A DNA stretch of 64,000 nt, taken from assembly GCF_025380365.1 (NCBI RefSeq), contig NZ_JAOCQF010000007.1:1-64000 (forward strand), in the 5' to 3' direction. The DNA is from Albidovulum sediminis (lineage in GTDB: Bacteria; Pseudomonadota; Alphaproteobacteria; Rhodobacterales; Rhodobacteraceae). Below the pieces are notes generated by a model. That model was given only the letters and a program-made list of their open reading frames with translations, was not told where the DNA came from and made no database searches. This document shows, one piece after another, positions 1 through 64,000 of this stretch. The translations under genes and the position numbers were made by a program. How positions within the stretch are numbered: the first letter of the stretch is position 1; the number at the start of each line of letters is the position of its first letter.

Positions 1-268
1 CGATGTATGGGCGAGCCGGCCCGAACTTGCTCAGGGCCCGAATGCTCCCTCTGCACCACACAAATTGAGGATGACCCCTTTGACCAGACCTCGTCAGAAG
101 CGCGGTAAGCTGCCCGTTCCAATGGCCGATCTTTGCTGAGCGCTGTCATGCCACCGTGCCCTTCGAAACCTATTGAAGTCCGAATTGAAATTGAAATCAC
201 AAAGCAGAAAATTGCGCCGATTCCGGCGCTACCATCGTGAAAACTCGTCATAACCATGCAGTGAAATC
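1..268. other. Non-coding left edge
   Basis: I see no supported gene here. There is an in-frame stop at 251-253 just before the first coding region. A small hairpin with 6-bp arms (GCGCCG / CGGCGC) lies at 214-229. A short ATTGAAATTGAAATC direct repeat precedes it. Neither has an obvious function. Confidence 0.5.
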
Positions 269-1264
269 GTGAAGGAAAAGCGACAGTGGTTCCTGCCCGG
301 TCCGATCGAAGACGAGCCCGACGATCTGCCGCCCGGCCCCAGAGCCGAACCCCGCGCGACGGCGGTTCTTGATGACTGGCGGAAGGCCGAGGCGGGTCAT
401 GCCGCGCGGCTCGCCCGCGTCGCGGGGCGGATTGGCGCTCTGGACGAACGATTGAAGCGTGGGCCTGAGGGCTGGCGCCACAGGCTCGCCCTGATCGAAG
501 CAGCCGACCTAAGCTGGTTCGCAGGCGACCGCATCGGGCCGGATCGACTGGCGCTCTGGATCGCCCTGCGCCTGTCTGGAGTTCAAGACGACACGGCCGC
601 CTTGGCACGCGTCGGATGGGCGGTGCGACGCCTGACGGGAGGGCCAAGGCCGGAGGTGGACCTGGCCGCTTTTGTGGATCGCCGTGACCCTGAAAACTTG
701 GCGAATGAGGCGGAGTCCTTCGCGGATCGTGCGGGGGGTTGGCTGGACGTGATGGCGCAAGCTGCTGATCTCCACCCGATCAGCCGCGCCTGCATGGGGT
801 TCCACCTTTGGAGTTTGGCGGGTCTCGGGCAGCACGGAGACCGTGTGGAAGCGGCTGTAACGGCCGCGCGGATTGCGACCAGCGAGGGCAGGGGAGCGAT
901 ATTTGTCCCTCTCGCCATGGGCGGGGCAGGGGGGCTGCGCGCCGGTGGTACAGCCGCTGACCGACTGGTGCGATGGTTCGACGGGATGGAGTCGGCAAGC
1001 CGGACCGCGATGCGGCACCTCGACGACATCGAGGCTTGGTCAGCGCGGTCCGAAACCGAGATGGCCACGCTCTCGGGCAGGACACCCCCAGCCTTGCGCG
1101 CGGTGCTGACCGAATGGCCTCTTGTATCCGCCCCAATGGCTGAGGTGCTGACCGGCGCCAGCCGCGCCGCCGTCCAGCGCAACCTCGCCTGGATGGAGAC
1201 GCGGGGTCTAATCCGCGAGGTGACGGGGCAGGGGCGGTATCGGATGTGGCGCGCTGCGAATTGA
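269..1264 (+). CDS. RHE_PE00001/DUF1612-like winged-helix protein
   Basis: This 331-residue protein has no transmembrane segment or signal peptide. It starts at a GTG; an in-frame stop 18 bases upstream excludes a longer start. The N-terminal part is charged and helical. The last ~50 residues (about 280-331) look like a winged helix: a helix-turn-helix around SRAAVQRNLAWMETRGLI, then the wing-like VTGQGRYRMW. The same C-terminal design is seen in the DUF1612/RHE_PE00001 proteins of alphaproteobacterial plasmids, whose function is unknown. I infer a plasmid-associated DNA-binding protein. The neighbouring cobalt genes converge on it, so it does not share an operon with them. Family assignment is by resemblance only. 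Confidence 0.55.
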   Translation: MKEKRQWFLPGPIEDEPDDLPPGPRAEPRATAVLDDWRKAEAGHAARLARVAGRIGALDERLKRGPEGWRHRLALIEAADLSWFAGDRIGPDRLALWIALRLSGVQDDTAALARVGWAVRRLTGGPRPEVDLAAFVDRRDPENLANEAESFADRAGGWLDVMAQAADLHPISRACMGFHLWSLAGLGQHGDRVEAAVTAARIATSEGRGAIFVPLAMGGAGGLRAGGTAADRLVRWFDGMESASRTAMRHLDDIEAWSARSETEMATLSGRTPPALRAVLTEWPLVSAPMAEVLTGASRAAVQRNLAWMETRGLIREVTGQGRYRMWRAAN

Positions 1265-1287
1265 CAGCCCTTCACAGGCGTGGGGTG

Positions 1288-1377
1288 TCAGCCGTCCGGA
1301 AAAAAGTTGTCCTCAACATGCATCGTGCGGTTCAGGATGTGAAGGACGATGATCGGATCACCGCAAGACTGGAGCGC
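1288..1377 (-). pseudogene. Possible 3' remnant of a RelE/ParE toxin gene
   Basis: Minus-strand translation of this stretch reads about 28 codons to a TGA at 1290-1288. The peptide contains DPIIVLHILNRTMHVED, which resembles the closing strand and 'VLRILH.RMD' end of RelE/ParE toxins. No start or toxin core is present upstream, because the cbtA 3' end occupies that sequence in another frame. I read it as a toxin gene tail cut when the cobalt cassette arrived. The match is short and could be chance. Confidence 0.3.
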
Positions 1378-1399
1378 ATGCGTCGTTCCGACTGCTCTG

Positions 1400-2155
1400 T
1401 CAACGGGTATCAACAGCTTCTGCGACAGCAGTAGGTTGCTCCCGCCCGTCTTCCGGCATCAATCTGAAGAGAAGGGATGCGAGAGCAAGCCAACCGATCA
1501 GGCTCAGGCCGAGTACCCGGGCACTGTAGAGCGCGGCCAAATCCGGAGGAATGACCGGGACGGAAGCAGGTGGCTGCGGTGCCCCGAGAAGGTGGGGGGC
1601 CACCATCAAGGCAAGCCCTGCGAGACGCCCAGGCCAGGACTTGACCCCACTGGCGAGGAAAAGCCCCGCCACCGTCGCCGCCGCCGACATGACCCACCAC
1701 ATTTGCCTGTCCGACAGATCAGCGGCCAGCATGCCTGGCAACTCCGGTGGCAGTCCCAAGCTGGGTGACAGGGCGAAAGCAGCGAAGCCGGAAAGGGCGA
1801 GCGCGGGTGCAGAAATGCTGTGTGGACCCCACAGGGCACGGTGTGTTGCAAGAGCAGCTCCCGCGACCAGGCCAAAGCCTGACCAGGTCAAGACCAAAGT
1901 CAGGACCGTCAGGCCGTTTCGCACGACGATACCAACCTCTTCGTCAGCGTCGTCGGCATCGTGCGCAGGCAGGACAGGATCGCCACTCGATCCCGAGGGG
2001 TCATCTTGCGCCACCCCCATCAGGACAAGTTCGCCGGTCTCGTATCGCTCGGCTTCGATGATGAGTGGCTGGATCAGAAAAAACTGCAGAAAGGCAACCG
2101 CGAGACCTGTAATAGCACCCGCAATCACCCCGCCGGACAGCAGGGACCTCGTCAT
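1400..2155 (-). CDS. cbtA: CbtA cobalt transporter subunit
   Basis: This 251-residue membrane protein is the larger subunit of the CbtAB cobalt uptake system. It has about six hydrophobic segments: residues ~8-30, ~78-102, ~115-130, ~150-168, ~178-192 and ~220-238. A hydrophilic acidic loop lies between the first two (about 45-72). It follows cbtB by 18 bases, so the two are co-transcribed. Both lie downstream of a cobalamin riboswitch, so expression is expected to fall when B12 is plentiful. In bacteria that make B12, cobalt import serves corrin synthesis. Length and topology fit the family. Confidence 0.88.
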   Translation of the reverse strand: MTRSLLSGGVIAGAITGLAVAFLQFFLIQPLIIEAERYETGELVLMGVAQDDPSGSSGDPVLPAHDADDADEEVGIVVRNGLTVLTLVLTWSGFGLVAGAALATHRALWGPHSISAPALALSGFAAFALSPSLGLPPELPGMLAADLSDRQMWWVMSAAATVAGLFLASGVKSWPGRLAGLALMVAPHLLGAPQPPASVPVIPPDLAALYSARVLGLSLIGWLALASLLFRLMPEDGREQPTAVAEAVDTR

Positions 2156-2173
2156 GTCAGCGAACTCGATCTG

Positions 2174-2350
2174 TCAGTGGCAGGGAAAGCCAGTGGCGTG
2201 GCGGGTATCATGTGTTGCGGAATGCAGCGCATCTGAAGAGGCAAAACCTGCCGCAAAGATGAGAAACGTACCAAGGACAGCACTGGTCAGGATGGGCCGA
2301 ACCAGACCTGCGTGCTGTACGGACGCGGTGGAAAGAGTGGTGGCAAACAT
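2174..2350 (-). CDS. cbtB: CbtB cobalt transporter small subunit
   Basis: This is a 58-residue single-span protein. The ATG at 2350 was chosen because GGAGAAAC precedes it by a few bases and because any longer reading would run into the riboswitch. One transmembrane helix covers residues ~20-38. The C-terminus is His-rich (HSATHDTRH...H), matching the conserved metal-binding tail of CbtB. It is the first gene of the riboswitch-controlled cbtB-cbtA unit. Small proteins of this kind deliver or gate Co(II) for CbtA; the exact mechanism is not established. Confidence 0.88.
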   Translation of the reverse strand: MFATTLSTASVQHAGLVRPILTSAVLGTFLIFAAGFASSDALHSATHDTRHATGFPCH

Positions 2351-2360
2351 GATGTTTCTC

Positions 2361-2545
2361 CGCCCGTCACACCCGACGGGATTGGGGTTAAGCCTCCTGT
2401 CTGGCCGGTCTCCTGGCTCACGGTCACTGCAACCCTTCGCCTTCCCGGGCAGTTGCCCAGTGGCATATCGAAGGGCCACTACCGCATACAGTCGCGGGGG
2501 CGGCTGAGGCGTCGGGTGCCGCTATTGGGTCCACCCTTCCTCATT
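2361..2545 (-). promoter_or_regulatory. Cobalamin riboswitch controlling cbtBA
   Basis: Read on the minus strand, the leader holds the landmarks of the adenosylcobalamin riboswitch in order: CGCCCCCGCGACTG, GCCACTGGGCAACTGCC, GGGAAGGCG, then the B12 box with GAGCCAGGAGACCGGCC at about 2403-2423. A hairpin CCCGTC/GACGGG (about 2363-2380) follows and ends just before the cbtB ribosome-binding site. This suggests translational control by masking the Shine-Dalgarno. The ends of the element are approximate. Confidence 0.93.
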
Positions 2546-2618
2546 CCCGATTGAGTTCGGGGACTCTGCATCCCATGAACACCAAACATGATCACGATCA
2601 TGCGCAGGCCGTAGAATG

Positions 2619-3089
2619 TCAATGCGCTTGAAGCCCGGCAGCCTTTTCGGAGCGGGACGCGGGAGTTCGTTCATCCTCGCCCCCATTACTGCCTTGATCG
2701 GGGCCATTCACGAGGTCTGCTAGGATCGGACAGTCCGGGCGGTGATCGCCGCAGCACGCATCTGCCAGATGACGAAGCGTGTCCATCATTGCCTGCATTT
2801 CACGAATTCGAACTTCAAGACCGGCGATCTGCTCAAGCGCAATCTGTTTCACATCGGCGCTCTGCCGTGAACGATCCTGCCAGAGCGCCAGCAACTCCTC
2901 GATCTTCTCGACGGAGAAGCCCAGATCCCGCGCCCTTCGGATGAAGCGCAGAAGCTGAACATCGGTCATCGTATAGACGCGATATCCTGCAACCGTCCTT
3001 CCTGCTGCCGGAATGAGACCGATCGACTCATAGTAGCGGATCATTTTGGCAGAAACGCCCGAAGATTTTGAAGCTTCACCGATGTTCAA
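2619..3089 (-). CDS. cueR: CueR-type copper-responsive MerR regulator
   Basis: This 156-residue MerR-family activator has an N-terminal winged helix (IGEASKSSGVSAKMIRYYE), a coiled dimerisation helix (~80-115) and a metal loop CCGDHRPDC. The first position that is Cys in divalent-metal sensors is Ser here (RQSADV). A Ser there plus two loop cysteines eight residues apart is the Cu(I)/Ag(I) signature. The start is a TTG at 3089, chosen because AAGGAGG lies just upstream and overlaps the copA stop. It is co-transcribed with copA, so it should amplify its own synthesis. It is the likely reader of the three TTGACC-type promoters at 5614-5644, 5683-5713 and 11086-11116. Confidence 0.92.
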   Translation of the reverse strand: MNIGEASKSSGVSAKMIRYYESIGLIPAAGRTVAGYRVYTMTDVQLLRFIRRARDLGFSVEKIEELLALWQDRSRQSADVKQIALEQIAGLEVRIREMQAMMDTLRHLADACCGDHRPDCPILADLVNGPDQGSNGGEDERTPASRSEKAAGLQAH

Positions 3090-3101
3090 CTCAGGGCCTC
3101 C

Positions 3102-5579
3102 TTACACGGCGATTGAAGGTGCAAAGCGCCGCAGTCGCAGAGCGTTGCCAAGGACGAAGACCGACGATAGCGCCATCGCGGCGGCGGCGAAGATCGGCGA
3201 CAGCAGGATTCCGAAGGCGGGCCAGAGCGCGCCTGCCGCAACCGGGATCAGTAGGGCGTTGTAGATGAAGGCCCAGAACAGGTTCTGGCGGATGTTGCGT
3301 ATGGTTGCCTTGGACAGCGCGATGGCATCCGAAACCGCAGTCAGCCTGCCCGACATCAGTACGACGTCCGCCGCCTCGATGGCAATGTCGGTGCCGGTGC
3401 CGACGGCAAGGCCCACATCCGCTTCGGCCAGGGCGGGCGCATCGTTGATCCCGTCGCCGACATACGCCAGCGCGCCCAGTGCCTTCAGACGTTTCACAGC
3501 AGCGACCTTGCCGTCGGGCAGCACCTCGGCCACAACTTCGTCGATGCCAAGCTGGCGGGCGATGGCGTTCGCCGTGCGGCCATTGTCGCCGGTGATCATG
3601 GCAACCTTCAGCCCCAGCAGGTGCAATGCCTGGATCGCCTGCGGCGTGGTTTCCTTGATTGGGTCCGCAACGGCGATGATCGCGGCAAGCTTGCCGTCGA
3701 TGGCGGCATAGAGCGGTGACTTGCCCTCGTCGCCGAGCCGGGTCGCGGTATCGCCGAAGCCCGAGACATCGAGGCCGAGCTTGACCATGTAGCGGTCGGC
3801 GCCGACGTCGACCCGCTGTCCGCCCGCCGCCGCCGTCACACCGAAACCGGTGACGGAATCGAAGGCAGTGACCTCGGGAAGGATCAGGCCCTCGGCTTCG
3901 GCCGCGGCGACGATGGCGCGGGCGATCGGATGCTCGGACTTCGCTTCGACAGCCGCCACCACTGCCAGCACTGCGGCCCGGTCGAAGCCCGGCGCCAGCG
4001 CCATGTCGGTCAGGCGCGGCTTGCCCTCGGTCAGGGTACCGGTCTTGTCGAACGCGACCACCTTGACGCTCTGCAAGGCTTGGAGGGCCTCACCCTTGCG
4101 GAAGAGCACGCCCATTTCGGCACCACGCCCGGTGCCGACCATGATCGACGTTGGCGTGGCCAGACCCATGGCGCAGGGGCAGGCAATGATGAGGACGGCG
4201 ACGGCGTTGACCAGGCCGAAGGTCAGGGCCGGATCAGGCCCGAAGATCAGCCAGACGGCGAAGGTCAGCACGGCAAGCGCCATAACCACGGGAACGAACC
4301 ACATCGTCACGCGGTCGACCAGCGCCTGAATCGGCAGCTTTCCGCCTTGCGCGGCTTCGACCATGCGGATGATCTGAGCCAGCATCGTGGCCTCACCCAC
4401 TGCCGTCGCCCGGAAACTGAACGCGCCGGTCTGGTTTACTGTGCCGCCGGTCACTGTGCTGCCCGGTGCCTTCTCGACCGGCACGGGCTCGCCAGAGATC
4501 ATGCTTTCGTCGATCCAGCTTGTGCCTTCCGTCACCTCGCCGTCGACCGGCACCCGCTCGCCGGGGCGGACCTCGACGACATCACCGGGGCGGACTTCTG
4601 CGACCGGAACTTCGATAAGCCCGCCGTTACGGAGGACACGCGCAGTCTTGGCCTGAAGCCCGACCAGCCGCTTGATCGCCTCGGATGTACGGCCCTTTGC
4701 GCGGGCTTCAAGCAGACGACCAAGGAGGATCAATGTGACGATGACTGCCGCCGCCTCGAAATAGACATTCTGGGTGCCTGGGGGCAGGACGTCGGGCGCA
4801 AAGGTTGCCACCAGGGAATAGCCGAAGGCAGCCAACGTTCCGACCGCGACCAGGCTGTTCATGTCAGGCGCCAGACGCGCCAGGGCCGGAAACCCCTTGC
4901 GGTAAAACCTGAGGCCAGGACCAAGAAGGACTACGGTCGTCAAGGCGAACTGAATGTACCAGCTGTTCTGCATGCCAATGCTGTTCATCACCGCCATGTG
5001 GACCCACAAGAACAGATGTGATCCCATCTCGAGGACAAACACCGGCAGCGTCAGAGCCGCAGCAAAAAGCACATCGCGCCTCAATGCGGCTTCCTCGGCC
5101 GTTTTCTTCGCGGCGGACTCTTCTGACATGATGGCGGTTTCGGCCGCTGCCCGCGCTTCGTACCCCGCATCCGCGATTGCGCCGATCAGGGCGGCAAGGT
5201 CCGCCGTTCCGGTGACCGTGGCGCGTTCCGTGGCCAGATTGACATTGGCTACGGTCACGCCGGGTACCGTCTTCAAGGCCCGCTCCACCCGTGCCACACA
5301 GGAGGCGCAGGTCATACCCTCGATGACGATATCTATCGGACGCGTTGGCACATCATAGCCCGCGTCCTCGATTGCCTTGACCAGAGCCGATCGGTCCAGG
5401 TCCGATCCGATGACTTCTGCCCGTTCCGTCGCGAGGTTGACGGCTGCAGTTTTGACCCCGGGGACCGCCTGAAGAGCGCGCTCAACGCGCCCGACACAGG
5501 ATGCGCAGGTCATGCCTTCGACGTCGATCACGATCTTGCCGAGATCCGCCGTGGCGTTATGAAGGGTTTGTATGTTCAT
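3102..5579 (-). CDS. copA: CopA Cu(I)-exporting P1B-type ATPase
   Basis: This 825-residue inner-membrane pump moves Cu(I)/Ag(I) from cytosol to periplasm. Two N-terminal HMA domains each carry GMTCASC (Cys25/28 and Cys91/94). They are followed by eight predicted membrane helices, the CPC motif in IACPCAMG, the phosphorylation loop DKTGTLT and the hinge [10 protein letters not shown]. The ATG at 5579 is preferred over upstream Met codons because GGAGTG lies ~6 bases before it. The CueR-type promoter places transcription start between the longer candidate and this ATG. cueR follows 12 bases downstream. A divergent copZ operon shares the intergenic region. Confidence 0.96.
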
Positions 5580-5613
5580 AGCGGCACTCCAGTGTCGAGG
5601 TACTCCGCTGATT

Positions 5614-5644
5614 GAGATAGGGCTTCCCATGATGGTAAGGTCAA
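5614..5644 (-). promoter_or_regulatory. CueR-type promoter of copA-cueR
   Basis: On the minus strand, TTGACC (5644-5639) is followed by 19 bases and TATCTC (5619-5614). The spacer holds the dyad CTTACCATCATGGGAAG. The 19-bp spacing and dyad are typical of promoters that MerR-family activators untwist, and the CCTT...GGAAG arms match CueR sites. Confidence 0.85.
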
Positions 5645-5682
5645 GCCCTGATTTCAATTTGTCTGTTCACGGATTTGTTCCC

Positions 5683-5713
5683 TTGACCTTACAACGGTGG
5701 GAAGGCCCATATC
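5683..5713 (+). promoter_or_regulatory. CueR-type promoter of copZ operon
   Basis: TTGACC at 5683-5688 and CATATC at 5708-5713 are separated by 19 bases that hold the dyad CCTTACAACGGTGGGAAGG (5687-5705). It faces the plus-strand copZ-DUF305-copB genes and is back-to-back with the copA promoter. Confidence 0.85.
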
Positions 5714-5748
5714 GAGGTGCATGAGGCGACTGTCCAAAGGAGACACTC

Positions 5749-5937
5749 ATGCAGTTCCATATCGAGAACATGACCTGCGGCGGCTGCGCGCGCAGCGTCA
5801 CCAAGGCGATCCAGGCGGTAGACCCCTCCGCCGAGGTGAGCGCGGATCCGGCCTCGCACAAGGTCGAAGTGAAATCAGCGGCTTCTCGCGACCGGTTGGT
5901 CGCGGCGCTGACCGAGGTCGGCTACGCGCCTGCCTGA
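5749..5937 (+). CDS. copZ: CopZ-like copper chaperone (single HMA domain)
   Basis: This 62-residue protein is one heavy-metal-associated domain (beta-alpha-beta-beta-alpha-beta) with the Cu(I)-binding loop MTCGGC at residues 9-14. It would carry Cu(I) in the cytosol to the HMA domains of CopA or to CueR. The start has the strong site AAAGGAGACACTC. It is the first gene after the CueR-type promoter and precedes the DUF305 gene by 29 bases. The conserved aromatic near the end (GYAP) is typical of this fold. Confidence 0.9.
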   Translation: MQFHIENMTCGGCARSVTKAIQAVDPSAEVSADPASHKVEVKSAASRDRLVAALTEVGYAPA

Positions 5938-5966
5938 CAAAACATAATCATCGAAGGAAAATCTGA

Positions 5967-6392
5967 ATGAACAAACGTACTCTCGCGCTGTCTATTGCGG
6001 CAGTTGCTGTTGTCGGCGGGATCGCATTTGCCCAGCAAACCATGGAGGGCATGGATCACTCCAACATGGGTGGCATGGGCATGGGGGATATGGGCATGAT
6101 GAGCCATGCTTCCATGATTCCGGCAGAGTTGGCCGACAATCCGGCTGTGCAGGCCTACGCGGCGGCAATGGACCAGATGATGGCGGACATGATGGTGCCT
6201 TATACCGGGGACGCTGACGTGGACTTCGTGCGAGGCATGATTCCGCACCATGAAGCTGCGGTCGCGATGGCGCGAATCCAGCTGAAGCATGGCACGGACC
6301 CGGAAATCAGAAAGCTCTCGGAAGAGGTGATCGCGGCTCAGGAGGCCGAGATCGCCGAGATGAAGGCCTGGCTCGCGGCTCGCGGGTTGTAA
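5967..6392 (+). CDS. DUF305 periplasmic copper-binding protein (CopM-like)
   Basis: This 141-residue exported protein has a signal peptide (residues 1-22, cleavage near AFA-QQ). A Met/His-rich patch ([17 protein letters not shown], about 29-47) follows. The ferritin-like DUF305 domain has the conserved [16 protein letters not shown] motif and a C-terminal helix [14 protein letters not shown]. Family members such as cyanobacterial CopM bind Cu(I)/Cu(II) in the periplasm. GAAGGAAAATCTG supplies the ribosome site. It sits between copZ and copB in one operon and probably buffers periplasmic copper. The MDHSxM patch recurs in three other proteins of this window. Confidence 0.88.
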
Positions 6393-6491
6393 GGCGCTTC
6401 AGTGGCGGCAGGGTGGCCCGCTCCCGGCCATCCTGCCGTCCGACCTGACACACAGCGACCGTCTGGCCGCATCGGTCTAGGGATTATTGCC

Positions 6492-8567
6492 ATGACGGCT
6501 GAGAATGGACACGCAAACCACCACGACCATCAAGTTGGGCACGCGGCGAAGTCGAACAAGAGCGAACTCCGGTCCGGTGCTGGCGGGCATTCGAGCCACA
6601 AGGCCGGGCACGCTGGCATGGTCGACGACTACCGCAGGCGCTTCTGGTTGGCGTTGGCTCTCACGATCCCGGTTTTGGTCCTGTCCCCAATGGTCCGCGA
6701 TTTTGTCGGGCAAGGCATGGCACGCTTGCTTGCCGGTGAAGAGTGGATCGCACTGAGCCTGTCATCTGTGATCTACTTCTGGGCAGGATGGCCCTTCCTT
6801 AAGGGCGCCGGTCCTGAAATCCGCGCTGGCCGTCCAGGAATGATGACGCTGGTCGCGCTTGCCATCTCGACAGCCTATTTCTACTCGGCTGCCGTCACAC
6901 TGGGACTGCCCGGCGGAGAGCCGTTCTATTGGGAACTGGCCACGCTCGTCACGATCATGCTTTTGGGGCATTGGCTTGAGATGCGGTCCATCCTCGGCGC
7001 TTCTCGCGCTTTGGAGGAACTGGTACGCCTGCTGCCCGATACCGCACTGCGGGTGACCGCGGACGGTGGAACGGAGGACGTGCCCGTCGCGGCCTTAATC
7101 GCCGGCGACCGGGTCGTGATCCGCCCCGGTGCCAAGGTGCCGGTCGATGGAAAGATCATCGAAGGCACATCATCCTTCAACGAGGCCATGCTGACCGGGG
7201 AATCGAAACCTGTCGCGCGGTCTGCCGGCGAGGCTGTCATCGGCGGTGCGGTAAATGGCGAAGGTGCCGTCACCATCGAGGTGAAGGCGACGGGCGAGGC
7301 AACCTACCTGTCGCAGGTCATCGCCATGGTGAAAGCAGCACAGGAAAGCCGCTCGCGCACACAGGATCTGGCCTCGCGCGCCGCAACTGTCCTGACCTGG
7401 ATTGCCATCACCGTCGGCCTCGGATCGTTCGGTTACTGGTATGCGGTCGGGGCGGGGGCCACCTTTGCGCTTGAGCGGATGGTGACAGTCATGGTCATCG
7501 CGTGTCCGCATGCGCTCGGCCTTGCCGTGCCGCTTGTCGTGGCCGTCTCGACGTCGCTGGCGGCGCGCAACGGACTGCTGATCCGCGACCGTGCAGCCTT
7601 TGAGCGTGCGCGGGATCTGAATGCCGTGGTCTTCGACAAGACCGGCACCCTGACCGAAGGCAGGTTCGGCGTCAGCGATCTGGTTTTGCTGCAAGGTGGC
7701 GACGAGACGACCGCTTTGCGTGTTGCGGCTTCGGTTGAAAGCCAGTCGCAGCATCCGATCGCTACCGGGATTGTCGCCGCCGCAAAAGCCCGTGGCATAG
7801 ACTTTCCGGCCCCGGAAGGCTTGCAGAGCATCACGGGTGCGGGGGTTACGGCACGTGTGGACGGGCGGGAGGTCGGCATCGTCAGCCCTGGTCATCTTCG
7901 GCGGCAAGGCCGACCCGTGACCGACCCGCGCCTCGCCCTGCTGGAGGAGGCAGGCAAGACCGTCGTGGTGCTGGAGGTCGGCGGCCAGCCCTATGCGTTG
8001 CTGGCTTTGGCAGACATCGTGCGCGCGCAATCGCGTGATGTCGTGGCACGTCTCAAGGATAGGGGTGTCAGGTCCATCATGATGACGGGAGACGCGGAGG
8101 GGGTCGCGAAATCGGTCGCTGCAGAACTCGGCCTCGATGAATATTTCGCACAGGTCCTCCCGGAGCAGAAGGCGGCCCACGTGAAAGAACTTCGCGCCCG
8201 GGGTCTGAAGGTTGCAATGGTTGGAGACGGGGTGAACGACGCGCCGGCGCTCGTCGAAGCCGATCTTGGAATTGCCATTGGTGCGGGCACGGATGTCGCC
8301 GTGGAATCCGCCGACGTGGTCCTGGTGCGTTCTGACCCACGGGATGTGGAGGCCATTCTTGGCCTGTCCCGAGCGACGTATTCGAAGATGGTGCAGAACC
8401 TGATCTGGGCGACCGGATACAACGCATTTGCCATTCCAATGGCTGCTGGCATCACGTTCGGCACCGGCTTCCTGATGACACCTGCAGTCGGCGCCGTATT
8501 CATGTCGGCATCGACCATTATTGTAGCGATCAATGCACAACTCCTGCGGCGATACAGATCGAACTAA
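6492..8567 (+). CDS. copB: CopB-type copper-transporting P1B ATPase (CPH motif)
   Basis: This 691-residue pump has an N-terminal His-rich region in place of HMA domains (NHHDHQVGHA...GHSSHKAGHAG, residues ~8-42). It then has membrane helices, CPH in [19 protein letters not shown] and GDGVNDAPAL. The CPH ion site marks the CopB (P1B-3) group, linked to Cu(II)/Cu(I)/Ag export, as opposed to the CPC of CopA. I chose the ATG at 6492; a GTG at 6402 would add 30 unrelated residues with no family resemblance. It closes the copZ operon. Two ATPases of different type give complementary ion ranges. Confidence 0.93.
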   Translation: MTAENGHANHHDHQVGHAAKSNKSELRSGAGGHSSHKAGHAGMVDDYRRRFWLALALTIPVLVLSPMVRDFVGQGMARLLAGEEWIALSLSSVIYFWAGWPFLKGAGPEIRAGRPGMMTLVALAISTAYFYSAAVTLGLPGGEPFYWELATLVTIMLLGHWLEMRSILGASRALEELVRLLPDTALRVTADGGTEDVPVAALIAGDRVVIRPGAKVPVDGKIIEGTSSFNEAMLTGESKPVARSAGEAVIGGAVNGEGAVTIEVKATGEATYLSQVIAMVKAAQESRSRTQDLASRAATVLTWIAITVGLGSFGYWYAVGAGATFALERMVTVMVIACPHALGLAVPLVVAVSTSLAARNGLLIRDRAAFERARDLNAVVFDKTGTLTEGRFGVSDLVLLQGGDETTALRVAASVESQSQHPIATGIVAAAKARGIDFPAPEGLQSITGAGVTARVDGREVGIVSPGHLRRQGRPVTDPRLALLEEAGKTVVVLEVGGQPYALLALADIVRAQSRDVVARLKDRGVRSIMMTGDAEGVAKSVAAELGLDEYFAQVLPEQKAAHVKELRARGLKVAMVGDGVNDAPALVEADLGIAIGAGTDVAVESADVVLVRSDPRDVEAILGLSRATYSKMVQNLIWATGYNAFAIPMAAGITFGTGFLMTPAVGAVFMSASTIIVAINAQLLRRYRSN

Positions 8568-8581
8568 GGCGACATTGAGCG

Positions 8582-8620
8582 CCTAGCAAGACCAAGCGTG
8601 CTTTTCAGTAAGTTGCTAGG
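8582..8620. repeat. Inverted repeat downstream of copB
   Basis: CCTAGCAA (8582-8589) and TTGCTAGG (8613-8620) are perfect 8-bp arms around a 23-base loop. GCGC flanks both sides, with a bulge on the right. It lies between the convergent copB and the 8696-9283 gene. There is no T-run, so a classical terminator is doubtful. Confidence 0.4.
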
Positions 8621-8695
8621 TGAGGCGCGATCAATCCTGAATGGCCATGCAAGCCATGCCGAGCGGGAACTTGAAGCACGCTGCGGTGCGCTCTT

Positions 8696-9283
8696 TCAGC
8701 CCATGCCGTGAAGTCCGTGGAAGCCACCTGTAACTATCACGGGTACGACGATCACAGCGGCCAAAATGACGATCACGACGCGCTGCCAGAGTTTTCGGTG
8801 CCGCCAGCAGAGGAAGGCAGTGGCGAACAGAACCAGCCCAAGTTCCACCACGCCGATGATACCACCGTAATAGTTCGGGTCCCAGTAGCTGACCGGACTG
8901 CGGAAGACCCAGTCCGACACGGGCCAGAATTGGCGGCGGGCATCGTCATGATGGGTGACGAAGTCGGTGGCCGCATGCAAAAAGCCGGCTCCTGCAAAGG
9001 CGGTCAGAATGAGGTAACGTCGCCATTGTCCAAGAGCAAGAAGCAGGCCCCAGACGAAAAAGCTGTGATCAACGGCAAAGACGGCCTGCCATGAGTCCGA
9101 GTAGAAGAGGCTTCCGAAGACTTCATGCTGGGGAATTCCAGCCAGGCGGGTCGACCAAAGCACCAGCGCAAACATTGGAACATCAGGGGCGAGGCCGCCC
9201 AGCATGGCCGCCACCAGTGTGGACGGCACGACGGGCCGCGCAAAGACAGCAGCCCCGATCAGCATATGCGTTGGTGTGTTCAT
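8696..9283 (-). CDS. Integral membrane protein (CobQ-annotated/YdjM-like type)
   Basis: This 195-residue protein begins MNTPTHMLIGAA, the opening of a group of metal-dependent-hydrolase-like membrane proteins that databases often label as cobalamin biosynthesis CobQ. It has about five membrane spans and conserved His/Asp (THMLIGAA, HSFFVWG, HAATDFVTHHDD). The conserved HAATDF...HHDD suggests a metal site at the membrane. The ATG at 9283 was chosen over an upstream reading because it begins the conserved motif and lies 5 bases after the DsbA-like stop. It is the last gene of the minus-strand operon. Its role is unknown. Confidence 0.6.
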   Translation of the reverse strand: MNTPTHMLIGAAVFARPVVPSTLVAAMLGGLAPDVPMFALVLWSTRLAGIPQHEVFGSLFYSDSWQAVFAVDHSFFVWGLLLALGQWRRYLILTAFAGAGFLHAATDFVTHHDDARRQFWPVSDWVFRSPVSYWDPNYYGGIIGVVELGLVLFATAFLCWRHRKLWQRVVIVILAAVIVVPVIVTGGFHGLHGMG

Positions 9284-9287
9284 CGCA

Positions 9288-10055
9288 TCAACAGGCCGGA
9301 AATGGTTCGGCCTTCTCTCCTTCCGCAATCTGTCGGAGGAGGGAAAGGGGAACCGCACCGCTGAGCACGGTCCGTCCGATCACCAGACCTGGGGTGCCGA
9401 TGAACCCGAACAGATCGGCAAGTGCGCGCGTTCGGTCGAGCTCAGCCTGAACCCCGGCGGAGGACATGTCGATTAAGAGCTGCTCGACATCCAGATCAAG
9501 GGTCTCCGCAACACGCCGTACCGAGGCCTCTTCGGCAACCATCGGTGTCCGCATGAAGCGGCGGCGAAGCTCCTGTTGCTTGCCCTGGCGTGCGGCGGCA
9601 ACGGATGCCCTTGCGGCCAGTTCAGACGGCGGCCCGAAGATCGGAAGTTCGTGTTGCACGAGCCGGAATGTGGCTGGGTCCTCGGCCAGCAGGCTTTCAA
9701 GATCTCGCTCGAGAGCACGGCAGAAGGGGCAGCGAAACTCGCTGAAGTAGGCGATGGGAACTTCAGAGTTAGAGGCGCTGTTCCCAAATAAGGCCGGGCA
9801 TGGGTCGGTGCGCATGGTCTCCATGCGCGCCCTGCGTGCTCCCGCATCAGGTAGTGGCCCATCGAGACCGACGAGTGCAATGTTTGCCGTGGAGGTCTGA
9901 GCGGCTAGCTCCAGTCGACGAAAAGGCGGCACACTCTCAATGTCGACATAGGAAAGCCCGCGTCCGCCAAGCCGGTCCCAAGGCAGGGCCCTCAGTCCAT
10001 AGATCAATGCTATGATGCCCCCCACTACAAAGAGATCACGACGCCGGATCGTCAC
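9288..10055 (-). CDS. DsbA-family thiol protein, membrane-anchored
   Basis: This 255-residue thioredoxin-fold protein has an N-terminal membrane anchor (residues ~7-22). The active site is CPFC in SEFRCPFCRALE. The helical insert and the cis-Pro loop GTPG follow, as in DsbA_2/thioredoxin_4 proteins. The GTG start at 10055 overlaps the L,D-transpeptidase stop as GTGA, indicating translational coupling. Its coupling to a periplasmic enzyme with a catalytic Cys suggests that it keeps that Cys reduced or oxidises partner cysteines; this is inference. It is one of three DsbA-like proteins in the window. Confidence 0.82.
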   Translation of the reverse strand: MTIRRRDLFVVGGIIALIYGLRALPWDRLGGRGLSYVDIESVPPFRRLELAAQTSTANIALVGLDGPLPDAGARRARMETMRTDPCPALFGNSASNSEVPIAYFSEFRCPFCRALERDLESLLAEDPATFRLVQHELPIFGPPSELAARASVAAARQGKQQELRRRFMRTPMVAEEASVRRVAETLDLDVEQLLIDMSSAGVQAELDRTRALADLFGFIGTPGLVIGRTVLSGAVPLSLLRQIAEGEKAEPFPAC

Positions 10056-10615
10056 AGGACTGTCACCGGTGTTCCGACGGGTACCTGCTCGTAGAGTTGG
10101 ATCACATGGTCGTTCAGCATCCTGATGCAGCCGTTCGACACTGATTGTCCAATCGACCAGGGCTCTGTCGTGCCATGAATCCGGTAGTAGGTGTCGCGCC
10201 CGTCGCGGTAAAGGTAGAGGGCGCGGGCACCTAGAGGGTTGCCAGGTCCGCCTGGCACCCCCTCGGCAAACTGGGCATAGCGATCGGGATTCCGGCGGAT
10301 CATGTCGTTTGTCGGGCGCCATGACGGCCATTCTGCCTTGCGTTCGATGATTGCCGATCCCTTGAATGCCAGACCGGCCTTGCCGACGCCAACACCGTAC
10401 CTGACGGCCCGCTCGGAATCGAAAACATAATAGAGAAAGAAACTTCGCGGGAAGACCAGGATCTGACCGGGGGTATGTTGCTCTCGGACTCGGACCTCGC
10501 GAGGTTGAAATTCGTCGGCCAGGACAAAGGGTTCTTCGGTATGGGCGCGAAGGACAGTTGGCATCGAGAGGGCTGCAGCGGCTGCGCCGGTGAGAAAGGA
10601 TCGACGGAAAATCAT
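10052..10615 (-). CDS. L,D-transpeptidase (YkuD), Tat-type signal
   Basis: This 187-residue exported enzyme is a peptidoglycan 3-3 cross-linker or lipoprotein/peptidoglycan ligase of the YkuD fold. A twin-arginine-like signal (FRRSFLTGAAAAALS) precedes the domain. The catalytic motif is HGTTEPWSIGQSVSNGC, with His147 and Cys163. The ATG at 10615 has CAGGAG upstream. The gene lies between a small exported Cys/His protein and the coupled DsbA-like gene. It belongs to a different branch from the two other L,D-transpeptidases at 11138 and 28738, which carry HGTHDTRKIGRRSSNGC. Substrate is not deducible. Confidence 0.9.
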   Translation of the reverse strand: MIFRRSFLTGAAAAALSMPTVLRAHTEEPFVLADEFQPREVRVREQHTPGQILVFPRSFFLYYVFDSERAVRYGVGVGKAGLAFKGSAIIERKAEWPSWRPTNDMIRRNPDRYAQFAEGVPGGPGNPLGARALYLYRDGRDTYYRIHGTTEPWSIGQSVSNGCIRMLNDHVIQLYEQVPVGTPVTVL

Positions 10616-10653
10616 GCGAACTCCTGAGAGGAACGTGAAGGACGAGGGTTCAC

Positions 10654-10956
10654 TCAGAGGAAGGTTCGCGGAGGTGGGCGTCCGGGGGCAAAGGCGCGGC
10701 TTGAGGCAGAGACCGGCGTAATCACGAACCGCGCAGACTTGGCATACGGTGCCACCTCGAAAAATGACAAGGAGGCAGTTGCGACAAGCTGGCATGAGGC
10801 ATGGCCTGATCCGTCGCTGCAAAGGGCGTCCTGGTCTACGGCTGCGGTTTGAGTATGATCGGCATGCGCGCCGTGGGATGCGTGTTCGGGAAGCGCCGCC
10901 CAGAGAAGGGCGACGAGCAAGCACAAACCGCACAAGATGTTCGCAAACTTACGCAT
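10654..10956 (-). CDS. Small exported Cys/His protein with PPPRT tail
   Basis: This ~100-residue protein has a signal peptide or anchor (residues ~5-22), then a His-rich stretch (EHASHGAHADHTQ), a Cys pair (LCSDGSGHASC) and the C-terminal tail RPPPRTFL. Three other small proteins here (11703, 20796, 36501) share this plan: signal, Cys pair, and a Pro-rich Arg tail. The start is uncertain; upstream Met codons at 10983 and 10998 exist and none has a clear ribosome site. It is the first gene of the minus-strand L,D-transpeptidase operon. A copper-sensing or copper-binding role like CopL is a guess. Confidence 0.55.
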   Translation of the reverse strand: MRKFANILCGLCLLVALLWAALPEHASHGAHADHTQTAAVDQDALCSDGSGHASCQLVATASLSFFEVAPYAKSARFVITPVSASSRAFAPGRPPPRTFL

Positions 10957-11085
10957 GGGCGCAGAATAGCGCTCTTGGTGCATGGGAGAGGTGTTCACAT
11001 CGAAGTGAGCAGAGAATTTCCCAACAAAATCGGCGAAAGCGCCACGGCTTCACCTCTTTGTGACCAATGAGAGACGGGAAGCGAT

Positions 11086-11116
11086 TTGACCTTCCCACGT
11101 TGGAAGCCGGCAAGGG
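11086..11116 (+). promoter_or_regulatory. CueR-type promoter of L,D-transpeptidase/cytochrome operon
   Basis: TTGACC (11086-11091) is followed by the dyad CTTCCCACGTTGGAAG (11091-11106), almost the textbook CueR operator. A weak -10 (CAAGGG, 11111-11116) lies at 19-bp spacing. It faces the L,D-transpeptidase gene starting at 11138. Confidence 0.82.
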
Positions 11117-11137
11117 TTACAAAAAGAGGAGCAGACC

Positions 11138-11698
11138 ATGCGATTCAGTCGACGACTTTTCGTTGCCGGAGCCCTTGCCGCGCCTTTCTTGACGGGTCGG
11201 GCAGCCTTCGCAACCGAGGATAACCAAGGGCCCGTCCGAAACAACATCTCGGCGTTCCGCACCCATGAGTGGCAGTACCACTTCGACTCGCTTGGGGTGG
11301 GGGTTATCATCTCTGACACCACGGCCAAGGTTCTCCAGCACTGGACGAGCGATGGTCAGATGTTTCTCTACCCCACTTCGGTTCCGCTGTCGGATGAATT
11401 GACCCGGCGGGGATATACCGAGGTCGTCGAGAAGCGGGAAAACCCGAGCTGGGCTCCGACACCCTCGATGCGGGAGCGCAACCCGGAATGGCCAGCCTTT
11501 GTGCCAGGAGGCGATCCAACAAATCCGCTTGGCACCCGCGCCCTGTATCTCTCGTGGCAGTACTACCGGATTCATGGTACCCACGATACGCGCAAGATCG
11601 GTCGCCGCTCGTCGAACGGCTGTATCGGGCTTTACAACGAGCACATCGAAGAAGTGTTCGATCGCACGCCGGTCGGAACGAAAGTCAAGCTGATCTGA
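11138..11698 (+). CDS. L,D-transpeptidase (YkuD) under a CueR-type promoter
   Basis: This 186-residue exported enzyme has a Tat-like signal (SRRLFVAGALAAPF) and a YkuD catalytic domain with HGTHDTRKIGRRSSNGC (His146, Cys162). The family makes 3-3 peptidoglycan cross-links using the active-site Cys. The start is supported by AAGAGGAG. The gene is the first after the CueR-type promoter at 11086-11116, so copper induction is predicted. It is closely related to the protein at 28738-29331: both share RNN(I/V)S(A/S)FR, the YPSSVPLS/YPTSVPLS stretch and the catalytic block. A duplication inside the island, or two imports of one family, would explain this. Confidence 0.92.
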   Translation: MRFSRRLFVAGALAAPFLTGRAAFATEDNQGPVRNNISAFRTHEWQYHFDSLGVGVIISDTTAKVLQHWTSDGQMFLYPTSVPLSDELTRRGYTEVVEKRENPSWAPTPSMRERNPEWPAFVPGGDPTNPLGTRALYLSWQYYRIHGTHDTRKIGRRSSNGCIGLYNEHIEEVFDRTPVGTKVKLI

Positions 11699-11702
11699 AC
11701 AG

Positions 11703-12077
11703 ATGAGAGCGACAGTAACCCCATTGGCCCTCCCGCAAAACCCGCTTGTACGCAGGTTGTTGCGTTTCGCGTCGATGTGGCTTCTGACTGTCGTTCTGGT
11801 CATAGGCTTGGTGTTGGGACAATCTGCTGAAGCAGCGTCTGGCAACGAGCATCATTCCAGCTCCACCGTCGAGGCTGCCTATACCCCCGAACAGCAATCT
11901 TCGGTAACGCCTGCCTGCCATCCCGGCGTCACTTGCACAGCGTTCGTTTTGCCGGATGCTCTGGCATCGATACAGCCCAAGGCCGTTCCGGCTGTGCTTC
12001 AGCCCGATGCTGAGCAGTCGCAACTCCGTTTTGGCGGTCCGGCCATCACACTTCCTCCCCCGCGAACCCTGACCTGA
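11703..12077 (+). CDS. Small exported Cys protein with PPPRT tail
   Basis: This 124-residue protein starts 5 bases after the L,D-transpeptidase stop. A membrane segment or signal (residues ~20-44) is followed by a His/Ser/Glu stretch (GNEHHSSS), the Cys pair ACHPGVTC, and a C-terminal tail TLPPPRTLT. It shares this plan with the proteins at 10654, 20796 and 36501. No enzyme domain is visible. Its place in a copper-regulated operon suggests a metal-binding or lipoprotein-like role, but I do not know its function. Confidence 0.65.
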   Translation: MRATVTPLALPQNPLVRRLLRFASMWLLTVVLVIGLVLGQSAEAASGNEHHSSSTVEAAYTPEQQSSVTPACHPGVTCTAFVLPDALASIQPKAVPAVLQPDAEQSQLRFGGPAITLPPPRTLT

Positions 12078-12208
12078 CAGTCAGGCCGAACGATTGTTCG
12101 ATGACCAGAAGAGCCGGTTTGAAAGACTGGCTCAGGTTCGACCCTTTCTCAGCCTGACTCCAGAAGTCGTCCCAAGGTGCGACCCGCCTGACCGGCAGGG
12201 CGCAGCCA

Positions 12209-12889
12209 ATGAACAACAACAAAAAACCAAGGGCAGTCAGGCAGATGAAATCTCAATGGACGGGCGCGATCGCGCTTGCCGCTTCCGCCGTCGCGGCAGT
12301 GGCGCTGGCACATACGGGGGCGACGGGCGTCGTCCTGGACCGAATGAACGGAATGACGGCAATGCGCGACACCATCGCCGAATTGGCACCGATGATGCAG
12401 GGCACCGTGCCCTACGACACCTTCATTGTGTCTGAAGGCGCCAGCGTCATTGCAAGTCATGCGGGCGGGACGATGCTGTCGCTCTTCCCTGAAAACAGCC
12501 TTGAAGGCGTCACCTATGCCAAGCCGGAAATCTGGGCCGATTGGCAGGAGTTCGCGGCCCTCTCCGAAGAGCTGAAGGCCTATGCTGATGCCTTGGCTGA
12601 AGCTGCCCCGAACGGCCTCGAGCCCGCGAGTTCGCCAGCTACCGAGATGGCTGACATGGATCACTCGGGCATGGACATGACCGGAACATCGCAACCAGCG
12701 CAGGGCTTCACGGTCGCGGAATTGATGGGATACGGAGCGGCTCCGGAAAAGATCGCGGTGACACGAGGGACATCCGACCCGACAGTTTTGGAGCTCGATC
12801 TGACGACACTGGCGGCCGACGACCTCTTCAACCGGATCAGCGCGACCTGCTCTTCCTGTCATGCGCAGTTTCGTGCGGGCCGGAACTGA
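12209..12889 (+). CDS. Cytochrome c' with inserted Met/His motif
   Basis: This 226-residue periplasmic heme protein has a signal peptide (about residues 14-34) and the cytochrome c' helix start TGVVLDRMNGMTAMRD. The heme site CSSCH lies near the C-terminus (CSSCHAQFR), as in class II cytochromes. Between the third and fourth helices is MADMDHSGMDMTG, which is not part of the family and looks like a copper site. An internal ATG at 12245 is an alternative start. Cytochromes c' bind NO and carry electrons. Here it sits in a CueR-promoted operon next to a di-heme cytochrome c. Confidence 0.85.
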   Translation: MNNNKKPRAVRQMKSQWTGAIALAASAVAAVALAHTGATGVVLDRMNGMTAMRDTIAELAPMMQGTVPYDTFIVSEGASVIASHAGGTMLSLFPENSLEGVTYAKPEIWADWQEFAALSEELKAYADALAEAAPNGLEPASSPATEMADMDHSGMDMTGTSQPAQGFTVAELMGYGAAPEKIAVTRGTSDPTVLELDLTTLAADDLFNRISATCSSCHAQFRAGRN

Positions 12890-12891
12890 CC

Positions 12892-13875
12892 ATGCGAGGT
12901 TTGATCCGGCTTTCCTTTGTCTTCCCAGCCATCGTGGCAGGTATAGGTGCCGGAGTGTTGGCACTGTGGCCGATCGGGGAGGTCGAGCCCGCGAGCTTCC
13001 CTTCCGGCGATGCCGAACGTGGGGCCTATCTCGCGCGCGCAAGTGGCTGCGTGTCCTGTCATACCAATTCGGCCGCCAAAGGATTGGCGCTCGCGGGAGG
13101 TACGCCTCTTGACACTCCCTTCGGCACCTTCGTGCCACCGAACATCACCCCGCATAGGGAGGCCGGGATCGGGCGCTGGACCGTCCAGGATTTCGCCAAG
13201 GCGGTGCGCCAAGGGGTGTCGCCCGACGGCGACCCCTACTACCCGGTTTTCACCTACTCTTTCTACGCCGGTTTTACCGATCAGGACATTGCCGACCTCT
13301 GGGAGGCGTTCCGCACCGTCCCGGCTGTTGGCGATGCAGCCCCACCCCACGACGTCGGCTTTCCCTTCAGTTTCAGATCGGGACTGAAGCTCTGGCGCGC
13401 GGCCTACCTTGATACGCCTGATACGGACGCACTTATGGGCACGTCTTCCCCGTGGAACCGCGGACGGCAACTGGTCGAGGGGGCTGCACATTGCGCTGCC
13501 TGTCACACGGGCCGGACCTTGGCAGGGGGACTCGATGATGGCGCCCGCTTTGCCGGGAACGACAGCCTTCCAGGGGGCAGCAAAGCACCGCCAATTCTGA
13601 GCGACGTTCTCCTCGCAAAAGGTTGGGGCGTTGCGAACCTGGCTTACGCGCTTCAGTCCGGAATTCTGCCCAACGGGGATGCTTTCGGCGGAAGCATGGC
13701 CGAGGTCGTGGCTGAGGGCACGTCCTTTTTGAGCGATGCTGACCGCGAGGCCATTGCCACCTATCTCCTCGACCCCGAAGGCACGGGCGACATTCCTGCG
13801 CCCGCACCGACGCCGACCGAGACCCCGATGGCTGGAATGGATCATTCACAGATGGATATGGGAAATGGGAACTAG
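12892..13875 (+). CDS. Di-heme cytochrome c with Met/His tail
   Basis: This 327-residue protein has an N-terminal anchor (residues ~5-25) and two class I heme sites, CVSCH (~54-58) and CAACH (~199-203). The layout matches the cytochrome subunits of membrane alcohol and sorbosone dehydrogenases. The C-terminus ends in a Pro-rich linker and MAGMDHSQMDMGNGN, a probable copper-binding tail absent from the family. It starts 2 bases after the cytochrome c' stop. No dehydrogenase subunit is nearby, so it may pass electrons between periplasmic copper/heme proteins and a membrane partner. Confidence 0.83.
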   Translation: MRGLIRLSFVFPAIVAGIGAGVLALWPIGEVEPASFPSGDAERGAYLARASGCVSCHTNSAAKGLALAGGTPLDTPFGTFVPPNITPHREAGIGRWTVQDFAKAVRQGVSPDGDPYYPVFTYSFYAGFTDQDIADLWEAFRTVPAVGDAAPPHDVGFPFSFRSGLKLWRAAYLDTPDTDALMGTSSPWNRGRQLVEGAAHCAACHTGRTLAGGLDDGARFAGNDSLPGGSKAPPILSDVLLAKGWGVANLAYALQSGILPNGDAFGGSMAEVVAEGTSFLSDADREAIATYLLDPEGTGDIPAPAPTPTETPMAGMDHSQMDMGNGN

Positions 13876-14293
13876 AGCGCTTGCCCTCATTCTGGCCTTG
13901 GGCGTTGCCGTCTTCGTCGGTGTCTTCATCTGGACGACCGTCTGGACCCTCGATCCGCGCGACACGATCTCCGCTGATCCATCGGTGACAGCCAAAGTGT
14001 CCGAAGCGCTTTCGGACGGACGGATGGACGTCCAAGTCTATGCGCTCGGTGGTCGTGACGTTCGGCTGGAAATCCAGTTCATGCCCGATACCGACGCCGG
14101 CGTAGCTGCCGACATGCGGCCAGATGTGAACTTTGCGATGGTAGACATGCACATGGACAGCATAGCGCCGCCGCTTCAGCTGGTCGAGGCAGGCGTCTGG
14201 CGCGCCGACGTGAAGCTGCCGATGGCCGGTCGTTGGGTCGTCAGTGTGGGCTTTGGTGAAGAATTTGCTGAGGTCGAGTTTGATGCGCAATAA
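13865..14293 (+). CDS. Membrane-anchored FixH/YtkA-like protein
   Basis: This 142-residue protein overlaps the cytochrome gene by 11 bases. One N-terminal membrane helix (residues ~5-25) precedes a beta-rich periplasmic domain that ends in GRWVVSVGFGEEFAEVEF, similar to the FixH/YtkA-like immunoglobulin fold. It has several Met/His (MVDMHMDS). FixH helps load copper into cbb3 oxidase together with the CcoI ATPase. A similar exported protein precedes cusB at 36920. I infer a periplasmic metal-handling accessory. Confidence 0.55.
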   Translation: MGTRALALILALGVAVFVGVFIWTTVWTLDPRDTISADPSVTAKVSEALSDGRMDVQVYALGGRDVRLEIQFMPDTDAGVAADMRPDVNFAMVDMHMDSIAPPLQLVEAGVWRADVKLPMAGRWVVSVGFGEEFAEVEFDAQ

Positions 14294-14774
14294 CCCAAGT
14301 CCGGCAACTTTTCTGAATGATGACAGCCTTCGCCGCAACCTGCGCGGCCTGGCTGTTGGCACCACCCTGTTTGTGGTCCTCGGCACGGTCACTGCCGTAT
14401 GGGCGAACCCGCTTTTTGTCCGGATGACTCCAGTCGGGCCTTGGGAGTTCGTAGCGACCGTTCTGACGGCCTTCCTCGGAGGTGTGACAGCGGCGATGTG
14501 GGTCCCTCAGTGCAACTTGCGCGCTTCCGGGACGGGTGGGCTTGCCAGCTTTCTCGGAATCGCCTGCCCAACCTGCAACAAGGTGCTCATGCTGGTCTTC
14601 GGTGGACCCGCGCTTCTTGCCTGGTTTGATCCGCTCCGGCCGTGGCTTGCGACTGCCGGGCTCTTCATCATGGGCATCGCCGCGTTGACAACGTGGCGCC
14701 GGTTTCGCGCTGTCCGCACTGGCAACAGGAACGTGCAGGGACCGCGGGGCCTTGATCGGGGTGACGTGAAATGA
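14283..14774 (+). CDS. Four-helix membrane protein with CPTC motif
   Basis: This 163-residue inner-membrane protein overlaps the previous gene by 11 bases. It has three to four hydrophobic segments. The conserved-looking motif ACPTCNK (about residues 95-101) falls at the end of a predicted helix. The vicinal Cys pair could bind metal or act in thiol exchange. I do not recognise a named family. Tight overlaps on both sides place it firmly in the cytochrome/PBP2 operon. Confidence 0.6.
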   Translation: MRNNPSPATFLNDDSLRRNLRGLAVGTTLFVVLGTVTAVWANPLFVRMTPVGPWEFVATVLTAFLGGVTAAMWVPQCNLRASGTGGLASFLGIACPTCNKVLMLVFGGPALLAWFDPLRPWLATAGLFIMGIAALTTWRRFRAVRTGNRNVQGPRGLDRGDVK

Positions 14775-15514
14775 AGACAGTCACGGTCCATGACCCAATG
14801 TTCCGACGGCTGAGCCGGAATGTGCTTCTGCGGCACGGGCTGATGGCCCTCCTCTCTGCTGGCCTCGTTCTGATTTTTGCGGCCATCCATGGCGAGTGGA
14901 GTCCGATGCACCGCTGGAACCGGGCACTTGCCGACGCCTCGCTGGTGCTGGTTGCGCTTTCGATGGGCCTGGGGCCTCTGGCCCGGCTCCTCAGACCCGC
15001 AGTGTTGGTGCTGACCTACCGCCGCGAGTCGGGGATCTACGGCTGCCTTCTGGCGCTTGCGCATGCTGGAATCATTCTTGTCGGCTGGGTCGAATGGGAC
15101 CTGATGCGGCTCTTCGGCTTCGAATGGAATCCCGAACTCCTCAGCTATGTCATGTTTCAACATGGCTTTGGTCTGGCCAACGCAATCGGGATCGCCGCCT
15201 TGCTCCTCGCGATCCTCCTGGCCTCAACCTCAAGCGATGTCGCAATGCGCCGCCTGGGCGTTTCCGGCTGGAAGTTTCTGCAAATGGGTGTCCTGCCGCT
15301 CTGGTGGCTGTCTGTAGCGCATGTCGCCTACTTCCTGTTCATGCACTTCCTCAGCTTTCACCGGGCGACGCCCGAGCCTAACCCCCTGCAGTATTGGTTC
15401 GTCGGACTGGTGGTCTTGGTCCTGGGACTGCGACTTGCCGCTTACCTGAAAACCATCGGCGGCAGACGCATACCGGAGTCTCAGGACGAGAGGGCCAAGC
15501 ATGCGCCGATCTGA
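14771..15514 (+). CDS. Ferric-reductase-like membrane heme protein (MsrQ/YedZ-like)
   Basis: This 247-residue protein overlaps the preceding stop as ATGA. It has six predicted helices and paired His residues in helices (about LALAHAGI, MFQHGFG, VAHVAYFLFMHFLSFH), the pattern of the ferric reductase-like transmembrane domain that binds b-type hemes. Such proteins carry electrons across the membrane, for example MsrQ feeding the periplasmic methionine-sulfoxide reductase MsrP. No msrP is adjacent, so here electrons might go to the cytochromes c in the same operon. The partner is an inference. Confidence 0.75.
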   Translation: MKTVTVHDPMFRRLSRNVLLRHGLMALLSAGLVLIFAAIHGEWSPMHRWNRALADASLVLVALSMGLGPLARLLRPAVLVLTYRRESGIYGCLLALAHAGIILVGWVEWDLMRLFGFEWNPELLSYVMFQHGFGLANAIGIAALLLAILLASTSSDVAMRRLGVSGWKFLQMGVLPLWWLSVAHVAYFLFMHFLSFHRATPEPNPLQYWFVGLVVLVLGLRLAAYLKTIGGRRIPESQDERAKHAPI

Positions 15515-17456
15515 ACGGGATCTTGCCAAGGCCGCACGGGTAACGACGCGTCGGTCGCTGTTGCTGGGCGGCATGATGACCTCGGTGGTCGGTGTGCTTG
15601 GTTTCCGGATGTGGCAACTGGGTGTACGCGATGCTGAGGAGTATTACCTTCTGGCCGAGGAAAACCGGATTAATTTGCGGCTGGTGCGCCCCGACCGGGG
15701 CCGCATCTTTGACCGCGCGGGCAAGATCGTCGCGGACAACGAGCACACCTACCGGATCACGCTCGTGAACGAGGAGGCCCGGGACGTCGATGACGTCCTT
15801 GCGAAACTGCAGCGGCTTCTTGGTCTGACGAGCGAGGATATCGACCGGATTCGGGAGCAACTTGACCGCGTTCGGGGCTTTGTCCCGGTGACCGTTAAGG
15901 ACAGGGTCACCTGGGAAGAGTTGTCAATCATCGCCTTGAACACCCCGGCTCTTCCGGGTGTCCACCCGGAGATGGTGCTGTCCCGGGTCTATCCCTTCGG
16001 GCCGGACTTTGCCCATCAGGTCGGCTATGTGGGACCCGTTAGCGACAGCGATCTCGCAACCAAGGACGGGGAGCCCGATCCGCTTTTGCGCTCGCCGGAC
16101 TACCAGATCGGCAAGACGGCGCTTGAGCGGATCCACGAGCGCGCGCTGCGCGGTGAGCCGGGAGCTCAGCGGGTGGAGGTCAACGCCAGCGGCAGGACCA
16201 TGCGCGAGCTGGCACTTGATCCGCCGACCCCCGGCTCGGACATGCAGATCACACTGGATCATCATTTGCAGAACTTCATGCGTGTGCGCCTCGAAGGACA
16301 AAGCGCGGCGGCAATCGTAATGGATGTCACGAACGGTGATCTCCTCGGCTGCACGTCTGCCCCTGCATTCGACCCGAACCTCTTCGTGCGGGGGATCTCG
16401 AGCAAGGACTACAGCGGACTGCGCGACAGCGAGTTTCGCCCTCTTGCCGACAAGACCGTTCAAGGGGCCTATCCGCCGGGGTCCACGATCAAGATGTCGA
16501 ATGCGCTCGCGGCTCTGGAAAGCGGGGTCATGGATCCAGCAGAAACCGTGACCTGCAACGGGTACGTGGAAATCTCTGGTCGCAGGTTCCATTGCTGGAA
16601 AAGCGGCGGCCATGGGCGGGTCGACATGGTCGGTGCGTTGCGGCAGTCCTGCGACGTCTACTTCTACGAAGTTGCGCAACGGATCGGGATCGACGGCATC
16701 TTTGCGATGAATGACCGTCTTGGACTGGGCCAGAAATACGACCTTCCACTGTCGGGAATGGTTCACGGCAACAATCCCTCGCGCGCCTGGAAGCAAGAGC
16801 GCTACGGTCAGGATTGGTTGATTGGCGACACGATCAACGCGTCCATTGGCCAGGGCTTCACGTTGACCTCGCCAATTCAGCTAGCCACGATGACCGCGCG
16901 CCTGGCCTCAGGAACGGCAGTCCTCCCGCGTCTCGTGCGCCCGCTTGGTGGGGCCAGCCCGGGTGAACCTGCGCCTGCCTCACTTGGACTTTCGGCAGAA
17001 GCGCTTGCGATCGTGCGACAAGGGATGTTCGAGGTGTCGAACCACGAGCGCGGCACCGCATACGGGTCACGGATCGCGGATGTGACCAAAGCCATGGCCG
17101 GGAAGACCGGAACGAGCCAGGTGTTTTCGATCACAGCGGCCGAGCGCGCCGCCGGTGTCCGATCGCAGGACGAACTCCCATGGAACAGGCGGGACCATGG
17201 GCTGTTCGTGGCCTTCGCACCCTTTGATGCGCCTCGATATGCCGTGACTGTTGTAGTGGAGCATGGCGGCGGCGGCTCAACGGCGGCGGCACCGATCGCG
17301 CGCGACATCATGCTCTTTGCCCAACACGGCGGCCTGCCGCCCGAAGATGCCTATCCTACTGCGCAGCGGGCCCGAATTCGGGAGGATCTGGCTCAACTGT
17401 CCGAACGGATTCTCCCGCCGGATGGAGTGACACCGATCACCGTGAGCCGGACATGA
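15501..17456 (+). CDS. mrdA: Penicillin-binding protein 2 (D,D-transpeptidase)
   Basis: This 651-residue class B PBP has an N-terminal anchor (~18-38), a PBP dimerisation domain and a transpeptidase domain. All three catalytic motifs are intact: STIK at Ser328, SCD at Ser383 and KTG at Lys535. Spacing is nearly that of E. coli PBP2. PBP2 normally builds side-wall peptidoglycan with RodA, and no rodA or mreBCD is present here. The start overlaps the ferric-reductase-like gene by 14 bases and the stop overlaps the next cytochrome, so it belongs to the CueR-promoted operon. An extra PBP2 in a metal island is unusual. Confidence 0.93.
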   Translation: MRRSERDLAKAARVTTRRSLLLGGMMTSVVGVLGFRMWQLGVRDAEEYYLLAEENRINLRLVRPDRGRIFDRAGKIVADNEHTYRITLVNEEARDVDDVLAKLQRLLGLTSEDIDRIREQLDRVRGFVPVTVKDRVTWEELSIIALNTPALPGVHPEMVLSRVYPFGPDFAHQVGYVGPVSDSDLATKDGEPDPLLRSPDYQIGKTALERIHERALRGEPGAQRVEVNASGRTMRELALDPPTPGSDMQITLDHHLQNFMRVRLEGQSAAAIVMDVTNGDLLGCTSAPAFDPNLFVRGISSKDYSGLRDSEFRPLADKTVQGAYPPGSTIKMSNALAALESGVMDPAETVTCNGYVEISGRRFHCWKSGGHGRVDMVGALRQSCDVYFYEVAQRIGIDGIFAMNDRLGLGQKYDLPLSGMVHGNNPSRAWKQERYGQDWLIGDTINASIGQGFTLTSPIQLATMTARLASGTAVLPRLVRPLGGASPGEPAPASLGLSAEALAIVRQGMFEVSNHERGTAYGSRIADVTKAMAGKTGTSQVFSITAAERAAGVRSQDELPWNRRDHGLFVAFAPFDAPRYAVTVVVEHGGGGSTAAAPIARDIMLFAQHGGLPPEDAYPTAQRARIREDLAQLSERILPPDGVTPITVSRT

Positions 17457-17929
17457 AGGTCACCAAGCCAAGAGCTGGAAAATTCAGAGGGCCCGCAGTC
17501 GTCGCGTCCGCGGCCTTCTCTCTGCTGTGGGCGCCACAAGCGCACGCGTTCTTCCACAATAGCCCGGATCTCGAACAAGGTCGCGCCATCTATCGGGCGG
17601 AATGCGCGTCGTGCCACGGCGCCGATCTAGAAGGACATCCCGACTGGCGGTCGGCGAATGAGGACGGGACCTATCCCGCCCCGCCGCATGACGCGAACGG
17701 CCACACCTGGCATCACGGCGACATCATGCTGCGCGACTACATCAAACGCGGCGGGCAAGCGGTCCTTGACGAAATGGGCGTTGCCTTCACCTCCGGCATG
17801 CCGGCTTTCGGCGACCGTCTGACGGACGAGGATATCGAAGCTGTTCTGGATTACATCAAATCGACTTGGCCCGACGGCATCCGCGCCACGCAAGCAGAGC
17901 GCAGCGCCACCGAGGCCCTCGCGCCATGA
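17453..17929 (+). CDS. Mono-heme class I cytochrome c
   Basis: This 158-residue exported protein has a signal peptide (cleavage near AHA-FF, residue ~32). The heme site is CASCH (about residues 51-55), and a distal Met is offered by GMPAFGDRLTDEDIEAVLDYIKS. It resembles the small cytochromes found with copper and multicopper oxidase genes. The ATGA overlap with the PBP2 stop makes it the last gene of the operon. It could be an electron carrier for the di-heme cytochrome or an oxidase. Confidence 0.85.
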   Translation: MKVTKPRAGKFRGPAVVASAAFSLLWAPQAHAFFHNSPDLEQGRAIYRAECASCHGADLEGHPDWRSANEDGTYPAPPHDANGHTWHHGDIMLRDYIKRGGQAVLDEMGVAFTSGMPAFGDRLTDEDIEAVLDYIKSTWPDGIRATQAERSATEALAP

Positions 17930-17969
17930 TGCCTGGCCCGAACAATAGGCTATTGGTCCAAGTTTGGAC

Positions 17970-18000
17970 TTGCCCCTCTAGTCACTTGAGGAAGCATCAA
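17970..18000 (+). promoter_or_regulatory. MerR-type promoter (class II dyad) before ScsC-like gene
   Basis: TTGCCC (17970-17975), the 15-bp dyad CTCTAGTCACTTGAG (17976-17990) and CATCAA (17995-18000) give the 19-bp spacing of MerR-family promoters. The dyad differs from the CueR sites and resembles those before the SCO1, Lnt and zntA genes. Confidence 0.65.
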
Positions 18001-18035
18001 CTCTCAAAGAATGTACGAAATGAAAGGTCCGCCCG

Positions 18036-18764
18036 ATGCGAATGAAATCCCTGCTGCTAGCCAGTGTCTTCAGTTTCCAAGTTGCTTTACCGTCCTTCGC
18101 GCAGGAGGTCTCGGATGAACGCATCAAAGCTCTCGTGGCAGAGGCCCTGCGCGAAAACCCCGAACTGATCCTCGAGGCGCTCCAGGCCCTCGAAGAACGG
18201 CAAGCGGAAGCACAGGCAGCCACCGCAACCGCAGTATTGGCCAACGAGCGGGACACATTGGAACGTGACCCCAACGCACCGGTTCTAGGCAATCTGGAGG
18301 GCGATATCACGGTGGTCGAGTTCTTTGACTACAACTGCCCCTACTGCAAGCGCGCCATGCCGGAAGTCGACGCTCTTCTGGCCGAAGACGGCAACATCCG
18401 ATTGGTGATGCGCGAATGGCCAATCCTCAGCGAGGGATCTGCCTTTGCCGCACGCGCCGCACTCGCATCCCGAAAGCAGGGCAAGTATGCTGAGCTCCAC
18501 AACGCTCTGATGGGCATGCGTGGCAAGGTAGAAGCCGACACGGTGCTGCGTGTCGCCGGCGAAATCGGCTTGGACTTGGACAGACTCAAGGCAGACATGC
18601 AGGCGCCTGAGATCGACGAGCACATTGCAACCTCGATGCGTCTGGCTGAGGCGCTCGGATTCAACGGGACGCCATCCTTTGTCGTGGGCGATCAGTTGGT
18701 CCCGGGTTTTGTTGAAAAGGCGCAGCTTTCCGAAATCGTGACTTCTGTTCGGGCATCAGAATGA
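18036..18764 (+). CDS. ScsC-like DsbA-family thiol oxidoreductase
   Basis: This 242-residue exported protein has a signal peptide (ending SFA-QE), a helical N-terminal extension (residues ~26-80) and a thioredoxin fold. The active site is CPYC in YNCPYCKRAMPEV and the cis-Pro loop is NGTPSFVVG. The helical stalk plus CPYC matches ScsC, which in some bacteria trimerises through that stalk and supports copper tolerance. No scsB reductase is present. It follows a MerR-type promoter and is coupled to the next gene by an ATGA overlap. Confidence 0.82.
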   Translation: MRMKSLLLASVFSFQVALPSFAQEVSDERIKALVAEALRENPELILEALQALEERQAEAQAATATAVLANERDTLERDPNAPVLGNLEGDITVVEFFDYNCPYCKRAMPEVDALLAEDGNIRLVMREWPILSEGSAFAARAALASRKQGKYAELHNALMGMRGKVEADTVLRVAGEIGLDLDRLKADMQAPEIDEHIATSMRLAEALGFNGTPSFVVGDQLVPGFVEKAQLSEIVTSVRASE

Positions 18765-19399
18765 GTGGTTCGAAACGACGCGCTTCGGAATGCACCCGTT
18801 GCACCGCCTTCTCTGCTCGCAGGACGATCCCGGCCCTCGCGGCGGTACTCTGGATCGCTCTGTCTGGAATTGCGGCAGCGCATTCGTTCACCGCAGCAAT
18901 TCTCGTCGTCGGTGAGAATGTTGAGCAAGACCTTGCGGAGGCTGTCCGAGGATTCCTACTGGCTTCCGACGAGCGGGACGGGCACCCAAACGAAACCTCT
19001 GACGGGCATCTGGGCGGCGTCGACGTGCAGGTTCTTCCGCTTCCGGCGGAAGCCACCGGACTGGTCCAGGAGTTGACTGGCTCACCAGACGAGCCGGCTG
19101 ATGTCGTCGTAGTCCTTGGACTGAAGCCGGCCGCCGACGACGCGGCGAGCAAGTACAGCCGTGCAAGCACCGTTCTGGTGCAAGCACTCCTTGCGGAGGG
19201 CTGGAATGGTGATGACCGCATGGAAGGTTTCATTGCACGCTACCGGCTCGCCTACGGCAAAGAGCCCGGTCTTTTGGCCGCCTCAGCCTATCACGCGGCG
19301 CGCAGGTTGGACATCGCGATCAGACCGCTTGACGGGGCGGGGCCGCGGGATGAGCTTCTGGAAGCCTGGCAAGCATCCGAGGTCGGCTTGCCAAGATGA
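18761..19399 (+). CDS. Short periplasmic binding-protein-like protein
   Basis: This 212-residue protein has a hydrophobic signal segment (~22-40). The sequence resembles pieces of type I periplasmic binding proteins of the Leu/Ile/Val family: an N-terminal AAILVVGENVEQDLAEAVRGF and a C-terminal ARYRLAYGKEPGLLAASAYHAARRL. It is about half the family's usual length, so the central part is missing or shrunk. It is coupled to the ScsC-like gene. It may be a remodelled redox or quinoprotein-linked binding protein; function unknown. Confidence 0.55.
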   Translation: MSGSKRRASECTRCTAFSARRTIPALAAVLWIALSGIAAAHSFTAAILVVGENVEQDLAEAVRGFLLASDERDGHPNETSDGHLGGVDVQVLPLPAEATGLVQELTGSPDEPADVVVVLGLKPAADDAASKYSRASTVLVQALLAEGWNGDDRMEGFIARYRLAYGKEPGLLAASAYHAARRLDIAIRPLDGAGPRDELLEAWQASEVGLPR

Positions 19400-19438
19400 T
19401 CCTGTGGTGTCTGGCGCGGCGTGTACCGGGTGGGGATC

Positions 19439-19909
19439 TCACGCCGCCGGATAGCTGGTGAAGACCGTACTGCTTCCGTCCTGACCGACCAGGACCACGT
19501 CATAAGCCTGACGCTCTGTCTCTGGTCCCATTCCCGGTGAGCCGAATGGCATGCCCGGAACGGAAAGTCCTACCGCCAAGGGGCGTTCGGCCATCAGCCT
19601 GCGGATATCCGCTGCTGGAACGTGCCCTTCGATGGTGTAGTCGCCGATGGTCGCCGTGTGGCAGGACGACAGGTTCTCCGGGATGCCGCGCTCCCGCTTG
19701 TAGGCCGCGAGGTCTTCGACACTGCGCTCTTCAAAGCTGACGTTGAAGCCGTTTTCGCGCAGGTGGCCGATCCAAGCGTTGCAGCAGGGGCAGCCAGGGT
19801 CCTTCACCACATGGATCCGTTCGTCCCCTTCGGCCAGCAAAGGCACAGTGCTCATGGCAAGGATGGCCGGTCCGACAAGAAGGAGAGTTCGGCGCGCAAG
19901 GATCATCAT
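19439..19909 (-). CDS. DUF411 metal-binding exported protein
   Basis: This ~156-residue protein has a signal peptide (LARRTLLLVGPAILAMS) and the DUF411 core: HVVKDPGCPCCNAWIGHLR, a single Cys in SSCHTA, the EGHVPAADIRRLM stretch and the PGMPFGSPGM end. DUF411 proteins are found with copper and multicopper oxidase genes and probably bind copper through these Cys/His/Met. The start is one of two adjacent ATGs (19909/19906). A paralogue lies at 23331-23807. Confidence 0.85.
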   Translation of the reverse strand: MMILARRTLLLVGPAILAMSTVPLLAEGDERIHVVKDPGCPCCNAWIGHLRENGFNVSFEERSVEDLAAYKRERGIPENLSSCHTATIGDYTIEGHVPAADIRRLMAERPLAVGLSVPGMPFGSPGMGPETERQAYDVVLVGQDGSSTVFTSYPAA

Positions 19910-20000
19910 ATGCCCCATTTTATGTGTCTTTGCAAAATACTGCCAAAGGCCGGGCGTGGCGAGCGTAGTATGGCTCCCAATAGGCTTGATCACCAAGAAA

Positions 20001-20612
20001 CTACTGAAGACGCGCGTCCCCGGCCTGCACCAGAAGGACGCCGTGATTCTCATCTGCGTCATCGTCCGTAACCCGGCGGGTCTGAACGCCCTGCAAATCT
20101 GCGAAACCTTCCATCATCCGTTTCGGAAACCAGGTCATTGGCAGGCTTTCGAAGCCGGGAACGCCGTCAAGTACGCGCGATATTGCAATTGTGCAGTTCG
20201 CCTTGGGCACCGCGCCGTACGCTTTGGCACGCGCCATGATCAGGTCCGCAACTTCTGGCGAAACCATGATCGTCTGCTCAACAACGTCGTAAGTTTCGCG
20301 GGCATGGTAGTCGATGTAGAAGTCGACCATCTTCGGCGTGATCCCGAAATGGACATCGTTGCGCTCCGGAAGCTTCGGATGTCGCCAGGTTCCCGCCGGA
20401 TCGAAGAGGACACGCTCTGAGCCATTGATCAAAAGCCCGGCATGCGCACCGGTGCCGCTGCGGGTCGACAGGACGGTATAGAGCGTGACCGAGGTCGGGC
20501 CGACATGTTCATAGCGCGCCTCGGCCACGGCCTCATCAGGGGCCCAAATCGGTTCGGCGCCGCAGGCGGACAGAAACAGAGGTGCGAAAAGGGCGAAGAA
20601 CAATCGTTTCAT
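20001..20612 (-). CDS. Conserved lipoprotein of unknown function
   Basis: This 203-residue protein has a lipoprotein signal with lipobox LSAC (Cys at ~17). The mature part has no domain I recognise. It contains a single further Cys (KANCTIAI) and the segment GFADLQGVQTRRVTDDDADENHG near the C-terminus. It precedes the DUF411 gene on the same strand by about 90 bases and may share its transcript. The sequence looks like a peptidase-like or LPS-associated envelope lipoprotein, but I cannot assign it. Confidence 0.65.
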   Translation of the reverse strand: MKRLFFALFAPLFLSACGAEPIWAPDEAVAEARYEHVGPTSVTLYTVLSTRSGTGAHAGLLINGSERVLFDPAGTWRHPKLPERNDVHFGITPKMVDFYIDYHARETYDVVEQTIMVSPEVADLIMARAKAYGAVPKANCTIAISRVLDGVPGFESLPMTWFPKRMMEGFADLQGVQTRRVTDDDADENHGVLLVQAGDARLQ

Positions 20613-20795
20613 GGCGTGTCCCGTCAGATCATTGATAGTTTTCGCGACCTTCGTTCGGCTGCCAGTAAACTCTGCGCTATCAAGTCAACACGAAGGAAAA
20701 CGCGGCAATTCTGCTGCAGTCGATGCTATGGCCATGTGGTCCAGACACCAAACTGTCAGATGACGGGACCAGACCACGCTGATACAAGCGAGAGC

Positions 20796-21152
20796 ATGAC
20801 CCGTTCGTCGTTTCCTATGCGTGCATTGATCCTCGCCGCCTATCTTCTGGCGGCGATCCTGCCGATGCTTGCCTTCGCGGATGGCCGGCAACAGTCTCAG
20901 GCAGACCATGAGCAAATGATGGCGATGGCTGGCCATGTCGCGCATATGTCATCCGCAGGCAGCCCGATTGACGATGCACAACGTCTGCTTTGCCAGCAAC
21001 ATTGTCTTTTTGCAGCCGCAGCTCTTCCCGCACTAAGCCCGGGCGTCGTCGCCATCGCGCGTTCGGTTAAAATCAACCTGAACAACGACCTGCTGGCCGC
21101 ATCGCTGGCGCTCCCGCCACCTGGCCCACCTCCGAAACGCACGTTGATCTGA
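20796..21152 (+). CDS. Small exported Cys/His/Met protein with PPPKRT tail
   Basis: This 118-residue protein has a signal or anchor (residues ~8-28), a His/Met-rich segment (DHEQMMAMAGHVAHM), a close Cys pair (LCQQHC) and the tail PPPGPPPKRTLI. It precedes the multicopper oxidase by 62 bases and is likely co-transcribed with it. Its plan matches the proteins at 10654, 11703 and 36501. I infer an exported metal-binding accessory; no function can be named. Confidence 0.65.
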   Translation: MTRSSFPMRALILAAYLLAAILPMLAFADGRQQSQADHEQMMAMAGHVAHMSSAGSPIDDAQRLLCQQHCLFAAAALPALSPGVVAIARSVKINLNNDLLAASLALPPPGPPPKRTLI

Positions 21153-21214
21153 CACTATGGTTCCGCTTTGTCGGGGCCTTCAGTCTTTTCACGTTGCGAT
21201 ACAGGAGAATTCGC

Positions 21215-22690
21215 ATGATTACGCTCTCTCGCCGCGGCTTTCTGGCCGCTTCTGCGGCTACTGCCGCCTCACTTATCCTGCCTGCCCGCGCTCGAGCCCA
21301 ATCAGCCCGTATGTCGCTGACGGCGACGACCCGGACGCTCGATGTCCGGGGCAGGGCCGCCACCGTCTGGGGGCTGGTGGACGGCAACGGCCGGTCTGGA
21401 TTGGTCCTCGACCCGGGTCAGGCATTTGCCGTCGAGCTGACGAATACCCTGACCGAGCCGACCATCATCCACTGGCACGGACAGATCCCGCCGAACGCGC
21501 AAGACGGCGTGCCGGACATGCCCATGGCCACGCTGCAACCCGGCGAAAGCCGCGCCTATGACTTTGCCGCGCGCCCGGGCACGCACTGGATGCATGCGCA
21601 TATCCCCGCGCATGAGATGCTGCTGCTGGCCGCGCCTTTGATCGTGCGGCGACCCGAGGACGTTGCGGCCGATCGGCAGGACGTGACGCTGTTCCTGCAC
21701 GACTTTTCGTTCAAGCCGCCTGCGGAGGTGCTGGCAGAGATTACGGGTGGCGCGTCAATGGCCGGCATGGACCATGGCCAGATGGCGCAAGGAGGAATGG
21801 ACCACTCTGGCATGAACATGGGCGCAGTGGGTCAGGGAGACATGATGTCCATGCCGGGCATGGACGGCATGGCTATGGACCTGAACGACTACAACTTTGA
21901 TGCCTACCTTGCCAATGACCGGACGCTGGACTACCCCGAAGTCGTCCAAGTGGACAAAGGCAGCAAGGTCCTTGTTCGGGTGATCAACGCGGCCGCCGCG
22001 ACGGTGTTCTGGATCGACACCGGCGCGCTAACCGGGCGGCTGGTCGCCGTGGACGGCGAGCCGGTGCAGCCTCTTCCTGGCAGCCGATTCGGAATCGCGA
22101 TGGGTCAACGGCTCGACATCGAGCTTGATGTTCCGGCCGAAGGCGGGGCATTCCCGGTCCTCGCCTTGCGCGAGGGTGCAAGAGAGCGGACGGGTCTCGT
22201 CCTTGCGACGCCGGGGGCCACGGTGACGAAGGTCGCCGACATGTCCGACGCCGACCATCCTGCCTTCAGCGCCGATCTGACGCAGGAAGCGGTCCTGCGC
22301 GCCGTCACCCCACTGCCAGAGCGCGCGGCATCGTCGCAGCCGATGTTGATGCTGGGCGGTTCGATGATGCCCTATGTCTGGACCATCAACGGGCAGACCT
22401 GGGGCAAACATTCCCCGGTGACCGCGAAAACCGGCGAGCGTGTCGAGATCATGTTCCACAACATGTCAATGATGGCACATCCCATGCACCTGCATGGCCA
22501 CGCTTTCCAGGTGGTCGGCGTGGGCCAGACCCGGATCGCGGGTGCTGTTCGTGACACCGTTCATGTGCCGCCGATGGGGATGGTGACGGTCGCGGTGGAT
22601 GCGGGTGAAGCGGCGCGGTGGATGCTGCATTGCCATCACATGCCGCATCTCTCGACAGGCATGATGACTGAGTTCGCGGTTTCGGCCTGA
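21215..22690 (+). CDS. Multicopper oxidase (copper-resistance type)
   Basis: This 491-residue periplasmic enzyme carries a Tat signal (LSRRGFLAASAA). It shows the four copper-ligand motifs: HWHG, HWMHAHIPAHE, HPMHLHGH and HCHHMPHLSTGM. The last motif's His-Cys-His and the distal Met define the type 1 site. A Met/His-rich insert (MAGMDHGQMAQGGMDHSGMNMG...MPGMDGMAMD, residues ~180-215) resembles the Cu(I)-capturing loop of CueO and PcoA. It oxidises Cu(I) to the less toxic Cu(II) with O2. The start has CAGGAGAATTCGC. A TlpA-like gene follows. Confidence 0.94.
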   Translation: MITLSRRGFLAASAATAASLILPARARAQSARMSLTATTRTLDVRGRAATVWGLVDGNGRSGLVLDPGQAFAVELTNTLTEPTIIHWHGQIPPNAQDGVPDMPMATLQPGESRAYDFAARPGTHWMHAHIPAHEMLLLAAPLIVRRPEDVAADRQDVTLFLHDFSFKPPAEVLAEITGGASMAGMDHGQMAQGGMDHSGMNMGAVGQGDMMSMPGMDGMAMDLNDYNFDAYLANDRTLDYPEVVQVDKGSKVLVRVINAAAATVFWIDTGALTGRLVAVDGEPVQPLPGSRFGIAMGQRLDIELDVPAEGGAFPVLALREGARERTGLVLATPGATVTKVADMSDADHPAFSADLTQEAVLRAVTPLPERAASSQPMLMLGGSMMPYVWTINGQTWGKHSPVTAKTGERVEIMFHNMSMMAHPMHLHGHAFQVVGVGQTRIAGAVRDTVHVPPMGMVTVAVDAGEAARWMLHCHHMPHLSTGMMTEFAVSA

Positions 22691-22748
22691 CGACGATCCG
22701 GGCCCGCAGATTGCCTGCGGGTCCGACCTTCCGCGAAGGGAAAAGCCA

Positions 22749-23270
22749 ATGCCTGTTCAGATGGGTCGTCGACCTCTCCTTGTCGGTCTTGTAGCGGGCT
22801 TCATTGCGGGGCCCGCCCAGGCGCGGCCGCCTTTCCGGCTGCGAAAGGACCCGCAGCCTCTGCTTTCCCCGCCTATCCAGGATGAAGCAGGAACCACCAG
22901 GGTTCTTGGGGACTTTGCCGGGCGTGTGATCCTTCTGAACATCTGGGCGACGTGGTGCCCGCCCTGCCGGGAAGAGATGCCGGCACTCGACCGTTTGGAA
23001 GGGCTGCTTGGAGGCCCGGATTTTGCGGTGCTACCCCTTTGCATCGACGAGGGCGGGATCGAAAGGGGCCGAGGTTTCTATGATGAGATCGGGCTTGTAA
23101 ACCTACCGCTCTACTGGGCGGAACCGCTGCGGGTTCAACTGGCTTTGGCCTTCATCGGACTGCCGACGACGCTTCTGATCGACCGCGAGACGCGTGAAAT
23201 CGGGCGGCTTCAGGGCCCCTTCGACTGGGGAAGCGACGAGGCTGTCCGTCAGATATCGGATCTGCTTTGA
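22749..23270 (+). CDS. TlpA/ResA-like thioredoxin
   Basis: This 173-residue exported or anchored thioredoxin-fold protein has a short hydrophobic N-terminus (~8-25), the active site WCPPC in IWATWCPPCREEMP, and the cis-Pro loop GLPTTLLID. This family reduces periplasmic cysteines, for example copper-ligand or heme-ligand Cys in CcmG, TlpA and SCO partners. It follows the multicopper oxidase by 58 bases on the same strand. With the SCO proteins nearby, a role in reducing copper-binding cysteines is plausible. Confidence 0.85.
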   Translation: MPVQMGRRPLLVGLVAGFIAGPAQARPPFRLRKDPQPLLSPPIQDEAGTTRVLGDFAGRVILLNIWATWCPPCREEMPALDRLEGLLGGPDFAVLPLCIDEGGIERGRGFYDEIGLVNLPLYWAEPLRVQLALAFIGLPTTLLIDRETREIGRLQGPFDWGSDEAVRQISDLL

Positions 23271-23330
23271 TCGGTCGCCATTCCCTTGATTAAATCCCTG
23301 CCTAGCCCGTTGGGTTCGAAGATGGACAGA

Positions 23331-23807
23331 TCAGGCTGCCTGATAGCTCGTGAAGATCTCGAGACTTCCATCCCGGCCAACCAGCAGGACGTCATAGGCG
23401 TCCCGACTGTCTTCTGATCCCATGCCGGGGGAGCCGTAAGGCATGCCGGGCACGGCAAGACCAACTGCATCAGGACGCTCGTCCAGGAGCCTTCGGATGT
23501 CCGCAGCCGGGACATGGCCTTCGAGAGCATAGCCGTCAACGGTCCCCGTGTGGCAGGAAAATGCCTTTGCTGGAATGCCCTGGTCCATCTTGAAGCGGAT
23601 CAGCAACGTTCCCATCGACACCTCATCCGTAACCGTGAAGCCTTGCTCCCGCAGATAGTCGACCCATGCTTCACAGCACTCGCAGCCACGCCCCTTGACG
23701 ACATGGATTGGTGGTTCTTCCTCTGCCTGGGCTTTGGCGGCAGGGGTTACGGCAAAGGCTGTTGCTGCAAGGATCACCTCGCGACGGCCGATACGAAATT
23801 CCGTCAT
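23331..23807 (-). CDS. DUF411 metal-binding exported protein (second copy)
   Basis: This 158-residue protein has a signal (IGRREVILAATAFAVT) and the DUF411 core: HVVKGRGCECCEAWVDYLR, FSCHTGTVDGYALEGHVP and PGMPYGSPGM. The start overlaps the upstream M23 peptidase stop as ATGA. It is the last gene of the SCO1-PCuAC-SCO1-M23-DUF411 operon. Compared with the copy at 19439, the CPCC pair is CECC, while the His/Met positions are kept. Likely a periplasmic copper-binding protein. Confidence 0.86.
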   Translation of the reverse strand: MTEFRIGRREVILAATAFAVTPAAKAQAEEEPPIHVVKGRGCECCEAWVDYLREQGFTVTDEVSMGTLLIRFKMDQGIPAKAFSCHTGTVDGYALEGHVPAADIRRLLDERPDAVGLAVPGMPYGSPGMGSEDSRDAYDVLLVGRDGSLEIFTSYQAA

Positions 23808-24967
23808 CCACGTTCTCCGTCTGTCAATGGGATGAAGCCAGTTTCGCTGCGCCAAGTGGCGAGCGCATTGAGATCATCTGCCGAAGCGATCTCCTGTTCC
23901 GGCAAGGCGTCCTGGTCCTTAGGGTCGACCGGTCTGCCGTCGACACGGACTTCGTAGTGAAGGTTGGGGCCGCTCACGAGACCTGTCGCCCCGACCGCGC
24001 CAATCTCGTCTCCAGCCTTGACACGCATCCCCTCGCGAACGCCTTCGGCAATTTCGGAAAGATGTGCATAGCGCGTGACGACCCCGCCGCCGTGATCGAT
24101 GTCGATCGTGGTGCCATAGCCACGGATCGTACCCGCAAAGGTCACCCGCCCGGCGCCAGTCGCCGAGACTTCGGTTCCCACGGGTGCCGCGTAATCAATC
24201 CCGGTATGCATGCGAACCCCACCCAACACGGGATGGTTCCGGCGCCCAAAGACGGACGACAGTCGTGCACCAAGGATGGGTGCCGCTGAACGCTGCACGG
24301 CTTCGCCATCTTCAAAGACGATGACCGGGCCGGCGGCTTCGGTCGCAACGAGTTCGAGGACGCGATCATTAAGCTCCAGCCGAGCGTAACTCAGGCGCGG
24401 CTCTCCCGCGATGGTGCCATCGGGAAGCTGATCTTCCTGCCAGACCAACGCGAAGGTCTCTCCACCCTTGAGGTCGCGCCTGAAATCGACCTGGCCCGCA
24501 AGAAGTGCAGTAAGGTCAACTGCGAAGCGTTCCGGTGCATTTCGCGCCATCAAGGCGTCGTAAAGGGTTCCGTCGAGGGTCAAGGTCTCCCGCCGGTCCG
24601 TCTCACGAACCGGTGGGTCAAGCCGTCGTGCCGCGATCGGCCCGTCGAAGGTGAGAGCGATCTCTACACCATCTTCCACGAAGAGCGACAGGCGTGTCAG
24701 CGATGATGGATCTCCGGACGCCGCAGTCCATTCGACCCGGTGACCAGGTCGCAGGTCGGTCAGGTCATAGACTCCCGAAAGTGCCAATGCGGCTTCTGCC
24801 CGGATCGTCGAGGGGACTCCTGAGTGACCAAGGACACTGTCCAAGGTGTCACCGGGTTCGATTGTGGCTTCGAACGCCATGGGCAAATGCGCCGTCGGAG
24901 GATCGGCCACTGCCTGGAGTGGAGCGAATGACGCGAGAGCAAGGATCAGAAATGCGGGGCGGATCAT
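23804..24967 (-). CDS. M23-family peptidoglycan endopeptidase
   Basis: This 387-residue exported protein has a signal peptide (residues 1-22), a LysM/OapA-like N-terminal part (about 30-80) and a C-terminal LytM/M23 domain. The Zn ligands are intact: H-x3-D in MHTGIDYAAP and the H-x-H equivalent in YAHLS and NLHYEV. Such enzymes cut peptide cross-bridges. It lies in the same operon as SCO1 and PCuAC, and the DUF411 gene overlaps its end. The ATG at 24967 begins the signal peptide. It adds to the cell-wall enzymes in this island. Confidence 0.88.
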   Translation of the reverse strand: MIRPAFLILALASFAPLQAVADPPTAHLPMAFEATIEPGDTLDSVLGHSGVPSTIRAEAALALSGVYDLTDLRPGHRVEWTAASGDPSSLTRLSLFVEDGVEIALTFDGPIAARRLDPPVRETDRRETLTLDGTLYDALMARNAPERFAVDLTALLAGQVDFRRDLKGGETFALVWQEDQLPDGTIAGEPRLSYARLELNDRVLELVATEAAGPVIVFEDGEAVQRSAAPILGARLSSVFGRRNHPVLGGVRMHTGIDYAAPVGTEVSATGAGRVTFAGTIRGYGTTIDIDHGGGVVTRYAHLSEIAEGVREGMRVKAGDEIGAVGATGLVSGPNLHYEVRVDGRPVDPKDQDALPEQEIASADDLNALATWRSETGFIPLTDGERG

Positions 24968-24983
24968 CTGGCAGAATGACCTT

Positions 24984-25586
24984 TCAACTGAGGGTTCGGC
25001 GGATTTTGGGAACGGCGAAGCGCCGGTCCTCGTGAAAGTCGATGATGCTGGCGAAGCGCCCATCGGGGTGGAACAGGAACACACCGGCGGTGTGGTCCAT
25101 CGTGTAGTGGCCGCCATCCTTGTCGACACGGCGATAGGTTACGCGGAAATCTGCGGCGGCCTGCGCGACCTCCTCGGCGGGACCCGTCAACCCGATGATA
25201 CGCGGGTCGAAGTTGCTGACGTAGTCCGCAAGGACAGCGGGCGTGTCGCGTTCCGGATCGACCGAAATCAGCGCCACGATCAAACGGTTCGCGTCGGCTC
25301 CCAGATCCTCGAGCCAGAGCGATATGTCGCCCAATGTGGTCGGGCAGACGTCGGGGCACCAGGTGAAGCCGAAGAACACCATGACCGGGTGACCGGCCCA
25401 GTCTGTGGGTCGAACGGACTGATCCCGGTGGTCGGTCAATGCCCAGGACATCTCGCCGATGGGCAAGGGCAGGACCTCGCTGAGAGCTGGCCTATTGCGC
25501 GTGCGATAAGCCCCGACGCCCAGCATGAAGGCGACGGCTCCGATGGCCCCTCCAGCGCCGAGGATTATTGCCCTGCGTCGGCGCAA
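24984..25586 (-). CDS. SCO1/SenC copper chaperone (copy 1)
   Basis: This 200-residue protein is membrane-anchored (residues ~6-26) with a thioredoxin-like fold. The copper-binding motif CPDVC (Cys77, Cys81) and distal His165 (HTAGVF) are intact. SCO proteins deliver Cu to the CuA site of cytochrome oxidase or act as thiol reductases. It overlaps the PCuAC gene. With PCuAC, which hands Cu(I) to SCO, it forms a known periplasmic copper relay, but no oxidase subunit is in this window. Confidence 0.92.
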   Translation of the reverse strand: MRRRRAIILGAGGAIGAVAFMLGVGAYRTRNRPALSEVLPLPIGEMSWALTDHRDQSVRPTDWAGHPVMVFFGFTWCPDVCPTTLGDISLWLEDLGADANRLIVALISVDPERDTPAVLADYVSNFDPRIIGLTGPAEEVAQAAADFRVTYRRVDKDGGHYTMDHTAGVFLFHPDGRFASIIDFHEDRRFAVPKIRRTLS

Positions 25587-26038
25587 TCCGGACCCTCCGC
25601 GCGCAACGAAAGGACATCGACATTCACCGTGACCTCTCCGGCCTTTTCAAAGGTGAGGGTGACCGGAAAGCTGTCGCCTTCCTTCAGGGCTGTCGTCAGA
25701 CCCATCAGCATGCCGTGGTATCCGCCAGGCGAAAGCTGCACGCTCTGGCCGGCCGGCACAGGGATGGACATCGCATGCGGCATTGATGCGATGCCGTCCT
25801 GAACGACAGTCTCATGCAGCATCGGCATACCAGCTGCAGGCGTCGCGATGCCAACCAGCGCGTCGTCGGTCGATCCGGTGTTCGTGATCTCCACATAGAA
25901 GACGCCGGGACGCCCCGCGCCGATGGTCGCCTTGGACCAGGCGTGCTCAACCGTCAGATCGCCGATGGCTACAGTCTCGCAGGCCATCGCGGCAGGTGCA
26001 GAGAGGGTCAGGGCTGCAGCAAGAAGAAAGTGATTCAT
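25565..26038 (-). CDS. PCu(A)C periplasmic copper chaperone
   Basis: This 157-residue exported protein has a signal peptide (ends AMA-CE). It shows the Cu(I) motif: MLHE, a downstream HAM, and the GYHGMLMGL pair, which fit H-(M)xnM-x-H-x-M of PCu(A)C. It also has a Cys near each end. It passes Cu(I) to SCO1 and the CuA site of oxidases, or buffers periplasmic copper. It is flanked by two SCO1 genes and overlaps the downstream one by 22 bases. Confidence 0.9.
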   Translation of the reverse strand: MNHFLLAAALTLSAPAAMACETVAIGDLTVEHAWSKATIGAGRPGVFYVEITNTGSTDDALVGIATPAAGMPMLHETVVQDGIASMPHAMSIPVPAGQSVQLSPGGYHGMLMGLTTALKEGDSFPVTLTFEKAGEVTVNVDVLSLRAEGPDCADAGQ

Positions 26039-26041
26039 GGG

Positions 26042-26635
26042 TCAAAGTCTCGATTGAAGGTCGGAAAGGATTTCGGCCGCCGGTGTGCCGTAGGTGAATT
26101 GACGCAGCCACGCGCCATCCGGGCCGATGAGATAGAGGCCGGGACTGTGCGCCATCGTGTACCCGTCTTGCGAAGCGGTATCGGCCTCCCGCTCATAGAA
26201 GATCTTGAAGCTTGCGGCCGCAGCCTGCGTTTCGGCCTCGCTGCCGGCCAAGCCGAGGATCGCTGGATGGAAGGCTTTGGTGTAATCAGCCAGCCCAAGC
26301 CGTCTGTCCCGTTCTGGATCGATCGAGATGAAAACTGGCTGCACCGATCCTGCGTCAGATCCAAGGTCATCCATGACTTGCGCGACTTCGGATAGCGTAG
26401 TCGGACAGACATCCGGGCAGCTTGTGAAGCCGAAGAACACCAATAGGAATTTTCCACGGAATTCGTCCGTCGTGCGGATGCGACCTTCGCTGTCAGCAAG
26501 CGCGAAGGCGGGCGTGAAGACAGAAGCTGCTGCTTGGGTGTCGTCCGTTGCCGGCCACCACCGCACCGCCGCGAAAGCGAGGACCGCCGCCGTCGCGGCG
26601 ACCCAAAGTATGATCTGAAGAGAACGAAGACGCAT
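26042..26635 (-). CDS. SCO1/SenC copper chaperone (copy 2)
   Basis: This 197-residue anchored protein has an N-terminal helix (~6-24), CPDVC (Cys73, Cys77) and a distal His in MAHSPGLYL. I chose the ATG at 26635 because a MerR-type promoter at 26665-26695 places the transcription start downstream of the longer open frame's first codon. It is the first gene of a five-gene operon with PCuAC, the other SCO1, M23 and DUF411. Two diverged SCO proteins flanking PCuAC suggest distinct donor and reductase roles. Confidence 0.92.
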   Translation of the reverse strand: MRLRSLQIILWVAATAAVLAFAAVRWWPATDDTQAAASVFTPAFALADSEGRIRTTDEFRGKFLLVFFGFTSCPDVCPTTLSEVAQVMDDLGSDAGSVQPVFISIDPERDRRLGLADYTKAFHPAILGLAGSEAETQAAAASFKIFYEREADTASQDGYTMAHSPGLYLIGPDGAWLRQFTYGTPAAEILSDLQSRL

Positions 26636-26664
26636 GAACAGTCCAGATGATGAGAACAGCGTGC

Positions 26665-26695
26665 GATCTAAAACCTCGAGCAACTAGAGGTTCAA
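26665..26695 (-). promoter_or_regulatory. MerR-type promoter (class II dyad) of SCO1-PCuAC operon
   Basis: On the minus strand TTGAAC (26695-26690) and TAGATC (26670-26665) are 19 bases apart. The dyad CTCGAGCAACTAGAG fills 26675-26689, extended to CCTC...GAGG at 26674-26690. Confidence 0.75.
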
Positions 26696-26739
26696 CCGAC
26701 AAAAAGGTGAAGAGTGCAGCACCGGCGAGGTTTCGCCGA

Positions 26740-26913
26740 TCAGGCCGCCCCAAGAAATCTGGCGAGGGCAATGCCGAGGAGGGTGCCGAACAGCCCGAAA
26801 ACGATGCCGAAGCCTGCGCCGTACTGCAGGCGGTCAAGTGTCTTGCCGCCGCGTTTTCGGGCGACGTAGTAGCCCCAAAGCAATCCGACGATCCCGAAAA
26901 CTGGTCCGATCAT
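26740..26913 (-). CDS. Small membrane protein coupled to lnt
   Basis: This 57-residue protein has two hydrophobic segments (residues ~3-16 and ~33-52) with a basic loop (ARKRGGKTLDRLQYG) between them. The ATG at 26913 overlaps the lnt stop as ATGA, so it is translationally coupled to lnt. I do not recognise a family; it resembles small apo-chaperone-like membrane proteins seen next to transporters. Confidence 0.6.
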   Translation of the reverse strand: MIGPVFGIVGLLWGYYVARKRGGKTLDRLQYGAGFGIVFGLFGTLLGIALARFLGAA

Positions 26914-28472
26914 GAAAACTCTCCTTTCAGGATACTCTTGTTCCGCCAACTCCAGAAGGCGAAGCCTCCCCAAAAGCAAAGGATAAGGAGGAGTACGGAC
27001 CAGTCGCCAAGACGGGCGTAGAGCGTCGGTTGCAGGGGCCTCGGCAAGCGCATGTCGATTACGCCAGAAGTCTCGATGTCCAGCATCGCAAGTGTCTTTC
27101 CGTAGGCGTCTATCACTGCCGAGATGCCCGTATTTGCGGCCCGCACAAGAGGAAGTCCCTCCTCGATGGCCCGCATCCGAGCCGAGGCCAGATGTTGCTT
27201 TGGACCAATGGACGCACCGAACCAGGCGTCATTGGTCGCGTTGAAAATCCAGTCCGGTCGGATGGCATCATCGACCACATGCCCGGGAAAGATGATCTCG
27301 TAGCAGATCGCGATGCCCGCATAGGGATGTGGGCCAAATGCAAGGGTGCGGGGACCCGGACCGGGGAGGAAATCACCTAGAGATTCGACCAATCGCTGAA
27401 ATGGCAGGACACTCCGCCACGGCACGTATTCGCCAAAGGGAACAAGGTGATGCTTTGCGTAGCGCGTCAGGACGGAACCGTCCGGCGCAATGGCGAGCAC
27501 AGCGTTTCGGTACACCGTCCCGTCAGCGGTGACCTCCCGCTCAGGACTGCCAGCCAACAGGACGGCAGTGTTCGGCAAGAGCCACCCAAGCATGACGCGG
27601 GCCCCAGTGTCCTCGGCGAGAAACCCTGGCCATGCAGTTTCTGGCCAAAGCAGGATATCGTAGTCGCCGGGGTGTGCAGAAAGCGAGAGAAGTCGGAGAA
27701 TGTTGGCCTTCCGGGATCCTTCGTCCCATTTGGCGCTTTGCGCGATGTTCGGTTGCACGACGCGGATTTTTGCGCCGCGCTCTGACGGGGGAACTGACAA
27801 AGCAAGGCGCGCAACGCCGAAACCGGCCACGGTGACCGCAATTGTGGTGGCGCTGGCGAAACGGATGACCTGCAACCTGCGAGCGGGCGCGCGGAAAGCC
27901 AGCCCGACCAGTGCTGAACAAAGCACCAAGAGGAACCCCAGCCCATAGCTGCCGACCAGAGCGGCCACTTGTGCGATGGGCAACCAGTCGGCCAGCGTGT
28001 AGGCGGCAAGGTTCCAAGGAAACCCCGTCAGAACGTGCCCCCGGAGCCATTCAAGGCCGGTCCAGCTTGTCGCGAGCGAAAGAGCCAGCGGCAATCCGGC
28101 GCGCGCCATTCGGGAGGCAAGGGCACAAGCCACAGCCGGAAACACTGCCAGCAGCGCCGCAAGACCGAGGACGGCAGGCAAGGCCAACCATCCGAACCGG
28201 TCCGCCTCGACCTGAAAACTTTCGGTGATCCAGAAAAGCCCGGGTATGAATTGGCCCAATCCAAACAGATATCCCAGTCGAAACGCGACAGGCCACGACG
28301 TGCCACGCAACATAATTACCAGCACTGCGAAGGCGATCAGCGCAAAGGGCAGGATCGAATATGGTGGCAAGGCCAAGACAAGTACGGCGCCAGCGGCCAG
28401 GGCCATGCCCAAGCTGGGCAGACCTTGAATCAGATTTCCGCCGTAACGGGGATGTGCGTCTGAAGTGATCAA
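26910..28472 (-). CDS. lnt: Apolipoprotein N-acyltransferase (extra copy)
   Basis: This ~520-residue protein has 6-7 N-terminal helices and a C-terminal nitrilase domain. The catalytic triad is intact: Glu278 (WPETAW), Lys340 (YAKHHLVPFGEY) and Cys390 (AICYEIIFP). Lnt adds the third acyl chain to lipoproteins in the inner membrane. In E. coli the gene was first found as cutE, a copper-sensitivity locus. The proposed start is a TTG at 28472 with a poorly placed ribosome site, so the N-terminus is uncertain. A MerR-type promoter (28503-28533) lies directly upstream, which suggests metal control. Confidence 0.92.
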   Translation of the reverse strand: MITSDAHPRYGGNLIQGLPSLGMALAAGAVLVLALPPYSILPFALIAFAVLVIMLRGTSWPVAFRLGYLFGLGQFIPGLFWITESFQVEADRFGWLALPAVLGLAALLAVFPAVACALASRMARAGLPLALSLATSWTGLEWLRGHVLTGFPWNLAAYTLADWLPIAQVAALVGSYGLGFLLVLCSALVGLAFRAPARRLQVIRFASATTIAVTVAGFGVARLALSVPPSERGAKIRVVQPNIAQSAKWDEGSRKANILRLLSLSAHPGDYDILLWPETAWPGFLAEDTGARVMLGWLLPNTAVLLAGSPEREVTADGTVYRNAVLAIAPDGSVLTRYAKHHLVPFGEYVPWRSVLPFQRLVESLGDFLPGPGPRTLAFGPHPYAGIAICYEIIFPGHVVDDAIRPDWIFNATNDAWFGASIGPKQHLASARMRAIEEGLPLVRAANTGISAVIDAYGKTLAMLDIETSGVIDMRLPRPLQPTLYARLGDWSVLLLILCFWGGFAFWSWRNKSILKGEFS

Positions 28473-28502
28473 TCCTGCGAAAGCCCCCGTCTTTAGACGC
28501 GA

Positions 28503-28533
28503 GGGCTAATTGCTCTAGCTACTTGAGGTGCAA
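28503..28533 (-). promoter_or_regulatory. MerR-type promoter (class II dyad) of lnt
   Basis: On the minus strand TTGCAC (28533-28528) and TAGCCC (28508-28503) flank the dyad CTCTAGCTACTTGAG (28513-28527) at 19-bp spacing. On the plus strand TTGCTC/TATGCG give 20-bp spacing, so activity toward the third L,D-transpeptidase cannot be excluded. Confidence 0.6.
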
Positions 28534-28737
28534 GGTATGCGTTTCTGGATCACGGCAATGTCAAAGTGTCGACCTGTTGGTCGACTTCGTGGGGCCGATC
28601 CGAAGCCTCGCAAGATGAACGGCGCAGAGCTTGTCGCGCTTTCGGCCCAAACCGTGCGCTGTTGACGGCTCTTTGATTTGTCCCGTCGGCAAGACGACGA
28701 TACTGCCCATTCCGAAACGTAGGTGAAGGAGTGATCC
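28534..28737. other. Intergenic region between lnt and L,D-transpeptidase
   Basis: No gene is supported here. The stretch holds an 18-base hairpin GTCGACC...GGTCGAC near 28567-28584, and the ribosome site GGTGAAGGAGTG for the next gene. A plus-strand promoter is likely but I could not place it with confidence. Confidence 0.4.
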
Positions 28738-29331
28738 ATGGCCGAAGAACGGATCGGGCGACGGGCTTTGTTGGGCGGAGCAGTCGGGATGGCAGGTCTT
28801 GCGGCCCTACCAGCCTTGGCGCAGGACGGCACGACCGAGTTTCAGGCTCCTGTATCCGGCAGCGTGCGGAACAACGTGTCCAGCTTCCGGATGCCTCAGT
28901 GGCGGGACTATTTTGAGAATACTAAGGGCGGTGCGATTCTGGCGGACACCAAGTCACGCGCGCTGCATTATTGGTCAGAGGATCAGTCGATCTACCGGCT
29001 CTATCCCTCTTCAGTCCCTTTGTCCGAGGAACTGACACGGCTCGGGCGGACCGAAATTGTCCGCAAGGCCGTGAACCCACCGTGGCGTCCGACGGCTTCG
29101 ATGTTGGAGCGCAACCCGGACTGGCCGAAGATGGTCGAAGGCGGATCCAAGGACAACCCGCTTGGTGTCCGCGGAATGTATCTGTCCTGGCCTGCCTATT
29201 TGATCCACGGCACCCATGATACCCGGAAGATAGGTCGTAGATCATCGAACGGGTGCATCGGCCTCTACAATGAGCATGTCATTGAACTCTATGATTTGGC
29301 GCAGGTTGGCACTCAGGTGCTGCTGATCTAG
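28738..29331 (+). CDS. L,D-transpeptidase (YkuD), third copy
   Basis: This 197-residue exported enzyme has a Tat-like signal (RRALLGGAVGMAGLAAL) and the catalytic block HGTHDTRKIGRRSSNGC (His157, Cys173). It is a close paralogue of the 11138 enzyme along its whole length. It stands alone between lnt and mntH, with its own ribosome site AGGTGAAGGAG. It should form 3-3 cross-links or attach proteins to peptidoglycan. Being next to lnt, attachment of a lipoprotein is an alternative role. Confidence 0.9.
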   Translation: MAEERIGRRALLGGAVGMAGLAALPALAQDGTTEFQAPVSGSVRNNVSSFRMPQWRDYFENTKGGAILADTKSRALHYWSEDQSIYRLYPSSVPLSEELTRLGRTEIVRKAVNPPWRPTASMLERNPDWPKMVEGGSKDNPLGVRGMYLSWPAYLIHGTHDTRKIGRRSSNGCIGLYNEHVIELYDLAQVGTQVLLI

Positions 29332-29425
29332 GTCTATGGCTTTCTGAACGCATCAGGCTGACGTCGCCCGAAAGCTGGGCGGAAGGCGGGCTGATGTTTG
29401 CTTGCTTTCGCTAGGTCAAGTGTCC

Positions 29426-30751
29426 TCAGCCCACTAGCACGGTCGACAACAGGTTCACGTTCAGCACGATGATCACGGCGGCGATCAGCCAGCAAAGGCC
29501 GGTCAGCCAGCGGGGGGCGACCAGTTCGCCCATCTTGGCGCGGCTGGCGGTGAACATCACCAAGGGCACGATGGCGAAGGGAAGCTGGAATGACAGCACG
29601 ACCTGGCTCAGGATCAGCAGTTCGCCTACGCCGCCGCTGCCGTAGAGCAGAATCACGAAGATCGCCGGGATGATCGCAAGGCCCCGGGTGATCAGGCGTC
29701 GCGCCCAAGGGGCGATGCGCAGGTTGATGAAGCCTTCCATCACGATCTGTCCGGCCATTGTGGCGGTGACAGTGGAGTTCAGACCGGCGCACAAAAGCGC
29801 TACGCCGAACAGGACCGGCGCGAGCGACGAACCGAGCAAGGGCTCCAGCAACAGATGCGCCTTGTCAATTTCGGCTACGTCGTTTTGCCCCACCGTGTAG
29901 AAGGCAGCAGCGGCCAGGATCAGGATCGATGCATTGATCGTCAGCGCGAACATCAGGGCGATGGTGCTGTCCCAAGTAGCCAACCGCAGCGCCTCACGCT
30001 TTGCCGGCAGATCCAGTCCAAAGGCGCGGGTCTGAACGATGCCCGAATGCAGGTAAAGGTTATGCGGCATGACCGTCGCCCCTATGATGCCGAGCGCGAG
30101 GTAAAGCATCGTCGGGTTGTTGAATATCTCGCGGCTTGGGGCAAAGCCTGCGATGACTTCGCCCCAGACCGGATCGGCCTGCGCGATCAGCACGACGAAA
30201 CAGGCGGCGATCAGCGCCATCAGCGAGATGATCAGCGCCTCTATCCAGCGAAAGCCCTTGTTCTGCAGCCACAGGATCAAGAACACATCGGCGGCGGTGA
30301 TAAAGATGCCGATCTCCAGCGGAATCCCGAATAGCAGATTCAGGCCGATGGCGGTTCCGATAACCTCGGCCAGGTCGGTTGCGATGATCGCCAGTTCGGC
30401 AAAGATCCAGAGTGGTACAGACATCCATTTCGGAAAGGCATCGCGGCAGGCCTGCGCCAGATCGCGGCCCGAGGCTACCGCCAGCCGCGCGCAGAGAGAC
30501 TGCAGCAGGATCGCCATGATGTTCGACAGAAGCGCGACGAACAAGAGCGTGTAACCGAACGCCGCGCCACCCGCGAGCGAGGTCGCCCAGTTGCCGGGGT
30601 CCATATAGCCCACCGCCACCAGGTAGCCGGGGCCTATGAAGGCGAGGAACCGGCGGAACCGGCTGGTGCCACCGTTTCCGACCGCGATGGTGCGGAAGAC
30701 TTCGGAAAGGGAGGGGGTCTCGCTTTCCTGCCGCCAGGCATTGGTCGTCAT
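29426..30751 (-). CDS. mntH: MntH Nramp-type Mn(II)/metal transporter
   Basis: This 441-residue proton-coupled divalent-metal importer has 11 predicted helices. The Nramp metal-site motifs are intact: DPGN in helix 1 (YMDPGNWAT) and MPHN in helix 6 ([12 protein letters not shown]). The ATG at 30751 was preferred because GGAGTGCC precedes it. A dyad operator for MntR sits just upstream, and mntR is divergent. It imports Mn(II), which protects against oxidative and metal mismetallation stress. Confidence 0.95.
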
Positions 30752-30804
30752 GGCTCTTGGCACTCCCGGCTTGACCACGATCCCTACAAGACGTGGCACA
30801 TAAA

Positions 30805-30820
30805 GTTAGACAATGCTAAC
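30805..30820. promoter_or_regulatory. MntR-type operator
   Basis: GTTAGACAATGCTAAC is a perfect inverted repeat (GTTAG / CTAAC with a 6-base centre). It lies midway in the mntH-mntR intergenic region and fits the AT-containing palindromes bound by DtxR/MntR repressors. It likely represses mntH when Mn(II) is sufficient. Confidence 0.7.
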
Positions 30821-30871
30821 ATTCTGCCCCGCGCCTTTACTTGTCAATCCATCCCGTGCGACACTGCACGG

Positions 30872-31324
30872 ATGACAGAGTTAGATCCTGAAACCCATGC
30901 CACGTCGGATGACCGGCCCGCGGACCTGCGCGCCGGGGCGTTTCAAGGTGTGCGCGAAGCCCGGCGCAATGAACTGGCCGAGGACTACGTCGAACTGATC
31001 GCCGAACTGATCCACGATCAGGGCGAGGCGCGCCCGGTGGACATCGCCGCCCGGCTTGGCGTGAAGGTGCCGACCGTGAGCAAGACCCTGGACCGTCTCG
31101 CGCGCGAGGGGCTGATCACCCGCGCGAAGTATCGGTCGGTCTTTCTGACAGACGCGGGCCGCGCGCTGGCCAAAGAATGCCGGCGTCGGCACGAGATCGT
31201 CTTGCGCTTTCTCATCAGCCTCGGCCTTGACCCCGAGACAGCGGAACGCGATGCGGAAGGCATCGAGCACCATGTCAGCGAGCGGACGCTGGCCCTGTTT
31301 TCGGCCTTCGCCAACCGGTCCTAA
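30872..31324 (+). CDS. mntR: MntR DtxR-family manganese repressor
   Basis: This 150-residue protein has an N-terminal winged helix (PVDIAARLGVKVPTVSKTLDRLAREGLI) and a C-terminal metal/dimer domain with ECRRRHEIVLRFL and a downstream EGIEHHVSE. These carry the Glu/His ligands typical of MntR. It lacks the SH3 domain of DtxR. It is divergent from mntH with a palindrome between them, so it should repress mntH in the presence of Mn(II). It converges with the dsbA gene. Confidence 0.9.
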   Translation: MTELDPETHATSDDRPADLRAGAFQGVREARRNELAEDYVELIAELIHDQGEARPVDIAARLGVKVPTVSKTLDRLAREGLITRAKYRSVFLTDAGRALAKECRRRHEIVLRFLISLGLDPETAERDAEGIEHHVSERTLALFSAFANRS

Positions 31325-31330
31325 AGGCCG

Positions 31331-31990
31331 TCAGCTATTCTCGACCGCGAACCGCACATCGGCGATGAGGCTGTCGGCGCTGAAATTCTCCAGCCGTTTG
31401 CCATTAAGGAAGAAGGTTGGCGTTTGGCGGATAGCCAAGGCTTCCACGTCGGCCGCATCCTGATTCAGGATACCAGTGATTCCCGGGAAGAACTGGTCGG
31501 TCTCGGCCTTTTCGAGATCAAGGCCCGCAGCCCCGGCAATCTCCCATGCCACATCCATCTCAGGCGAGCCATGAACAGCCCAGCCAGGCTGCTGCTCAAG
31601 AAGTGCATCGAGGACAGGCTCGAACTTGTCTTGCATCCGCGCAGCCTCGAGGATGCGCACAGCCTCGTCCGAGCCTTCGTGGAAAACGGTGTAGCGCAGC
31701 ACGACGCGGACCTGCGTCGGGAACTGCCGCCGGATTTCCTGCACCACGGGGTGGTATGCACGGCAGGCCTCGCAGGAGGGATCGAAGAATTCAACCAGTG
31801 TGACGGGGGCATCGGCGGGGCCGAAGCTGGGGGAGTAGTCACGGATCAACAGTGCCTGATCCTCGGTTGGCGTGGCGGCGGCCGCCGCTTCTGCCTCGGT
31901 GTCGCGGCGCTGCTTCAGCACGAAGGCGCCACCCGCGAAAGCAGCAACACCAAGTGCGGAGGCTCCAAGGATAAGGGTGCGGCGGTTCAT
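31331..31990 (-). CDS. DsbA-family thiol oxidoreductase
   Basis: This 219-residue protein has an N-terminal anchor (~5-25), the active site CEAC in FFDPSCEACRAYHP, and a cis-Pro loop QTPTFFLNG. It is a disulfide oxidase or isomerase of the thioredoxin_4 group. The start overlaps the dsbB stop as ATGA, and DsbB is its natural electron acceptor. It is the last gene of the zntA-ICMT-lspA-dsbB-dsbA operon. The CEAC active site is unusual compared with CPHC of classical DsbA. Confidence 0.86.
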   Translation of the reverse strand: MNRRTLILGASALGVAAFAGGAFVLKQRRDTEAEAAAAATPTEDQALLIRDYSPSFGPADAPVTLVEFFDPSCEACRAYHPVVQEIRRQFPTQVRVVLRYTVFHEGSDEAVRILEAARMQDKFEPVLDALLEQQPGWAVHGSPEMDVAWEIAGAAGLDLEKAETDQFFPGITGILNQDAADVEALAIRQTPTFFLNGKRLENFSADSLIADVRFAVENS

Positions 31991-32424
31991 GGGCGGTGTC
32001 CTTTCGGAAAGAGGAGGCAGGCAAGGATCGCCGCAAAGGCGACCGCTGAGAGATAGGGGATCGGCAGGCCAAGGATCATCTGCGCCTCACCGGTGCAGGA
32101 TGGGCCATTTTCAGTGCAGGGCACGATCGGCGCGGGCAGGATCCCTGCGTACAGGCCCGAATGCCATGCCGCAAGTGCGAGCCCGGCGAGGGTCAACGGC
32201 AAGCCGAAGGGGCGCGCCATCCCGTCGCCCCGCCAGAGCGACAGGCCAAGGATCGGCACCAAGGGGAACATGGCGATGCGTTGATACCAGCAGAGCGTGC
32301 AGGGCATCTGGCCCAGCACCTCACCGATGAAGAGCGCGCCAAGCGTGGCCGCCAGCGCGATCAGGAAGGCCGCAGTCACGGCAAGGTCGTCGCGCGACAG
32401 GGTTTCTGGGTCAGCTTTGGTCAA
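31987..32424 (-). CDS. dsbB: DsbB-type disulfide/quinone oxidoreductase
   Basis: This 145-residue inner-membrane protein has four helices, the CTLCW motif after the first helix pair, and a second Cys pair in the periplasmic loop (VPCTENGPSC). These are the two redox pairs that pass electrons from DsbA to quinone. It overlaps lspA by 14 bases and dsbA by 4, giving a coupled pair. It is compact relative to E. coli DsbB, like the BdbC-type proteins. Confidence 0.9.
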   Translation of the reverse strand: MTKADPETLSRDDLAVTAAFLIALAATLGALFIGEVLGQMPCTLCWYQRIAMFPLVPILGLSLWRGDGMARPFGLPLTLAGLALAAWHSGLYAGILPAPIVPCTENGPSCTGEAQMILGLPIPYLSAVAFAAILACLLFPKGHRP

Positions 32425-32896
32425 GAACCGGCTCCTTGCGGCGGCGAAGGGGAAGCGAGGCGAAAAGGATCAGGACCGCGCCCAAGGTGATGCAGATATC
32501 CGCAACGTTGAACGTGGGCCAGTGCCAGTCACGCCAATAGAAATCAAGGAAATCAGTCACGGCGCCCTGCCGAAGCCGGTCGATGATGTTGCCAAGCGCC
32601 CCGCCCACAACCATTGCAAAGCCTGCCCTTTCCAAAACATGTTTCGCCCGGAATGCCATGACGGCGAAAGCGATGGTCAGCGCGCCCGTCAGCGCCGCCA
32701 TCAGAAGGGGCTTACCCGCCATGAACCCGCCCATCATGCCAAAGCTCGCGCCGGTATTGAACCCAAGGGAAAGATTGAAGCCCGGCAGGACCGGGACCGC
32801 AGTCCCCTGCGACAGAAGCGACAGCGCTGCGGCCTTGGTCAACTGGTCTGCCACCACTGCGGCAGCAATCAGCGAAATCAGCATCACCCTGGTCAT
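32411..32896 (-). CDS. lspA: Lipoprotein signal peptidase LspA (extra copy)
   Basis: This 161-residue four-helix aspartyl protease cleaves prolipoprotein signal peptides. The catalytic Asp motifs are seen in GNIIDRL...GAVTDFLDFY and FNVADICITLG. LspA-like proteins often accompany Pb/Zn/Cd ATPases, as PbrC/CzcD-linked LspA. It overlaps the ICMT-like gene as ATGA. Together with the extra lnt at 26910, this island carries two lipoprotein-maturation enzymes. Confidence 0.93.
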   Translation of the reverse strand: MTRVMLISLIAAAVVADQLTKAAALSLLSQGTAVPVLPGFNLSLGFNTGASFGMMGGFMAGKPLLMAALTGALTIAFAVMAFRAKHVLERAGFAMVVGGALGNIIDRLRQGAVTDFLDFYWRDWHWPTFNVADICITLGAVLILFASLPLRRRKEPVLDQS

Positions 32897-33516
32897 TCTA
32901 CGGCCTTGCTCTTGATGCCGATCCAGCGTGGGACCGACGCGGCGTAACGATCATAGTCCGGCCCGATTGCCATCCGCAGGGCGGCCTCTTCGGACCGCAC
33001 TTGCGTGCTGGCCGACCAGAGAAACAGGACTGGGGCGAGGACTGTCGGCAGAGAGGGAACCGCCATCGCAACACCTGCCAACAGTGCCGCTTGCCCCACA
33101 AAGGTTGGGTTGCGGCTGAAACGGTAAAGCCCGCTGGAGACCAGATCGCCGGTTTCGCCGCCGACCACGCCGACGCGCCAGGATGATCCCATCGACATCT
33201 GCGCGGCAAAAGCCACCATCGCGCCGAGCCCTGCGACAAAGACCCCGATCAGGCCAAGGAGGACGGCGCGACCCTCAGTCCAGAGCAGGTCGACCTTGTG
33301 GAACCCGGCCACGGCGAGCCAGAAGAGCGGCCCGAAAAACGCCAACGCAAAGGCCGCGCGGAAACCGATTGCCGCCAGCCGATCGCGCCCGGTGGCGCGC
33401 GCGAACAGCCAGATCGGACGCCCCGCCGCTTGTGCTGCCATGGCGCTGCCCCAGAAGAACAGCGCCAGATAGCCGAAAAGAAGGGCCAGCGCGGCCCAGC
33501 CAAAACCGGAGATCAT
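32893..33516 (-). CDS. ICMT/PEMT-like membrane methyltransferase
   Basis: This 207-residue protein has five predicted helices. The C-terminal half resembles the isoprenylcysteine carboxyl methyltransferase / phospholipid methyltransferase fold: GLYRFSRNPTFVGQAALLAG, then a helix pair and EEAALRMAIGPDYDRYAASVPRWIG. The RNPxxxG motif is the AdoMet-binding signature. Such genes lie next to czc, zntA and copper loci, but their substrate there is unknown. It starts 4 bases after the zntA stop. Confidence 0.82.
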   Translation of the reverse strand: MISGFGWAALALLFGYLALFFWGSAMAAQAAGRPIWLFARATGRDRLAAIGFRAAFALAFFGPLFWLAVAGFHKVDLLWTEGRAVLLGLIGVFVAGLGAMVAFAAQMSMGSSWRVGVVGGETGDLVSSGLYRFSRNPTFVGQAALLAGVAMAVPSLPTVLAPVLFLWSASTQVRSEEAALRMAIGPDYDRYAASVPRWIGIKSKAVE

Positions 33517-33520
33517 CTGC

Positions 33521-35833
33521 TCAGCCCTCGCGTTCCGGGTTAAACCGCAGCAGACGCAGGGCGTTTAGCGTCACAAGCACGGTTGCACCCGTGTCGGCGA
33601 GGATCGCGATCCAGAGGCCGGTCAGACCAAAGACCGAGGTCACGAGGAAGACGGCTTTCAGCCCGAGCGCTATGGTCACATTCTGGCGGATGTTGGCCAT
33701 TGCTGCGCGCGACAGACGGATCGTGGCGGGAATGTCGGTCACCCGGTCACGAAGAATGGCCGCATCGGCCGTTTCCAGCGCCACATCAGTGCCCGATCCC
33801 ATCGCCACGCCAACGCTTGCCTGTTTGAGCGCGGGGGCGTCGTTGATGCCGTCGCCGATCATCATCACGCCACCTTTACTTCCGATCTCGCGGATGTAGG
33901 CAAGCTTGTCCTCCGGCATCATGTCTGCCTCGAACTTCAGGCCGAGGCCTCCGCCGATGGCAGCGGCCGTGCGCGGGTTGTCGCCGGTCAGGATGACCGC
34001 AGTCACCCCCATGGCCGTCAACTGGCGCACCGCGTCTTTCGCATCCGCACGCGGCTCGTCCCGCATGGCGATCAGTCCGAGCGGGGCCTTTTCGCGAAAC
34101 ACGGCGACCGCGGTCTTGCCGTCCTCCTCAAAAATCGTCGCCTGCCGAAGGCCAAGGCCATCCAGCCCGCCATGCTCCATCGCGTAGCGGGGCGAGGCCA
34201 CATAGGCCGCAGCGCCGCCCACGGTTGCAACAACGCCCTTGCCCATCAGCGCCTTTGCGTCTTGCGAGGGCAGCGCAGAAACGCCAGCGTCCTTGGCCTT
34301 GTTCAGGATCGCAATCGCCAGCGGGTGGCTCGAGCCGGTCTCGACGCCTGCCGCCACGGCCAGAAGTTCAGCTTCGGTGGTCGTCCCGAACGGCACCAGA
34401 TCCGTCACCTGCGGGCGACCATGCGTCAGCGTCCCGGTCTTGTCGAAGGTCACAACATCCACCTTCGCCGCCGCTTCGATCACGGCACCGCCCTTCATCA
34501 AGAGCCCGCGGCGCGCGCCGGTGGACAGCGCCGAAGCAATGGAGGCAGGCACCGAGATGACCAACGCGCAGGGGCACCCGATCAGGAGAAGCGCAAGGCC
34601 CCGGTAAATCCACGTGTCCCAAGGCTGACCAAATGCCAGCGGCGGCACCACGATCACCAGCGCGGCAACCGCGACAATGGCCGGCATGTACCAGCGGCTG
34701 AACCGATCGATGAAGCGTTCGGTCGGGGCACGCGCCTCTTCGGCCTCTTCAACCAGACGGATGATGCGGGCGATGGTGTTGTCCTCGCGACCTTTGGTCA
34801 CTTTGACCCGCAGGGCCGCCTCGGTGTTGATTGCGCCTGCAAAAACCGCGTCCCCGGGGCCGCGCGTCTTGGGCACGCTTTCCCCGGTGACCGGGCTTTC
34901 GTCCACGCCCGAAGTGCCATCCACGATCTCGCCATCGGCCGGAATCCGGTCACCGGGGCGGACAAGGACTGTCTGGCCCACAGACAGGCTTGCGGCTGGA
35001 ACCTCGCGCGTGCTGTCACCTGTAACGAGTTGCGCCGTCTTCGGCACAAGATTGGCCAGCGCCCGGATCCCGTCTCGCGCCTTGCCGGCGGCCACGCCTT
35101 CCAACACCTCGCCCACGGCGAACAGAAACACCACCAGTGCCGCCTCTTCCGCTGCGTTGATGAACAGCGCGCCGACGGCGGCAATCGTCATCAGGCTTTC
35201 GATGGTGAAGGGCTGTCCCATCCGCAGCGCCGCAAAGGCGCGCTGCGCTACCGGGGCCACGCCGATCAAGCAAGCGGCAACGAAGGCCCACTTACCGATC
35301 TCGGGGGCAAGATACTCGATGACCCAGGCGGCACCCAGCAGCAGGGCGGTAAAGATGACCAGCTTGCCCTTGGCGGTCTGATACCAGCGCTTGCCCCGGT
35401 CGGCGGGGTCGTCATGAACGTGGCCGGGGCTGCCGTGACCGCTATCGTCGCGCTTGGTGCTGGCCGCCTTAGGGCCTTGGTCGTGACCAGAATGATCGTG
35501 GCCAGCGGGAGCGTGGGCGGAGTGATCATGATCTTGATGCATGTCGCTCTGCTCAGGTGCGGATTGAGCCCCCGGCAAAACGAAGTCCTTCTTCGCACCG
35601 GCGGCGCGCGGCGCAATCTCATAGCCAAGCGCACGGACGGTCTTCTCGATCTTGTCCCGCCCGGTTTGTCCCTCATCCAGCGTCAAGCGCAGGCGTTCCG
35701 ACATGATGCCAACCTCGACGCCGCTTACCCCCGGCAGGCGCGTCACCGCATCCTTGATCTTGGTCGCGCAGGACCCGCAGTCCATGCCCGTCACCGTCCA
35801 GTCACAGGATGTTTCGCGTGCAGCTTCCGACAT
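33521..35833 (-). CDS. zntA: ZntA-type Zn/Cd/Pb-exporting P1B ATPase
   Basis: This 770-residue pump has one HMA domain with the metal loop MDCGSC, a long His-rich linker (HQDHDHSAH...HDHSGHDQ...HGSPGHVHD, residues ~80-135), CPC in GCPCALVIS, DKTGTLTHG and [16 protein letters not shown] and the His linker mark the divalent (Zn/Cd/Pb) branch, unlike CopA's MTCASC. The ATG at 35833 has GGAGGA seven bases upstream. It heads a five-gene operon (zntA, ICMT, lspA, dsbB, dsbA) and is divergent from a MerR regulator. Confidence 0.95.
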   Translation of the reverse strand: MSEAARETSCDWTVTGMDCGSCATKIKDAVTRLPGVSGVEVGIMSERLRLTLDEGQTGRDKIEKTVRALGYEIAPRAAGAKKDFVLPGAQSAPEQSDMHQDHDHSAHAPAGHDHSGHDQGPKAASTKRDDSGHGSPGHVHDDPADRGKRWYQTAKGKLVIFTALLLGAAWVIEYLAPEIGKWAFVAACLIGVAPVAQRAFAALRMGQPFTIESLMTIAAVGALFINAAEEAALVVFLFAVGEVLEGVAAGKARDGIRALANLVPKTAQLVTGDSTREVPAASLSVGQTVLVRPGDRIPADGEIVDGTSGVDESPVTGESVPKTRGPGDAVFAGAINTEAALRVKVTKGREDNTIARIIRLVEEAEEARAPTERFIDRFSRWYMPAIVAVAALVIVVPPLAFGQPWDTWIYRGLALLLIGCPCALVISVPASIASALSTGARRGLLMKGGAVIEAAAKVDVVTFDKTGTLTHGRPQVTDLVPFGTTTEAELLAVAAGVETGSSHPLAIAILNKAKDAGVSALPSQDAKALMGKGVVATVGGAAAYVASPRYAMEHGGLDGLGLRQATIFEEDGKTAVAVFREKAPLGLIAMRDEPRADAKDAVRQLTAMGVTAVILTGDNPRTAAAIGGGLGLKFEADMMPEDKLAYIREIGSKGGVMMIGDGINDAPALKQASVGVAMGSGTDVALETADAAILRDRVTDIPATIRLSRAAMANIRQNVTIALGLKAVFLVTSVFGLTGLWIAILADTGATVLVTLNALRLLRFNPEREG

Positions 35834-35881
35834 CGTCATTCCTCCTGCCGCTGAGCGGGCAGTTGCTTTCATCGAATCAGC

Positions 35882-35912
35882 AACCTAATGTCTCTAGCAA
35901 CTATAGCTTCAA
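35882..35912 (-). promoter_or_regulatory. MerR-type promoter (class II dyad) of zntA operon
   Basis: On the minus strand TTGAAG (35912-35907) and TAGGTT (35887-35882) are 19 bases apart, with the dyad CTCTAGCAACTATAG (35892-35906). It closely resembles known Pb/Zn/Cd promoters of the PbrR/ZntR kind and abuts the divergent regulator gene. Confidence 0.8.
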
Positions 35913-35922
35913 GGGGAATCTG

Positions 35923-36363
35923 ATGCTGACTATCGGAAAGTTGGGCGAGGCCGCCGGGGTGAAGGTACCGACGATCCGCTATTACGAGCAGATCGGCCTG
36001 CTTCCCGAAGCCGAGCGCAGCGCGGGCAACCAGAGACTCTACAGCCGCAAAGCGATGGAGCGTCTGGCCTTCATCCGGCACGCCCGCGATCTGGGCTTCA
36101 CGCTCGAAGCGATCCGCGACCTGCTGAGCCTGTCGGACCGACCGGATCAGTCCTGCGCTGCTGCCGATGCCATCGCGAAGGCTCAGCTGGCAGAGGTTGA
36201 AAGCCGCCTTGCGCGATTGACAGCGCTGAAGGCCGAACTTGAACGAATGGTCGTGCAATGTGCAGGCGGCAAGATCGCCGATTGCCGCGTTATCGAAGTT
36301 CTGGGCGACCATTCGCTTTGCGCGACCGATCATCGGCATCCGGAGATAGAGGCGACGCAATAA
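35923..36363 (+). CDS. MerR-family divalent-metal regulator (ZntR/PbrR/CadR-like)
   Basis: This 146-residue activator has a winged helix (IGKLGEAAGVKVPTIRYYE) and a long dimerisation helix. The divalent-metal Cys (QSCAAAD) is present, and the metal loop is VVQCAGGKIADCRVI, plus a late Cys. Cys at the first position plus the two loop Cys marks Zn/Cd/Pb/Hg sensors, not CueR. It is divergent from zntA, and the ribosome site AAGGGGAATCTG supports the ATG at 35923. It is the best candidate to bind all class II dyads in the window. Confidence 0.9.
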   Translation: MLTIGKLGEAAGVKVPTIRYYEQIGLLPEAERSAGNQRLYSRKAMERLAFIRHARDLGFTLEAIRDLLSLSDRPDQSCAAADAIAKAQLAEVESRLARLTALKAELERMVVQCAGGKIADCRVIEVLGDHSLCATDHRHPEIEATQ

Positions 36364-36500
36364 CCGCACCCGCAACACTCGCCATTTAAGCCAGCACCGC
36401 CTTTTCCGAAAACGCCGCCCCGGGCCGCTCGAGCATCAACGGTACTCCGTTCAACCGGATGTGCGTTGCCGAATTTTTCTTCTCATGTCATGCATTCTGG

Positions 36501-36824
36501 ATGTCGTGGATGGTCCGACCCTTTTTAGCAGTGCTTTTGGCTGTGTCCCTGTTCGCGGCCACAGTCAGTGAGGTATCGGCCGGACTTGCAGCGGAGATCG
36601 CGGCAGCAGCCGATCCGTGCTGCGAAGGCGATTGCCCTGATGACCAGGCATGCAGCGTCGCCTGCGAAATGATGGCGCGTGGCGGGATGACATTGCTCGC
36701 CCTGGTACAAGTCCCCGGGCTTTCTGTTACCGAGGAGGCATCTGCTGCAGTCCTGATGCTTCCTGACCTGCATCCACCATCCGGGCTTCCGCCGGATGGC
36801 TTGAGACGACCTCCCCGCATTTGA
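36501..36824 (+). CDS. Small exported Cys-rich protein with RRPPRI tail
   Basis: This 107-residue protein has a signal peptide (residues ~4-27), then a Cys-rich acidic core with CCEGDC...ACSVAC (six Cys in ~20 residues), and a Pro-rich C-terminus ending in LRRPPRI. It heads the cusBA cluster. The plan matches the small proteins at 10654, 11703 and 20796, and this is the most Cys-rich member. The Cys cluster suggests metal binding, perhaps of Cu(I). The start could be three codons further in. Confidence 0.6.
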   Translation: MSWMVRPFLAVLLAVSLFAATVSEVSAGLAAEIAAAADPCCEGDCPDDQACSVACEMMARGGMTLLALVQVPGLSVTEEASAAVLMLPDLHPPSGLPPDGLRRPPRI

Positions 36825-36919
36825 CCCCGCCGCGTGCGTCAGCGCGCGGATGATGCCGTTTGCACCTGCGCCAATTGGCTTCGCGGGTGCGCTGTCGCTG
36901 CAATCAAAGGGTCTTCCTC

Positions 36920-37315
36920 ATGACAAACATGTTCCGCCGCATTTGCGGCTCCGTTCTGGCACTTCTCATCGGCGTATCTGCCCTCTGGGCAGGTGCAGAC
37001 GACTACCGTTTCGAGATCGTCTCGACCGACCATCGTGTCGGTTCTGGGGTAACGATTGAACTTCGTCTGACCGATCTTCGCACCGGCCAGCCGGTCGAGG
37101 GCGCGGTCATTTATGCCACGCGCATGGACATGGCCCCCGACGGGATGGAGGCGATGACCTCCGCTGTCACCGCATTGCCGGCCGAAGGCCCGGGCACTTA
37201 CCTGTTCAGCACGGATCTCACCATGGCGGGGGGATGGCGGTTTTCGGTGGCGGCCAAGGTGCAGGGTGAACCGGAAACCGTGAAGGCAGAACTGGAATTG
37301 CGAGCCGAGCCATGA
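36920..37315 (+). CDS. Exported FixH/YtkA-like protein
   Basis: This 131-residue protein has a signal peptide (ending WAG-AD) and a beta-sandwich domain: FEIVSTDHRVGSGVTIELRL...TMAGGWRFSVAAKV, the YtkA-like/FixH pattern, with DMAPDGMEAM as a Met-rich loop. Such proteins often precede CusB-type adaptors. The following cusB start overlaps its stop as ATGA, so it is translationally coupled to the efflux adaptor. I infer a periplasmic metal or adaptor accessory. Confidence 0.75.
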   Translation: MTNMFRRICGSVLALLIGVSALWAGADDYRFEIVSTDHRVGSGVTIELRLTDLRTGQPVEGAVIYATRMDMAPDGMEAMTSAVTALPAEGPGTYLFSTDLTMAGGWRFSVAAKVQGEPETVKAELELRAEP

Positions 37316-38775
37316 GCGCGGTTGGCAAGCTGACTGCCGCAGTCCTTGTTGCAGGCAGTGCCGGATGGATCGGGCTGACCGCAGGCGAAAAGGGAATCAC
37401 CGTGGCCAGCCTGATAGGCATGGCTGAGATGCAGCTTGCCGTCTTGATGGGCAATGACGCAGTCGCCATGCCGGGTGCTGACGCCCCTGAAGCAGAGCCG
37501 ACCGGCCCGGTGATCTACTGGAGGCACCCGGATGGGTTGCCCGAATGGTCGGTATCCGAGCGGCAAACGGCAGATGGGCGCGCCTTCCTGCCTGTTCTCG
37601 CCAGCGAGGATCTCTCGCTGGGCCCTGCGCCCGAGCCCAGTTCAGAAATGGCAATGGCTGAAACAGGTGAGCGGACCATCCTCTACTACCGCAACCCGAT
37701 GGGCCTGCCAGACACCTCGCCAGTGCCGAAGCAGGACTCAATGGGGATGGATTACATCCCCGTCTATGACGGTGAAAACAGTGATGACGGCTCGGTCACT
37801 GTCAGCCCTGGCAAGTTGCAGCGCACCGGGGTGCGGACGGCCGAAGCAGTGTTGGCACCTCTGGCGGCCACATTACGGGCGCCGGGCATCGTGGAACTGG
37901 ACGAACGCCGGATCAGCGTAATTTCGTTGCGCGCCGACGCCTTCATAGAAACCGTTGCCGATGTGACCACGGGCAGCACGATCGCCGAAGGCGCACCGCT
38001 CGTGACGCTTTATTCACCCGAGATCGCTGCCGCTCTTGCACAGTTCCTGACCGACGTGCGGTCGGAAGGGCGGTTGAGGGAGGGCGCGCGGCAACGATTG
38101 GAAAACCTCGGCGTGCCGGGAGAGGTGATCGACCGCATCGCGACCGAGGGCCAGACGACAGTGAGTATTCCGATCATGGCCCCGCGCAGCGGCGTGGTGC
38201 TGGAGCGGATGGCGGTCGAAGGCATGATGTCGGAAGCGGGCGATACCCTGTTCCGCATCGCTGACACCTCGACCGTCTGGGTCATCGCCGAAGTGCCTGA
38301 AGCGGCGCTGATGGAGATTGCAGTAGGAACAGAGGTTCGGGTGAGCTTTCGTGGCCTCACGGATGGCCCGATTCCGGGCCGTATCGACACCATTTACCCC
38401 GAGATCGATATGATGACCCGCACTGGAAAGCTGCGGATTGAATTGCCGAACCCGGACGGGCGCCTACGCGCCAACATGTTCGCCGAGGTCGAAATCATGC
38501 TCGGCGGTGCACCCGTGGTGCAGGTACCAGAGGGTGCTGTGATCGACACCGGCGACAGGCAGGTGGTGATCCTTGATCTGGGTGAAGGGCGGTTCCGGCC
38601 CGAACCTGTGACCGTGGGGCGCAAGGGCGACGGCATGATCGAGATCGTCAGCGGCGTGGGCGCGGGCGACATAGTGGTCAGCTCTGCCACCTTCTTGATC
38701 GACGCCGAAAGCAACCTCAATGCGGCTTTGGCTGCCCTTGCAGCGCCCGGATCCACCCCGGAGGCCAACCCATGA
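37312..38775 (+). CDS. cusB: CusB-type RND efflux periplasmic adaptor
   Basis: This 487-residue membrane-fusion protein has an N-terminal anchor (~7-25). A heavy-metal-binding domain lies at residues ~123-152 (YYRNPMGLP...DSMGMDYIPVY), the Cu(I)-capturing motif of CusB. A degenerate copy lies at ~67-96 (YWRHPDGLP...DGRAFLPV), without the Met residues. The barrel-sandwich and beta-barrel domains follow (SIPIMAPRSGVVLE..., RVSFRGLTDGPIPGRIDTIYPEID). It links the CusA pump to an outer-membrane channel. It overlaps both neighbours (ATGA). Confidence 0.92.
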   Translation: MSAVGKLTAAVLVAGSAGWIGLTAGEKGITVASLIGMAEMQLAVLMGNDAVAMPGADAPEAEPTGPVIYWRHPDGLPEWSVSERQTADGRAFLPVLASEDLSLGPAPEPSSEMAMAETGERTILYYRNPMGLPDTSPVPKQDSMGMDYIPVYDGENSDDGSVTVSPGKLQRTGVRTAEAVLAPLAATLRAPGIVELDERRISVISLRADAFIETVADVTTGSTIAEGAPLVTLYSPEIAAALAQFLTDVRSEGRLREGARQRLENLGVPGEVIDRIATEGQTTVSIPIMAPRSGVVLERMAVEGMMSEAGDTLFRIADTSTVWVIAEVPEAALMEIAVGTEVRVSFRGLTDGPIPGRIDTIYPEIDMMTRTGKLRIELPNPDGRLRANMFAEVEIMLGGAPVVQVPEGAVIDTGDRQVVILDLGEGRFRPEPVTVGRKGDGMIEIVSGVGAGDIVVSSATFLIDAESNLNAALAALAAPGSTPEANP

Positions 38776-41700
38776 TCGCCCGCATTATCGAATGGTCGGC
38801 CCGCAACGTGCTGCTTGTGCTCTTTGCCACCGTCTTTACCGTGGCTGCGGGCCTTTGGTCCCTGCGCACACTGCCGATCGACGCCATCCCCGATCTGTCG
38901 GATGTGCAGGTGATCGTGCTGACCGAATATCCTGGGCAAGCGCCGCAGGTGGTCGAAGATCAGGTGACCTATCCCCTCACTTCGGCCATGCTGACCGTGC
39001 CACAGTCACGCGTGGTGCGCGGGTTCTCGTTCTTCGGCATCTCTTTCGTCTACATCATCTTCGAAGATGGCGTGGACCCCTACTGGGCCCGCTCGCGCGT
39101 GCTGGAATACCTCAACGCCGCCGCAGCACGTTTGCCGGATGGAGTGACGCCCGCGCTTGGGCCAGATGCGACGGGCGTGGGCTGGGTCTATCAATACGCG
39201 CTGAAGGGCGAGAACCTGAGCCTGGCCGAGCTGCGGTCCTTGCAAGATTGGGTAATGCGTTTTGCCATCAGCGGTGCCGACGGCGTGTCGGAAGTCGCCA
39301 GCGTCGGCGGGTTTGTGAAACAATACTCGATCACCGTCGATCCGGTGCGGATGCGGGCGCTTGGCATCACCCTGTCCGAGATCGGTGAGGCAGTTGCGGC
39401 CAGCAACATGGACACCGGCGGGCGCACGGTCGAGCTGTCGGAATTCGAGTTCATGGTGCGCGGGCGCGGCTATCTGGACGGCATAGCCGATCTGGAAATG
39501 GTCCCGATCCGTGCTGAGGGGGGCGTGCCGGTTCTGCTGCGCGACGTAGCGCGGGTCGAGATCGTGCCCGATGAGCGTCGGGGCATCGCAGAGCTTGATG
39601 GCGAGGGAGAGGTCGCCAGCGGCATCGTGCTACAACGAGTGGGGGCCAATGCACTCGACGTGATCGATAACGCCAAGGTCGAGATCGAGACCATCGCGCG
39701 AAGCCTGCCCGAGGGGGTGGAGATCGTCACCGTCTATGACCGGTCCAACTTGATCCTGTCAGCCATTGAAACCTTGCGGACGACACTTCTTGAGGAAAGC
39801 ATCGTCGTGGCGCTGGTCACATTTGTCTTCCTGCTGCATGTCCGCTCGTCGCTGGTCGCCATCATCATGCTGCCGGTGGGCCTCTTGATGGCCTTCACCG
39901 CCATGCGCGCGCTTGGCATCGGGGCCAATATCATGAGCCTTGGCGGCATCGCTATCGCCATTGGCGCGATGATCGACGCCGCCATCGTGATGATTGAAAA
40001 CGCCCACAAGCATCTGGAACGGGCGGAACCCGGCAAGCCACGGGTGGAAGTGCTGATCGAAGCCGCGTCCGAGGTTGGCCCGGCGCTGTTCTTCAGCCTG
40101 CTGATTATCACCGTCTCCTTCCTGCCGATCTTCGCGCTGGAAGGGCAAGAGGGCCGCCTATTCGGCCCCTTGGCTGCAACCAAAACTTTCGCCATGGCGG
40201 CCGCAGCGCTCTTGTCAGTGACGCTGGTGCCCGCGCTGATGGTGATCTTCGTGCGCGGGCGGATCGTGCCGGAACACCGCAACCCGGTGAACCGCGCCCT
40301 GATCGCGATCTACCGACCCGTCATCCAATGGGTGCTGCGGGCGCGGGTGTTCACAATCACGCTCGCGCTGGTGGCACTGGTCGCCACAATCTGGCCCGCG
40401 CGGCAGTTGGGGTCCGAATTCATGCCCGCTCTGGACGAGGGCACGATGATGTACATGCCCACCACCCTGCCGGGCTTGTCCGTCACCAAAGCAGCGGAGT
40501 TGATTCAGATGCAGGACCGCATCATCCGCAGCTTCCCGGAAGTCGAGACCGTCTTCGGCAAGGCGGGACGTGCGCTGACGGCAACCGACCCGGCCCCTAC
40601 CGAGATGTTCGAGACGATCATTCAGCTGAAGCCGAAGGATGAGTGGCGCGAGGGCGTCACGATGGAAAGTCTGCGGCTGGAAATGGACGCCGCCCTGCAA
40701 TTCCCCGGCGTCTCGAACGCCTGGACCCAGCCGATCCGCGCCCGCATCGATATGCTGGCCACCGGCATCCGCACTCCTGTGGGGGTGAAAGTCTTCGGCA
40801 CTGACCTTACAGAAATGGAGGCAGTCGCGCGGCAGGTCGAGGCGGTGCTGCGGAATGTTCCCGGCACCACCAGCGCCTATGCCGAACGGGTGATCGGCGG
40901 CTATTACCTCGACATCGTGCCCGACCGGGAACGGCTGGCGCGTTACGGCCTGTCGATCCAGGACGTGCAGGAGGTTATCGCCATGGCGCTTGGGGCCGAG
41001 GCGATCACTCAGACCGTCGAGGGACGCGAGCGCTACAACGTGGCACTGCGCTATCCCGCAGCGCTGCGCCAGGATCCCGAGGCCATCGCGCAAGAGGTTC
41101 AGGTCGCGCTTCCGGGTGGTGGCACTGTGCCCCTGGGCGAGGTCGCCGCTGTCGAGCGTACACGGGGTGCGACGTCGATCCGCACTGAGAACGGTCAGCT
41201 TGCCGTCTACATCTTCGTGGACATCGCGGGCCGCGATCTGGGCGGCTATGTCGCCGAGGCACAAGCGGCAGTGGCTGGCGAAGTGATCCTGCCGCCCGGC
41301 TATTCGCTGGGCTGGAGCGGTCAGTTCGAATACCTCGAACGTGCCAAGGCTCGGCTGGCAATCGTCGTGCCGATCACACTGGCGGTGATCTTCCTGTTGC
41401 TGTTTCTCAACTTCCGCCGCCTGACCGAAACCCTGATCGTGATGCTGTCCCTGCCCTTCGCGCTGGTTGGCGGCGTCTGGCTGATGTGGTGGATGGGCTT
41501 TAACACGTCGGTGGCTGTCGCGGTCGGGTTCATCGCGTTGGCCGGTGTCGCCGCAGAAACCGGGGTAATCATGCTGATCTACCTCGACCATGCATTGGCG
41601 GAACGCAGGGCCGAGGTCGCCCGCGCAGGACGCCCATTCACCCGCGCCGATCTGGATGCCGCGATCATGGTCGGCGCTGTCGAACGGGTGCGGCCCAAGA

Positions 41701-41942
41701 TGATGACGGTGGTGGCGATCATGGCGGGCCTGATGCCGATCCTTTGGGCGCATGGCACCGGGTCTGAGGTTATGAGCCGTATCGCCGTGCCGATGATCGG
41801 TGGGATGGTGTCGTCCACCATCCTGACGTTGGTCGTGATTCCGGCTGTCTACGCACTGATCAAGGGGCGCGGGCTGGCGAAGGCAGGAGACCTTGCCAAC
41901 GGTGGTGCCGTCGTGAAGCCAATGGGTCAATCCCTGGTTTGA
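38772..41942 (+). CDS. cusA: CusA-type heavy-metal RND pump
   Basis: This 1056-residue inner-membrane antiporter has the 12-helix RND layout with two large periplasmic loops. The start ARIIEWSARN and LPIDAIPDLSDVQV are the hallmarks of CusA/CzcA heavy-metal pumps. MIDAAIVMIENAHKHLE and GVAAETGVIMLIYLD are the helix 4 and 10 proton-relay regions. Conserved Met residues in the porter domain favour Cu(I)/Ag(I). It is coupled to cusB. No outer-membrane CusC gene follows, so a chromosomal channel must be used. Confidence 0.94.
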   Translation: MIARIIEWSARNVLLVLFATVFTVAAGLWSLRTLPIDAIPDLSDVQVIVLTEYPGQAPQVVEDQVTYPLTSAMLTVPQSRVVRGFSFFGISFVYIIFEDGVDPYWARSRVLEYLNAAAARLPDGVTPALGPDATGVGWVYQYALKGENLSLAELRSLQDWVMRFAISGADGVSEVASVGGFVKQYSITVDPVRMRALGITLSEIGEAVAASNMDTGGRTVELSEFEFMVRGRGYLDGIADLEMVPIRAEGGVPVLLRDVARVEIVPDERRGIAELDGEGEVASGIVLQRVGANALDVIDNAKVEIETIARSLPEGVEIVTVYDRSNLILSAIETLRTTLLEESIVVALVTFVFLLHVRSSLVAIIMLPVGLLMAFTAMRALGIGANIMSLGGIAIAIGAMIDAAIVMIENAHKHLERAEPGKPRVEVLIEAASEVGPALFFSLLIITVSFLPIFALEGQEGRLFGPLAATKTFAMAAAALLSVTLVPALMVIFVRGRIVPEHRNPVNRALIAIYRPVIQWVLRARVFTITLALVALVATIWPARQLGSEFMPALDEGTMMYMPTTLPGLSVTKAAELIQMQDRIIRSFPEVETVFGKAGRALTATDPAPTEMFETIIQLKPKDEWREGVTMESLRLEMDAALQFPGVSNAWTQPIRARIDMLATGIRTPVGVKVFGTDLTEMEAVARQVEAVLRNVPGTTSAYAERVIGGYYLDIVPDRERLARYGLSIQDVQEVIAMALGAEAITQTVEGRERYNVALRYPAALRQDPEAIAQEVQVALPGGGTVPLGEVAAVERTRGATSIRTENGQLAVYIFVDIAGRDLGGYVAEAQAAVAGEVILPPGYSLGWSGQFEYLERAKARLAIVVPITLAVIFLLLFLNFRRLTETLIVMLSLPFALVGGVWLMWWMGFNTSVAVAVGFIALAGVAAETGVIMLIYLDHALAERRAEVARAGRPFTRADLDAAIMVGAVERVRPKMMTVVAIMAGLMPILWAHGTGSEVMSRIAVPMIGGMVSSTILTLVVIPAVYALIKGRGLAKAGDLANGGAVVKPMGQSLV

Positions 41943-42016
41943 AAGTGGTCGGAGAAACCCCGGCAGAAATGATTGGAGCAAGCATGTCCGAGGTCTCTCT
42001 TCCGCATCAAGCCATC

Positions 42017-42862
42017 TCATCGCGAGATTTCTCCTGCCAAAACGGCGCGTCCGTGCACGGCAAGGATTGCAGTGAACCTTGGACAGCCGAACTGTCGGAC
42101 GACATCTAGGACACGAGCATCGTAGGCGGCTTGGCCAATCAGGCTGCACAAATCCGATGCGTGAAACTGTCGGTTGGCACTAGGAGCAGCCCGAATCTGC
42201 TGATGGAGCTCGAGCGTTTTCGGATCTTCTTTGGCCAGCAGCTCCGGCTCCGATGAAAACGTTGGAGCCCGGCTTGACGAACTGGTCCGCCAGCGCCGCA
42301 TGAAGCCGAGCAAGTAGCCAGCCGGGACATGGGCATTGCCGCGCGACTGGTTGAAAGTCAGGAAACGTTCCCAGATGATCTGCGTATCGACGTTCCAGCA
42401 GGCAAGCGACACCTTCGCTGACTTGATCAATTCTGCCCAAGGCGTGTGGTAGACGCTGGCTACTGCGCCGATCTCGATCTTTCCTGCAAAGATAGTTTTG
42501 TTCTTAGAGTCTCCAGATAGTGATGTGTCGCCTGCAGATGACACGACATCTGGCGCTGTTCCAGTTGCGATATGCCCCCCGAACCGGAACAGCCAGGGCG
42601 CAAACTTGCCATTGGGCTTCCACCGGGCCAGCGCCAAGCCGGACGCCGCGAGCTCGACCAGGAGCGCCGTCAGATGCTGCCGGGAAACCCCCATCTTTTC
42701 GGCGAGGTGCGCCAGCGTGAACGCGGCCGTTCCGCGTTCCAACCCGTTGTAACCGTCCTTCCAGGCGATCCCGTCGAGGATGATCGTCGCGAGCTTGTGC
42801 GCCGACGTGGAGAGTGGGGTTTCGGTGATGCGGCGCAGGATGGCACCGGTCGTGAGTTCCAT
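42017..42862 (-). CDS. Winged-helix plasmid protein (possible replication or control)
   Basis: This 281-residue soluble protein has an N-terminal winged helix (FTLAHLAEKMGVSRQHLTALLVELAASGLALARWKPNGKF). The central domain is mixed and the C-terminal half is helical with DLCSLIGQAAYDARVLDVVRQFG. The ATG at 42862 is preferred over an earlier Met because it begins the compact domain. It borders the metal island and precedes the conjugation genes, on the opposite strand. It resembles replication initiator or transfer-control proteins of alphaproteobacterial elements; I cannot name it. Confidence 0.5.
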   Translation of the reverse strand: MELTTGAILRRITETPLSTSAHKLATIILDGIAWKDGYNGLERGTAAFTLAHLAEKMGVSRQHLTALLVELAASGLALARWKPNGKFAPWLFRFGGHIATGTAPDVVSSAGDTSLSGDSKNKTIFAGKIEIGAVASVYHTPWAELIKSAKVSLACWNVDTQIIWERFLTFNQSRGNAHVPAGYLLGFMRRWRTSSSSRAPTFSSEPELLAKEDPKTLELHQQIRAAPSANRQFHASDLCSLIGQAAYDARVLDVVRQFGCPRFTAILAVHGRAVLAGEISR

Positions 42863-43078
42863 GATGTGTCGTTCCGTCCTGGGGCGACACCAGACCGCGA
42901 GGCGTGCAAAAGTTCGTTCCGGCAAAGGCATTTGCCGGTTGAACGGACCCAAAGCTCGCGCTAGATTCCCACTACCACGAGGAAATCAGTGCGGCGTCGG
43001 GCCTATGGTCTGGCGTCGTTTCTGTTTCTGGGGATCCGGTCACTCGATCGTTTCGTGGGAGGGCGGTCGTTCATGTTC

Positions 43079-43720
43079 TCAGTAATGAACCTCTTCGTGT
43101 CCGTAGCTCCCTTCATAGTCGCGCCATTCGACGAAAACAGACCGGTGCCAATAGCTGCGACAGTCTGCCGGCACGGTGAGGTCTGAGGCGGTCGGCACCG
43201 CAGAAATGCTGCTCCGACGACGGCTGTAGTCGCCCTGAGCGCCATAGGTGCCCATGTACACGGCGCCCCAGCTGTTGCAGTCGCCGTCAGAGTTGCGTCT
43301 CTGCTGGTAGGTGATCTCGAACACGCGGATCGAGCGGACAAAGTCAAACGCCGGATCGGAGATATCGACATCTGCCCGATCCTGGACGAGCTGAGGTGCC
43401 CACGGCGTTTTCGGGACAGAGATGAGCGGGGCAGTCTCTCCGCGAACGGCGATGTCGAACAGGCGCTCGATCGGTTTGGCCTCGCCGCGGAAACTCGCCC
43501 GCATCGGGCAGTTCCAGATTTGCAGCGGTGGCTCGACCGGCCATGGCGTGATCCGGGCAATGAAGACGGTGCGGGCATGGGCGCATTCGGTCGAGGCTGG
43601 CCAGCCGCCTGCGAGGCAGAGAAGGATCGCGCAATCAACGGGGTAGGCTTGTGCCGGAGCCGCAACAGAAAGTGACATGGCGGTCGCTGCCAGGGCGGCC
43701 GCAGCTCGTAGTCTTGTCAT
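43079..43720 (-). CDS. Secreted Cys-rich conjugation-associated protein
   Basis: This 213-residue exported protein has a signal peptide (ends AQA-YP). The mature start DCAILLCLAGGWP resembles the TrbM-type 'C.ILCL.G' opening. Further motifs are ITPWPVEPPLQIWNCPM, then several Cys and aromatic residues. I recall this as a conserved companion of VirB-type clusters in alphaproteobacteria, but a function is not known. It follows the 43780 gene on the same strand. Confidence 0.6.
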   Translation of the reverse strand: MTRLRAAAALAATAMSLSVAAPAQAYPVDCAILLCLAGGWPASTECAHARTVFIARITPWPVEPPLQIWNCPMRASFRGEAKPIERLFDIAVRGETAPLISVPKTPWAPQLVQDRADVDISDPAFDFVRSIRVFEITYQQRRNSDGDCNSWGAVYMGTYGAQGDYSRRRSSISAVPTASDLTVPADCRSYWHRSVFVEWRDYEGSYGHEEVHY

Positions 43721-43779
43721 GGGAGTTTCCTTGTGAAGATGCCGGGAGGGGAAGGGTAGGGGGACCTGATCTCACGCGG

Positions 43780-44082
43780 TCATCCGTCCGGGTCCTCGCC
43801 AAGAGCCTGGTAGTCGTGGATCGCGCGGTTGATCTCTTCGGACACCTGGGCTCGCGCGGCATCCAGACAGCGCAGATAGGTCTGCGCCTCATCGAAATAG
43901 GCCGTGAACTCCTGCCCGATCTCCACGCGATATTCCGCGCGCGTGGCAGCATCGGTCACCGGTGCAGGCGGGACCGGCGGCAAGCAGTCCAACGCCGTCG
44001 CACCTTGAGCGACGCCGCAGACAGGCATCGTGAACAGGGCGGCGGCGGCGAGGCAAGCGTGTCTGGAGCGGAGAAGGGGCAT
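43780..44082 (-). CDS. Small secreted protein of the transfer region
   Basis: This 100-residue protein has a signal peptide (about residues 8-28) and a mature helical domain with a Cys pair (LDCLPP, LRCLDAAR) that could form one disulfide. It is upstream of the 43079 gene by 59 bases and probably co-transcribed. Its helical C-terminus ends with DYQALGEDPDG. No family recognised. It is divergent from the virB operon, sharing its control region. Confidence 0.55.
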   Translation of the reverse strand: MPLLRSRHACLAAAALFTMPVCGVAQGATALDCLPPVPPAPVTDAATRAEYRVEIGQEFTAYFDEAQTYLRCLDAARAQVSEEINRAIHDYQALGEDPDG

Positions 44083-44131
44083 GCACGGTCCGCGGTTTCA
44101 AAACATGTGCATGAATTGCAAAACACCGCTA

Positions 44132-44204
44132 TTGACGCAATAGGATTCTACCGCTAGGTGAGCGCCATGTTGTGCGACGACATGTTTCTCATCAGCGCAA
44201 CATG
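44132..44204 (+). promoter_or_regulatory. Candidate virB promoter and operator
   Basis: TTGACG (44132-44137) and a -10 like CTAGGT (44154-44159) at 16-bp spacing face the virB operon. Between this and the first gene lies the inverted repeat CATGTTGTGCG (44166-44176) / CGCAACATG (44196-44204), with one bulged base. It may be the operator of a transfer regulator. Both assignments are by eye. Confidence 0.4.
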
Positions 44205-44249
44205 CACTATGTTCTGCCGAAAGCGTGTTGCTTCGGAAGGTGCCAACCC

Positions 44250-44570
44250 ATGAGGAACTTGACCCCGGTGATCTTGCAGGCCGGACTTAAGGAGGCCCTG
44301 ACCGAAGGCGGCATCGTCGAAGCCCTCTGTGTCGAGGACGCAAAGAAGGTTCTCAATGTCTGGCAAGGCACCTGGCGCATCCAGTTGCGCCTTGGCGACC
44401 AGACGGCCCTTCTGGTGATCTCGCGCGGGCTCGAACCACGGGAGTTCAAGACCGTCACCGGTCTGATCTCCTTCGCGGTCGAGTTGGGTCTGACCACGGT
44501 CCCCGTTCCTTTGAAGAAGGGCGAAAAGGCGACCTGGACCCATGACACAGCGGTGGAGCCCATTCCCTGA
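44250..44570 (+). CDS. Conserved hypothetical protein at head of virB operon
   Basis: This 106-residue soluble protein has no signal peptide. It is alpha/beta with [38 protein letters not shown] and [12 protein letters not shown] near the end. It overlaps the start of virB1 by 29 bases, which ties it to the operon. Its position before virB1 suggests a transfer-regulation role. I do not recognise its family. Confidence 0.55.
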
Positions 44571-45252
44571 TCTGACCCTCGGCTCAGGGCTGGCGCTTTG
44601 GCTCATTGCCGCACAAGGTGCCCAGGCCGAGGTCATCGACCTTGGGGCAGGGACAGAGGACCTGCGGGTTCGGGCCAGCGTTCTCGATTTTGGCAAAGAG
44701 CTTCCCAAGCGCGGCGATCTGAACGACGCCGAGTTCACAAATAATGCTGAGACCGACGCAACTGACGAAGGTCTCGTTGTGCTTGCGTCCTATGGCACGT
44801 CCCCGGAGGACAGGGGTCCGCGTGGCACAGCCGAAATCGAGGATCTCGTACTCGACGTCGGCGACGACTACCTCCGCCATCCGGCGCTGAAAGCGGCCGG
44901 TCTCTCCGGGACGGAATGGCTTGCGCTCTTTCGGGCAAACATCGCAGTGGAATCCGCATTCAATCCGGATGCGCGCTCATCGGTCGGTGCCATCGGGCTT
45001 GGGCAACTGATGCCCGGAACCGCCGATCTCCTCGGCGTCGACCCCCACGATCCGGAAGACAACCTGCACGGCTCGGCCCGCTATCTTCTCGCCCAGCTTG
45101 AAGACTTCGGCGCCGCCGATCTTGCTCTGGCTGCCTACAACGCCGGCCCCGAAGCGGTCCGCGACTATGGCGGCATTCCCCCTTATGCCGAAACCGAGGG
45201 CCATGTGGCCAAGGTTCTGCGGCTGACCAACGCAACCCTCAGTTCGGAGTAA
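44542..45252 (+). CDS. virB1: VirB1-like lytic transglycosylase
   Basis: This 236-residue exported protein has a signal (residues ~14-30) and a C-terminal SLT domain. The catalytic Glu is in [11 protein letters not shown], and [17 protein letters not shown] and [13 protein letters not shown] are the SLT motifs II and III. It opens peptidoglycan locally for assembly of the type IV secretion system. A second transglycosylase of this type lies at 48494, fused to a VirB5-like region. Confidence 0.88.
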
Positions 45253-45257
45253 TCCCC

Positions 45258-45572
45258 ATGTTCCGCAGTCTTTTTGGCGCGCGATTGCCGCGCCTGGCTT
45301 TGCACACCCTTTTGCTGTCGCTGCCCTTCGCGGCAATCCTCGCAGAGCCAGCTCTCGCACAGAACCTCGATCCCCTCGAAAACATGTTGCAGACCGTGGT
45401 CGATGCACTGACCGGCCCGATCGGGCGGCTGATCGCCATCCTTGCCGTGGTGGCTGCCGGCTACATGATGTTCACCGGCCGCCTGAACTGGCCCCTCTTC
45501 CTTGCGATCTTCTTCGGCGTGGTTCTCGTCTTCTCGGCCGCGACCATCATCGACGGCTTTGCGGCCCCCTGA
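45258..45572 (+). CDS. virB2: VirB2-like major pilin
   Basis: This 104-residue pilin precursor has a long signal peptide (to ~residue 35, cleavage near ALA-QN) and two hydrophobic segments (~57-72 and ~80-98) joined by a short basic loop (TGRLN). This is the TrbC/VirB2 design that forms the conjugative pilus. It lies 5 bases after virB1, in the canonical virB order. Confidence 0.9.
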   Translation: MFRSLFGARLPRLALHTLLLSLPFAAILAEPALAQNLDPLENMLQTVVDALTGPIGRLIAILAVVAAGYMMFTGRLNWPLFLAIFFGVVLVFSAATIIDGFAAP

Positions 45573-45629
45573 GGCGGGACAGGCGACAGGCCGGGTGGCA
45601 TCGCACACCCGGCCCGGCCGAGCCCCCGG

Positions 45630-45914
45630 ATGTTCCCCATGCATGACGCGCCCCTGTTTCTCGGCCTCACCCGGCCGCCGAAGATCTTCGGCCTGCCCAT
45701 CGGCTATTTCGTGAGCCTGATGCTGGGATCGGTCATTCCCTTCGTGGGCGCGAACGACTGGCGGTTCCTGCTGATTGGGGTCGTCGGCTATCCGGTTCTG
45801 TGGTTCGTGGCAGACCGCAACCCGAACCTCTTCGAGACAGTCGCGGTGGTCTTCTCCCGGACCCCGCGCACCCGAGGCAAGTCAGCTTTTGGCGGAGACC
45901 GCCATGTCAGCTGA
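45630..45914 (+). CDS. virB3: VirB3-like inner-membrane protein
   Basis: This 94-residue protein has the motif LFLGLTRPPKIFGLPI and two close hydrophobic segments (~22-40 and ~45-60), typical of VirB3. It assists pilus assembly with VirB4. A later ATG at 45639 is an alternative start. virB4 begins inside its last codons. Confidence 0.88.
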   Translation: MFPMHDAPLFLGLTRPPKIFGLPIGYFVSLMLGSVIPFVGANDWRFLLIGVVGYPVLWFVADRNPNLFETVAVVFSRTPRTRGKSAFGGDRHVS

Positions 45915-48282
45915 CCTCAAATCCCTCTTCCCGGCCACCCTGGCGCTTCGATCGGTCTTGCGGCATGAGGATCTCGCAGCCGAGACCCTCGCCCGGCACT
46001 TGCCCTGGCTCTCCGCACCTGCGGACAATCTGATCCTGACCCGGCAGGGTGACCTGATCGCCTCTGCCGTGGTCGAGGGGCAGGACAGTTTCACGTCGGA
46101 AGAAGGGGACCTCTCGCTCGCGACCACTTCGCTTGCGCGTCTGATCGGGCAGCTGGGCGAAGGCTTCGGGTTCCATGTCTCCAAGCTGACCCTGCCGGAC
46201 GCACCCCAGCTGAAACCCTTTGATGGCGAGGGCACTGGAGCCGCGTTTGCCTCCATGGTTGACGCCCGCTGGCAAGGACATCTCCGTGCCCGCACCCTGA
46301 AACGCCGGGTGCTGGTGGTCTCGCTCATCCTTCGCCCCACAGCACTAAAACGTGTCCCTTTGATCGGCGCACTCTTCAAGGCAGCCTTCACAGGCGACCT
46401 CGGCCAGAGGATCGAGCGCCTGAATGAAGCGATGGGTCTTTTGGCCGGGGCCTGCCAGGGTCTGGGCTTCCGGCGGCTGACCGTTTCCTCCGGGGAATGG
46501 CTGGGTCTCCTTGGCGTCCTTCTTGGGCAGCCGATGGCCAAGGTGCTTCCGATGCGCGGCCAATTTCTTGCCGAGGCTGTCGCGTCATCGCAGATGATCT
46601 TTGCTGGCAAACGGGTGGAAATCGAAACCGGCGAAGGGATGCGTTTCGGGACGATTTTCGGCGTGAAATCCTATCCGGCCCGCACCTGGGCGCGGATGCT
46701 CGACGCGCTGGAACTGCCCTACGACATCGTCATCACCAACAGCTTCACCCCCGCGCGCAACAACGAAATCGAAGAGCGCATCAAGCGCACGGCACGCCAG
46801 ATGCGTGCCTCTGAGGATGCCGCCGAAACTCTGCGTCAGGAACTTTACGAGGCCGCAGACAATGTCGCCTCGGGCCGACAGGTCTTCGGCAAACACCACC
46901 TGACGGTCATGGTCACGGCCGAGACCCCGGAACAGCTGGAAGAGGCTGCCTCCGAGGTCTGGCGCGCCGGACAGGACTGTGGGGCAACCCTCGTCCGCGA
47001 AAGCTTTGCAGCCCGCGCGGCTTGGTTTGCCCAAGCCCCAGGCAACTGGGCCTATCGCCCGCGCACGGCACTTCTGTCAGCCCAGAACTTCGCTCATCTC
47101 GCGGCACTGCACCGGGTGACGGAAGGTCGGTCCAAAATGCAGTCGCCCTGGGGCGAGACGATCACGGCGCTGCCGACGGTGACCTCAAGCCTCTATCGCT
47201 TCAATTTCCACGACAAGGGTGAGCGGGGTGCCGAGCCGAGCGCCGGTCATACCCTCGTTCTAGGTCGCACAGGGTCGGGGAAGACCCTCGGCACTGCCTT
47301 TCTGATGGCACAGGCGCGGCGGGTTCATGCGCGCATCCTCGTCATCGACAAGGACCGGGGTCTCGAGATGGCCGTGCGTGCTTTGGGTGGCAGCTATTCC
47401 GCGATCCGGATCGGCGAGGCGACCGGCCTCAATCCGTTCCAGACCGAGACCGACGAGCGCGGGGCGGCCTGGCTCACCGACTGGCTCGGTGACATCCTTG
47501 CAGGGTCGCGCCCCTTCGAGACCGCCCAAACCGTCAGCCTGAACGCCGCCGTCCGTCAGATCGTTTCGGCCGATCCCCGGCTCCGGACATTCGATGGCCT
47601 CGCCACCCTCGTCGCTTCAACAGACGACGAGGGCGATCTTGTGGGCCGGGTCCGGGAATGGGGGCAGGGAGGCCGACATGGCTGGCTCTTTGGGCCCGGT
47701 GCCACATCCCAGATCAGCCTCTCCGAGGATGTGGTCGGCATCGACATGTCGGAGATCCTTGATCTCGGGACCGAACGCTCGGCACTTCTTGCCTATCTCT
47801 TCCGTCGCATCGAACGGGTCATCGAGGATCGCCGTCCGACCCTCATCGTCATCGATGAGGCCTGGAAGATGCTTGACGATCCGATCTTCGAAAAGCGCCT
47901 GCATGACTGGCTCGTCACGATGCGGAAAAAGAACGCCGTGGTGATGATGCTGACCCAGACACCGACGCATCTGACCCGGGTCAAGGTTGGGCAGATCATC
48001 GCAGAGAGTGTGGTGACCCAGCTTCTCTACCCGAACCCGCGCGCCAACCCCGAAGATTACCGGATCCTGCGGCTGAACGAGAAAGAGGCCGAGTTCCTCT
48101 GCACGCCGACGGGTGGCCTGCGCCTCGCCCTCCTGCGCTCGGCCGGAGACTCGGTCTTCGTGAACATGGACCTCGCCGCCCTTGGACCTGCGCTCGCCGT
48201 GCTTGGCGGTGGCCGATCCGGCGAAGACCGCGCCCCCTATGGCTGGCGGGATACTCCCGATTTCTGGAAGGACATGACGTGA
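45904..48282 (+). CDS. virB4: VirB4 ATPase of type IV secretion
   Basis: This 792-residue ATPase drives pilus and substrate-channel assembly at the inner membrane. An N-terminal CagE/TrbE domain precedes the ATPase domain, with Walker A GRTGSGKT (~454-461) and Walker B LIVIDEAW. I chose the ATG at 45904, which overlaps the virB3 end. An earlier in-frame Met would lie inside virB3. MLTQTPTHLTR is a motif of the VirB4 RecA domain. The stop overlaps the next gene's GTG. Confidence 0.94.
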   Translation: MSADLKSLFPATLALRSVLRHEDLAAETLARHLPWLSAPADNLILTRQGDLIASAVVEGQDSFTSEEGDLSLATTSLARLIGQLGEGFGFHVSKLTLPDAPQLKPFDGEGTGAAFASMVDARWQGHLRARTLKRRVLVVSLILRPTALKRVPLIGALFKAAFTGDLGQRIERLNEAMGLLAGACQGLGFRRLTVSSGEWLGLLGVLLGQPMAKVLPMRGQFLAEAVASSQMIFAGKRVEIETGEGMRFGTIFGVKSYPARTWARMLDALELPYDIVITNSFTPARNNEIEERIKRTARQMRASEDAAETLRQELYEAADNVASGRQVFGKHHLTVMVTAETPEQLEEAASEVWRAGQDCGATLVRESFAARAAWFAQAPGNWAYRPRTALLSAQNFAHLAALHRVTEGRSKMQSPWGETITALPTVTSSLYRFNFHDKGERGAEPSAGHTLVLGRTGSGKTLGTAFLMAQARRVHARILVIDKDRGLEMAVRALGGSYSAIRIGEATGLNPFQTETDERGAAWLTDWLGDILAGSRPFETAQTVSLNAAVRQIVSADPRLRTFDGLATLVASTDDEGDLVGRVREWGQGGRHGWLFGPGATSQISLSEDVVGIDMSEILDLGTERSALLAYLFRRIERVIEDRRPTLIVIDEAWKMLDDPIFEKRLHDWLVTMRKKNAVVMMLTQTPTHLTRVKVGQIIAESVVTQLLYPNPRANPEDYRILRLNEKEAEFLCTPTGGLRLALLRSAGDSVFVNMDLAALGPALAVLGGGRSGEDRAPYGWRDTPDFWKDMT

Positions 48283-48485
48283 CACGACGCAACCGCCTGA
48301 TCCCCCTTTCCCTTCTCGGGTTCACCCTTCTTTCCGCCTGCGCCGGTGTCGAGACGGGGGCCGTCTCCCCCTGCCACGGTCAGTTCCGGGCCGAGGGCAA
48401 ATACTTCGCAGCGCACGAGCAAAGTGACGGCACGACGGTCGTCGTCTCGACCATGAACGCCCCCGACGCGCCTTGCGCGGACTGA
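48279..48485 (+). CDS. Small lipoprotein (VirB7 or entry-exclusion candidate)
   Basis: This 68-residue protein has a lipobox LSAC (Cys ~21) and two more Cys (SPCHG and APCAD). The GTG start overlaps the virB4 stop as GTGA. Small lipoproteins in virB clusters are VirB7 (between B6 and B8) or entry-exclusion proteins. No other VirB7 candidate is present, so either role is possible. Confidence 0.6.
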   Translation: MTRRNRLIPLSLLGFTLLSACAGVETGAVSPCHGQFRAEGKYFAAHEQSDGTTVVVSTMNAPDAPCAD

Positions 48486-48493
48486 GCCACCTC

Positions 48494-49597
48494 ATGCGTC
48501 GTGCCCCTCTCCTTCTCGGGCTTCTCCTCGGCACCACGGTGCCTATGGGCCTCATGGCCCAAGGCGTGCCAATCATCGACGGCTCGCGACTGTCGAACTT
48601 CATCTCGCGTCTTGTCGAACAAGCCGAGGATGCCGTGAAACAGGGGGAGAAACTCGCCACGCGCACGGAACTCAGCGAGATCGAAGACGACCAGCTGGCT
48701 GCCTATGAACGTTTCCTCGCGGATACGACCGGCGTGACCGACCTCAGCGGCTTCGAGATAGGATCCGGCACCTTCCCCCCTGCCGACGAGGTCTATCCCC
48801 TTGAGGAGACAAGCCCGGAAAGCCAGCGGCTCTTCGGGGATGCCGAGACGGTCGAGGCGATGATCATCGCCACAGCGGCGCGCTATGAAACGCATCCCGG
48901 TGTCGTGAAGGTCGGGCTCACGCCCACAACTTGGCGCATTCTCTTCCAGTCGCTGGTGAAACAGGAAAGTGGGTTCTCCAACGCGGCGATTAGCCCGGTC
49001 GGGGCCATGGGCTTTTGCCAGTTGATGCCCGGCACCGCCGCTGATCTCGGCGTCGATCCGACCGATCCGCTGCAGAACCTCGATGGTGGCGCACGCTATC
49101 TCGCGACACAGCTCAACAGCTTCGGTCGGATCGACTTCGCGCTTGCGGCCTACAATGCCGGACCCGGCAACGTCCAGAAATACGGCGGCATCCCACCCTT
49201 CGAGGAAACCCGAGCCTACGTCCGCCGGATTTCTGGCTACTACGACGCCTATCTCTTAGTGATCACCGGCGCGGACGTGACGGGCACGCTGGCGGGCGTG
49301 GAAGGCGCAAGTGCGGAATGGGGCAACATGTCCTCGGCCTTCATCGGCTATTCCGGCCAGCAGTCGGGGCAGATCGAGGCGGCCATGGCCCGGATCAAGG
49401 GGTTCTTGGAAGAGGCCAAGCCCCAGACCCCGAAAGAAGCGGTCGACCAGAACACCTACATGCTCGCCGAGCGCGCGCGCCTCATGGCCCTGACGCTGCG
49501 GCTGCGCGCGGGTGCCGTCAAGGTTGAAGCCGCGCGTGGGCTCTCGGATGCCGCGCAATCCCTGCAATACACCACCTTCTGGGAGTACACTCCGTGA
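48494..49597 (+). CDS. Lytic transglycosylase within a VirB5-like frame
   Basis: This 367-residue exported protein has an N-terminus (AQGVPIIDGSRL after a signal) that matches the mature start of the VirB5 protein next door (AQGVPVIDGTNL). The centre is an SLT domain ([37 protein letters not shown]). The C-terminal ~80 residues align with the VirB5 C-terminus: AMARIKGFLEEA and DQNTYMLAERARL here, SLARIDGLVSEIA and DLNTRMAAETNYM there. It thus looks like a transglycosylase inserted into a duplicated VirB5. I chose the ATG at 48494. Confidence 0.85.
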   Translation: MRRAPLLLGLLLGTTVPMGLMAQGVPIIDGSRLSNFISRLVEQAEDAVKQGEKLATRTELSEIEDDQLAAYERFLADTTGVTDLSGFEIGSGTFPPADEVYPLEETSPESQRLFGDAETVEAMIIATAARYETHPGVVKVGLTPTTWRILFQSLVKQESGFSNAAISPVGAMGFCQLMPGTAADLGVDPTDPLQNLDGGARYLATQLNSFGRIDFALAAYNAGPGNVQKYGGIPPFEETRAYVRRISGYYDAYLLVITGADVTGTLAGVEGASAEWGNMSSAFIGYSGQQSGQIEAAMARIKGFLEEAKPQTPKEAVDQNTYMLAERARLMALTLRLRAGAVKVEAARGLSDAAQSLQYTTFWEYTP

Positions 49598-50403
49598 GAC
49601 CTGCCGTCCTTCGAACAAGGGCGCGTCTCGCGCTCGCCGTCTGTGCAACGCTTCTGGCGTCACCTCTTTTGGCGCAAGGTGTGCCCGTCATCGACGGCAC
49701 CAACCTCGCCAAGAACATCGAGCAGCTGCAGGCCGCACTCCGCGATGCTGACAACCAGATCGCGCAGATCGAAGAGCTGAAGAAGCAGGTCGAGACCGGT
49801 CTCGAGCAGCTGACCAACCTCGAAGGCATCCTCGGGTCGATCTCGGGCCTGAACGAGATCGCGAGCCTTTACAATTCGGTGGAGGACCTGCGCTCACGGG
49901 CGGCCAAGATCACCGATCTCTCCGGTTTCCAGGATGCGCTGACCATCGGGGATTTCGATGGGCTTCTGGACAGCTTGCTCGATGGCGACGTGACCATGGG
50001 CGACAAGATGGCCGCCGAATATATGCGCGACACGCTGGAAGGGGCCGGGCTGACCTCGGAAACCCTGGCCGGGCTGTCGTCATCGGAGAACCCGCAGGAC
50101 AAGCTCATCGCGACGACCGCAGCGACGAGTGCCACGGCCATGGGCGTGGCGCAGCTTTCCTACGAGGAAGCCGCCCAAAGCCTCGCGCGGATCGACGGTT
50201 TGGTGTCTGAAATCGCCAATCAGGAGGGCCTGAAGGAAAGCATCGACCTCAACACCCGGATGGCGGCCGAGACCAACTACATGCTCGGCCAGATGTGGCG
50301 GTTGAACGCAGCTGCGGGGCTGGCCGCCGGGCAGACGGGTGTGAACTGGGCCGCAGAGCAGGCCAAGGAAAAGAGCTTCTTCGACTATTCGGGGGCCGAA
50401 TGA
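49594..50403 (+). CDS. virB5: VirB5-like minor pilin / adhesin
   Basis: This 269-residue exported protein has a signal (ending LLA-QG) and long coiled helices (NLAKNIEQLQAALRDADNQIAQIEELKKQ). The C-terminal helix carries NTRMAAETNYML. It matches the VirB5/TrbJ design of a pilus-tip protein. The GTG start overlaps the preceding stop. The upstream gene shares its ends with this protein (see that entry). Confidence 0.85.
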   Translation: MRPAVLRTRARLALAVCATLLASPLLAQGVPVIDGTNLAKNIEQLQAALRDADNQIAQIEELKKQVETGLEQLTNLEGILGSISGLNEIASLYNSVEDLRSRAAKITDLSGFQDALTIGDFDGLLDSLLDGDVTMGDKMAAEYMRDTLEGAGLTSETLAGLSSSENPQDKLIATTAATSATAMGVAQLSYEEAAQSLARIDGLVSEIANQEGLKESIDLNTRMAAETNYMLGQMWRLNAAAGLAAGQTGVNWAAEQAKEKSFFDYSGAE

Positions 50404-50906
50404 TGCGGCGGGCTTCTCACCACGTCGCGGCGGTTGTTGTCATGGTCTGCTTTACCAGCTTCGCTGCTGCGCAAGACATCGCCACTTTCAGTGACGTTCA
50501 GCTGATCGAAGAAACCCAGGAAGCGGTAGGCGCGCAGGATGCGGAGACCGCGCTGGACCTCCTGACCGAGATGCAGAGGCGCGGTACCGGCATCTTTGCT
50601 GCCGCTGACAGGCCTTCCTGCGAAGAGGTGATCGACCTGCCCGAGGGGATCACCGATTGGAAGTTCCGCGCAGTGGCTCGGCAGGCCTATTTTCGCGTAG
50701 CGATGTCGCGGCGGCTTGAAGAAGGTTCCTGCGCTTGCCTCTTCGACGGCTTCAGCTTCGACGCCTTCGTAACGGCCGCCTTAGGCAAGTCGACGGAAGA
50801 ACTGACCGATGCAGACCGTCCGGCGCTGGAACGTATCCGCGATGAAGATCGGCGTGCAACCGAGGCGCGGTTTCGCGAGCTTGAGCAAAGCTGCCGGGCC
50901 AAGTGA
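50400..50906 (+). CDS. Secreted hypothetical protein of virB operon
   Basis: This 168-residue exported protein (signal ends FAA-AQ) has four Cys (DRPSCEE, GSCACLF, EQSCRAK) that could form two disulfides, and is otherwise helical. It overlaps the virB5 stop (ATGATG) and precedes virB6 by 3 bases. I do not recognise a family; its place suggests a periplasmic part of the secretion channel. Confidence 0.6.
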   Translation: MMRRASHHVAAVVVMVCFTSFAAAQDIATFSDVQLIEETQEAVGAQDAETALDLLTEMQRRGTGIFAAADRPSCEEVIDLPEGITDWKFRAVARQAYFRVAMSRRLEEGSCACLFDGFSFDAFVTAALGKSTEELTDADRPALERIRDEDRRATEARFRELEQSCRAK

Positions 50907-50909
50907 TCC

Positions 50910-51929
50910 ATGGCCATCATCGCCGACATTCTGACCCAGGTCGATGCCGCCGCAACAGCGGTTGGCGCTACGGCATTTGATGCTGTGGCAGCCGAGATTG
51001 TGCCGGTCTTCCGGGTCGGGTCGGTCCTGGTGGTGGCTCTGATCGGGATCAACCTGATGGCACAAGCCGTGCCGATGACGCTGCGCAACGGGCTCGGCCT
51101 CATGGTTCGGATCACGGTTGCTTCGGCGTTCTTGTCGTCCTGGGCCAACTTCAATTCGGTTTATGGCGTTCTGACCAACGCCCCGAGTGAAATCGGCGCG
51201 GTCGTGATGAACGCGTTTGGGGATGGGTCGGGCAATCTCTACGAGGGTCTGGATGCCCTCTATCTGCAAGCCCTCGATGTGGGTCAGGCGATCAGCCAGA
51301 ACGGCAGCTACATCACCGGCGCCCTCGCGGGCCTCCTGATGTTTCTTGTGGCAGCCCTTATGGCGACCGTGTCGATCATCGTGATCTCGGCCGCGAAGAT
51401 CATGATCGGCGTCCTCGTCATCTTCGCGCCGGTCGCAATTGCCTGCACGCTCTTCAAGGTCACCGCCCCGCTCTTTGACCGATGGGTGAACCTCGCCCTC
51501 GGCTTCGCACTCTACCCGATGCTTACGTCCGGAATGGCGGCGTTCACGATCTACATCGCGGCGGACCTCACCCCGGCCTCTCTCGCCTCGGTGGAAACCA
51601 TCGGCGATGTCCTGAGCTTCGTCGTCGTCATGATGCTCGGAACCGGCCTCATGGCCATGGTGCCCACGATCGCACAGTCCCTCGCGTCGACCGCGACCGG
51701 TCTCGGCAGCGTCGCGGCCTCGACCTTCCGCACCGCCGACAGCGTCAAGGGTTACGGCCGCACCGGCATCGCGTCCGGGATCGGCGCAGGCCGAGGAGCG
51801 GCTGGATTGGATGCCGGTGGTCGGCGTCCCTCGGACGCTCGCCTCAACGGCAATACCGCCGGACAGATCGGGCGGTCCGCTGTTCAGACCGCGATGCGGC
51901 TTGCGAGCCGGACACCGGACAAGAGCTGA
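50910..51929 (+). CDS. virB6: VirB6 polytopic channel protein
   Basis: This 339-residue inner-membrane protein has about six hydrophobic helices (from ~38-60 through ~235-255) and the conserved FDRWVNLALGFALYP stretch of VirB6/TrbL. It forms part of the inner-membrane translocation channel. The C-terminal ~80 residues are hydrophilic and Gly/Arg-rich. The virB8 ATG overlaps its stop. Confidence 0.9.
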   Translation: MAIIADILTQVDAAATAVGATAFDAVAAEIVPVFRVGSVLVVALIGINLMAQAVPMTLRNGLGLMVRITVASAFLSSWANFNSVYGVLTNAPSEIGAVVMNAFGDGSGNLYEGLDALYLQALDVGQAISQNGSYITGALAGLLMFLVAALMATVSIIVISAAKIMIGVLVIFAPVAIACTLFKVTAPLFDRWVNLALGFALYPMLTSGMAAFTIYIAADLTPASLASVETIGDVLSFVVVMMLGTGLMAMVPTIAQSLASTATGLGSVAASTFRTADSVKGYGRTGIASGIGAGRGAAGLDAGGRRPSDARLNGNTAGQIGRSAVQTAMRLASRTPDKS

Positions 51930-52621
51930 TGTTCCAGAATTCGAGAAGTGGAGGACCGCCCATGGAGGCGCATGGATTTGATGTCGATCTCGTTCTGGAG
52001 CCCCGCCTCTCGGCCCGGCGTGCCTGGATTGTCGCGAGTACCGCGGGCGGACTGAGCCTGATTCTTGCAACCGCGCTGGTGCTCGTCCTGCCCTTGCGGG
52101 AAACCCAGGTCTTCACCGTCCTCGTCGATCGACAGACCGGGGACGCCGAAAACATCCTGAGGGTCGCCCCGACCGGCATCGAGGATCAAGAGGCACTGAA
52201 ACAAAGCCTCCTCGTGGCTTACGTCTCCGACCGCGAGGGCTATTTCCTTGCGGGCATTCAGGCCCGGCTTGAGAGCGTGCAGCGCCGCTCAACAGGGGGC
52301 GCCGAGGAAAGCCTGCGGCTTCTCTGGTCGAAAGGCGGCGGCAACACGGCCTATCCGCCCGATGTCTATGGGCCAGGCGCAGAAGTCACGGTGACCGTGC
52401 GCCGGATCACGTTCCTTTCGCCGAACGTCGCCCAGATCCGTTTCCTGAAAACCCTGCGCAAGACGAAGCAGGAGCCGGTGACCCAGCCTTTCGTTGCCAC
52501 GGTCGAGTTTGCATTCGAGCCGAAGACCGAGCGCTCCCTCGCCCACGTCTGGGAAAACCCGCTAGGCTTTACCGTCTCGGCCTACCGCGTCGACGCCGAA
52601 ACCCTGGAAACGAATCCATGA
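51929..52621 (+). CDS. virB8: VirB8 inner-membrane assembly factor
   Basis: This 230-residue bitopic protein has one N-terminal helix (~37-57) and an NTF2-like periplasmic domain. Motifs such as DREGYFLAGIQARLESV and PLGFTVSAYRVDAET match VirB8. The ATG at 51929 overlaps the virB6 stop. A second ATG at 51962 has a better ribosome site (GGAGG with seven-base spacing) and may be the true start. Confidence 0.9.
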   Translation: MFQNSRSGGPPMEAHGFDVDLVLEPRLSARRAWIVASTAGGLSLILATALVLVLPLRETQVFTVLVDRQTGDAENILRVAPTGIEDQEALKQSLLVAYVSDREGYFLAGIQARLESVQRRSTGGAEESLRLLWSKGGGNTAYPPDVYGPGAEVTVTVRRITFLSPNVAQIRFLKTLRKTKQEPVTQPFVATVEFAFEPKTERSLAHVWENPLGFTVSAYRVDAETLETNP

Positions 52622-53367
52622 GCCGTTCTTTTCTCCTTCCGGGACTTGCCTTCGCCTGCGCCCTCGGCATCGCGAGTGCCGCTTCTGCCGAAATCGCCCC
52701 CGCCTCGATGGGCGCGGATGCCCGTGTCCGGTCGGTCCTCTACAACCCCGTCGATGTCATCCGGCTCGACACGCATTTGCGTGTGAACACCGCCATCGAA
52801 CTGGGTGCTGGCGAGCGGATCGACTCGGTCCTTCTTGGCGACAGCGAGGCCTTCGAGGTCGAGGTGCTCTCGAACCGCACTACGGTTTCCGTGAAACCCC
52901 TGATCGCCGGGGCCGAGACCAACATGACGATCTATACCGGGCGGCGCACGATCTCGCTGTCGATCGGCGAGGGCAGGTCTCGTAACCCGACCTATCGGCT
53001 GGTCCTGCGCTATCCCGAGACGGGCACAAGCCGGGCGACCCGTGGCACCGTGTCCGCAGGGTCGCGCGACATCGGCTATGCCTGGTCGGGCGATGAGACC
53101 CTGAAACCCGTCCATATCTGGAACGATGGGCAAGCGACGTACTTCGCCTTCGCCCCAGGCCTCCGGCCGTCGATCTTCGGTGTGGATGCGACGGGCCGCG
53201 AAGTGACGCTGAACTCCGGCACGCGAGGCAGCATCGTCCGCGTCTCCGGCCTGCGCTCCGCCTATTCGATCCGGATCGGCACGCAGGTTCTTTGCATCGA
53301 GCGGGTAGATGGCGGCGTGACCACCGATCTGGCCCTGCTCGCCAAGCTTCAGGGATGGGAATTCTGA
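52618..53367 (+). CDS. virB9: VirB9 outer-membrane core complex protein
   Basis: This 249-residue exported protein has a signal (ending ASA-EI) and two beta domains. The C-terminal half has the VirB9/CagX motif YAWSGDETLKPVHIWNDGQATYFAF. It forms the outer-membrane core with VirB10 and VirB7. The start overlaps virB8 as ATGA. Confidence 0.92.
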   Translation: MSRSFLLPGLAFACALGIASAASAEIAPASMGADARVRSVLYNPVDVIRLDTHLRVNTAIELGAGERIDSVLLGDSEAFEVEVLSNRTTVSVKPLIAGAETNMTIYTGRRTISLSIGEGRSRNPTYRLVLRYPETGTSRATRGTVSAGSRDIGYAWSGDETLKPVHIWNDGQATYFAFAPGLRPSIFGVDATGREVTLNSGTRGSIVRVSGLRSAYSIRIGTQVLCIERVDGGVTTDLALLAKLQGWEF

Positions 53368-53368
53368 C

Positions 53369-54691
53369 ATGGCTGATCCCGAGATGACCGATCCGAAGAC
53401 GGGCGCCGAGCCGGAATACAAGGTCGAGCGACCCAAGCCGAAAATGACCCGGCAGCAGCGACTTGGCATGGGCGCACTCTTGGCCGGAGCCAGCCTTGCC
53501 GCGCTCTGGACGGTCTGGCCTTCCAGCCGCACAATCCCCGATGTGGAAACCTCAGCCGTCGAGGAATTCCAGGATCAGGCGGGCGGCTCGCCCTTCGGAG
53601 CGATTGAGCCGGGACCGGAAGCTAAGCCCTCAGGTGATGGGTTCTCAGACATCGAAGGGGAACTGGCCTCACAGCGCGAAGACCTCGAAGCGCGGAACGC
53701 CACACTCCAGTCCGAGGTTGAACGGCTGCAGCGCGAGTTGGGTGATCTTGCCGACAAGGCCGATGCCGAGAAGGACCAGACAGCCAAGGAACTGGCGCTC
53801 GCCCTAGAAGAGGCACAGTCGCAGAACATTGCTCTGATGGAGGACATGCGACGGCAGTTCGATCAGGAGATCGCCGTCCTGAAGGCAAGCGCCGACACTG
53901 CGGGTGCCGCGGAAGCCCAACGAGAGGCTGAGTTGGCGGCCAAGCGTGCCGAGCGCGAGGCGCAGCTTGCGGCCCGCGTGGCGTCACCTTCGGTCGTCTT
54001 CGACGATGGTCAAAAGGGTGGGGCAGGGGATGCCCGTATGGGGATGCCCGAGGCCCCAGCCGAGGGTCGAGATGCGACAGGTCGGGATTTCGTACAGTCG
54101 GGGCGCGAAGCCACCACCACGGAAGTGAGCCAGGTGATCGCCAATCCGTCAAACACCGTCCTGCAGGGCACGATGATTGAAGCAACGCTTGAGAATGCGG
54201 TCGACTCGAGCCTACCTGGCCAGATCACAGCGATCGTGACCCGGCCGGTCTGGTCCTTCGATCAGGCCCAGATCCTGATCCCCGCCGGCGCGCGCCTCTT
54301 CGGAGATTATTCCTCGGACGTGGCCATCGGCCAAGGCCGCATTCTTGTCGCCTGGACGCGGCTCGTCACTCCGGATGGGCAGTCCGTGCAGATGGAGGCT
54401 TTCGGTGGGGACGCCCAGGGTCGCTCCGGCATTACCGGCAAGGTCAACACGCGCTTCGGTGCCAGGTTCGGGTCGGCTGCGCTCATTTCCCTTCTCGGGG
54501 CCGCTCCCGCTGTCGCCGCCGCGAAATACACTGACGAGATCAGTTCCGACACGGCTGAGAGCATGGGCGAGGACCTGGGTACTGCCATGGGCTCCGCGGT
54601 CGAGGCCTATACGAGCCTGCCGCCGATCATCACCGTCGCCCCTGGGGCCGCGATCACGGTCATGGTCGACCGCGATCTGGAAATCTGGTGA
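53369..54691 (+). CDS. virB10: VirB10 core complex protein
   Basis: This 440-residue protein has a cytosolic start, one helix (~33-52), a coiled region (~95-200, rich in Glu/Lys/Gln) and the C-terminal VirB10/TrbI beta-barrel domain (GTMIEATLENAVDSSLPGQI, ARLFGDYSSDVAIGQGRILVAW, TVAPGAAITVMVDRDLEIW). It spans both membranes and transduces energy. It lies one base after virB9. Confidence 0.93.
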   Translation: MADPEMTDPKTGAEPEYKVERPKPKMTRQQRLGMGALLAGASLAALWTVWPSSRTIPDVETSAVEEFQDQAGGSPFGAIEPGPEAKPSGDGFSDIEGELASQREDLEARNATLQSEVERLQRELGDLADKADAEKDQTAKELALALEEAQSQNIALMEDMRRQFDQEIAVLKASADTAGAAEAQREAELAAKRAEREAQLAARVASPSVVFDDGQKGGAGDARMGMPEAPAEGRDATGRDFVQSGREATTTEVSQVIANPSNTVLQGTMIEATLENAVDSSLPGQITAIVTRPVWSFDQAQILIPAGARLFGDYSSDVAIGQGRILVAWTRLVTPDGQSVQMEAFGGDAQGRSGITGKVNTRFGARFGSAALISLLGAAPAVAAAKYTDEISSDTAESMGEDLGTAMGSAVEAYTSLPPIITVAPGAAITVMVDRDLEIW

Positions 54692-55665
54692 TGGATGATC
54701 GGCCGAGCTTCCTCGGGTCCTACCTGACGCCAATTGCGCCGCTGTTCTTACGGGACGATCTGGTCGAGGTGGCGATCAACCCGGATGGAAAAGTCTGGAT
54801 CGAGCGAAAGGGCGCGACGCACATGGAGCGGGTCGCGCATCTGTCCATCGATCGGGTCCTGTCTAACAACCTTGGGCAGGCAATAGCTTCTGCCGTTGGT
54901 GTGCAGTTCTCCGACAAGAAGCCGACCGTTTCGGGAAAGATCGTCTTGGGCGATATGGCGATCCGGGCGCAGGTTGTGGCGCCGCCCATAGTGGAAGGCG
55001 GGATGGCTATCACGTTCCGGCCATTCAAGGTTTCGGCCGATCAGCTGATCGAGCCGCGCCTCTTACACGGTGGTCTTGTCGATCTCGACGCCAAGCGTCG
55101 GGCAAGGGCAGGGGAGGCAATGAAGCTTGCTGAGGCGGGGCAGGTCGTCGAGGCCATGCGGCTTTGCGTCGAGGAGCGCATGAACATCCTGAACTCTGGC
55201 GGCACCTCGACCGGCAAGACGACATTTGCTCGGTCTTTGTTGTCGATGGTGGACCCGGGCGAGAGGATCCTGACCATCGAGGATGCCTATGAGCTGTTCC
55301 CCCGTCAGGAGAACGCGGTATCGCTTAAGGCTGATCGCAGTGCCCAAGGCGAACGGACGCCTGCGCGGCTACTGGAAGCCTCGCTTCGGATGCGTCCAGA
55401 CCGGATCATTCTTGGTGAGTTGCGGGGTGAGGAAAGCCGGACCTTCCTGGAAGCGATCAACACCGGCCACGGTGGTTCGTTCACAACCATCCATGCCGAC
55501 ACCGCCCGGAAAGCCATAGATCGGTTGGCGATCATGGTCATGGCCGCCGGGCTGGGCATGGGGTTCGAGGAGGTGAAGCGGTACTGCGAGGGAAGTGTGG
55601 ATCTGGTGGTGCAACTTTCGCGGCAGGCTGGGCGGCGTGGGGTGGCGGAGATACTGTGCCTGTGA
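54691..55665 (+). CDS. virB11: VirB11 hexameric traffic ATPase
   Basis: This 324-residue cytosolic ATPase has Walker A GGTSTGKT (~170-178), the Asp box ILTIEDAYELFP, Walker B-like RPDRIILGELRGEES and the GHGGSFTTIHAD His box. It powers pilus assembly and transport. It overlaps the virB10 stop (GTGATG). A GTG at its 3' end begins the next, truncated gene. Confidence 0.94.
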   Translation: MDDRPSFLGSYLTPIAPLFLRDDLVEVAINPDGKVWIERKGATHMERVAHLSIDRVLSNNLGQAIASAVGVQFSDKKPTVSGKIVLGDMAIRAQVVAPPIVEGGMAITFRPFKVSADQLIEPRLLHGGLVDLDAKRRARAGEAMKLAEAGQVVEAMRLCVEERMNILNSGGTSTGKTTFARSLLSMVDPGERILTIEDAYELFPRQENAVSLKADRSAQGERTPARLLEASLRMRPDRIILGELRGEESRTFLEAINTGHGGSFTTIHADTARKAIDRLAIMVMAAGLGMGFEEVKRYCEGSVDLVVQLSRQAGRRGVAEILCL

Positions 55666-55946
55666 GGGTCGCGAAGGGCGGTAAGCGGCCTGATGCAGGT
55701 GAGGCGTTTCAGTTGCAACATGCAACAATAGCAGATGCCCACGAGGCAGAGGCGATCTGCGACCGCTTCAATCAAGCCGCTGGGCGCAGCACGTTAAAAC
55801 CGCGTCAAAAGCAGCAGCATGAGTTCGACGAAGAGCGCAAGCGGCGGCGTCAGCTTGAATTGGAAAGGCAGCGCGAACTGGGCCGGGATCTGGGCTGGGA
55901 GCTGTCGGCTGCAATGTCCGCCACCTCACGGGCGGCGGGCACGGCT
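55662..55946 (+). pseudogene. Gene coupled to virB11, apparently truncated by the mer operon
   Basis: A GTG at 55662 overlaps the virB11 stop as GTGA, the coupling used throughout the virB operon. The next ~95 codons read as a plausible soluble protein: a start with DAHEAEAICDRFNQAAG, then a highly charged helix (EERKRRRQLELERQRELG). Beyond ~55947 the frame runs on only as the antisense of merA. I infer a backbone gene whose 3' end was lost when the mercury cassette was inserted. The frame could also simply end near here. Confidence 0.5.
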
Positions 55947-57377
55947 TCATCCCGCACAGCACGAAAGCATCGCCACGTCCTTATCGAAGGTCTGAGCCGC
56001 GAGCCTCAGGCCTTCGACCGTGGTCAGATAAGGGAAAATGGTCTCCCCGAGTGCCTTGGTGGTCATCCCGAACTTCAGGGCCATGGCCAGCGTCTGGGCG
56101 CTGTCGGAACCTTCAGGCGCGGCGATCACACCGCCCAAAAGTCTATCGGTCTTTGCATCCGCCACCAGTTTGATGACACCGCGCGTGTCACGGGCCGCGA
56201 GCGCTCGAGGCACGTTGTCGAGCGTCAGAACGCTGGTTTTCACGTCATAGCCGGCTGCAACGGCCTGTTCCACAGTCAACCCTACGCCCGCCACCTGCGG
56301 ATCAGTGAACACCACCCAAGGCATCGCTCTATTGTCATAGCACTCTGCACCGCCCATGGCATTCCTTGCGGCCAGCTTTGCTCCATAGGCGGCCATATAG
56401 ACAAACTGGTCACGGTTGGTCACATCCCCTGCGGCATAAATGCCGGGGCGGGTGGTCTGCATGTCGTCGCCCACCACGATTGCCCCTCGCCGGTCGGTCT
56501 CGATCCCCATTTCGGAAAGCCCCAGGCCTTCGGTATTGGGGCTGCGTCCGGTGGTCAGCACCAGATGATCTGCTGTCAGTTCCAGTCGCTTGCCGCGTTC
56601 TTCGATGCACAGCACGGCGCGCTTGCCATCCCGATTGCAAGTATCATAGGTCACGCCGCAGTGCATTGTGATGCCTTCGCCCCGGAACACCTCTGTCAAA
56701 GCTTCCGACACTTCGGGTTCGGCCTGCGGCAGAAGGCGCGAGCGGCAGACCATGGTAACCTTGACGCCCATCCGCGCCATCATCTGTGCCAGTTCCGCAC
56801 CGATATAGCCACCGCCAAGGAAGACTAGGCTTTCCGGCAGCGTTTCCAGCGCAAGAAGGGACGTGCTGTCCAGCGTGGGCACTTGCCTGATTCCCGGAAT
56901 GGGCGGCAGGGCGGGGCGGCCACCCGTGGCTATGATGACTTTGGGCGCACGGATCAGGCGCGCGCCGACCTGCACGCCACCGGGGACAAGCCGGGCCGCC
57001 CCTTCGTCAATGTAGGTAATCCCCTCATAGCCGGGCAGCAGATCGGCATATTTCTTTTGACGCAGACTAGAAACCAAGGCGTCCTTCCCGGCCATCAGCG
57101 CCGCCCAATCATCGACCTGTGCAGCCCCGGATAGTCCCGGAAACCGTTTCGCCGCCTTCGCGCCGTGGATCGCTTCCGCCGCACGGATCAAGGCCTTTGA
57201 CGGCACGCAGCCCACGTTCACACAGGTGCCGCCGATCAGCCCGTGTCCGATCAGCGCTACACGCTTGCCCGCCCCGGCCGCCGTGATCGAGGCGGAAAAC
57301 CCCGCCGATCCCGCCCCGATTACAGCCATGTCGAAAGAATTTTGGTCTGGACGGGGAATGGTGCAGCAATCGTTCAT
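55947..57377 (-). CDS. merA: MerA mercuric reductase (no N-terminal HMA domain)
   Basis: This 476-residue FAD-dependent disulfide oxidoreductase reduces Hg(II) to Hg(0) with NADPH. It shows the FAD site (GAGSAGFSAS), the redox pair GGTCVNVGC (Cys52/57), the NADPH region (GGGYIGAELAQMM) and the C-terminal vicinal Cys pair (Cys473/474 in LSCCAG) that delivers Hg. The usual N-terminal HMA domain (NmerA) is absent; only a CC near the start (NDCC) remains. It is the last gene of the mer operon. Confidence 0.96.
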   Translation of the reverse strand: MNDCCTIPRPDQNSFDMAVIGAGSAGFSASITAAGAGKRVALIGHGLIGGTCVNVGCVPSKALIRAAEAIHGAKAAKRFPGLSGAAQVDDWAALMAGKDALVSSLRQKKYADLLPGYEGITYIDEGAARLVPGGVQVGARLIRAPKVIIATGGRPALPPIPGIRQVPTLDSTSLLALETLPESLVFLGGGYIGAELAQMMARMGVKVTMVCRSRLLPQAEPEVSEALTEVFRGEGITMHCGVTYDTCNRDGKRAVLCIEERGKRLELTADHLVLTTGRSPNTEGLGLSEMGIETDRRGAIVVGDDMQTTRPGIYAAGDVTNRDQFVYMAAYGAKLAARNAMGGAECYDNRAMPWVVFTDPQVAGVGLTVEQAVAAGYDVKTSVLTLDNVPRALAARDTRGVIKLVADAKTDRLLGGVIAAPEGSDSAQTLAMALKFGMTTKALGETIFPYLTTVEGLRLAAQTFDKDVAMLSCCAG

Positions 57378-57389
57378 GATTGTATTCCT

Positions 57390-57617
57390 TTAGGAGTTTC
57401 TGGCGTTCCGCTGGCGTCGCCAGAGGGCATAAATCGTAAGGCCGATGAAGACGGCGAGGGCAGGCAAGAGCACGACATCAAGCCAACCCAGCAGGGCTGA
57501 CAGGCCGACAAAACCGAGGAGCACGGCCAGAACCGGCGTGAAGCAGCACAGCGCGGCGATGACGGTGCCGACAATGCCGGTGATCAGTAGACGGCGTTCG
57601 GATGGATCGCCGCTCAT
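57390..57617 (-). CDS. merF: MerF mercury transporter
   Basis: This 75-residue inner-membrane protein has two helices (residues ~10-35 and ~40-65) and the vicinal pair in ALCCFTPVL (Cys24/25). The segment GLSALLGWLDVVLLPALAVFIGLTIYALW is typical of MerF. The second Cys pair of some MerF proteins is missing; the C-terminus is basic. It overlaps the upstream CC-protein stop as ATGA and precedes merA by 12 bases. Confidence 0.9.
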   Translation of the reverse strand: MSGDPSERRLLITGIVGTVIAALCCFTPVLAVLLGFVGLSALLGWLDVVLLPALAVFIGLTIYALWRRQRNARNS

Positions 57618-57862
57618 GGCCCGTGCTGCCTTTCCGAAACGCCCGGCTCGCAGCTTCCCAACTGCGCGCGCCGACGGCTGCGCCAAGTCAGTGCCGCAAC
57701 GGCTGCCATCATGACTGCTACCAGGCCGCCAGCGCCGCTGATCCATCCGCCAACCGCACCGATGATCGCGGCCAGGGCGATGCCGCCACCACCGCAACAG
57801 ACAACCACCAGCGGGGCGGCGATCAGCGTCGCCAACACCCCGCCCTGAATGTCGTCGCGCAT
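57614..57862 (-). CDS. Small mer-operon membrane protein with CC pair
   Basis: This 82-residue protein has two helices (~8-22 and ~28-55). A vicinal Cys pair is at residues 22-23 (VVCCGGGG), followed by a Gly-rich turn, and one further Cys (GSCEPG) lies near the end. It sits between merP and merF and overlaps merF. The CC pair in the first helix suggests a role in Hg(II) or other soft-metal transport like MerT, MerF or MerE, but I cannot place it in a named family. Confidence 0.65.
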   Translation of the reverse strand: MRDDIQGGVLATLIAAPLVVVCCGGGGIALAAIIGAVGGWISGAGGLVAVMMAAVAALTWRSRRRAQLGSCEPGVSERQHGP

Positions 57863-57867
57863 TGGCT

Positions 57868-58185
57868 TTAGCCCTTCACATTGGCCGGATAGCCCGCCTG
57901 TGCCGAGGCTTCCGCAATCGTTGCCGCATTGGTCAGGGCCGGATCGAAGATCACCATCGCGCTGCGGCTGTCAAAGTCCACCTCGACCGATTGCACCCCT
58001 TCGACCCCGCTCATCGCGGCCTTGACCGTCACCGGGCAGAGTCCGCAAGTCATGTCCGGCACATCGAAAGTGACCTCGGTCAGTGTGGATGCGGTCGCCG
58101 GAGCCGATTGGGCGAAGACGAATGACGCTGTGGCGGGCAGGCCGAGCATCGCCGCGCCGAGAGCCAGAATTGCAAAACGTTTCAT
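57868..58185 (-). CDS. merP: MerP periplasmic mercury-binding protein
   Basis: This 105-residue exported protein has a signal (ending VFA-QS) and one HMA domain with the Hg-binding motif MTCGLC (Cys47/50). It captures Hg(II) in the periplasm and hands it to MerT. The ATG at 58185 is supported by AAGG upstream. It lies between merT and the small CC protein. Confidence 0.94.
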   Translation of the reverse strand: MKRFAILALGAAMLGLPATASFVFAQSAPATASTLTEVTFDVPDMTCGLCPVTVKAAMSGVEGVQSVEVDFDSRSAMVIFDPALTNAATIAEASAQAGYPANVKG

Positions 58186-58202
58186 AAGGTTTCCTTTTGG
58201 TT

Positions 58203-58586
58203 TCAGTAAAGCAGAGGTGCCCACCAGTTGAGCGTCACGGACAGCAGGACCAGCACTGTTGCCGCCCAAAGCACCGTTTTGGTGAGGCGCGACGATTGCG
58301 GGCGGGCGCAGTACGACCCCTCCACGCATACGGGTTTTGTCCGAAAATAAACGTGCCAGAACCCCAGCCCGATAAAGACAATGGCGATGCCCGAGGTCAG
58401 CGGCTTGTAGGGTTCAAGGGCTGTCAGATTTCCGATCCATGCACTGGATATTCCCAGCGTCACCAGCACCAGCGGCACGATGCAGCAGGCCGAGGCCAGA
58501 AACGCCCCCGCCAGCCCAAGTGTGGCAAACAGGCCCTTGTGATCGGCGCTTCGCGGCGCGGTTTCGGCATCGTGAATGTCACTCAT
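58203..58586 (-). CDS. merT: MerT inner-membrane mercury transporter
   Basis: This ~127-residue protein has three helices. The vicinal Cys pair lies in helix 1 (SACCIVPLV, Cys34/35), and a cytoplasmic-loop Cys pair is seen in VCVEGSYC. It imports Hg(II) from MerP to MerA. I prefer the ATG at 58586, because the promoter at 58617-58647 would leave the upstream ATG (58604) almost at the transcription start. Confidence 0.94.
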   Translation of the reverse strand: MSDIHDAETAPRSADHKGLFATLGLAGAFLASACCIVPLVLVTLGISSAWIGNLTALEPYKPLTSGIAIVFIGLGFWHVYFRTKPVCVEGSYCARPQSSRLTKTVLWAATVLVLLSVTLNWWAPLLY

Positions 58587-58616
58587 CGCAGGGTTCCTTG
58601 TCATCCCGTTGCAACC

Positions 58617-58647
58617 TGCCTACGGTCTGTAGTGACTACAGGTGCAA
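58617..58647 (-). promoter_or_regulatory. MerR-type promoter of mer operon
   Basis: On the minus strand TTGCAC (58647-58642) and TAGGCA (58622-58617) flank the perfect dyad CTGTAGTGACTACAG (58627-58641) at 19-bp spacing. It drives merT and overlaps the control region of the divergent merR. Confidence 0.85.
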
Positions 58648-58658
58648 GGGAAATCACC

Positions 58659-59099
58659 ATGACTGTCGTTCACGAAGCTGCGACCCGCAAAGAAAGCCTC
58701 AAGGCAGGGGTATTGCGCCGGGCCGATCTGGCCCGCGCGACCGGCTGCAATCTGGAGACGATCCGCTATTACGAGACGGCGGGCATCCTGCCACCACCCG
58801 CCCGGACGGATGCAGGTCATCGGACCTATGAGGCCACGGATGTGCAGCGCCTGCGCTTCGTCATGCGCGCCCGCGAGCTGGGGTTTTCGCTAGACGACAT
58901 TCGCGGATTGCTTGGCCTTGGCGATGGCGCGCTGCAGTCCTGCGCCGAGGTCAAAGAAAAAACCGAGGCACATCTGACGGATGTCAGGGCAAAGATCGCC
59001 GACCTGCAAAGGATCGAAGCTCTCCTGTCCCGCACCGCCGCGCTTTGCAGCGGCGGGGATCGTCCCGAATGCCCGGTGCTGGATATTCTCCGACATTAG
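58659..59099 (+). CDS. merR: MerR mercury-responsive regulator
   Basis: This 146-residue activator has a winged helix (LARATGCNLETIRYYETAG). The three metal Cys are at QSCAEV, ALCSGG and PECP, at spacings of 35 and 8 residues, matching Hg(II)/divalent MerR sensors. It represses and activates the merT promoter and is divergent from it. The ATG at 58659 lies 12 bases after the dyad's far arm. Confidence 0.93.
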   Translation: MTVVHEAATRKESLKAGVLRRADLARATGCNLETIRYYETAGILPPPARTDAGHRTYEATDVQRLRFVMRARELGFSLDDIRGLLGLGDGALQSCAEVKEKTEAHLTDVRAKIADLQRIEALLSRTAALCSGGDRPECPVLDILRH

Positions 59100-59414
59100 C
59101 GGCCGTTTCGGTTGGGGACAGAGATGCCGAAGCTTTGTTCAAAGATCCCTTCGCGAAGATCACTTTGCAACGGCAGGTCTGCATAGACGTGCCGCTGCGG
59201 ATCTTCTTGGTCCGGCTAGGTGATGCCCGCGCCATGTGGCGAAGAACTCCCGCTCACCACACCGTCGCTTTTGGTTCGACTAGGAATTGCTGCGGCAGGA
59301 AAGAATGACTGGTTAGGGAAATCCGATAGAAGCACGTAAACAGGGTCGGCGGACCGAAATAGGCCGAAGTTTGCCTGTAGGAGCATGAGGTGAGGTTCAG
59401 CGACCAAGCATCGG
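59100..59414. other. Intergenic region between merR and virD4
   Basis: I see no convincing gene in these ~315 bases. The right-hand junction of the mercury cassette is expected here. A minus-strand reading of ~39 codons ending at TAA near 59098 (YADLPLQSDLREGIFEQ) could be a gene remnant, but I do not recognise it. No terminal inverted repeat typical of a Tn3-family transposon was seen. Confidence 0.4.
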
Positions 59415-61259
59415 TTAGACCCGAGTCGGCACTTTCCGTGTGTGCTTGGCGCTCTCCGCAATTGCCCGAAACACCCGCGCCGCCTCCCCGAAGACCTCGG
59501 CATCTGCCTGTCCGGCGGACGCAGCCAACCCCGACAGTTTTCCAACGGCGATTTGCCTGCCAACCGCTCCGCTTCCCGGTATACTCGGCAATCCCTTACC
59601 TTTCCGCGCTCGATCAATCGGGGCAAAGTGCCGATCCTCGAAGTACCGGATGTGCCGCGCCCGGATCGGATACTGCCCCTCGGGCAGCACCAGCACCTGA
59701 TTCAGCGGAAACCGCAGCACTTCGTTTGCCGAAATCAACGGCCGCTCTTCCGACCGCCTGCTGACATTGGCACTGTCCTCCAGGGCGCGAACCCGCGACT
59801 GGCTCTCGGTCACTGCCGTTATGGTGGAGCGCCCCAAGGCATTCGAGAGCACCTCGGCGGTCCGATCATCTTGTGGCGTCATGTAGATCTGCACCCCGGC
59901 CCCACCTTGCAGAGAGCGCCGCCCGGTTTCGCCATAGATGTCATCAAGGCCGGGAATGGTCTGGGAGATGATGAAGAAGCGCCCGCCGAAGCTGCGTATG
60001 GTCTTGATAGAAGAAAGAACAAGGGGCTGTCGGCCCAGCTGGTCGAATTCGTCCATCAGGAACATGACCGCATGGGGTTCGTCCTGACCAGGCTCACGGC
60101 GCTGGAGGGAGGCGATGGCATCCGCGAAGAGCAGACGGACGAGGGGGGCGAGAGTTTTCAGGTGCTCGGGCTGGACGACGATGTAGAGGCTTTGGGGATC
60201 GCGGCGGAAGGTCGAGAAGTCGAAGTCGCTGGCGGAGGTCACGCGGTCGACCGCGGGGTCGTTCCAAAGCTCGAGACCGGAGCCTTGGATGACGGACACA
60301 TAGGCGCCGAGGGTCTTCTCCGGGACGTCGGCCATCTCTAGGAAGGTGCGGGAGATGATCGGGATGTTCGTGGTCTCGGCAATGGCCGTATAGCTCTTCT
60401 TCTTGTCGCCACCCCCGGCCATGATCTCACCGGCAAAGCCCAAAGTCGGGCGGCGCTGTTCGATGGCGTAGAGGCACGAGGCGATGAAGAGCCGCTTGCC
60501 GGCATTGAAGAAGCTCTGGGCGCTTTCGCCTTCCGGGATGAGGAAGAGGTCGGCCATCGAGTTCAGCGCGGTGTACTGACGCTCAGCGGAGGGCAGGGCG
60601 GCGATCCGGGCAAGCGGGTTGAACCGGTGCGAGCTCCGGTCCTCATCGAAGGGCGAGAAGTACCAAATGCCGTTCTTCAGCCCATGCTTGCGGTGGATGG
60701 AGGTCTTGGCGAAGTTCTCACCTTTCACGTCGAGGATGATCGCCGAGCCTGAGAAATGGAGGAGGTTCGGGATGACGAAGCCGACTCCTTTCCCCCGGCC
60801 CGTGGGGGCGATCATCATCGCATGCGGGAAGCGGTCTGGCGGCGCCATCACGAAGGGCGCGTCGGACTTCGGAAGGCCGAGCTTGCCGAAGATGAAACCG
60901 TTCTGATCGAGGGTTCCGACCATGTGGTTTCGCTTCAACTCGCGACGCGACTGGAAATGCGCGTCGTCATACTGGTTGAGGCGGCCGCGATGTACCCCAG
61001 CTAATCCGACGAGCGTCAGCGCGACCGTCACAGCACCGGTGATGATCAATGCGCCCTGCAGGACTGAAGGCCGCGCGGCGAGGTCGGCCCATTCGTAGCG
61101 CAAGAACCAGGGGCCTGTTGGGCTAAGCGTATCGAGGCTCTCCCGGAAGGCTGTGATCACATAGATCGTCGCCAGCATGCCGCCGATGTAGAGACCCGTC
61201 AGCAGTCCAAGGAGCAGCGCCAGCGGATACCGCCAGGCGGTGTCGAGATTCGAAAGCAT
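59415..61259 (-). CDS. virD4: VirD4/TraG coupling protein
   Basis: This 614-residue ATPase brings the relaxase-DNA complex to the secretion channel. Two N-terminal helices (~12-38 and ~68-88) are followed by the motor domain with Walker A APTGRGKG (~151-158) and Walker B VMFLMDEFDQLGR. The VirD4 hallmark ISQTIPGLDDIYG is also present. The ATG at 61259 has GAGGACAG upstream. It follows the relaxase gene on the same strand. Confidence 0.94.
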   Translation of the reverse strand: MLSNLDTAWRYPLALLLGLLTGLYIGGMLATIYVITAFRESLDTLSPTGPWFLRYEWADLAARPSVLQGALIITGAVTVALTLVGLAGVHRGRLNQYDDAHFQSRRELKRNHMVGTLDQNGFIFGKLGLPKSDAPFVMAPPDRFPHAMMIAPTGRGKGVGFVIPNLLHFSGSAIILDVKGENFAKTSIHRKHGLKNGIWYFSPFDEDRSSHRFNPLARIAALPSAERQYTALNSMADLFLIPEGESAQSFFNAGKRLFIASCLYAIEQRRPTLGFAGEIMAGGGDKKKSYTAIAETTNIPIISRTFLEMADVPEKTLGAYVSVIQGSGLELWNDPAVDRVTSASDFDFSTFRRDPQSLYIVVQPEHLKTLAPLVRLLFADAIASLQRREPGQDEPHAVMFLMDEFDQLGRQPLVLSSIKTIRSFGGRFFIISQTIPGLDDIYGETGRRSLQGGAGVQIYMTPQDDRTAEVLSNALGRSTITAVTESQSRVRALEDSANVSRRSEERPLISANEVLRFPLNQVLVLPEGQYPIRARHIRYFEDRHFAPIDRARKGKGLPSIPGSGAVGRQIAVGKLSGLAASAGQADAEVFGEAARVFRAIAESAKHTRKVPTRV

Positions 61260-61269
61260 GGGTCTGTCC

Positions 61270-63147
61270 TCAGAGTTCGTGGCCGGTGTCGCGCTCGACA
61301 GCACGATCGCGCTGCCCCAGTTCGGCAGCGCGATGCTGCGCCCGTGCCAGATCTGCCCAGGGTCCGACCTCGCCCGATTGACCGAGGTCTCCTTCGTTCT
61401 TCAGTTCATGCGCGACGGCCGCCCGGAGTGCTGGATCTCGGACCTGCTCGTTGAGCGGGGCGAGGTCGCCGGACCGGACGCGGTCGAGATCCTCGGGTTT
61501 CAGGGTGTCGTGCAGGCGGTCGACGATGGCTTCCAGCGCGGGCACCTCGGAGAGCCTCATATGGCGATCGGCGTTCAGCAACTGGTCGCGCGCAACGGCC
61601 TCGGTCAACTCCGGCGCTAGGTTGAAAGCCGCGACTTCCGCCTGAACCTCCTGTCCCAAAGCGCGCTCCGTTTCCATCCAGAACACCTTTTGCATTGTGT
61701 TCGGCTGCTCAGTAATCCAGCTCGCCCGCTGGCCCTCACTGCGCTCGGCCAAACTGAAGCGGGCGACCATTTCCTCGACGGACGTGCCGGCTATGCGAAG
61801 CTCATCTTCCCGGATCGAGAACAGCGCCGTCAGCCGTTCGCCGATCTCGTCGCGAACATGTGCAAGGGTCGCGCGAAGACCTTCGTCGAGGGAAACCCCC
61901 TCGGTCTGGCCTTGGTCCAACCGCTCAAGCGAGGCGAGGGTCGGGTTGTGATAGGGATCGGTGTTCCGGTCGGCAACTTGGGCATGCTCTGCGAGGAGGA
62001 TGCTGTCGGGTGCGAGTTTCAGCGAGGCGCGGGCCTGCTCGGCAAAGCTGCGCTCCAGGTCGACCCGCTCGGCAGAGGGTTCCATGGCGCGAATTGCCTC
62101 CCAGGCCTCTGTGGCCGAAGCGATCATCTCGTTGCGCGCTGCCTCAACCCGTGTGGCGGGGTCGCCTTCGGCATGAAGCGAGTGATCGGGCATCAGGGGA
62201 ACTCCTTGTCTGAGAGCGGCGGCAGACGCGCCAAGCGCCCGGGCCAGCCGGGAAAGGTAGGAAGCGGCACTTGCCTCGGTGCCGGTTGCGGCGGCAAGGT
62301 CGGCGAGGTCGCCAAGGGTCTTGTATTCACGGGCGAAGCCCTGCATCGCGGCGAGCCGTCGGCTCCGCTCCCCGTCAGACAGCGGCGGCGGGGGAGGTGG
62401 CGTGGCCTTCCCGCCCTCTCGCGATGCACGCAGCTCGGATTGGCGCGGCGGGTTCTCGACAATGCCGCGGGAAAGGCGCGACGAGGCGAGGATGTTCAGC
62501 CCATGCGACTGACTGATCTCGGCGTGAAGCTCGCGCATCACATCGAAGTTCAGCGCGGCATGACGACAGATCGATAGGAATCGGCCTTCCTCGATGCCAT
62601 GCTTATCGACCACGAAATGCGCATGCAGATGGTCAGTGTCCTTGTGCAGGGCAGCAACGTATCGCCAGACATCCCCATACTCACCGGACCCGAACACAGC
62701 TTGCCCCCATTCCCGGGCGATGACCTCAGCACGTTCGGCGTCCACCCCCCGCGGAAAACTCAGGACGATGTGATCGGCATGCCCCCGACGCGGCGCACCT
62801 GTCCAGGTCGAAGACCAGATATCGGCCGTCCGCTCCGTTCGGGCAGGATCGAAATCACGCTCATAGCCCGCCAGGTTGCACCAAGTGCTCTGCACCCCCT
62901 CTTCCCGGGCCACATAGTCGAGAAGGCGCTTCAGCTCCTGTGGGGTGCGGGCGCTGCCGCCGGCGATGCGTTTGACGACCGACTGCCAGCCACGGGGCCC
63001 ACCAGCGTTTCGCAGAAGCGCCCGGGTCTGGCGTTCCTTGCGCGTGCCGAGACGGGACGATGAGCCGTCGCCACCACCCCGCCCACGACGACGGTCGTCG
63101 AGAACATGACCGAGAACCAGATCCTCGACGGAAGGCGACCGGGTCAT
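61270..63147 (-). CDS. VirD2/MobP-type relaxase
   Basis: This 625-residue DNA-nicking enzyme shows motif III, HKDTDHLHAHFVV (His168, His173, His175, His177), which binds the catalytic metal. Motif I contains the likely Tyr nucleophile at Tyr78 (LLDYVARE). The long C-terminal part is helical and Glu/Arg-rich. It nicks oriT and is carried with the transferred strand. The start overlaps mobC as ATGA. Confidence 0.92.
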   Translation of the reverse strand: MTRSPSVEDLVLGHVLDDRRRGRGGGDGSSSRLGTRKERQTRALLRNAGGPRGWQSVVKRIAGGSARTPQELKRLLDYVAREEGVQSTWCNLAGYERDFDPARTERTADIWSSTWTGAPRRGHADHIVLSFPRGVDAERAEVIAREWGQAVFGSGEYGDVWRYVAALHKDTDHLHAHFVVDKHGIEEGRFLSICRHAALNFDVMRELHAEISQSHGLNILASSRLSRGIVENPPRQSELRASREGGKATPPPPPPLSDGERSRRLAAMQGFAREYKTLGDLADLAAATGTEASAASYLSRLARALGASAAALRQGVPLMPDHSLHAEGDPATRVEAARNEMIASATEAWEAIRAMEPSAERVDLERSFAEQARASLKLAPDSILLAEHAQVADRNTDPYHNPTLASLERLDQGQTEGVSLDEGLRATLAHVRDEIGERLTALFSIREDELRIAGTSVEEMVARFSLAERSEGQRASWITEQPNTMQKVFWMETERALGQEVQAEVAAFNLAPELTEAVARDQLLNADRHMRLSEVPALEAIVDRLHDTLKPEDLDRVRSGDLAPLNEQVRDPALRAAVAHELKNEGDLGQSGEVGPWADLARAQHRAAELGQRDRAVERDTGHEL

Positions 63148-63707
63148 TTCGGCGCCTCGGCAGAAGTATCAGTGGCAAGAACGAAAGGAGAGGTTTGATC
63201 ACCAAGTCCCTGCTTGGCCCTCAGCGCCGAGAGGAGGTGGACCACCTCTTCGACAAGGTCATCGACCCGCGCTCCGACCTTGCGCACCAGGGCGGCATCA
63301 CGGGCATTCCAGGTCAGACGACCGACCGCCCCCAGTCGGGCGATCTGGTTGAGGTTGTTGCCGACAGCGGACAATTCCCGCCTGGCTGCAGCGATGGCAT
63401 CAAGCTCGTCTGCCTGGATGGCCAGACGATCGCTTGCCTGTCTGACCAGATGCCTGACTGCCTCGGAAACCGTCAGACCGTTTGCTTCGGCAACCGCCTG
63501 AAAGGCTGCATGCTCGTCTTCCGTGATGCGGATGTTCAGCTTCACCGAAAGCCGCCGCACTTCCTTCCGGTCAAGGCTGCCCTTGATCCGTGACAGCGCC
63601 TGGCGGGAACGGCCCATCGACCTCGCCACGGCCGCGACGCTCTCGCCAGCGAGGAGCCGCGCCGTGATGGCTGCAGTCTCAGTAGAGGTCAGGCGTGAGC
63701 GTGGCAT
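63144..63707 (-). CDS. mobC: MobC relaxosome accessory protein
   Basis: This 187-residue DNA-binding protein has an N-terminal helix-turn-helix-like segment (GESVAAVARSMGRSRQALSRI). The MobC hallmark VGNNLNQIARLGAVG follows (~115-130) after a ribbon-helix-helix-like region (LNIRITEDEHAAFQAVAE). It melts oriT near the nick for the relaxase. Its upstream region holds the nested palindrome at 63774-63843. Confidence 0.9.
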   Translation of the reverse strand: MPRSRLTSTETAAITARLLAGESVAAVARSMGRSRQALSRIKGSLDRKEVRRLSVKLNIRITEDEHAAFQAVAEANGLTVSEAVRHLVRQASDRLAIQADELDAIAAARRELSAVGNNLNQIARLGAVGRLTWNARDAALVRKVGARVDDLVEEVVHLLSALRAKQGLGDQTSPFVLATDTSAEAPK

Positions 63708-63773
63708 TGCATCATTACATGTGTTTTGCAGTCATTGCGCATCATGTACCACACACCACCGTTCCTGCCAACC

Positions 63774-63843
63774 GTCCTCACCGGCCGGTTTCCGCTCCTC
63801 TGAAGAGGGGCCCGCGTGCGGAAACCGGACAGCCGGTGAGGAC
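63774..63843. repeat. Nested palindrome, candidate oriT
   Basis: GTCCTCACCGGC (63774-63785) pairs perfectly with GCCGGTGAGGAC (63832-63843). Inside, CCGGTTTCCGC (63785-63795) pairs with GCGGAAACCGG (63818-63828), and a small CCTCT/AGAGG stem lies in the loop. The ~70-base hairpin lies just upstream of mobC-relaxase-virD4, the usual place of oriT. It has no T-run, so it is not a simple terminator. Confidence 0.6.
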
Positions 63844-63860
63844 TCAATATGGCGTCAGGG

Positions 63861-63881
63861 GTCGGCGGCTTGCCCGCCGAC
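63861..63881. repeat. Second hairpin near candidate oriT
   Basis: GTCGGCGG (63861-63868) and CCGCCGAC (63874-63881) form an 8-bp GC-rich stem with a 5-base loop. It lies 18 bases after the large palindrome. The remaining sequence to 64000 shows no supported gene. Confidence 0.5.
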
Positions 63882-64000
63882 TGCGTCCCTGCGCCCCGGC
63901 CGTCAGGCCTCCGTGCAACGCGAGACCAAAGTGGTCGAGCGCCTTGAAACCTTGGGCTTTGCAGAAGTGTCCGGTCCCTCCATGAGGGCTGTTGGGACGG

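Follow-up and report, generated by a model that had tools for sequence, protein, structure and literature searches.

A gene in the virB operon of Albidovulum sediminis encodes a protein that is, judged by profile comparison, a VirB5 paralogue in which the middle, globular domain has been exchanged for an SLT lytic transglycosylase. The SLT domain stands in for VirB5 mature residues of about 63-138, and the gene lies directly 5' of a canonical virB5. The window, by which we mean the whole analysed stretch of 64,000 nucleotides, contains a P-type (MPF_T) conjugative type IV secretion system (T4SS) set, with virB2-4, 5, 6 and 8-11 together with a coupling protein and a relaxase, and the source DNA looks like a bacterial conjugation plasmid. 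The features are as follows (window coordinates and strand).

44542-45252, +: VirB1-like SLT protein at the operon head, separate from the hybrid (PF01464, 62.9 bits)
45258-45572, +: VirB2 pilin (TrbC), profile match
45630-45914, +: VirB3, profile match
45775-48282, +: VirB4 ORF; the true start is probably 3' of its first codon
48279-48485, +: small secreted protein in the gap between virB4 and the hybrid, with a lipobox-like LSAC in its sequence, which makes it a possible VirB7 lipoprotein; no family over cut-off
48494-49597, +: hybrid gene (367 aa), an SLT lytic transglycosylase flanked by VirB5-type ends
48494-48559, +: hybrid signal peptide, Sec-type, residues 1-22, judged by eye, with the mature start placed at QGVPIIDG
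48560-48745, +: hybrid N flank, mature 1-62, corresponding to VirB5 mature 1-62; QGVPxxD motif and long helix (hhalign against the VirB5 profile, E 5e-14)
48845-49270, +: hybrid SLT catalytic domain at the fold level, mature 96-237 (structural model)
48938-49210, +: Pfam SLT match in the hybrid, residues 149-239 (PF01464)
48965-48967, +: hybrid catalytic glutamate E158; its counterparts in the alignment are Slt70 E478 (E. coli) and Slt E503 (P. aeruginosa)
49292-49594, +: hybrid C flank, mature 245-345, corresponding to VirB5 mature 139-240; two long helices (hhalign, E 9.6e-12)
49594-49597, +: the hybrid stop and the VirB5 start overlap by four bases
49594-50403, +: canonical VirB5 (269 aa, GTG start; PF07996, 66.7 bits)
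50400-50906, +: small secreted protein in the gap between virB5 and virB6; no Pfam match
50910-51929, +: VirB6 (TrbL)
51962-52621, +: VirB8
52618-53367, +: VirB9 (CagX)
53369-54691, +: VirB10 (TrbI)
54688-55665, +: VirB11 ATPase
59418-61304, -: VirD4-type coupling protein (PF02534, E 6.5e-82)
61273-63147, -: MobA/VirD2-like relaxase (PF03432, E 8.8e-12)

A preliminary description of this DNA had proposed a transglycosylase set inside a duplicated VirB5, with both ends of the hybrid common to the neighbouring VirB5. The motifs are indeed found in both proteins, close to the pattern given there. The mature starts read AQGVP(I/V)IDG; near the C-terminus both have ARI.G...E, NT.M.AE and RL, and the final residues are FWEY in the hybrid and FFDY in VirB5. 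The SLT domain between the ends is complete, with PF01464 matched over nearly its full length (72.4 bits; cut-off 21.3), and the separate VirB1-like enzyme at 44542 is likewise confirmed. The idea of a VirB5 paralogue that carries an SLT domain thus stands, while that of an insertion into an intact VirB5 does not, as the middle domain has been replaced.

Homology of the two flanks to VirB5

Both flanks match the VirB5 profile in hhalign, with scores of 78.4 for the N flank and 73.1 for the C flank. Column shuffles (40 per flank) reached at most 19.7 and 16.9, respectively, and shuffled and reversed flanks together stayed at or below 20.4 against 73-78 for the real ones. The SLT segment gave no significant match to the same profile (E 0.5). 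Generic coils, named in the preliminary description as the result that would speak against a VirB5 relation, are therefore not what the alignment of the flanks returned.

Pairwise BLASTP of the hybrid against VirB5 finds the N-terminal match (E 4e-7) and places the C end in false registers, which makes it misleading on its own. This missed register could be taken as a sign of generic helices, as could the weakness of the N-flank HMM without the QGVP motif, which detects 36 of 65 VirB5-like ORFs at E<=10 and six at E<1e-3. Against such a reading stands the specificity of the C-flank-only HMM: among 3,669 other ORFs, E<0.01 was reached just by two hybrid fragments and two Rhizobiaceae VirB5 proteins (E 0.0096). 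The same HMM detects 64 of the 65 VirB5-like ORFs at E<1e-3, and its best stretch is the C-terminus in all 65; the best reversed ORF in the flank searches gave 0.064 (N) and 0.73 (C). Conversely, an HMM built from VirB5 detects 61 of 66 hybrid ORFs at E<=1e-3, and on the window hybrid it yields two matching stretches, one per end. Three invariant C-helix positions are common to both proteins, namely R300, N320 and E326 in the hybrid and R199, N220 and E226 in VirB5.

The Pfam VirB5 model PF07996, which was built without regard to these neighbours, matches hybrid relatives in register with VirB5, and this also argues against generic flanks. It matches 11 of 15 hybrids at E<=1. When ten hybrids were rescanned, three exceeded the cut-off of 24.7 (L024 29.0, L025 36.4, L026 36.9) and seven fell below it, three of these having no match at E<=0.1. 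It is important to note that the window hybrid itself scores 17.9 bits, below the cut-off, and that the second hybrid of this genome (on contig C19) has no match at E<=1, so the case for VirB5 flanks could not rest on PF07996; the VirB5 family TIGR02791 is not among the matches of the window hybrid either. The hybrid profile reaches TrwJ of R388 (E 0.006, residues 5-62, signal peptide included), and the profile of the window VirB5 family matches TrwJ (7o3v) and TraC (1r8i). By profile comparison, the hybrid is homologous to VirB5 at both ends and in VirB5 order, with the motif and helix at its N-terminus and the pair of helices at its C-terminus. VirB5's own middle domain is absent, and the ends are almost certainly derived from VirB5.

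The AlphaFold2 model of the mature hybrid (pLDDT 86.3, pTM 0.72) shows a helix at 8-56, followed by the SLT domain and by helices at 246-285 and 291-341. The VirB5 model is poor and of low confidence, with a helix at 8-65, small elements at 70-135 and helices at 140-178 and 186-235; the order of elements is alike in the two models. The SLT fold superposes on 5mpq with Z 16.9 and an rmsd of 1.8 over 128 residues. Structure prediction, suggested in the preliminary description as a check, agrees with VirB5-type flanks as far as helix order goes. A structure search with the hybrid hardly probed the flanks, since the matches listed were SLT-type (lysozyme-like) folds alone, and the search with the low-confidence VirB5 model gave none that were significant (best E 0.18; CagL, a VirB5 homologue, 0.39). 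The likeness of the flanks to VirB5 rests, for this reason, on sequence profiles and helix order.

Distribution and origin of the hybrid

On a second contig of the same genome, the hybrid gene is again found directly 5' of virB5, and it has this position on Rhodobacterales plasmids as well. In the survey, a step proposed in the preliminary description, 248 genomes of the family were sampled and 49 of them carry a full-length hybrid. A VirB5 was recognised beside the hybrid in all 58 Rhodobacterales-type loci where this could be read, with the four-base overlap in 40 of the 58 pairs. In the loci read, the hybrid accompanies VirB5 rather than replacing it. An upstream VirB1-like SLT gene is present in 55 of 64 loci, the remaining nine having too little upstream DNA. 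In D. shibae DFL-36 the hybrid lies on the 126-kb plasmid, and conjugation of the 126- and 191-kb plasmids of D. shibae has been demonstrated (PMC4886583).

In Hyphomicrobiales, a relative of the hybrid occupies the same operon slot. Here the VirB5-like N end is kept and the C end is weakly similar, with no confident tie to VirB5 in sequence comparison. A long VirB5 ORF at locus L056, which at first resembled a second fusion, turned out to be a run of N. Matches outside the hybrid class (E 1e-36 to 1e-44) cover ranges of SLT only.

In the SLT tree, the hybrid SLTs fall on one side of a branch with support 87 (below the starred level of 95) and the VirB1 SLTs elsewhere; these trees rest on few columns and leave many forks open. 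In the first tree the hybrid label needed two changes, the cause being an unlabelled hybrid fragment, L045. The second tree was built with this fragment relabelled and with nine loci left out for long branches or distant SLTs (L041, L093, L095, L102, L103, L104, L106, L121 and L122). On these trees, the hybrid SLT belongs to another lineage than the VirB1 SLTs encoded in the same operons, and its derivation from the local VirB1 by duplication is unsupported. The "VirB1" in the preliminary name of the protein consequently holds for the class of enzyme and not for descent.

A recent or repeated duplication of the local VirB5 is also unsupported. Hybrids and VirB5s are mostly separate in the flank tree (two label changes for hybrids and three for VirB5; four rows lacking the motif were left out, and long branches were flagged), and the VirB5 duplication therefore looks old. 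The flanks of a hybrid are 27.5% identical to its own VirB5 and 24.1% to other VirB5s, with a median rank of 7.5 of 61 (n=56).

Enzymatic activity and possible role

The catalytic glutamate does not vary in either alignment of hybrids (15 of 15 and 38 of 38), and in the larger one many SLT positions around it are invariant too. Its counterpart in Slt70, E478, we take to be the catalytic residue, and structure entries of P. aeruginosa Slt titled E503Q "inactive mutant" agree with such a role for the aligned glutamate. The dN/dS values lie at 0.01-0.30 across every computable segment of the hybrid (15 pairs) and at 0.02-0.14 for the SLT segment (14 of the 15 pairs computable), and by this measure the segments of the hybrid are under purifying selection. 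We predict with high confidence that the protein is an active muramidase.

As to its role, we lean slightly towards the view that this VirB5 paralogue docks on the VirB6/VirB5 axis and so brings peptidoglycan cleavage to that place, perhaps to the tip of the pilus. Once exported by Sec, the hybrid would dock through its VirB5-type helices at the VirB5 site of the VirB6 stalk, in an assembly of its own or in one shared with VirB5. This would keep the enzyme on the axis of the machine, so that it cuts peptidoglycan exactly where stalk and pilus must pass. The cut would be made in the donor periplasm or, should the tip carry the enzyme outward, in the recipient. While the operon-head VirB1 would open the wall for assembly of the core complex, the hybrid would add a second, machine-tethered cut. 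That the hybrid physically sits on the VirB5/VirB6 axis is reasonably probable, whereas action on the recipient wall is doubtful.

The preliminary description had suggested muralytic activity at the pilus tip. Taken furthest, the hybrid would be part of the VirB5 tip complex, leave the donor on the pilus and cut recipient peptidoglycan. The VirB5 pentamer is placed both on VirB6 and at the pilus tip (PMC9259494, PMC12624023), and a tip location is consistent with the VirB5 biology described there. We regard a pilus-tip muramidase as a tentative possibility; if true, a T4SS would use an enzyme to pierce the target wall, much as a phage tail does.

A substantial, though less probable, alternative to docking at the VirB5 site is an enzyme of the donor side only, whose VirB5-type ends tether it to VirB6/VirB8 in the donor periplasm. 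The SLT domain would widen the donor wall for the stalk and stay behind as the pilus grows, so that the protein would be another VirB1 instead of a tip protein. This would account for the same data without any tip, and it agrees with VirB1 enzymes working on the donor wall (PMC12857230, PMC12624023) and with the weakly similar C end of the Hyphomicrobiales relatives, as if the full VirB5 bundle were sometimes dispensable. On the other hand, a VirB1-like SLT gene is present in 55 of 55 loci with enough upstream DNA, which would make a second donor enzyme redundant; the hybrid SLT lineage is apart from those VirB1s, and both VirB5 ends are kept in Rhodobacterales.

It is improbable that the SLT domain is non-catalytic or regulatory, with a hold on peptidoglycan that anchors the VirB5 assembly or gates it and with cutting unneeded. 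VirB1 is not consistently essential for T4SS function (PMC12857230), but the invariant glutamate and its surroundings and the low dN/dS of the SLT segment speak against the loss of catalysis. Still less credible is a muramidase freely secreted against competitors and having no structural part in the T4SS: PHROGs matches do place SLT domains in phage proteins of the tail and of lysis, and yet the slot in the virB operon is fixed, beside VirB5 in every readable locus and often overlapping it, and the VirB5 ends are conserved. Generic helical flanks that are VirB5-like by chance or composition are already refuted by the comparisons above and have next to no probability left.

Little is understood of how the conjugation machine passes the outer membrane and peptidoglycan of the recipient, and an existing hypothesis has VirB5 piercing the wall or forming a pore (PMC12624023). 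With docking on the VirB5/VirB6 axis, the transfer machine may have a cell-wall cutter of its own on that central axis. Since a wall-cutting VirB5 paralogue occurs naturally and is conserved across many plasmid-borne transfer systems of one family, the recipient-wall question can be approached through a single residue, the catalytic glutamate.

Comparison with known systems

The public records covered mostly name the hybrid genes "lytic transglycosylase domain-containing protein", and in the portions of the published literature covered the hybrid is met only as a lytic transglycosylase. The annotation can now be corrected, as these genes encode VirB5 paralogues with an SLT domain. No description of the fusion was found in the titles and abstract starts of the open-licence PMC literature, which is weak evidence of absence, subscription papers and preprints being outside that scope.

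The Gram-positive VirB1-type hydrolases, PrgK and its kin, have a CHAP/SLT make-up. Like the hybrid, they are wall hydrolases fitted to a conjugation machine by extra parts, but none is described as joined to VirB5 in the available text of PMC12857230, where Gram-positive systems are said to be without VirB5, with Patescibacteria as the one exception. Phage-tail and injected muramidases (for example tape-measure and internal virion transglycosylases) resemble the hybrid by analogy only, as a cutter on the target-facing part of an injection machine. The hybrid SLT does match phage families; however, tail machinery is not a T4SS, and no sequence relation was seen outside the SLT domain.

With VirB1/TrwN/TrbN, the hybrid has in common the PF01464 SLT domain, the catalytic glutamate, the location in a virB operon and the apparent signal peptide. 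It differs in lying directly 5' of virB5 and not at the operon head, in its separate SLT lineage, in its VirB5 ends and in coexisting with an upstream VirB1-like gene; a VirB1 orthologue would be expected at the operon head and within the same SLT lineage, and the hybrid is in neither place. From VirB5/TrwJ/TraC (PF07996, TIGR02791), the pilus-tip and stalk protein of P-type T4SSs, the hybrid differs by the SLT in place of the middle domain and, in the window, by a score below the PF07996 cut-off, while it has the apparent signal peptide, the QGVPxxD start, the long N helix and the two long C helices of that family, and its gene adjoins virB5 itself.

Organization of the conjugation module

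The window contains an apparently complete P-type conjugation module. It includes the hybrid, whose ends resemble those of the neighbouring VirB5 and enclose an SLT lytic transglycosylase domain.

Components of the conjugation module
44542: VirB1-like SLT protein
After the VirB1-like protein and before a small lipobox-bearing protein: VirB2, VirB3, VirB4
48494-49597 (+): hybrid, 367 residues, apparent signal peptide
49594-50403: VirB5
Downstream of VirB5, in this order: small secreted protein, VirB6, VirB8, VirB9, VirB10, VirB11
Opposite strand: VirD4 coupling protein and relaxase

The separate VirB1-like enzyme at 44542, mentioned in the preliminary description, is indeed present and is an SLT protein. 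We infer that contig C18 (87.8 kb), to which the window belongs, is a plasmid, since it bears this module and since a Tabrizicola piscis plasmid carries a 97% identical hybrid. In that plasmid the coupling protein follows virB11 directly, and the stretch between virB11 and virD4 in the window therefore looks inserted.

Gene order was read in 13 plasmid loci of the Rhodobacterales type, and in each the hybrid lies immediately 5' of virB5. Most of them have an annotated virB4 upstream, the Salipiger and Yoonia records being exceptions, and 10 show an annotated small protein immediately upstream of the hybrid. In the window, virB4 and the hybrid are separated by a small protein (48279-48485, +) whose LSAC resembles a lipobox; it may be the VirB7 that the module otherwise lacks, or a protein partnering the hybrid. 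Between virB5 and virB6 there is a Cys-bearing secreted protein of no known family (50400-50906, +); in certain other plasmids, entry-exclusion genes occupy this slot. A pyridine nucleotide-disulphide oxidoreductase (55950-57377, -) is found, along with neighbouring genes, between virB11 and the coupling protein, and has features of mercuric reductase (GTCVNVGCVPSK, C-terminal CC).

VirB5-type ends and the enzyme domain

Three parts of the mature hybrid (N flank, SLT, C flank) were compared separately with a VirB5 profile. The hybrid side consisted of 38 aligned hybrids minus the Hyphomicrobiales-type rows L079, L090 and L118, with rows of more than half gaps excluded per cut, and the VirB5 side of 37 rows under the same rule. 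Hybrid residues 1-62 fall on VirB5 1-62 (E 5e-14, score 78.4), and residues 245-345 on VirB5 139-240 (E 9.6e-12, score 73.1). The SLT part has an E of 0.5 against the VirB5 profile, and the whole hybrid profile against the whole VirB5 profile gives 2.2e-23. Reversed flanks score 20.4 (N) and 13.2 (C), and the maximum over 40 column shuffles per flank is 19.7 (N) and 16.9 (C). The alignment check proposed for the flanks thus turned out in favour of VirB5, as both match in register and far above the controls.

The flank HMMs were also searched against the full set of 3,800 ORFs from the loci compared, two of which (L001 and L003) are repeats of the window. The 65 VirB5-like ORFs in this set had been picked as matches of the whole-hybrid HMM. 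The C-flank HMM finds 64 of the 65 at E<1e-3, and in all 65 its highest-scoring stretch lies at the C-terminus. Of the 3,669 other ORFs, just four fall <0.01: two fragments of hybrids and, at 0.0096, two VirB5 from Rhizobiaceae. The N-flank HMM finds 61/65 at E<1e-3, and its single strong match elsewhere is a VirB5 containing a run of N, the remainder being >=0.54. No reversed ORF matches either HMM below 0.06; when the motif is left off the N helix, the top reversed ORF comes to 0.018. In the reverse direction, the VirB5 HMM recognises 61 of 66 hybrid ORFs at E<=1e-3, the window's hybrid in two stretches (N end E 1.3e-9, C end E 7.2e-6), and beyond the hybrids and the 65 just the N-containing VirB5 and the two fragments.

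A test that is independent of this selection is provided by the Pfam VirB5 model PF07996, which matches 11 of 15 hybrids at E<=1. When 10 hybrids were rescanned, 3 passed the curated cut-off of 24.7 bits, matching with the N part on profile 1-74 or the C part on 111-194, while 4 were below it and 3 had no match at E<=0.1. The window's hybrid (17.9 bits) is under the cut-off, and the hybrid of contig C19 from the same genome has no match to this model at E<=1. The hybrid profile also reaches R388 TrwJ (7o3v) over residues 5-62, signal peptide included (E 0.006).

For the mature hybrid, AF2 gives a good model (mean pLDDT 86.3, pTM 0.72), with a helix at 8-56, the SLT region, and helices at 246-285 and 291-341. 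The VirB5 model, which is poor (pLDDT 54.8), has a helix at 8-65, small elements at 70-135, and helices at 140-178 and 186-235. This helix order, together with the profile registers, places the SLT in the position of the VirB5 middle domain (residues about 63-138). Of the earlier reading of an SLT inside VirB5, the flanking VirB5-like ends are thus retained, but the models and registers indicate replacement of the middle domain. The domain is complete, as had been proposed: PF01464 (SLT) matches with 72.4 bits, the model clearly shows the SLT fold (against 5mpq, Z 16.9 and rmsd 1.8 for 128 residues), and E158 shares an alignment column with Slt70 E478 and P. aeruginosa Slt E503. This glutamate is invariant in 15/15 and 38/38 aligned hybrids.

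Distribution, gene company and age

The same genome has a second hybrid-VirB5 pair on contig C19, with a hybrid that is 41% identical, and two hybrid-bearing systems therefore appear to coexist in one cell. The fusion is also found well beyond this genome, both on plasmids and in the genome survey that had been suggested. A tblastn search of PLSDB with the hybrid gives matches in 1,273 of 72,556 records, with a single place spanning >=80% of the query in 270, many of them Phaeobacter/Pseudosulfitobacter near-copies. Among 248 family genomes, drawn from 247 genera, the hybrid profile has matches at E<=1e-42 in 94, many by the SLT only; 52 reach E<=1e-98 among the matches listed, and 49, the window's genome included, cover nearly the full model. 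Full-length matches occur in 4 of 337 genomes sampled across the class (3 within Rhodobacteraceae, own genome included, and 1 in another family) and in 7 of 349 across the phylum, all Rhodobacteraceae. Named hosts include Phaeobacter, Sulfitobacter, Dinoroseobacter, Paracoccus, Salipiger and Gemmobacter. One hybrid is on a plasmid of Martelella (Hyphomicrobiales), and the virB system of that plasmid has been traced to Rhodobacterales (PMC5613091).

Neighbours were counted for 64 hybrid ORFs, the window being counted once. A VirB5-like ORF was recognised adjoining the hybrid in 58. The other six are one with N in its VirB5 and five of the Hyphomicrobiales type, where the VirB5 is too divergent for the filter and a VirB5-like ORF comes next in each. 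Of the 58 pairs, 40 have an overlap of 4 bases between hybrid stop and VirB5 start, and 7 an overlap of 1 base. A VirB1-like SLT is found upstream in 55/64 loci; the other nine contain <4.6 kb of upstream DNA, so that its absence is not established there. An Acuticoccus plasmid (L039, 4953-9286) has virB1-2-3-4-5 without the hybrid, and is a natural comparator of equal virB order. In the loci read, the hybrid is thus accompanied by VirB5, and by VirB1 where visible, but the converse does not hold.

All segments are, as judged from 15 pairs with dS >1 in some, under purifying selection (dN/dS 0.02-0.30 for N flanks, 0.01-0.28 for C flanks, 0.01-0.18 for VirB5, and 0.02-0.14 for the SLTs in the 14 computable pairs). 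In trees with few columns and many unresolved forks, hybrids and VirB5s are mostly apart by their flanks, and hybrid SLTs are apart from VirB1 SLTs (support 87). Both the split of the VirB5 ends and that of the SLT from VirB1 consequently look old.

An SLT protein occupies the equivalent slot in Sinorhizobium, Ensifer, Agrobacterium and Mesorhizobium plasmids. In 8 Hyphomicrobiales loci its N end, signal peptide included, matches the locus's own VirB5 (7 at E<1e-5 and one at 6.5e-4), and its C end does so weakly. The likelihood rises when the 68 hybrid SLTs are all constrained to one group (AU p 0.705), and the Hyphomicrobiales SLT may have a common origin with the rest. In four Rhizobiaceae/Phyllobacteriaceae plasmids (L035, L037, L038, L040) the slot protein has a VirB5-like N end and a different, Cys-containing C end (TGVCDP...EKACV; for example L035:4704-5792), possibly a second design of the same idea.

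Possible role and relation to known systems

VirB5 assembles on VirB6 as a pentamer within the donor periplasm; growth of the pilus underneath is believed to drive it outward, so that it finally occupies the tip (PMC9259494, PMC12624023). An opening in the donor wall is made at an early stage by VirB1 (PMC12857230, PMC12624023). The hybrid would be a muramidase-bearing VirB5-type body that docks on the VirB6/VirB5 axis. This is the best explanation for such a body carrying a muramidase, overlapping the VirB5 gene and adding to VirB1, and we consider the docking rather probable. The hybrid would then either remain at the axis and act on the donor wall, or travel with the tip to the recipient wall; we consider action in the recipient less likely than not. 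The 191- and 126-kb plasmids of D. shibae conjugate (PMC4886583), and the hybrid is present on the 126-kb plasmid of D. shibae DFL-36. The plasmids tested in that study presumably also carry it, which would tie the hybrid to a working machine.

A search of titles and abstract starts in the open-licence PMC literature found no description of a VirB5-SLT fusion. Both parts are known already; within the literature searched, their combination and position are undescribed, and genes in this slot appear only as enzymes. Public annotation of the hybrids is mostly "lytic transglycosylase domain-containing protein". For Paracoccus yeei pYEE5, PMC6209633 lists "Lytic murein transglycosylase" twice, once between VirB5-like and VirB4-like genes, and considers that both could serve as VirB1; PMC9426580 lists the D. 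shibae gene in this slot as "lytic glycosylase". From their slot and size, we infer that these two slot genes are the hybrid.
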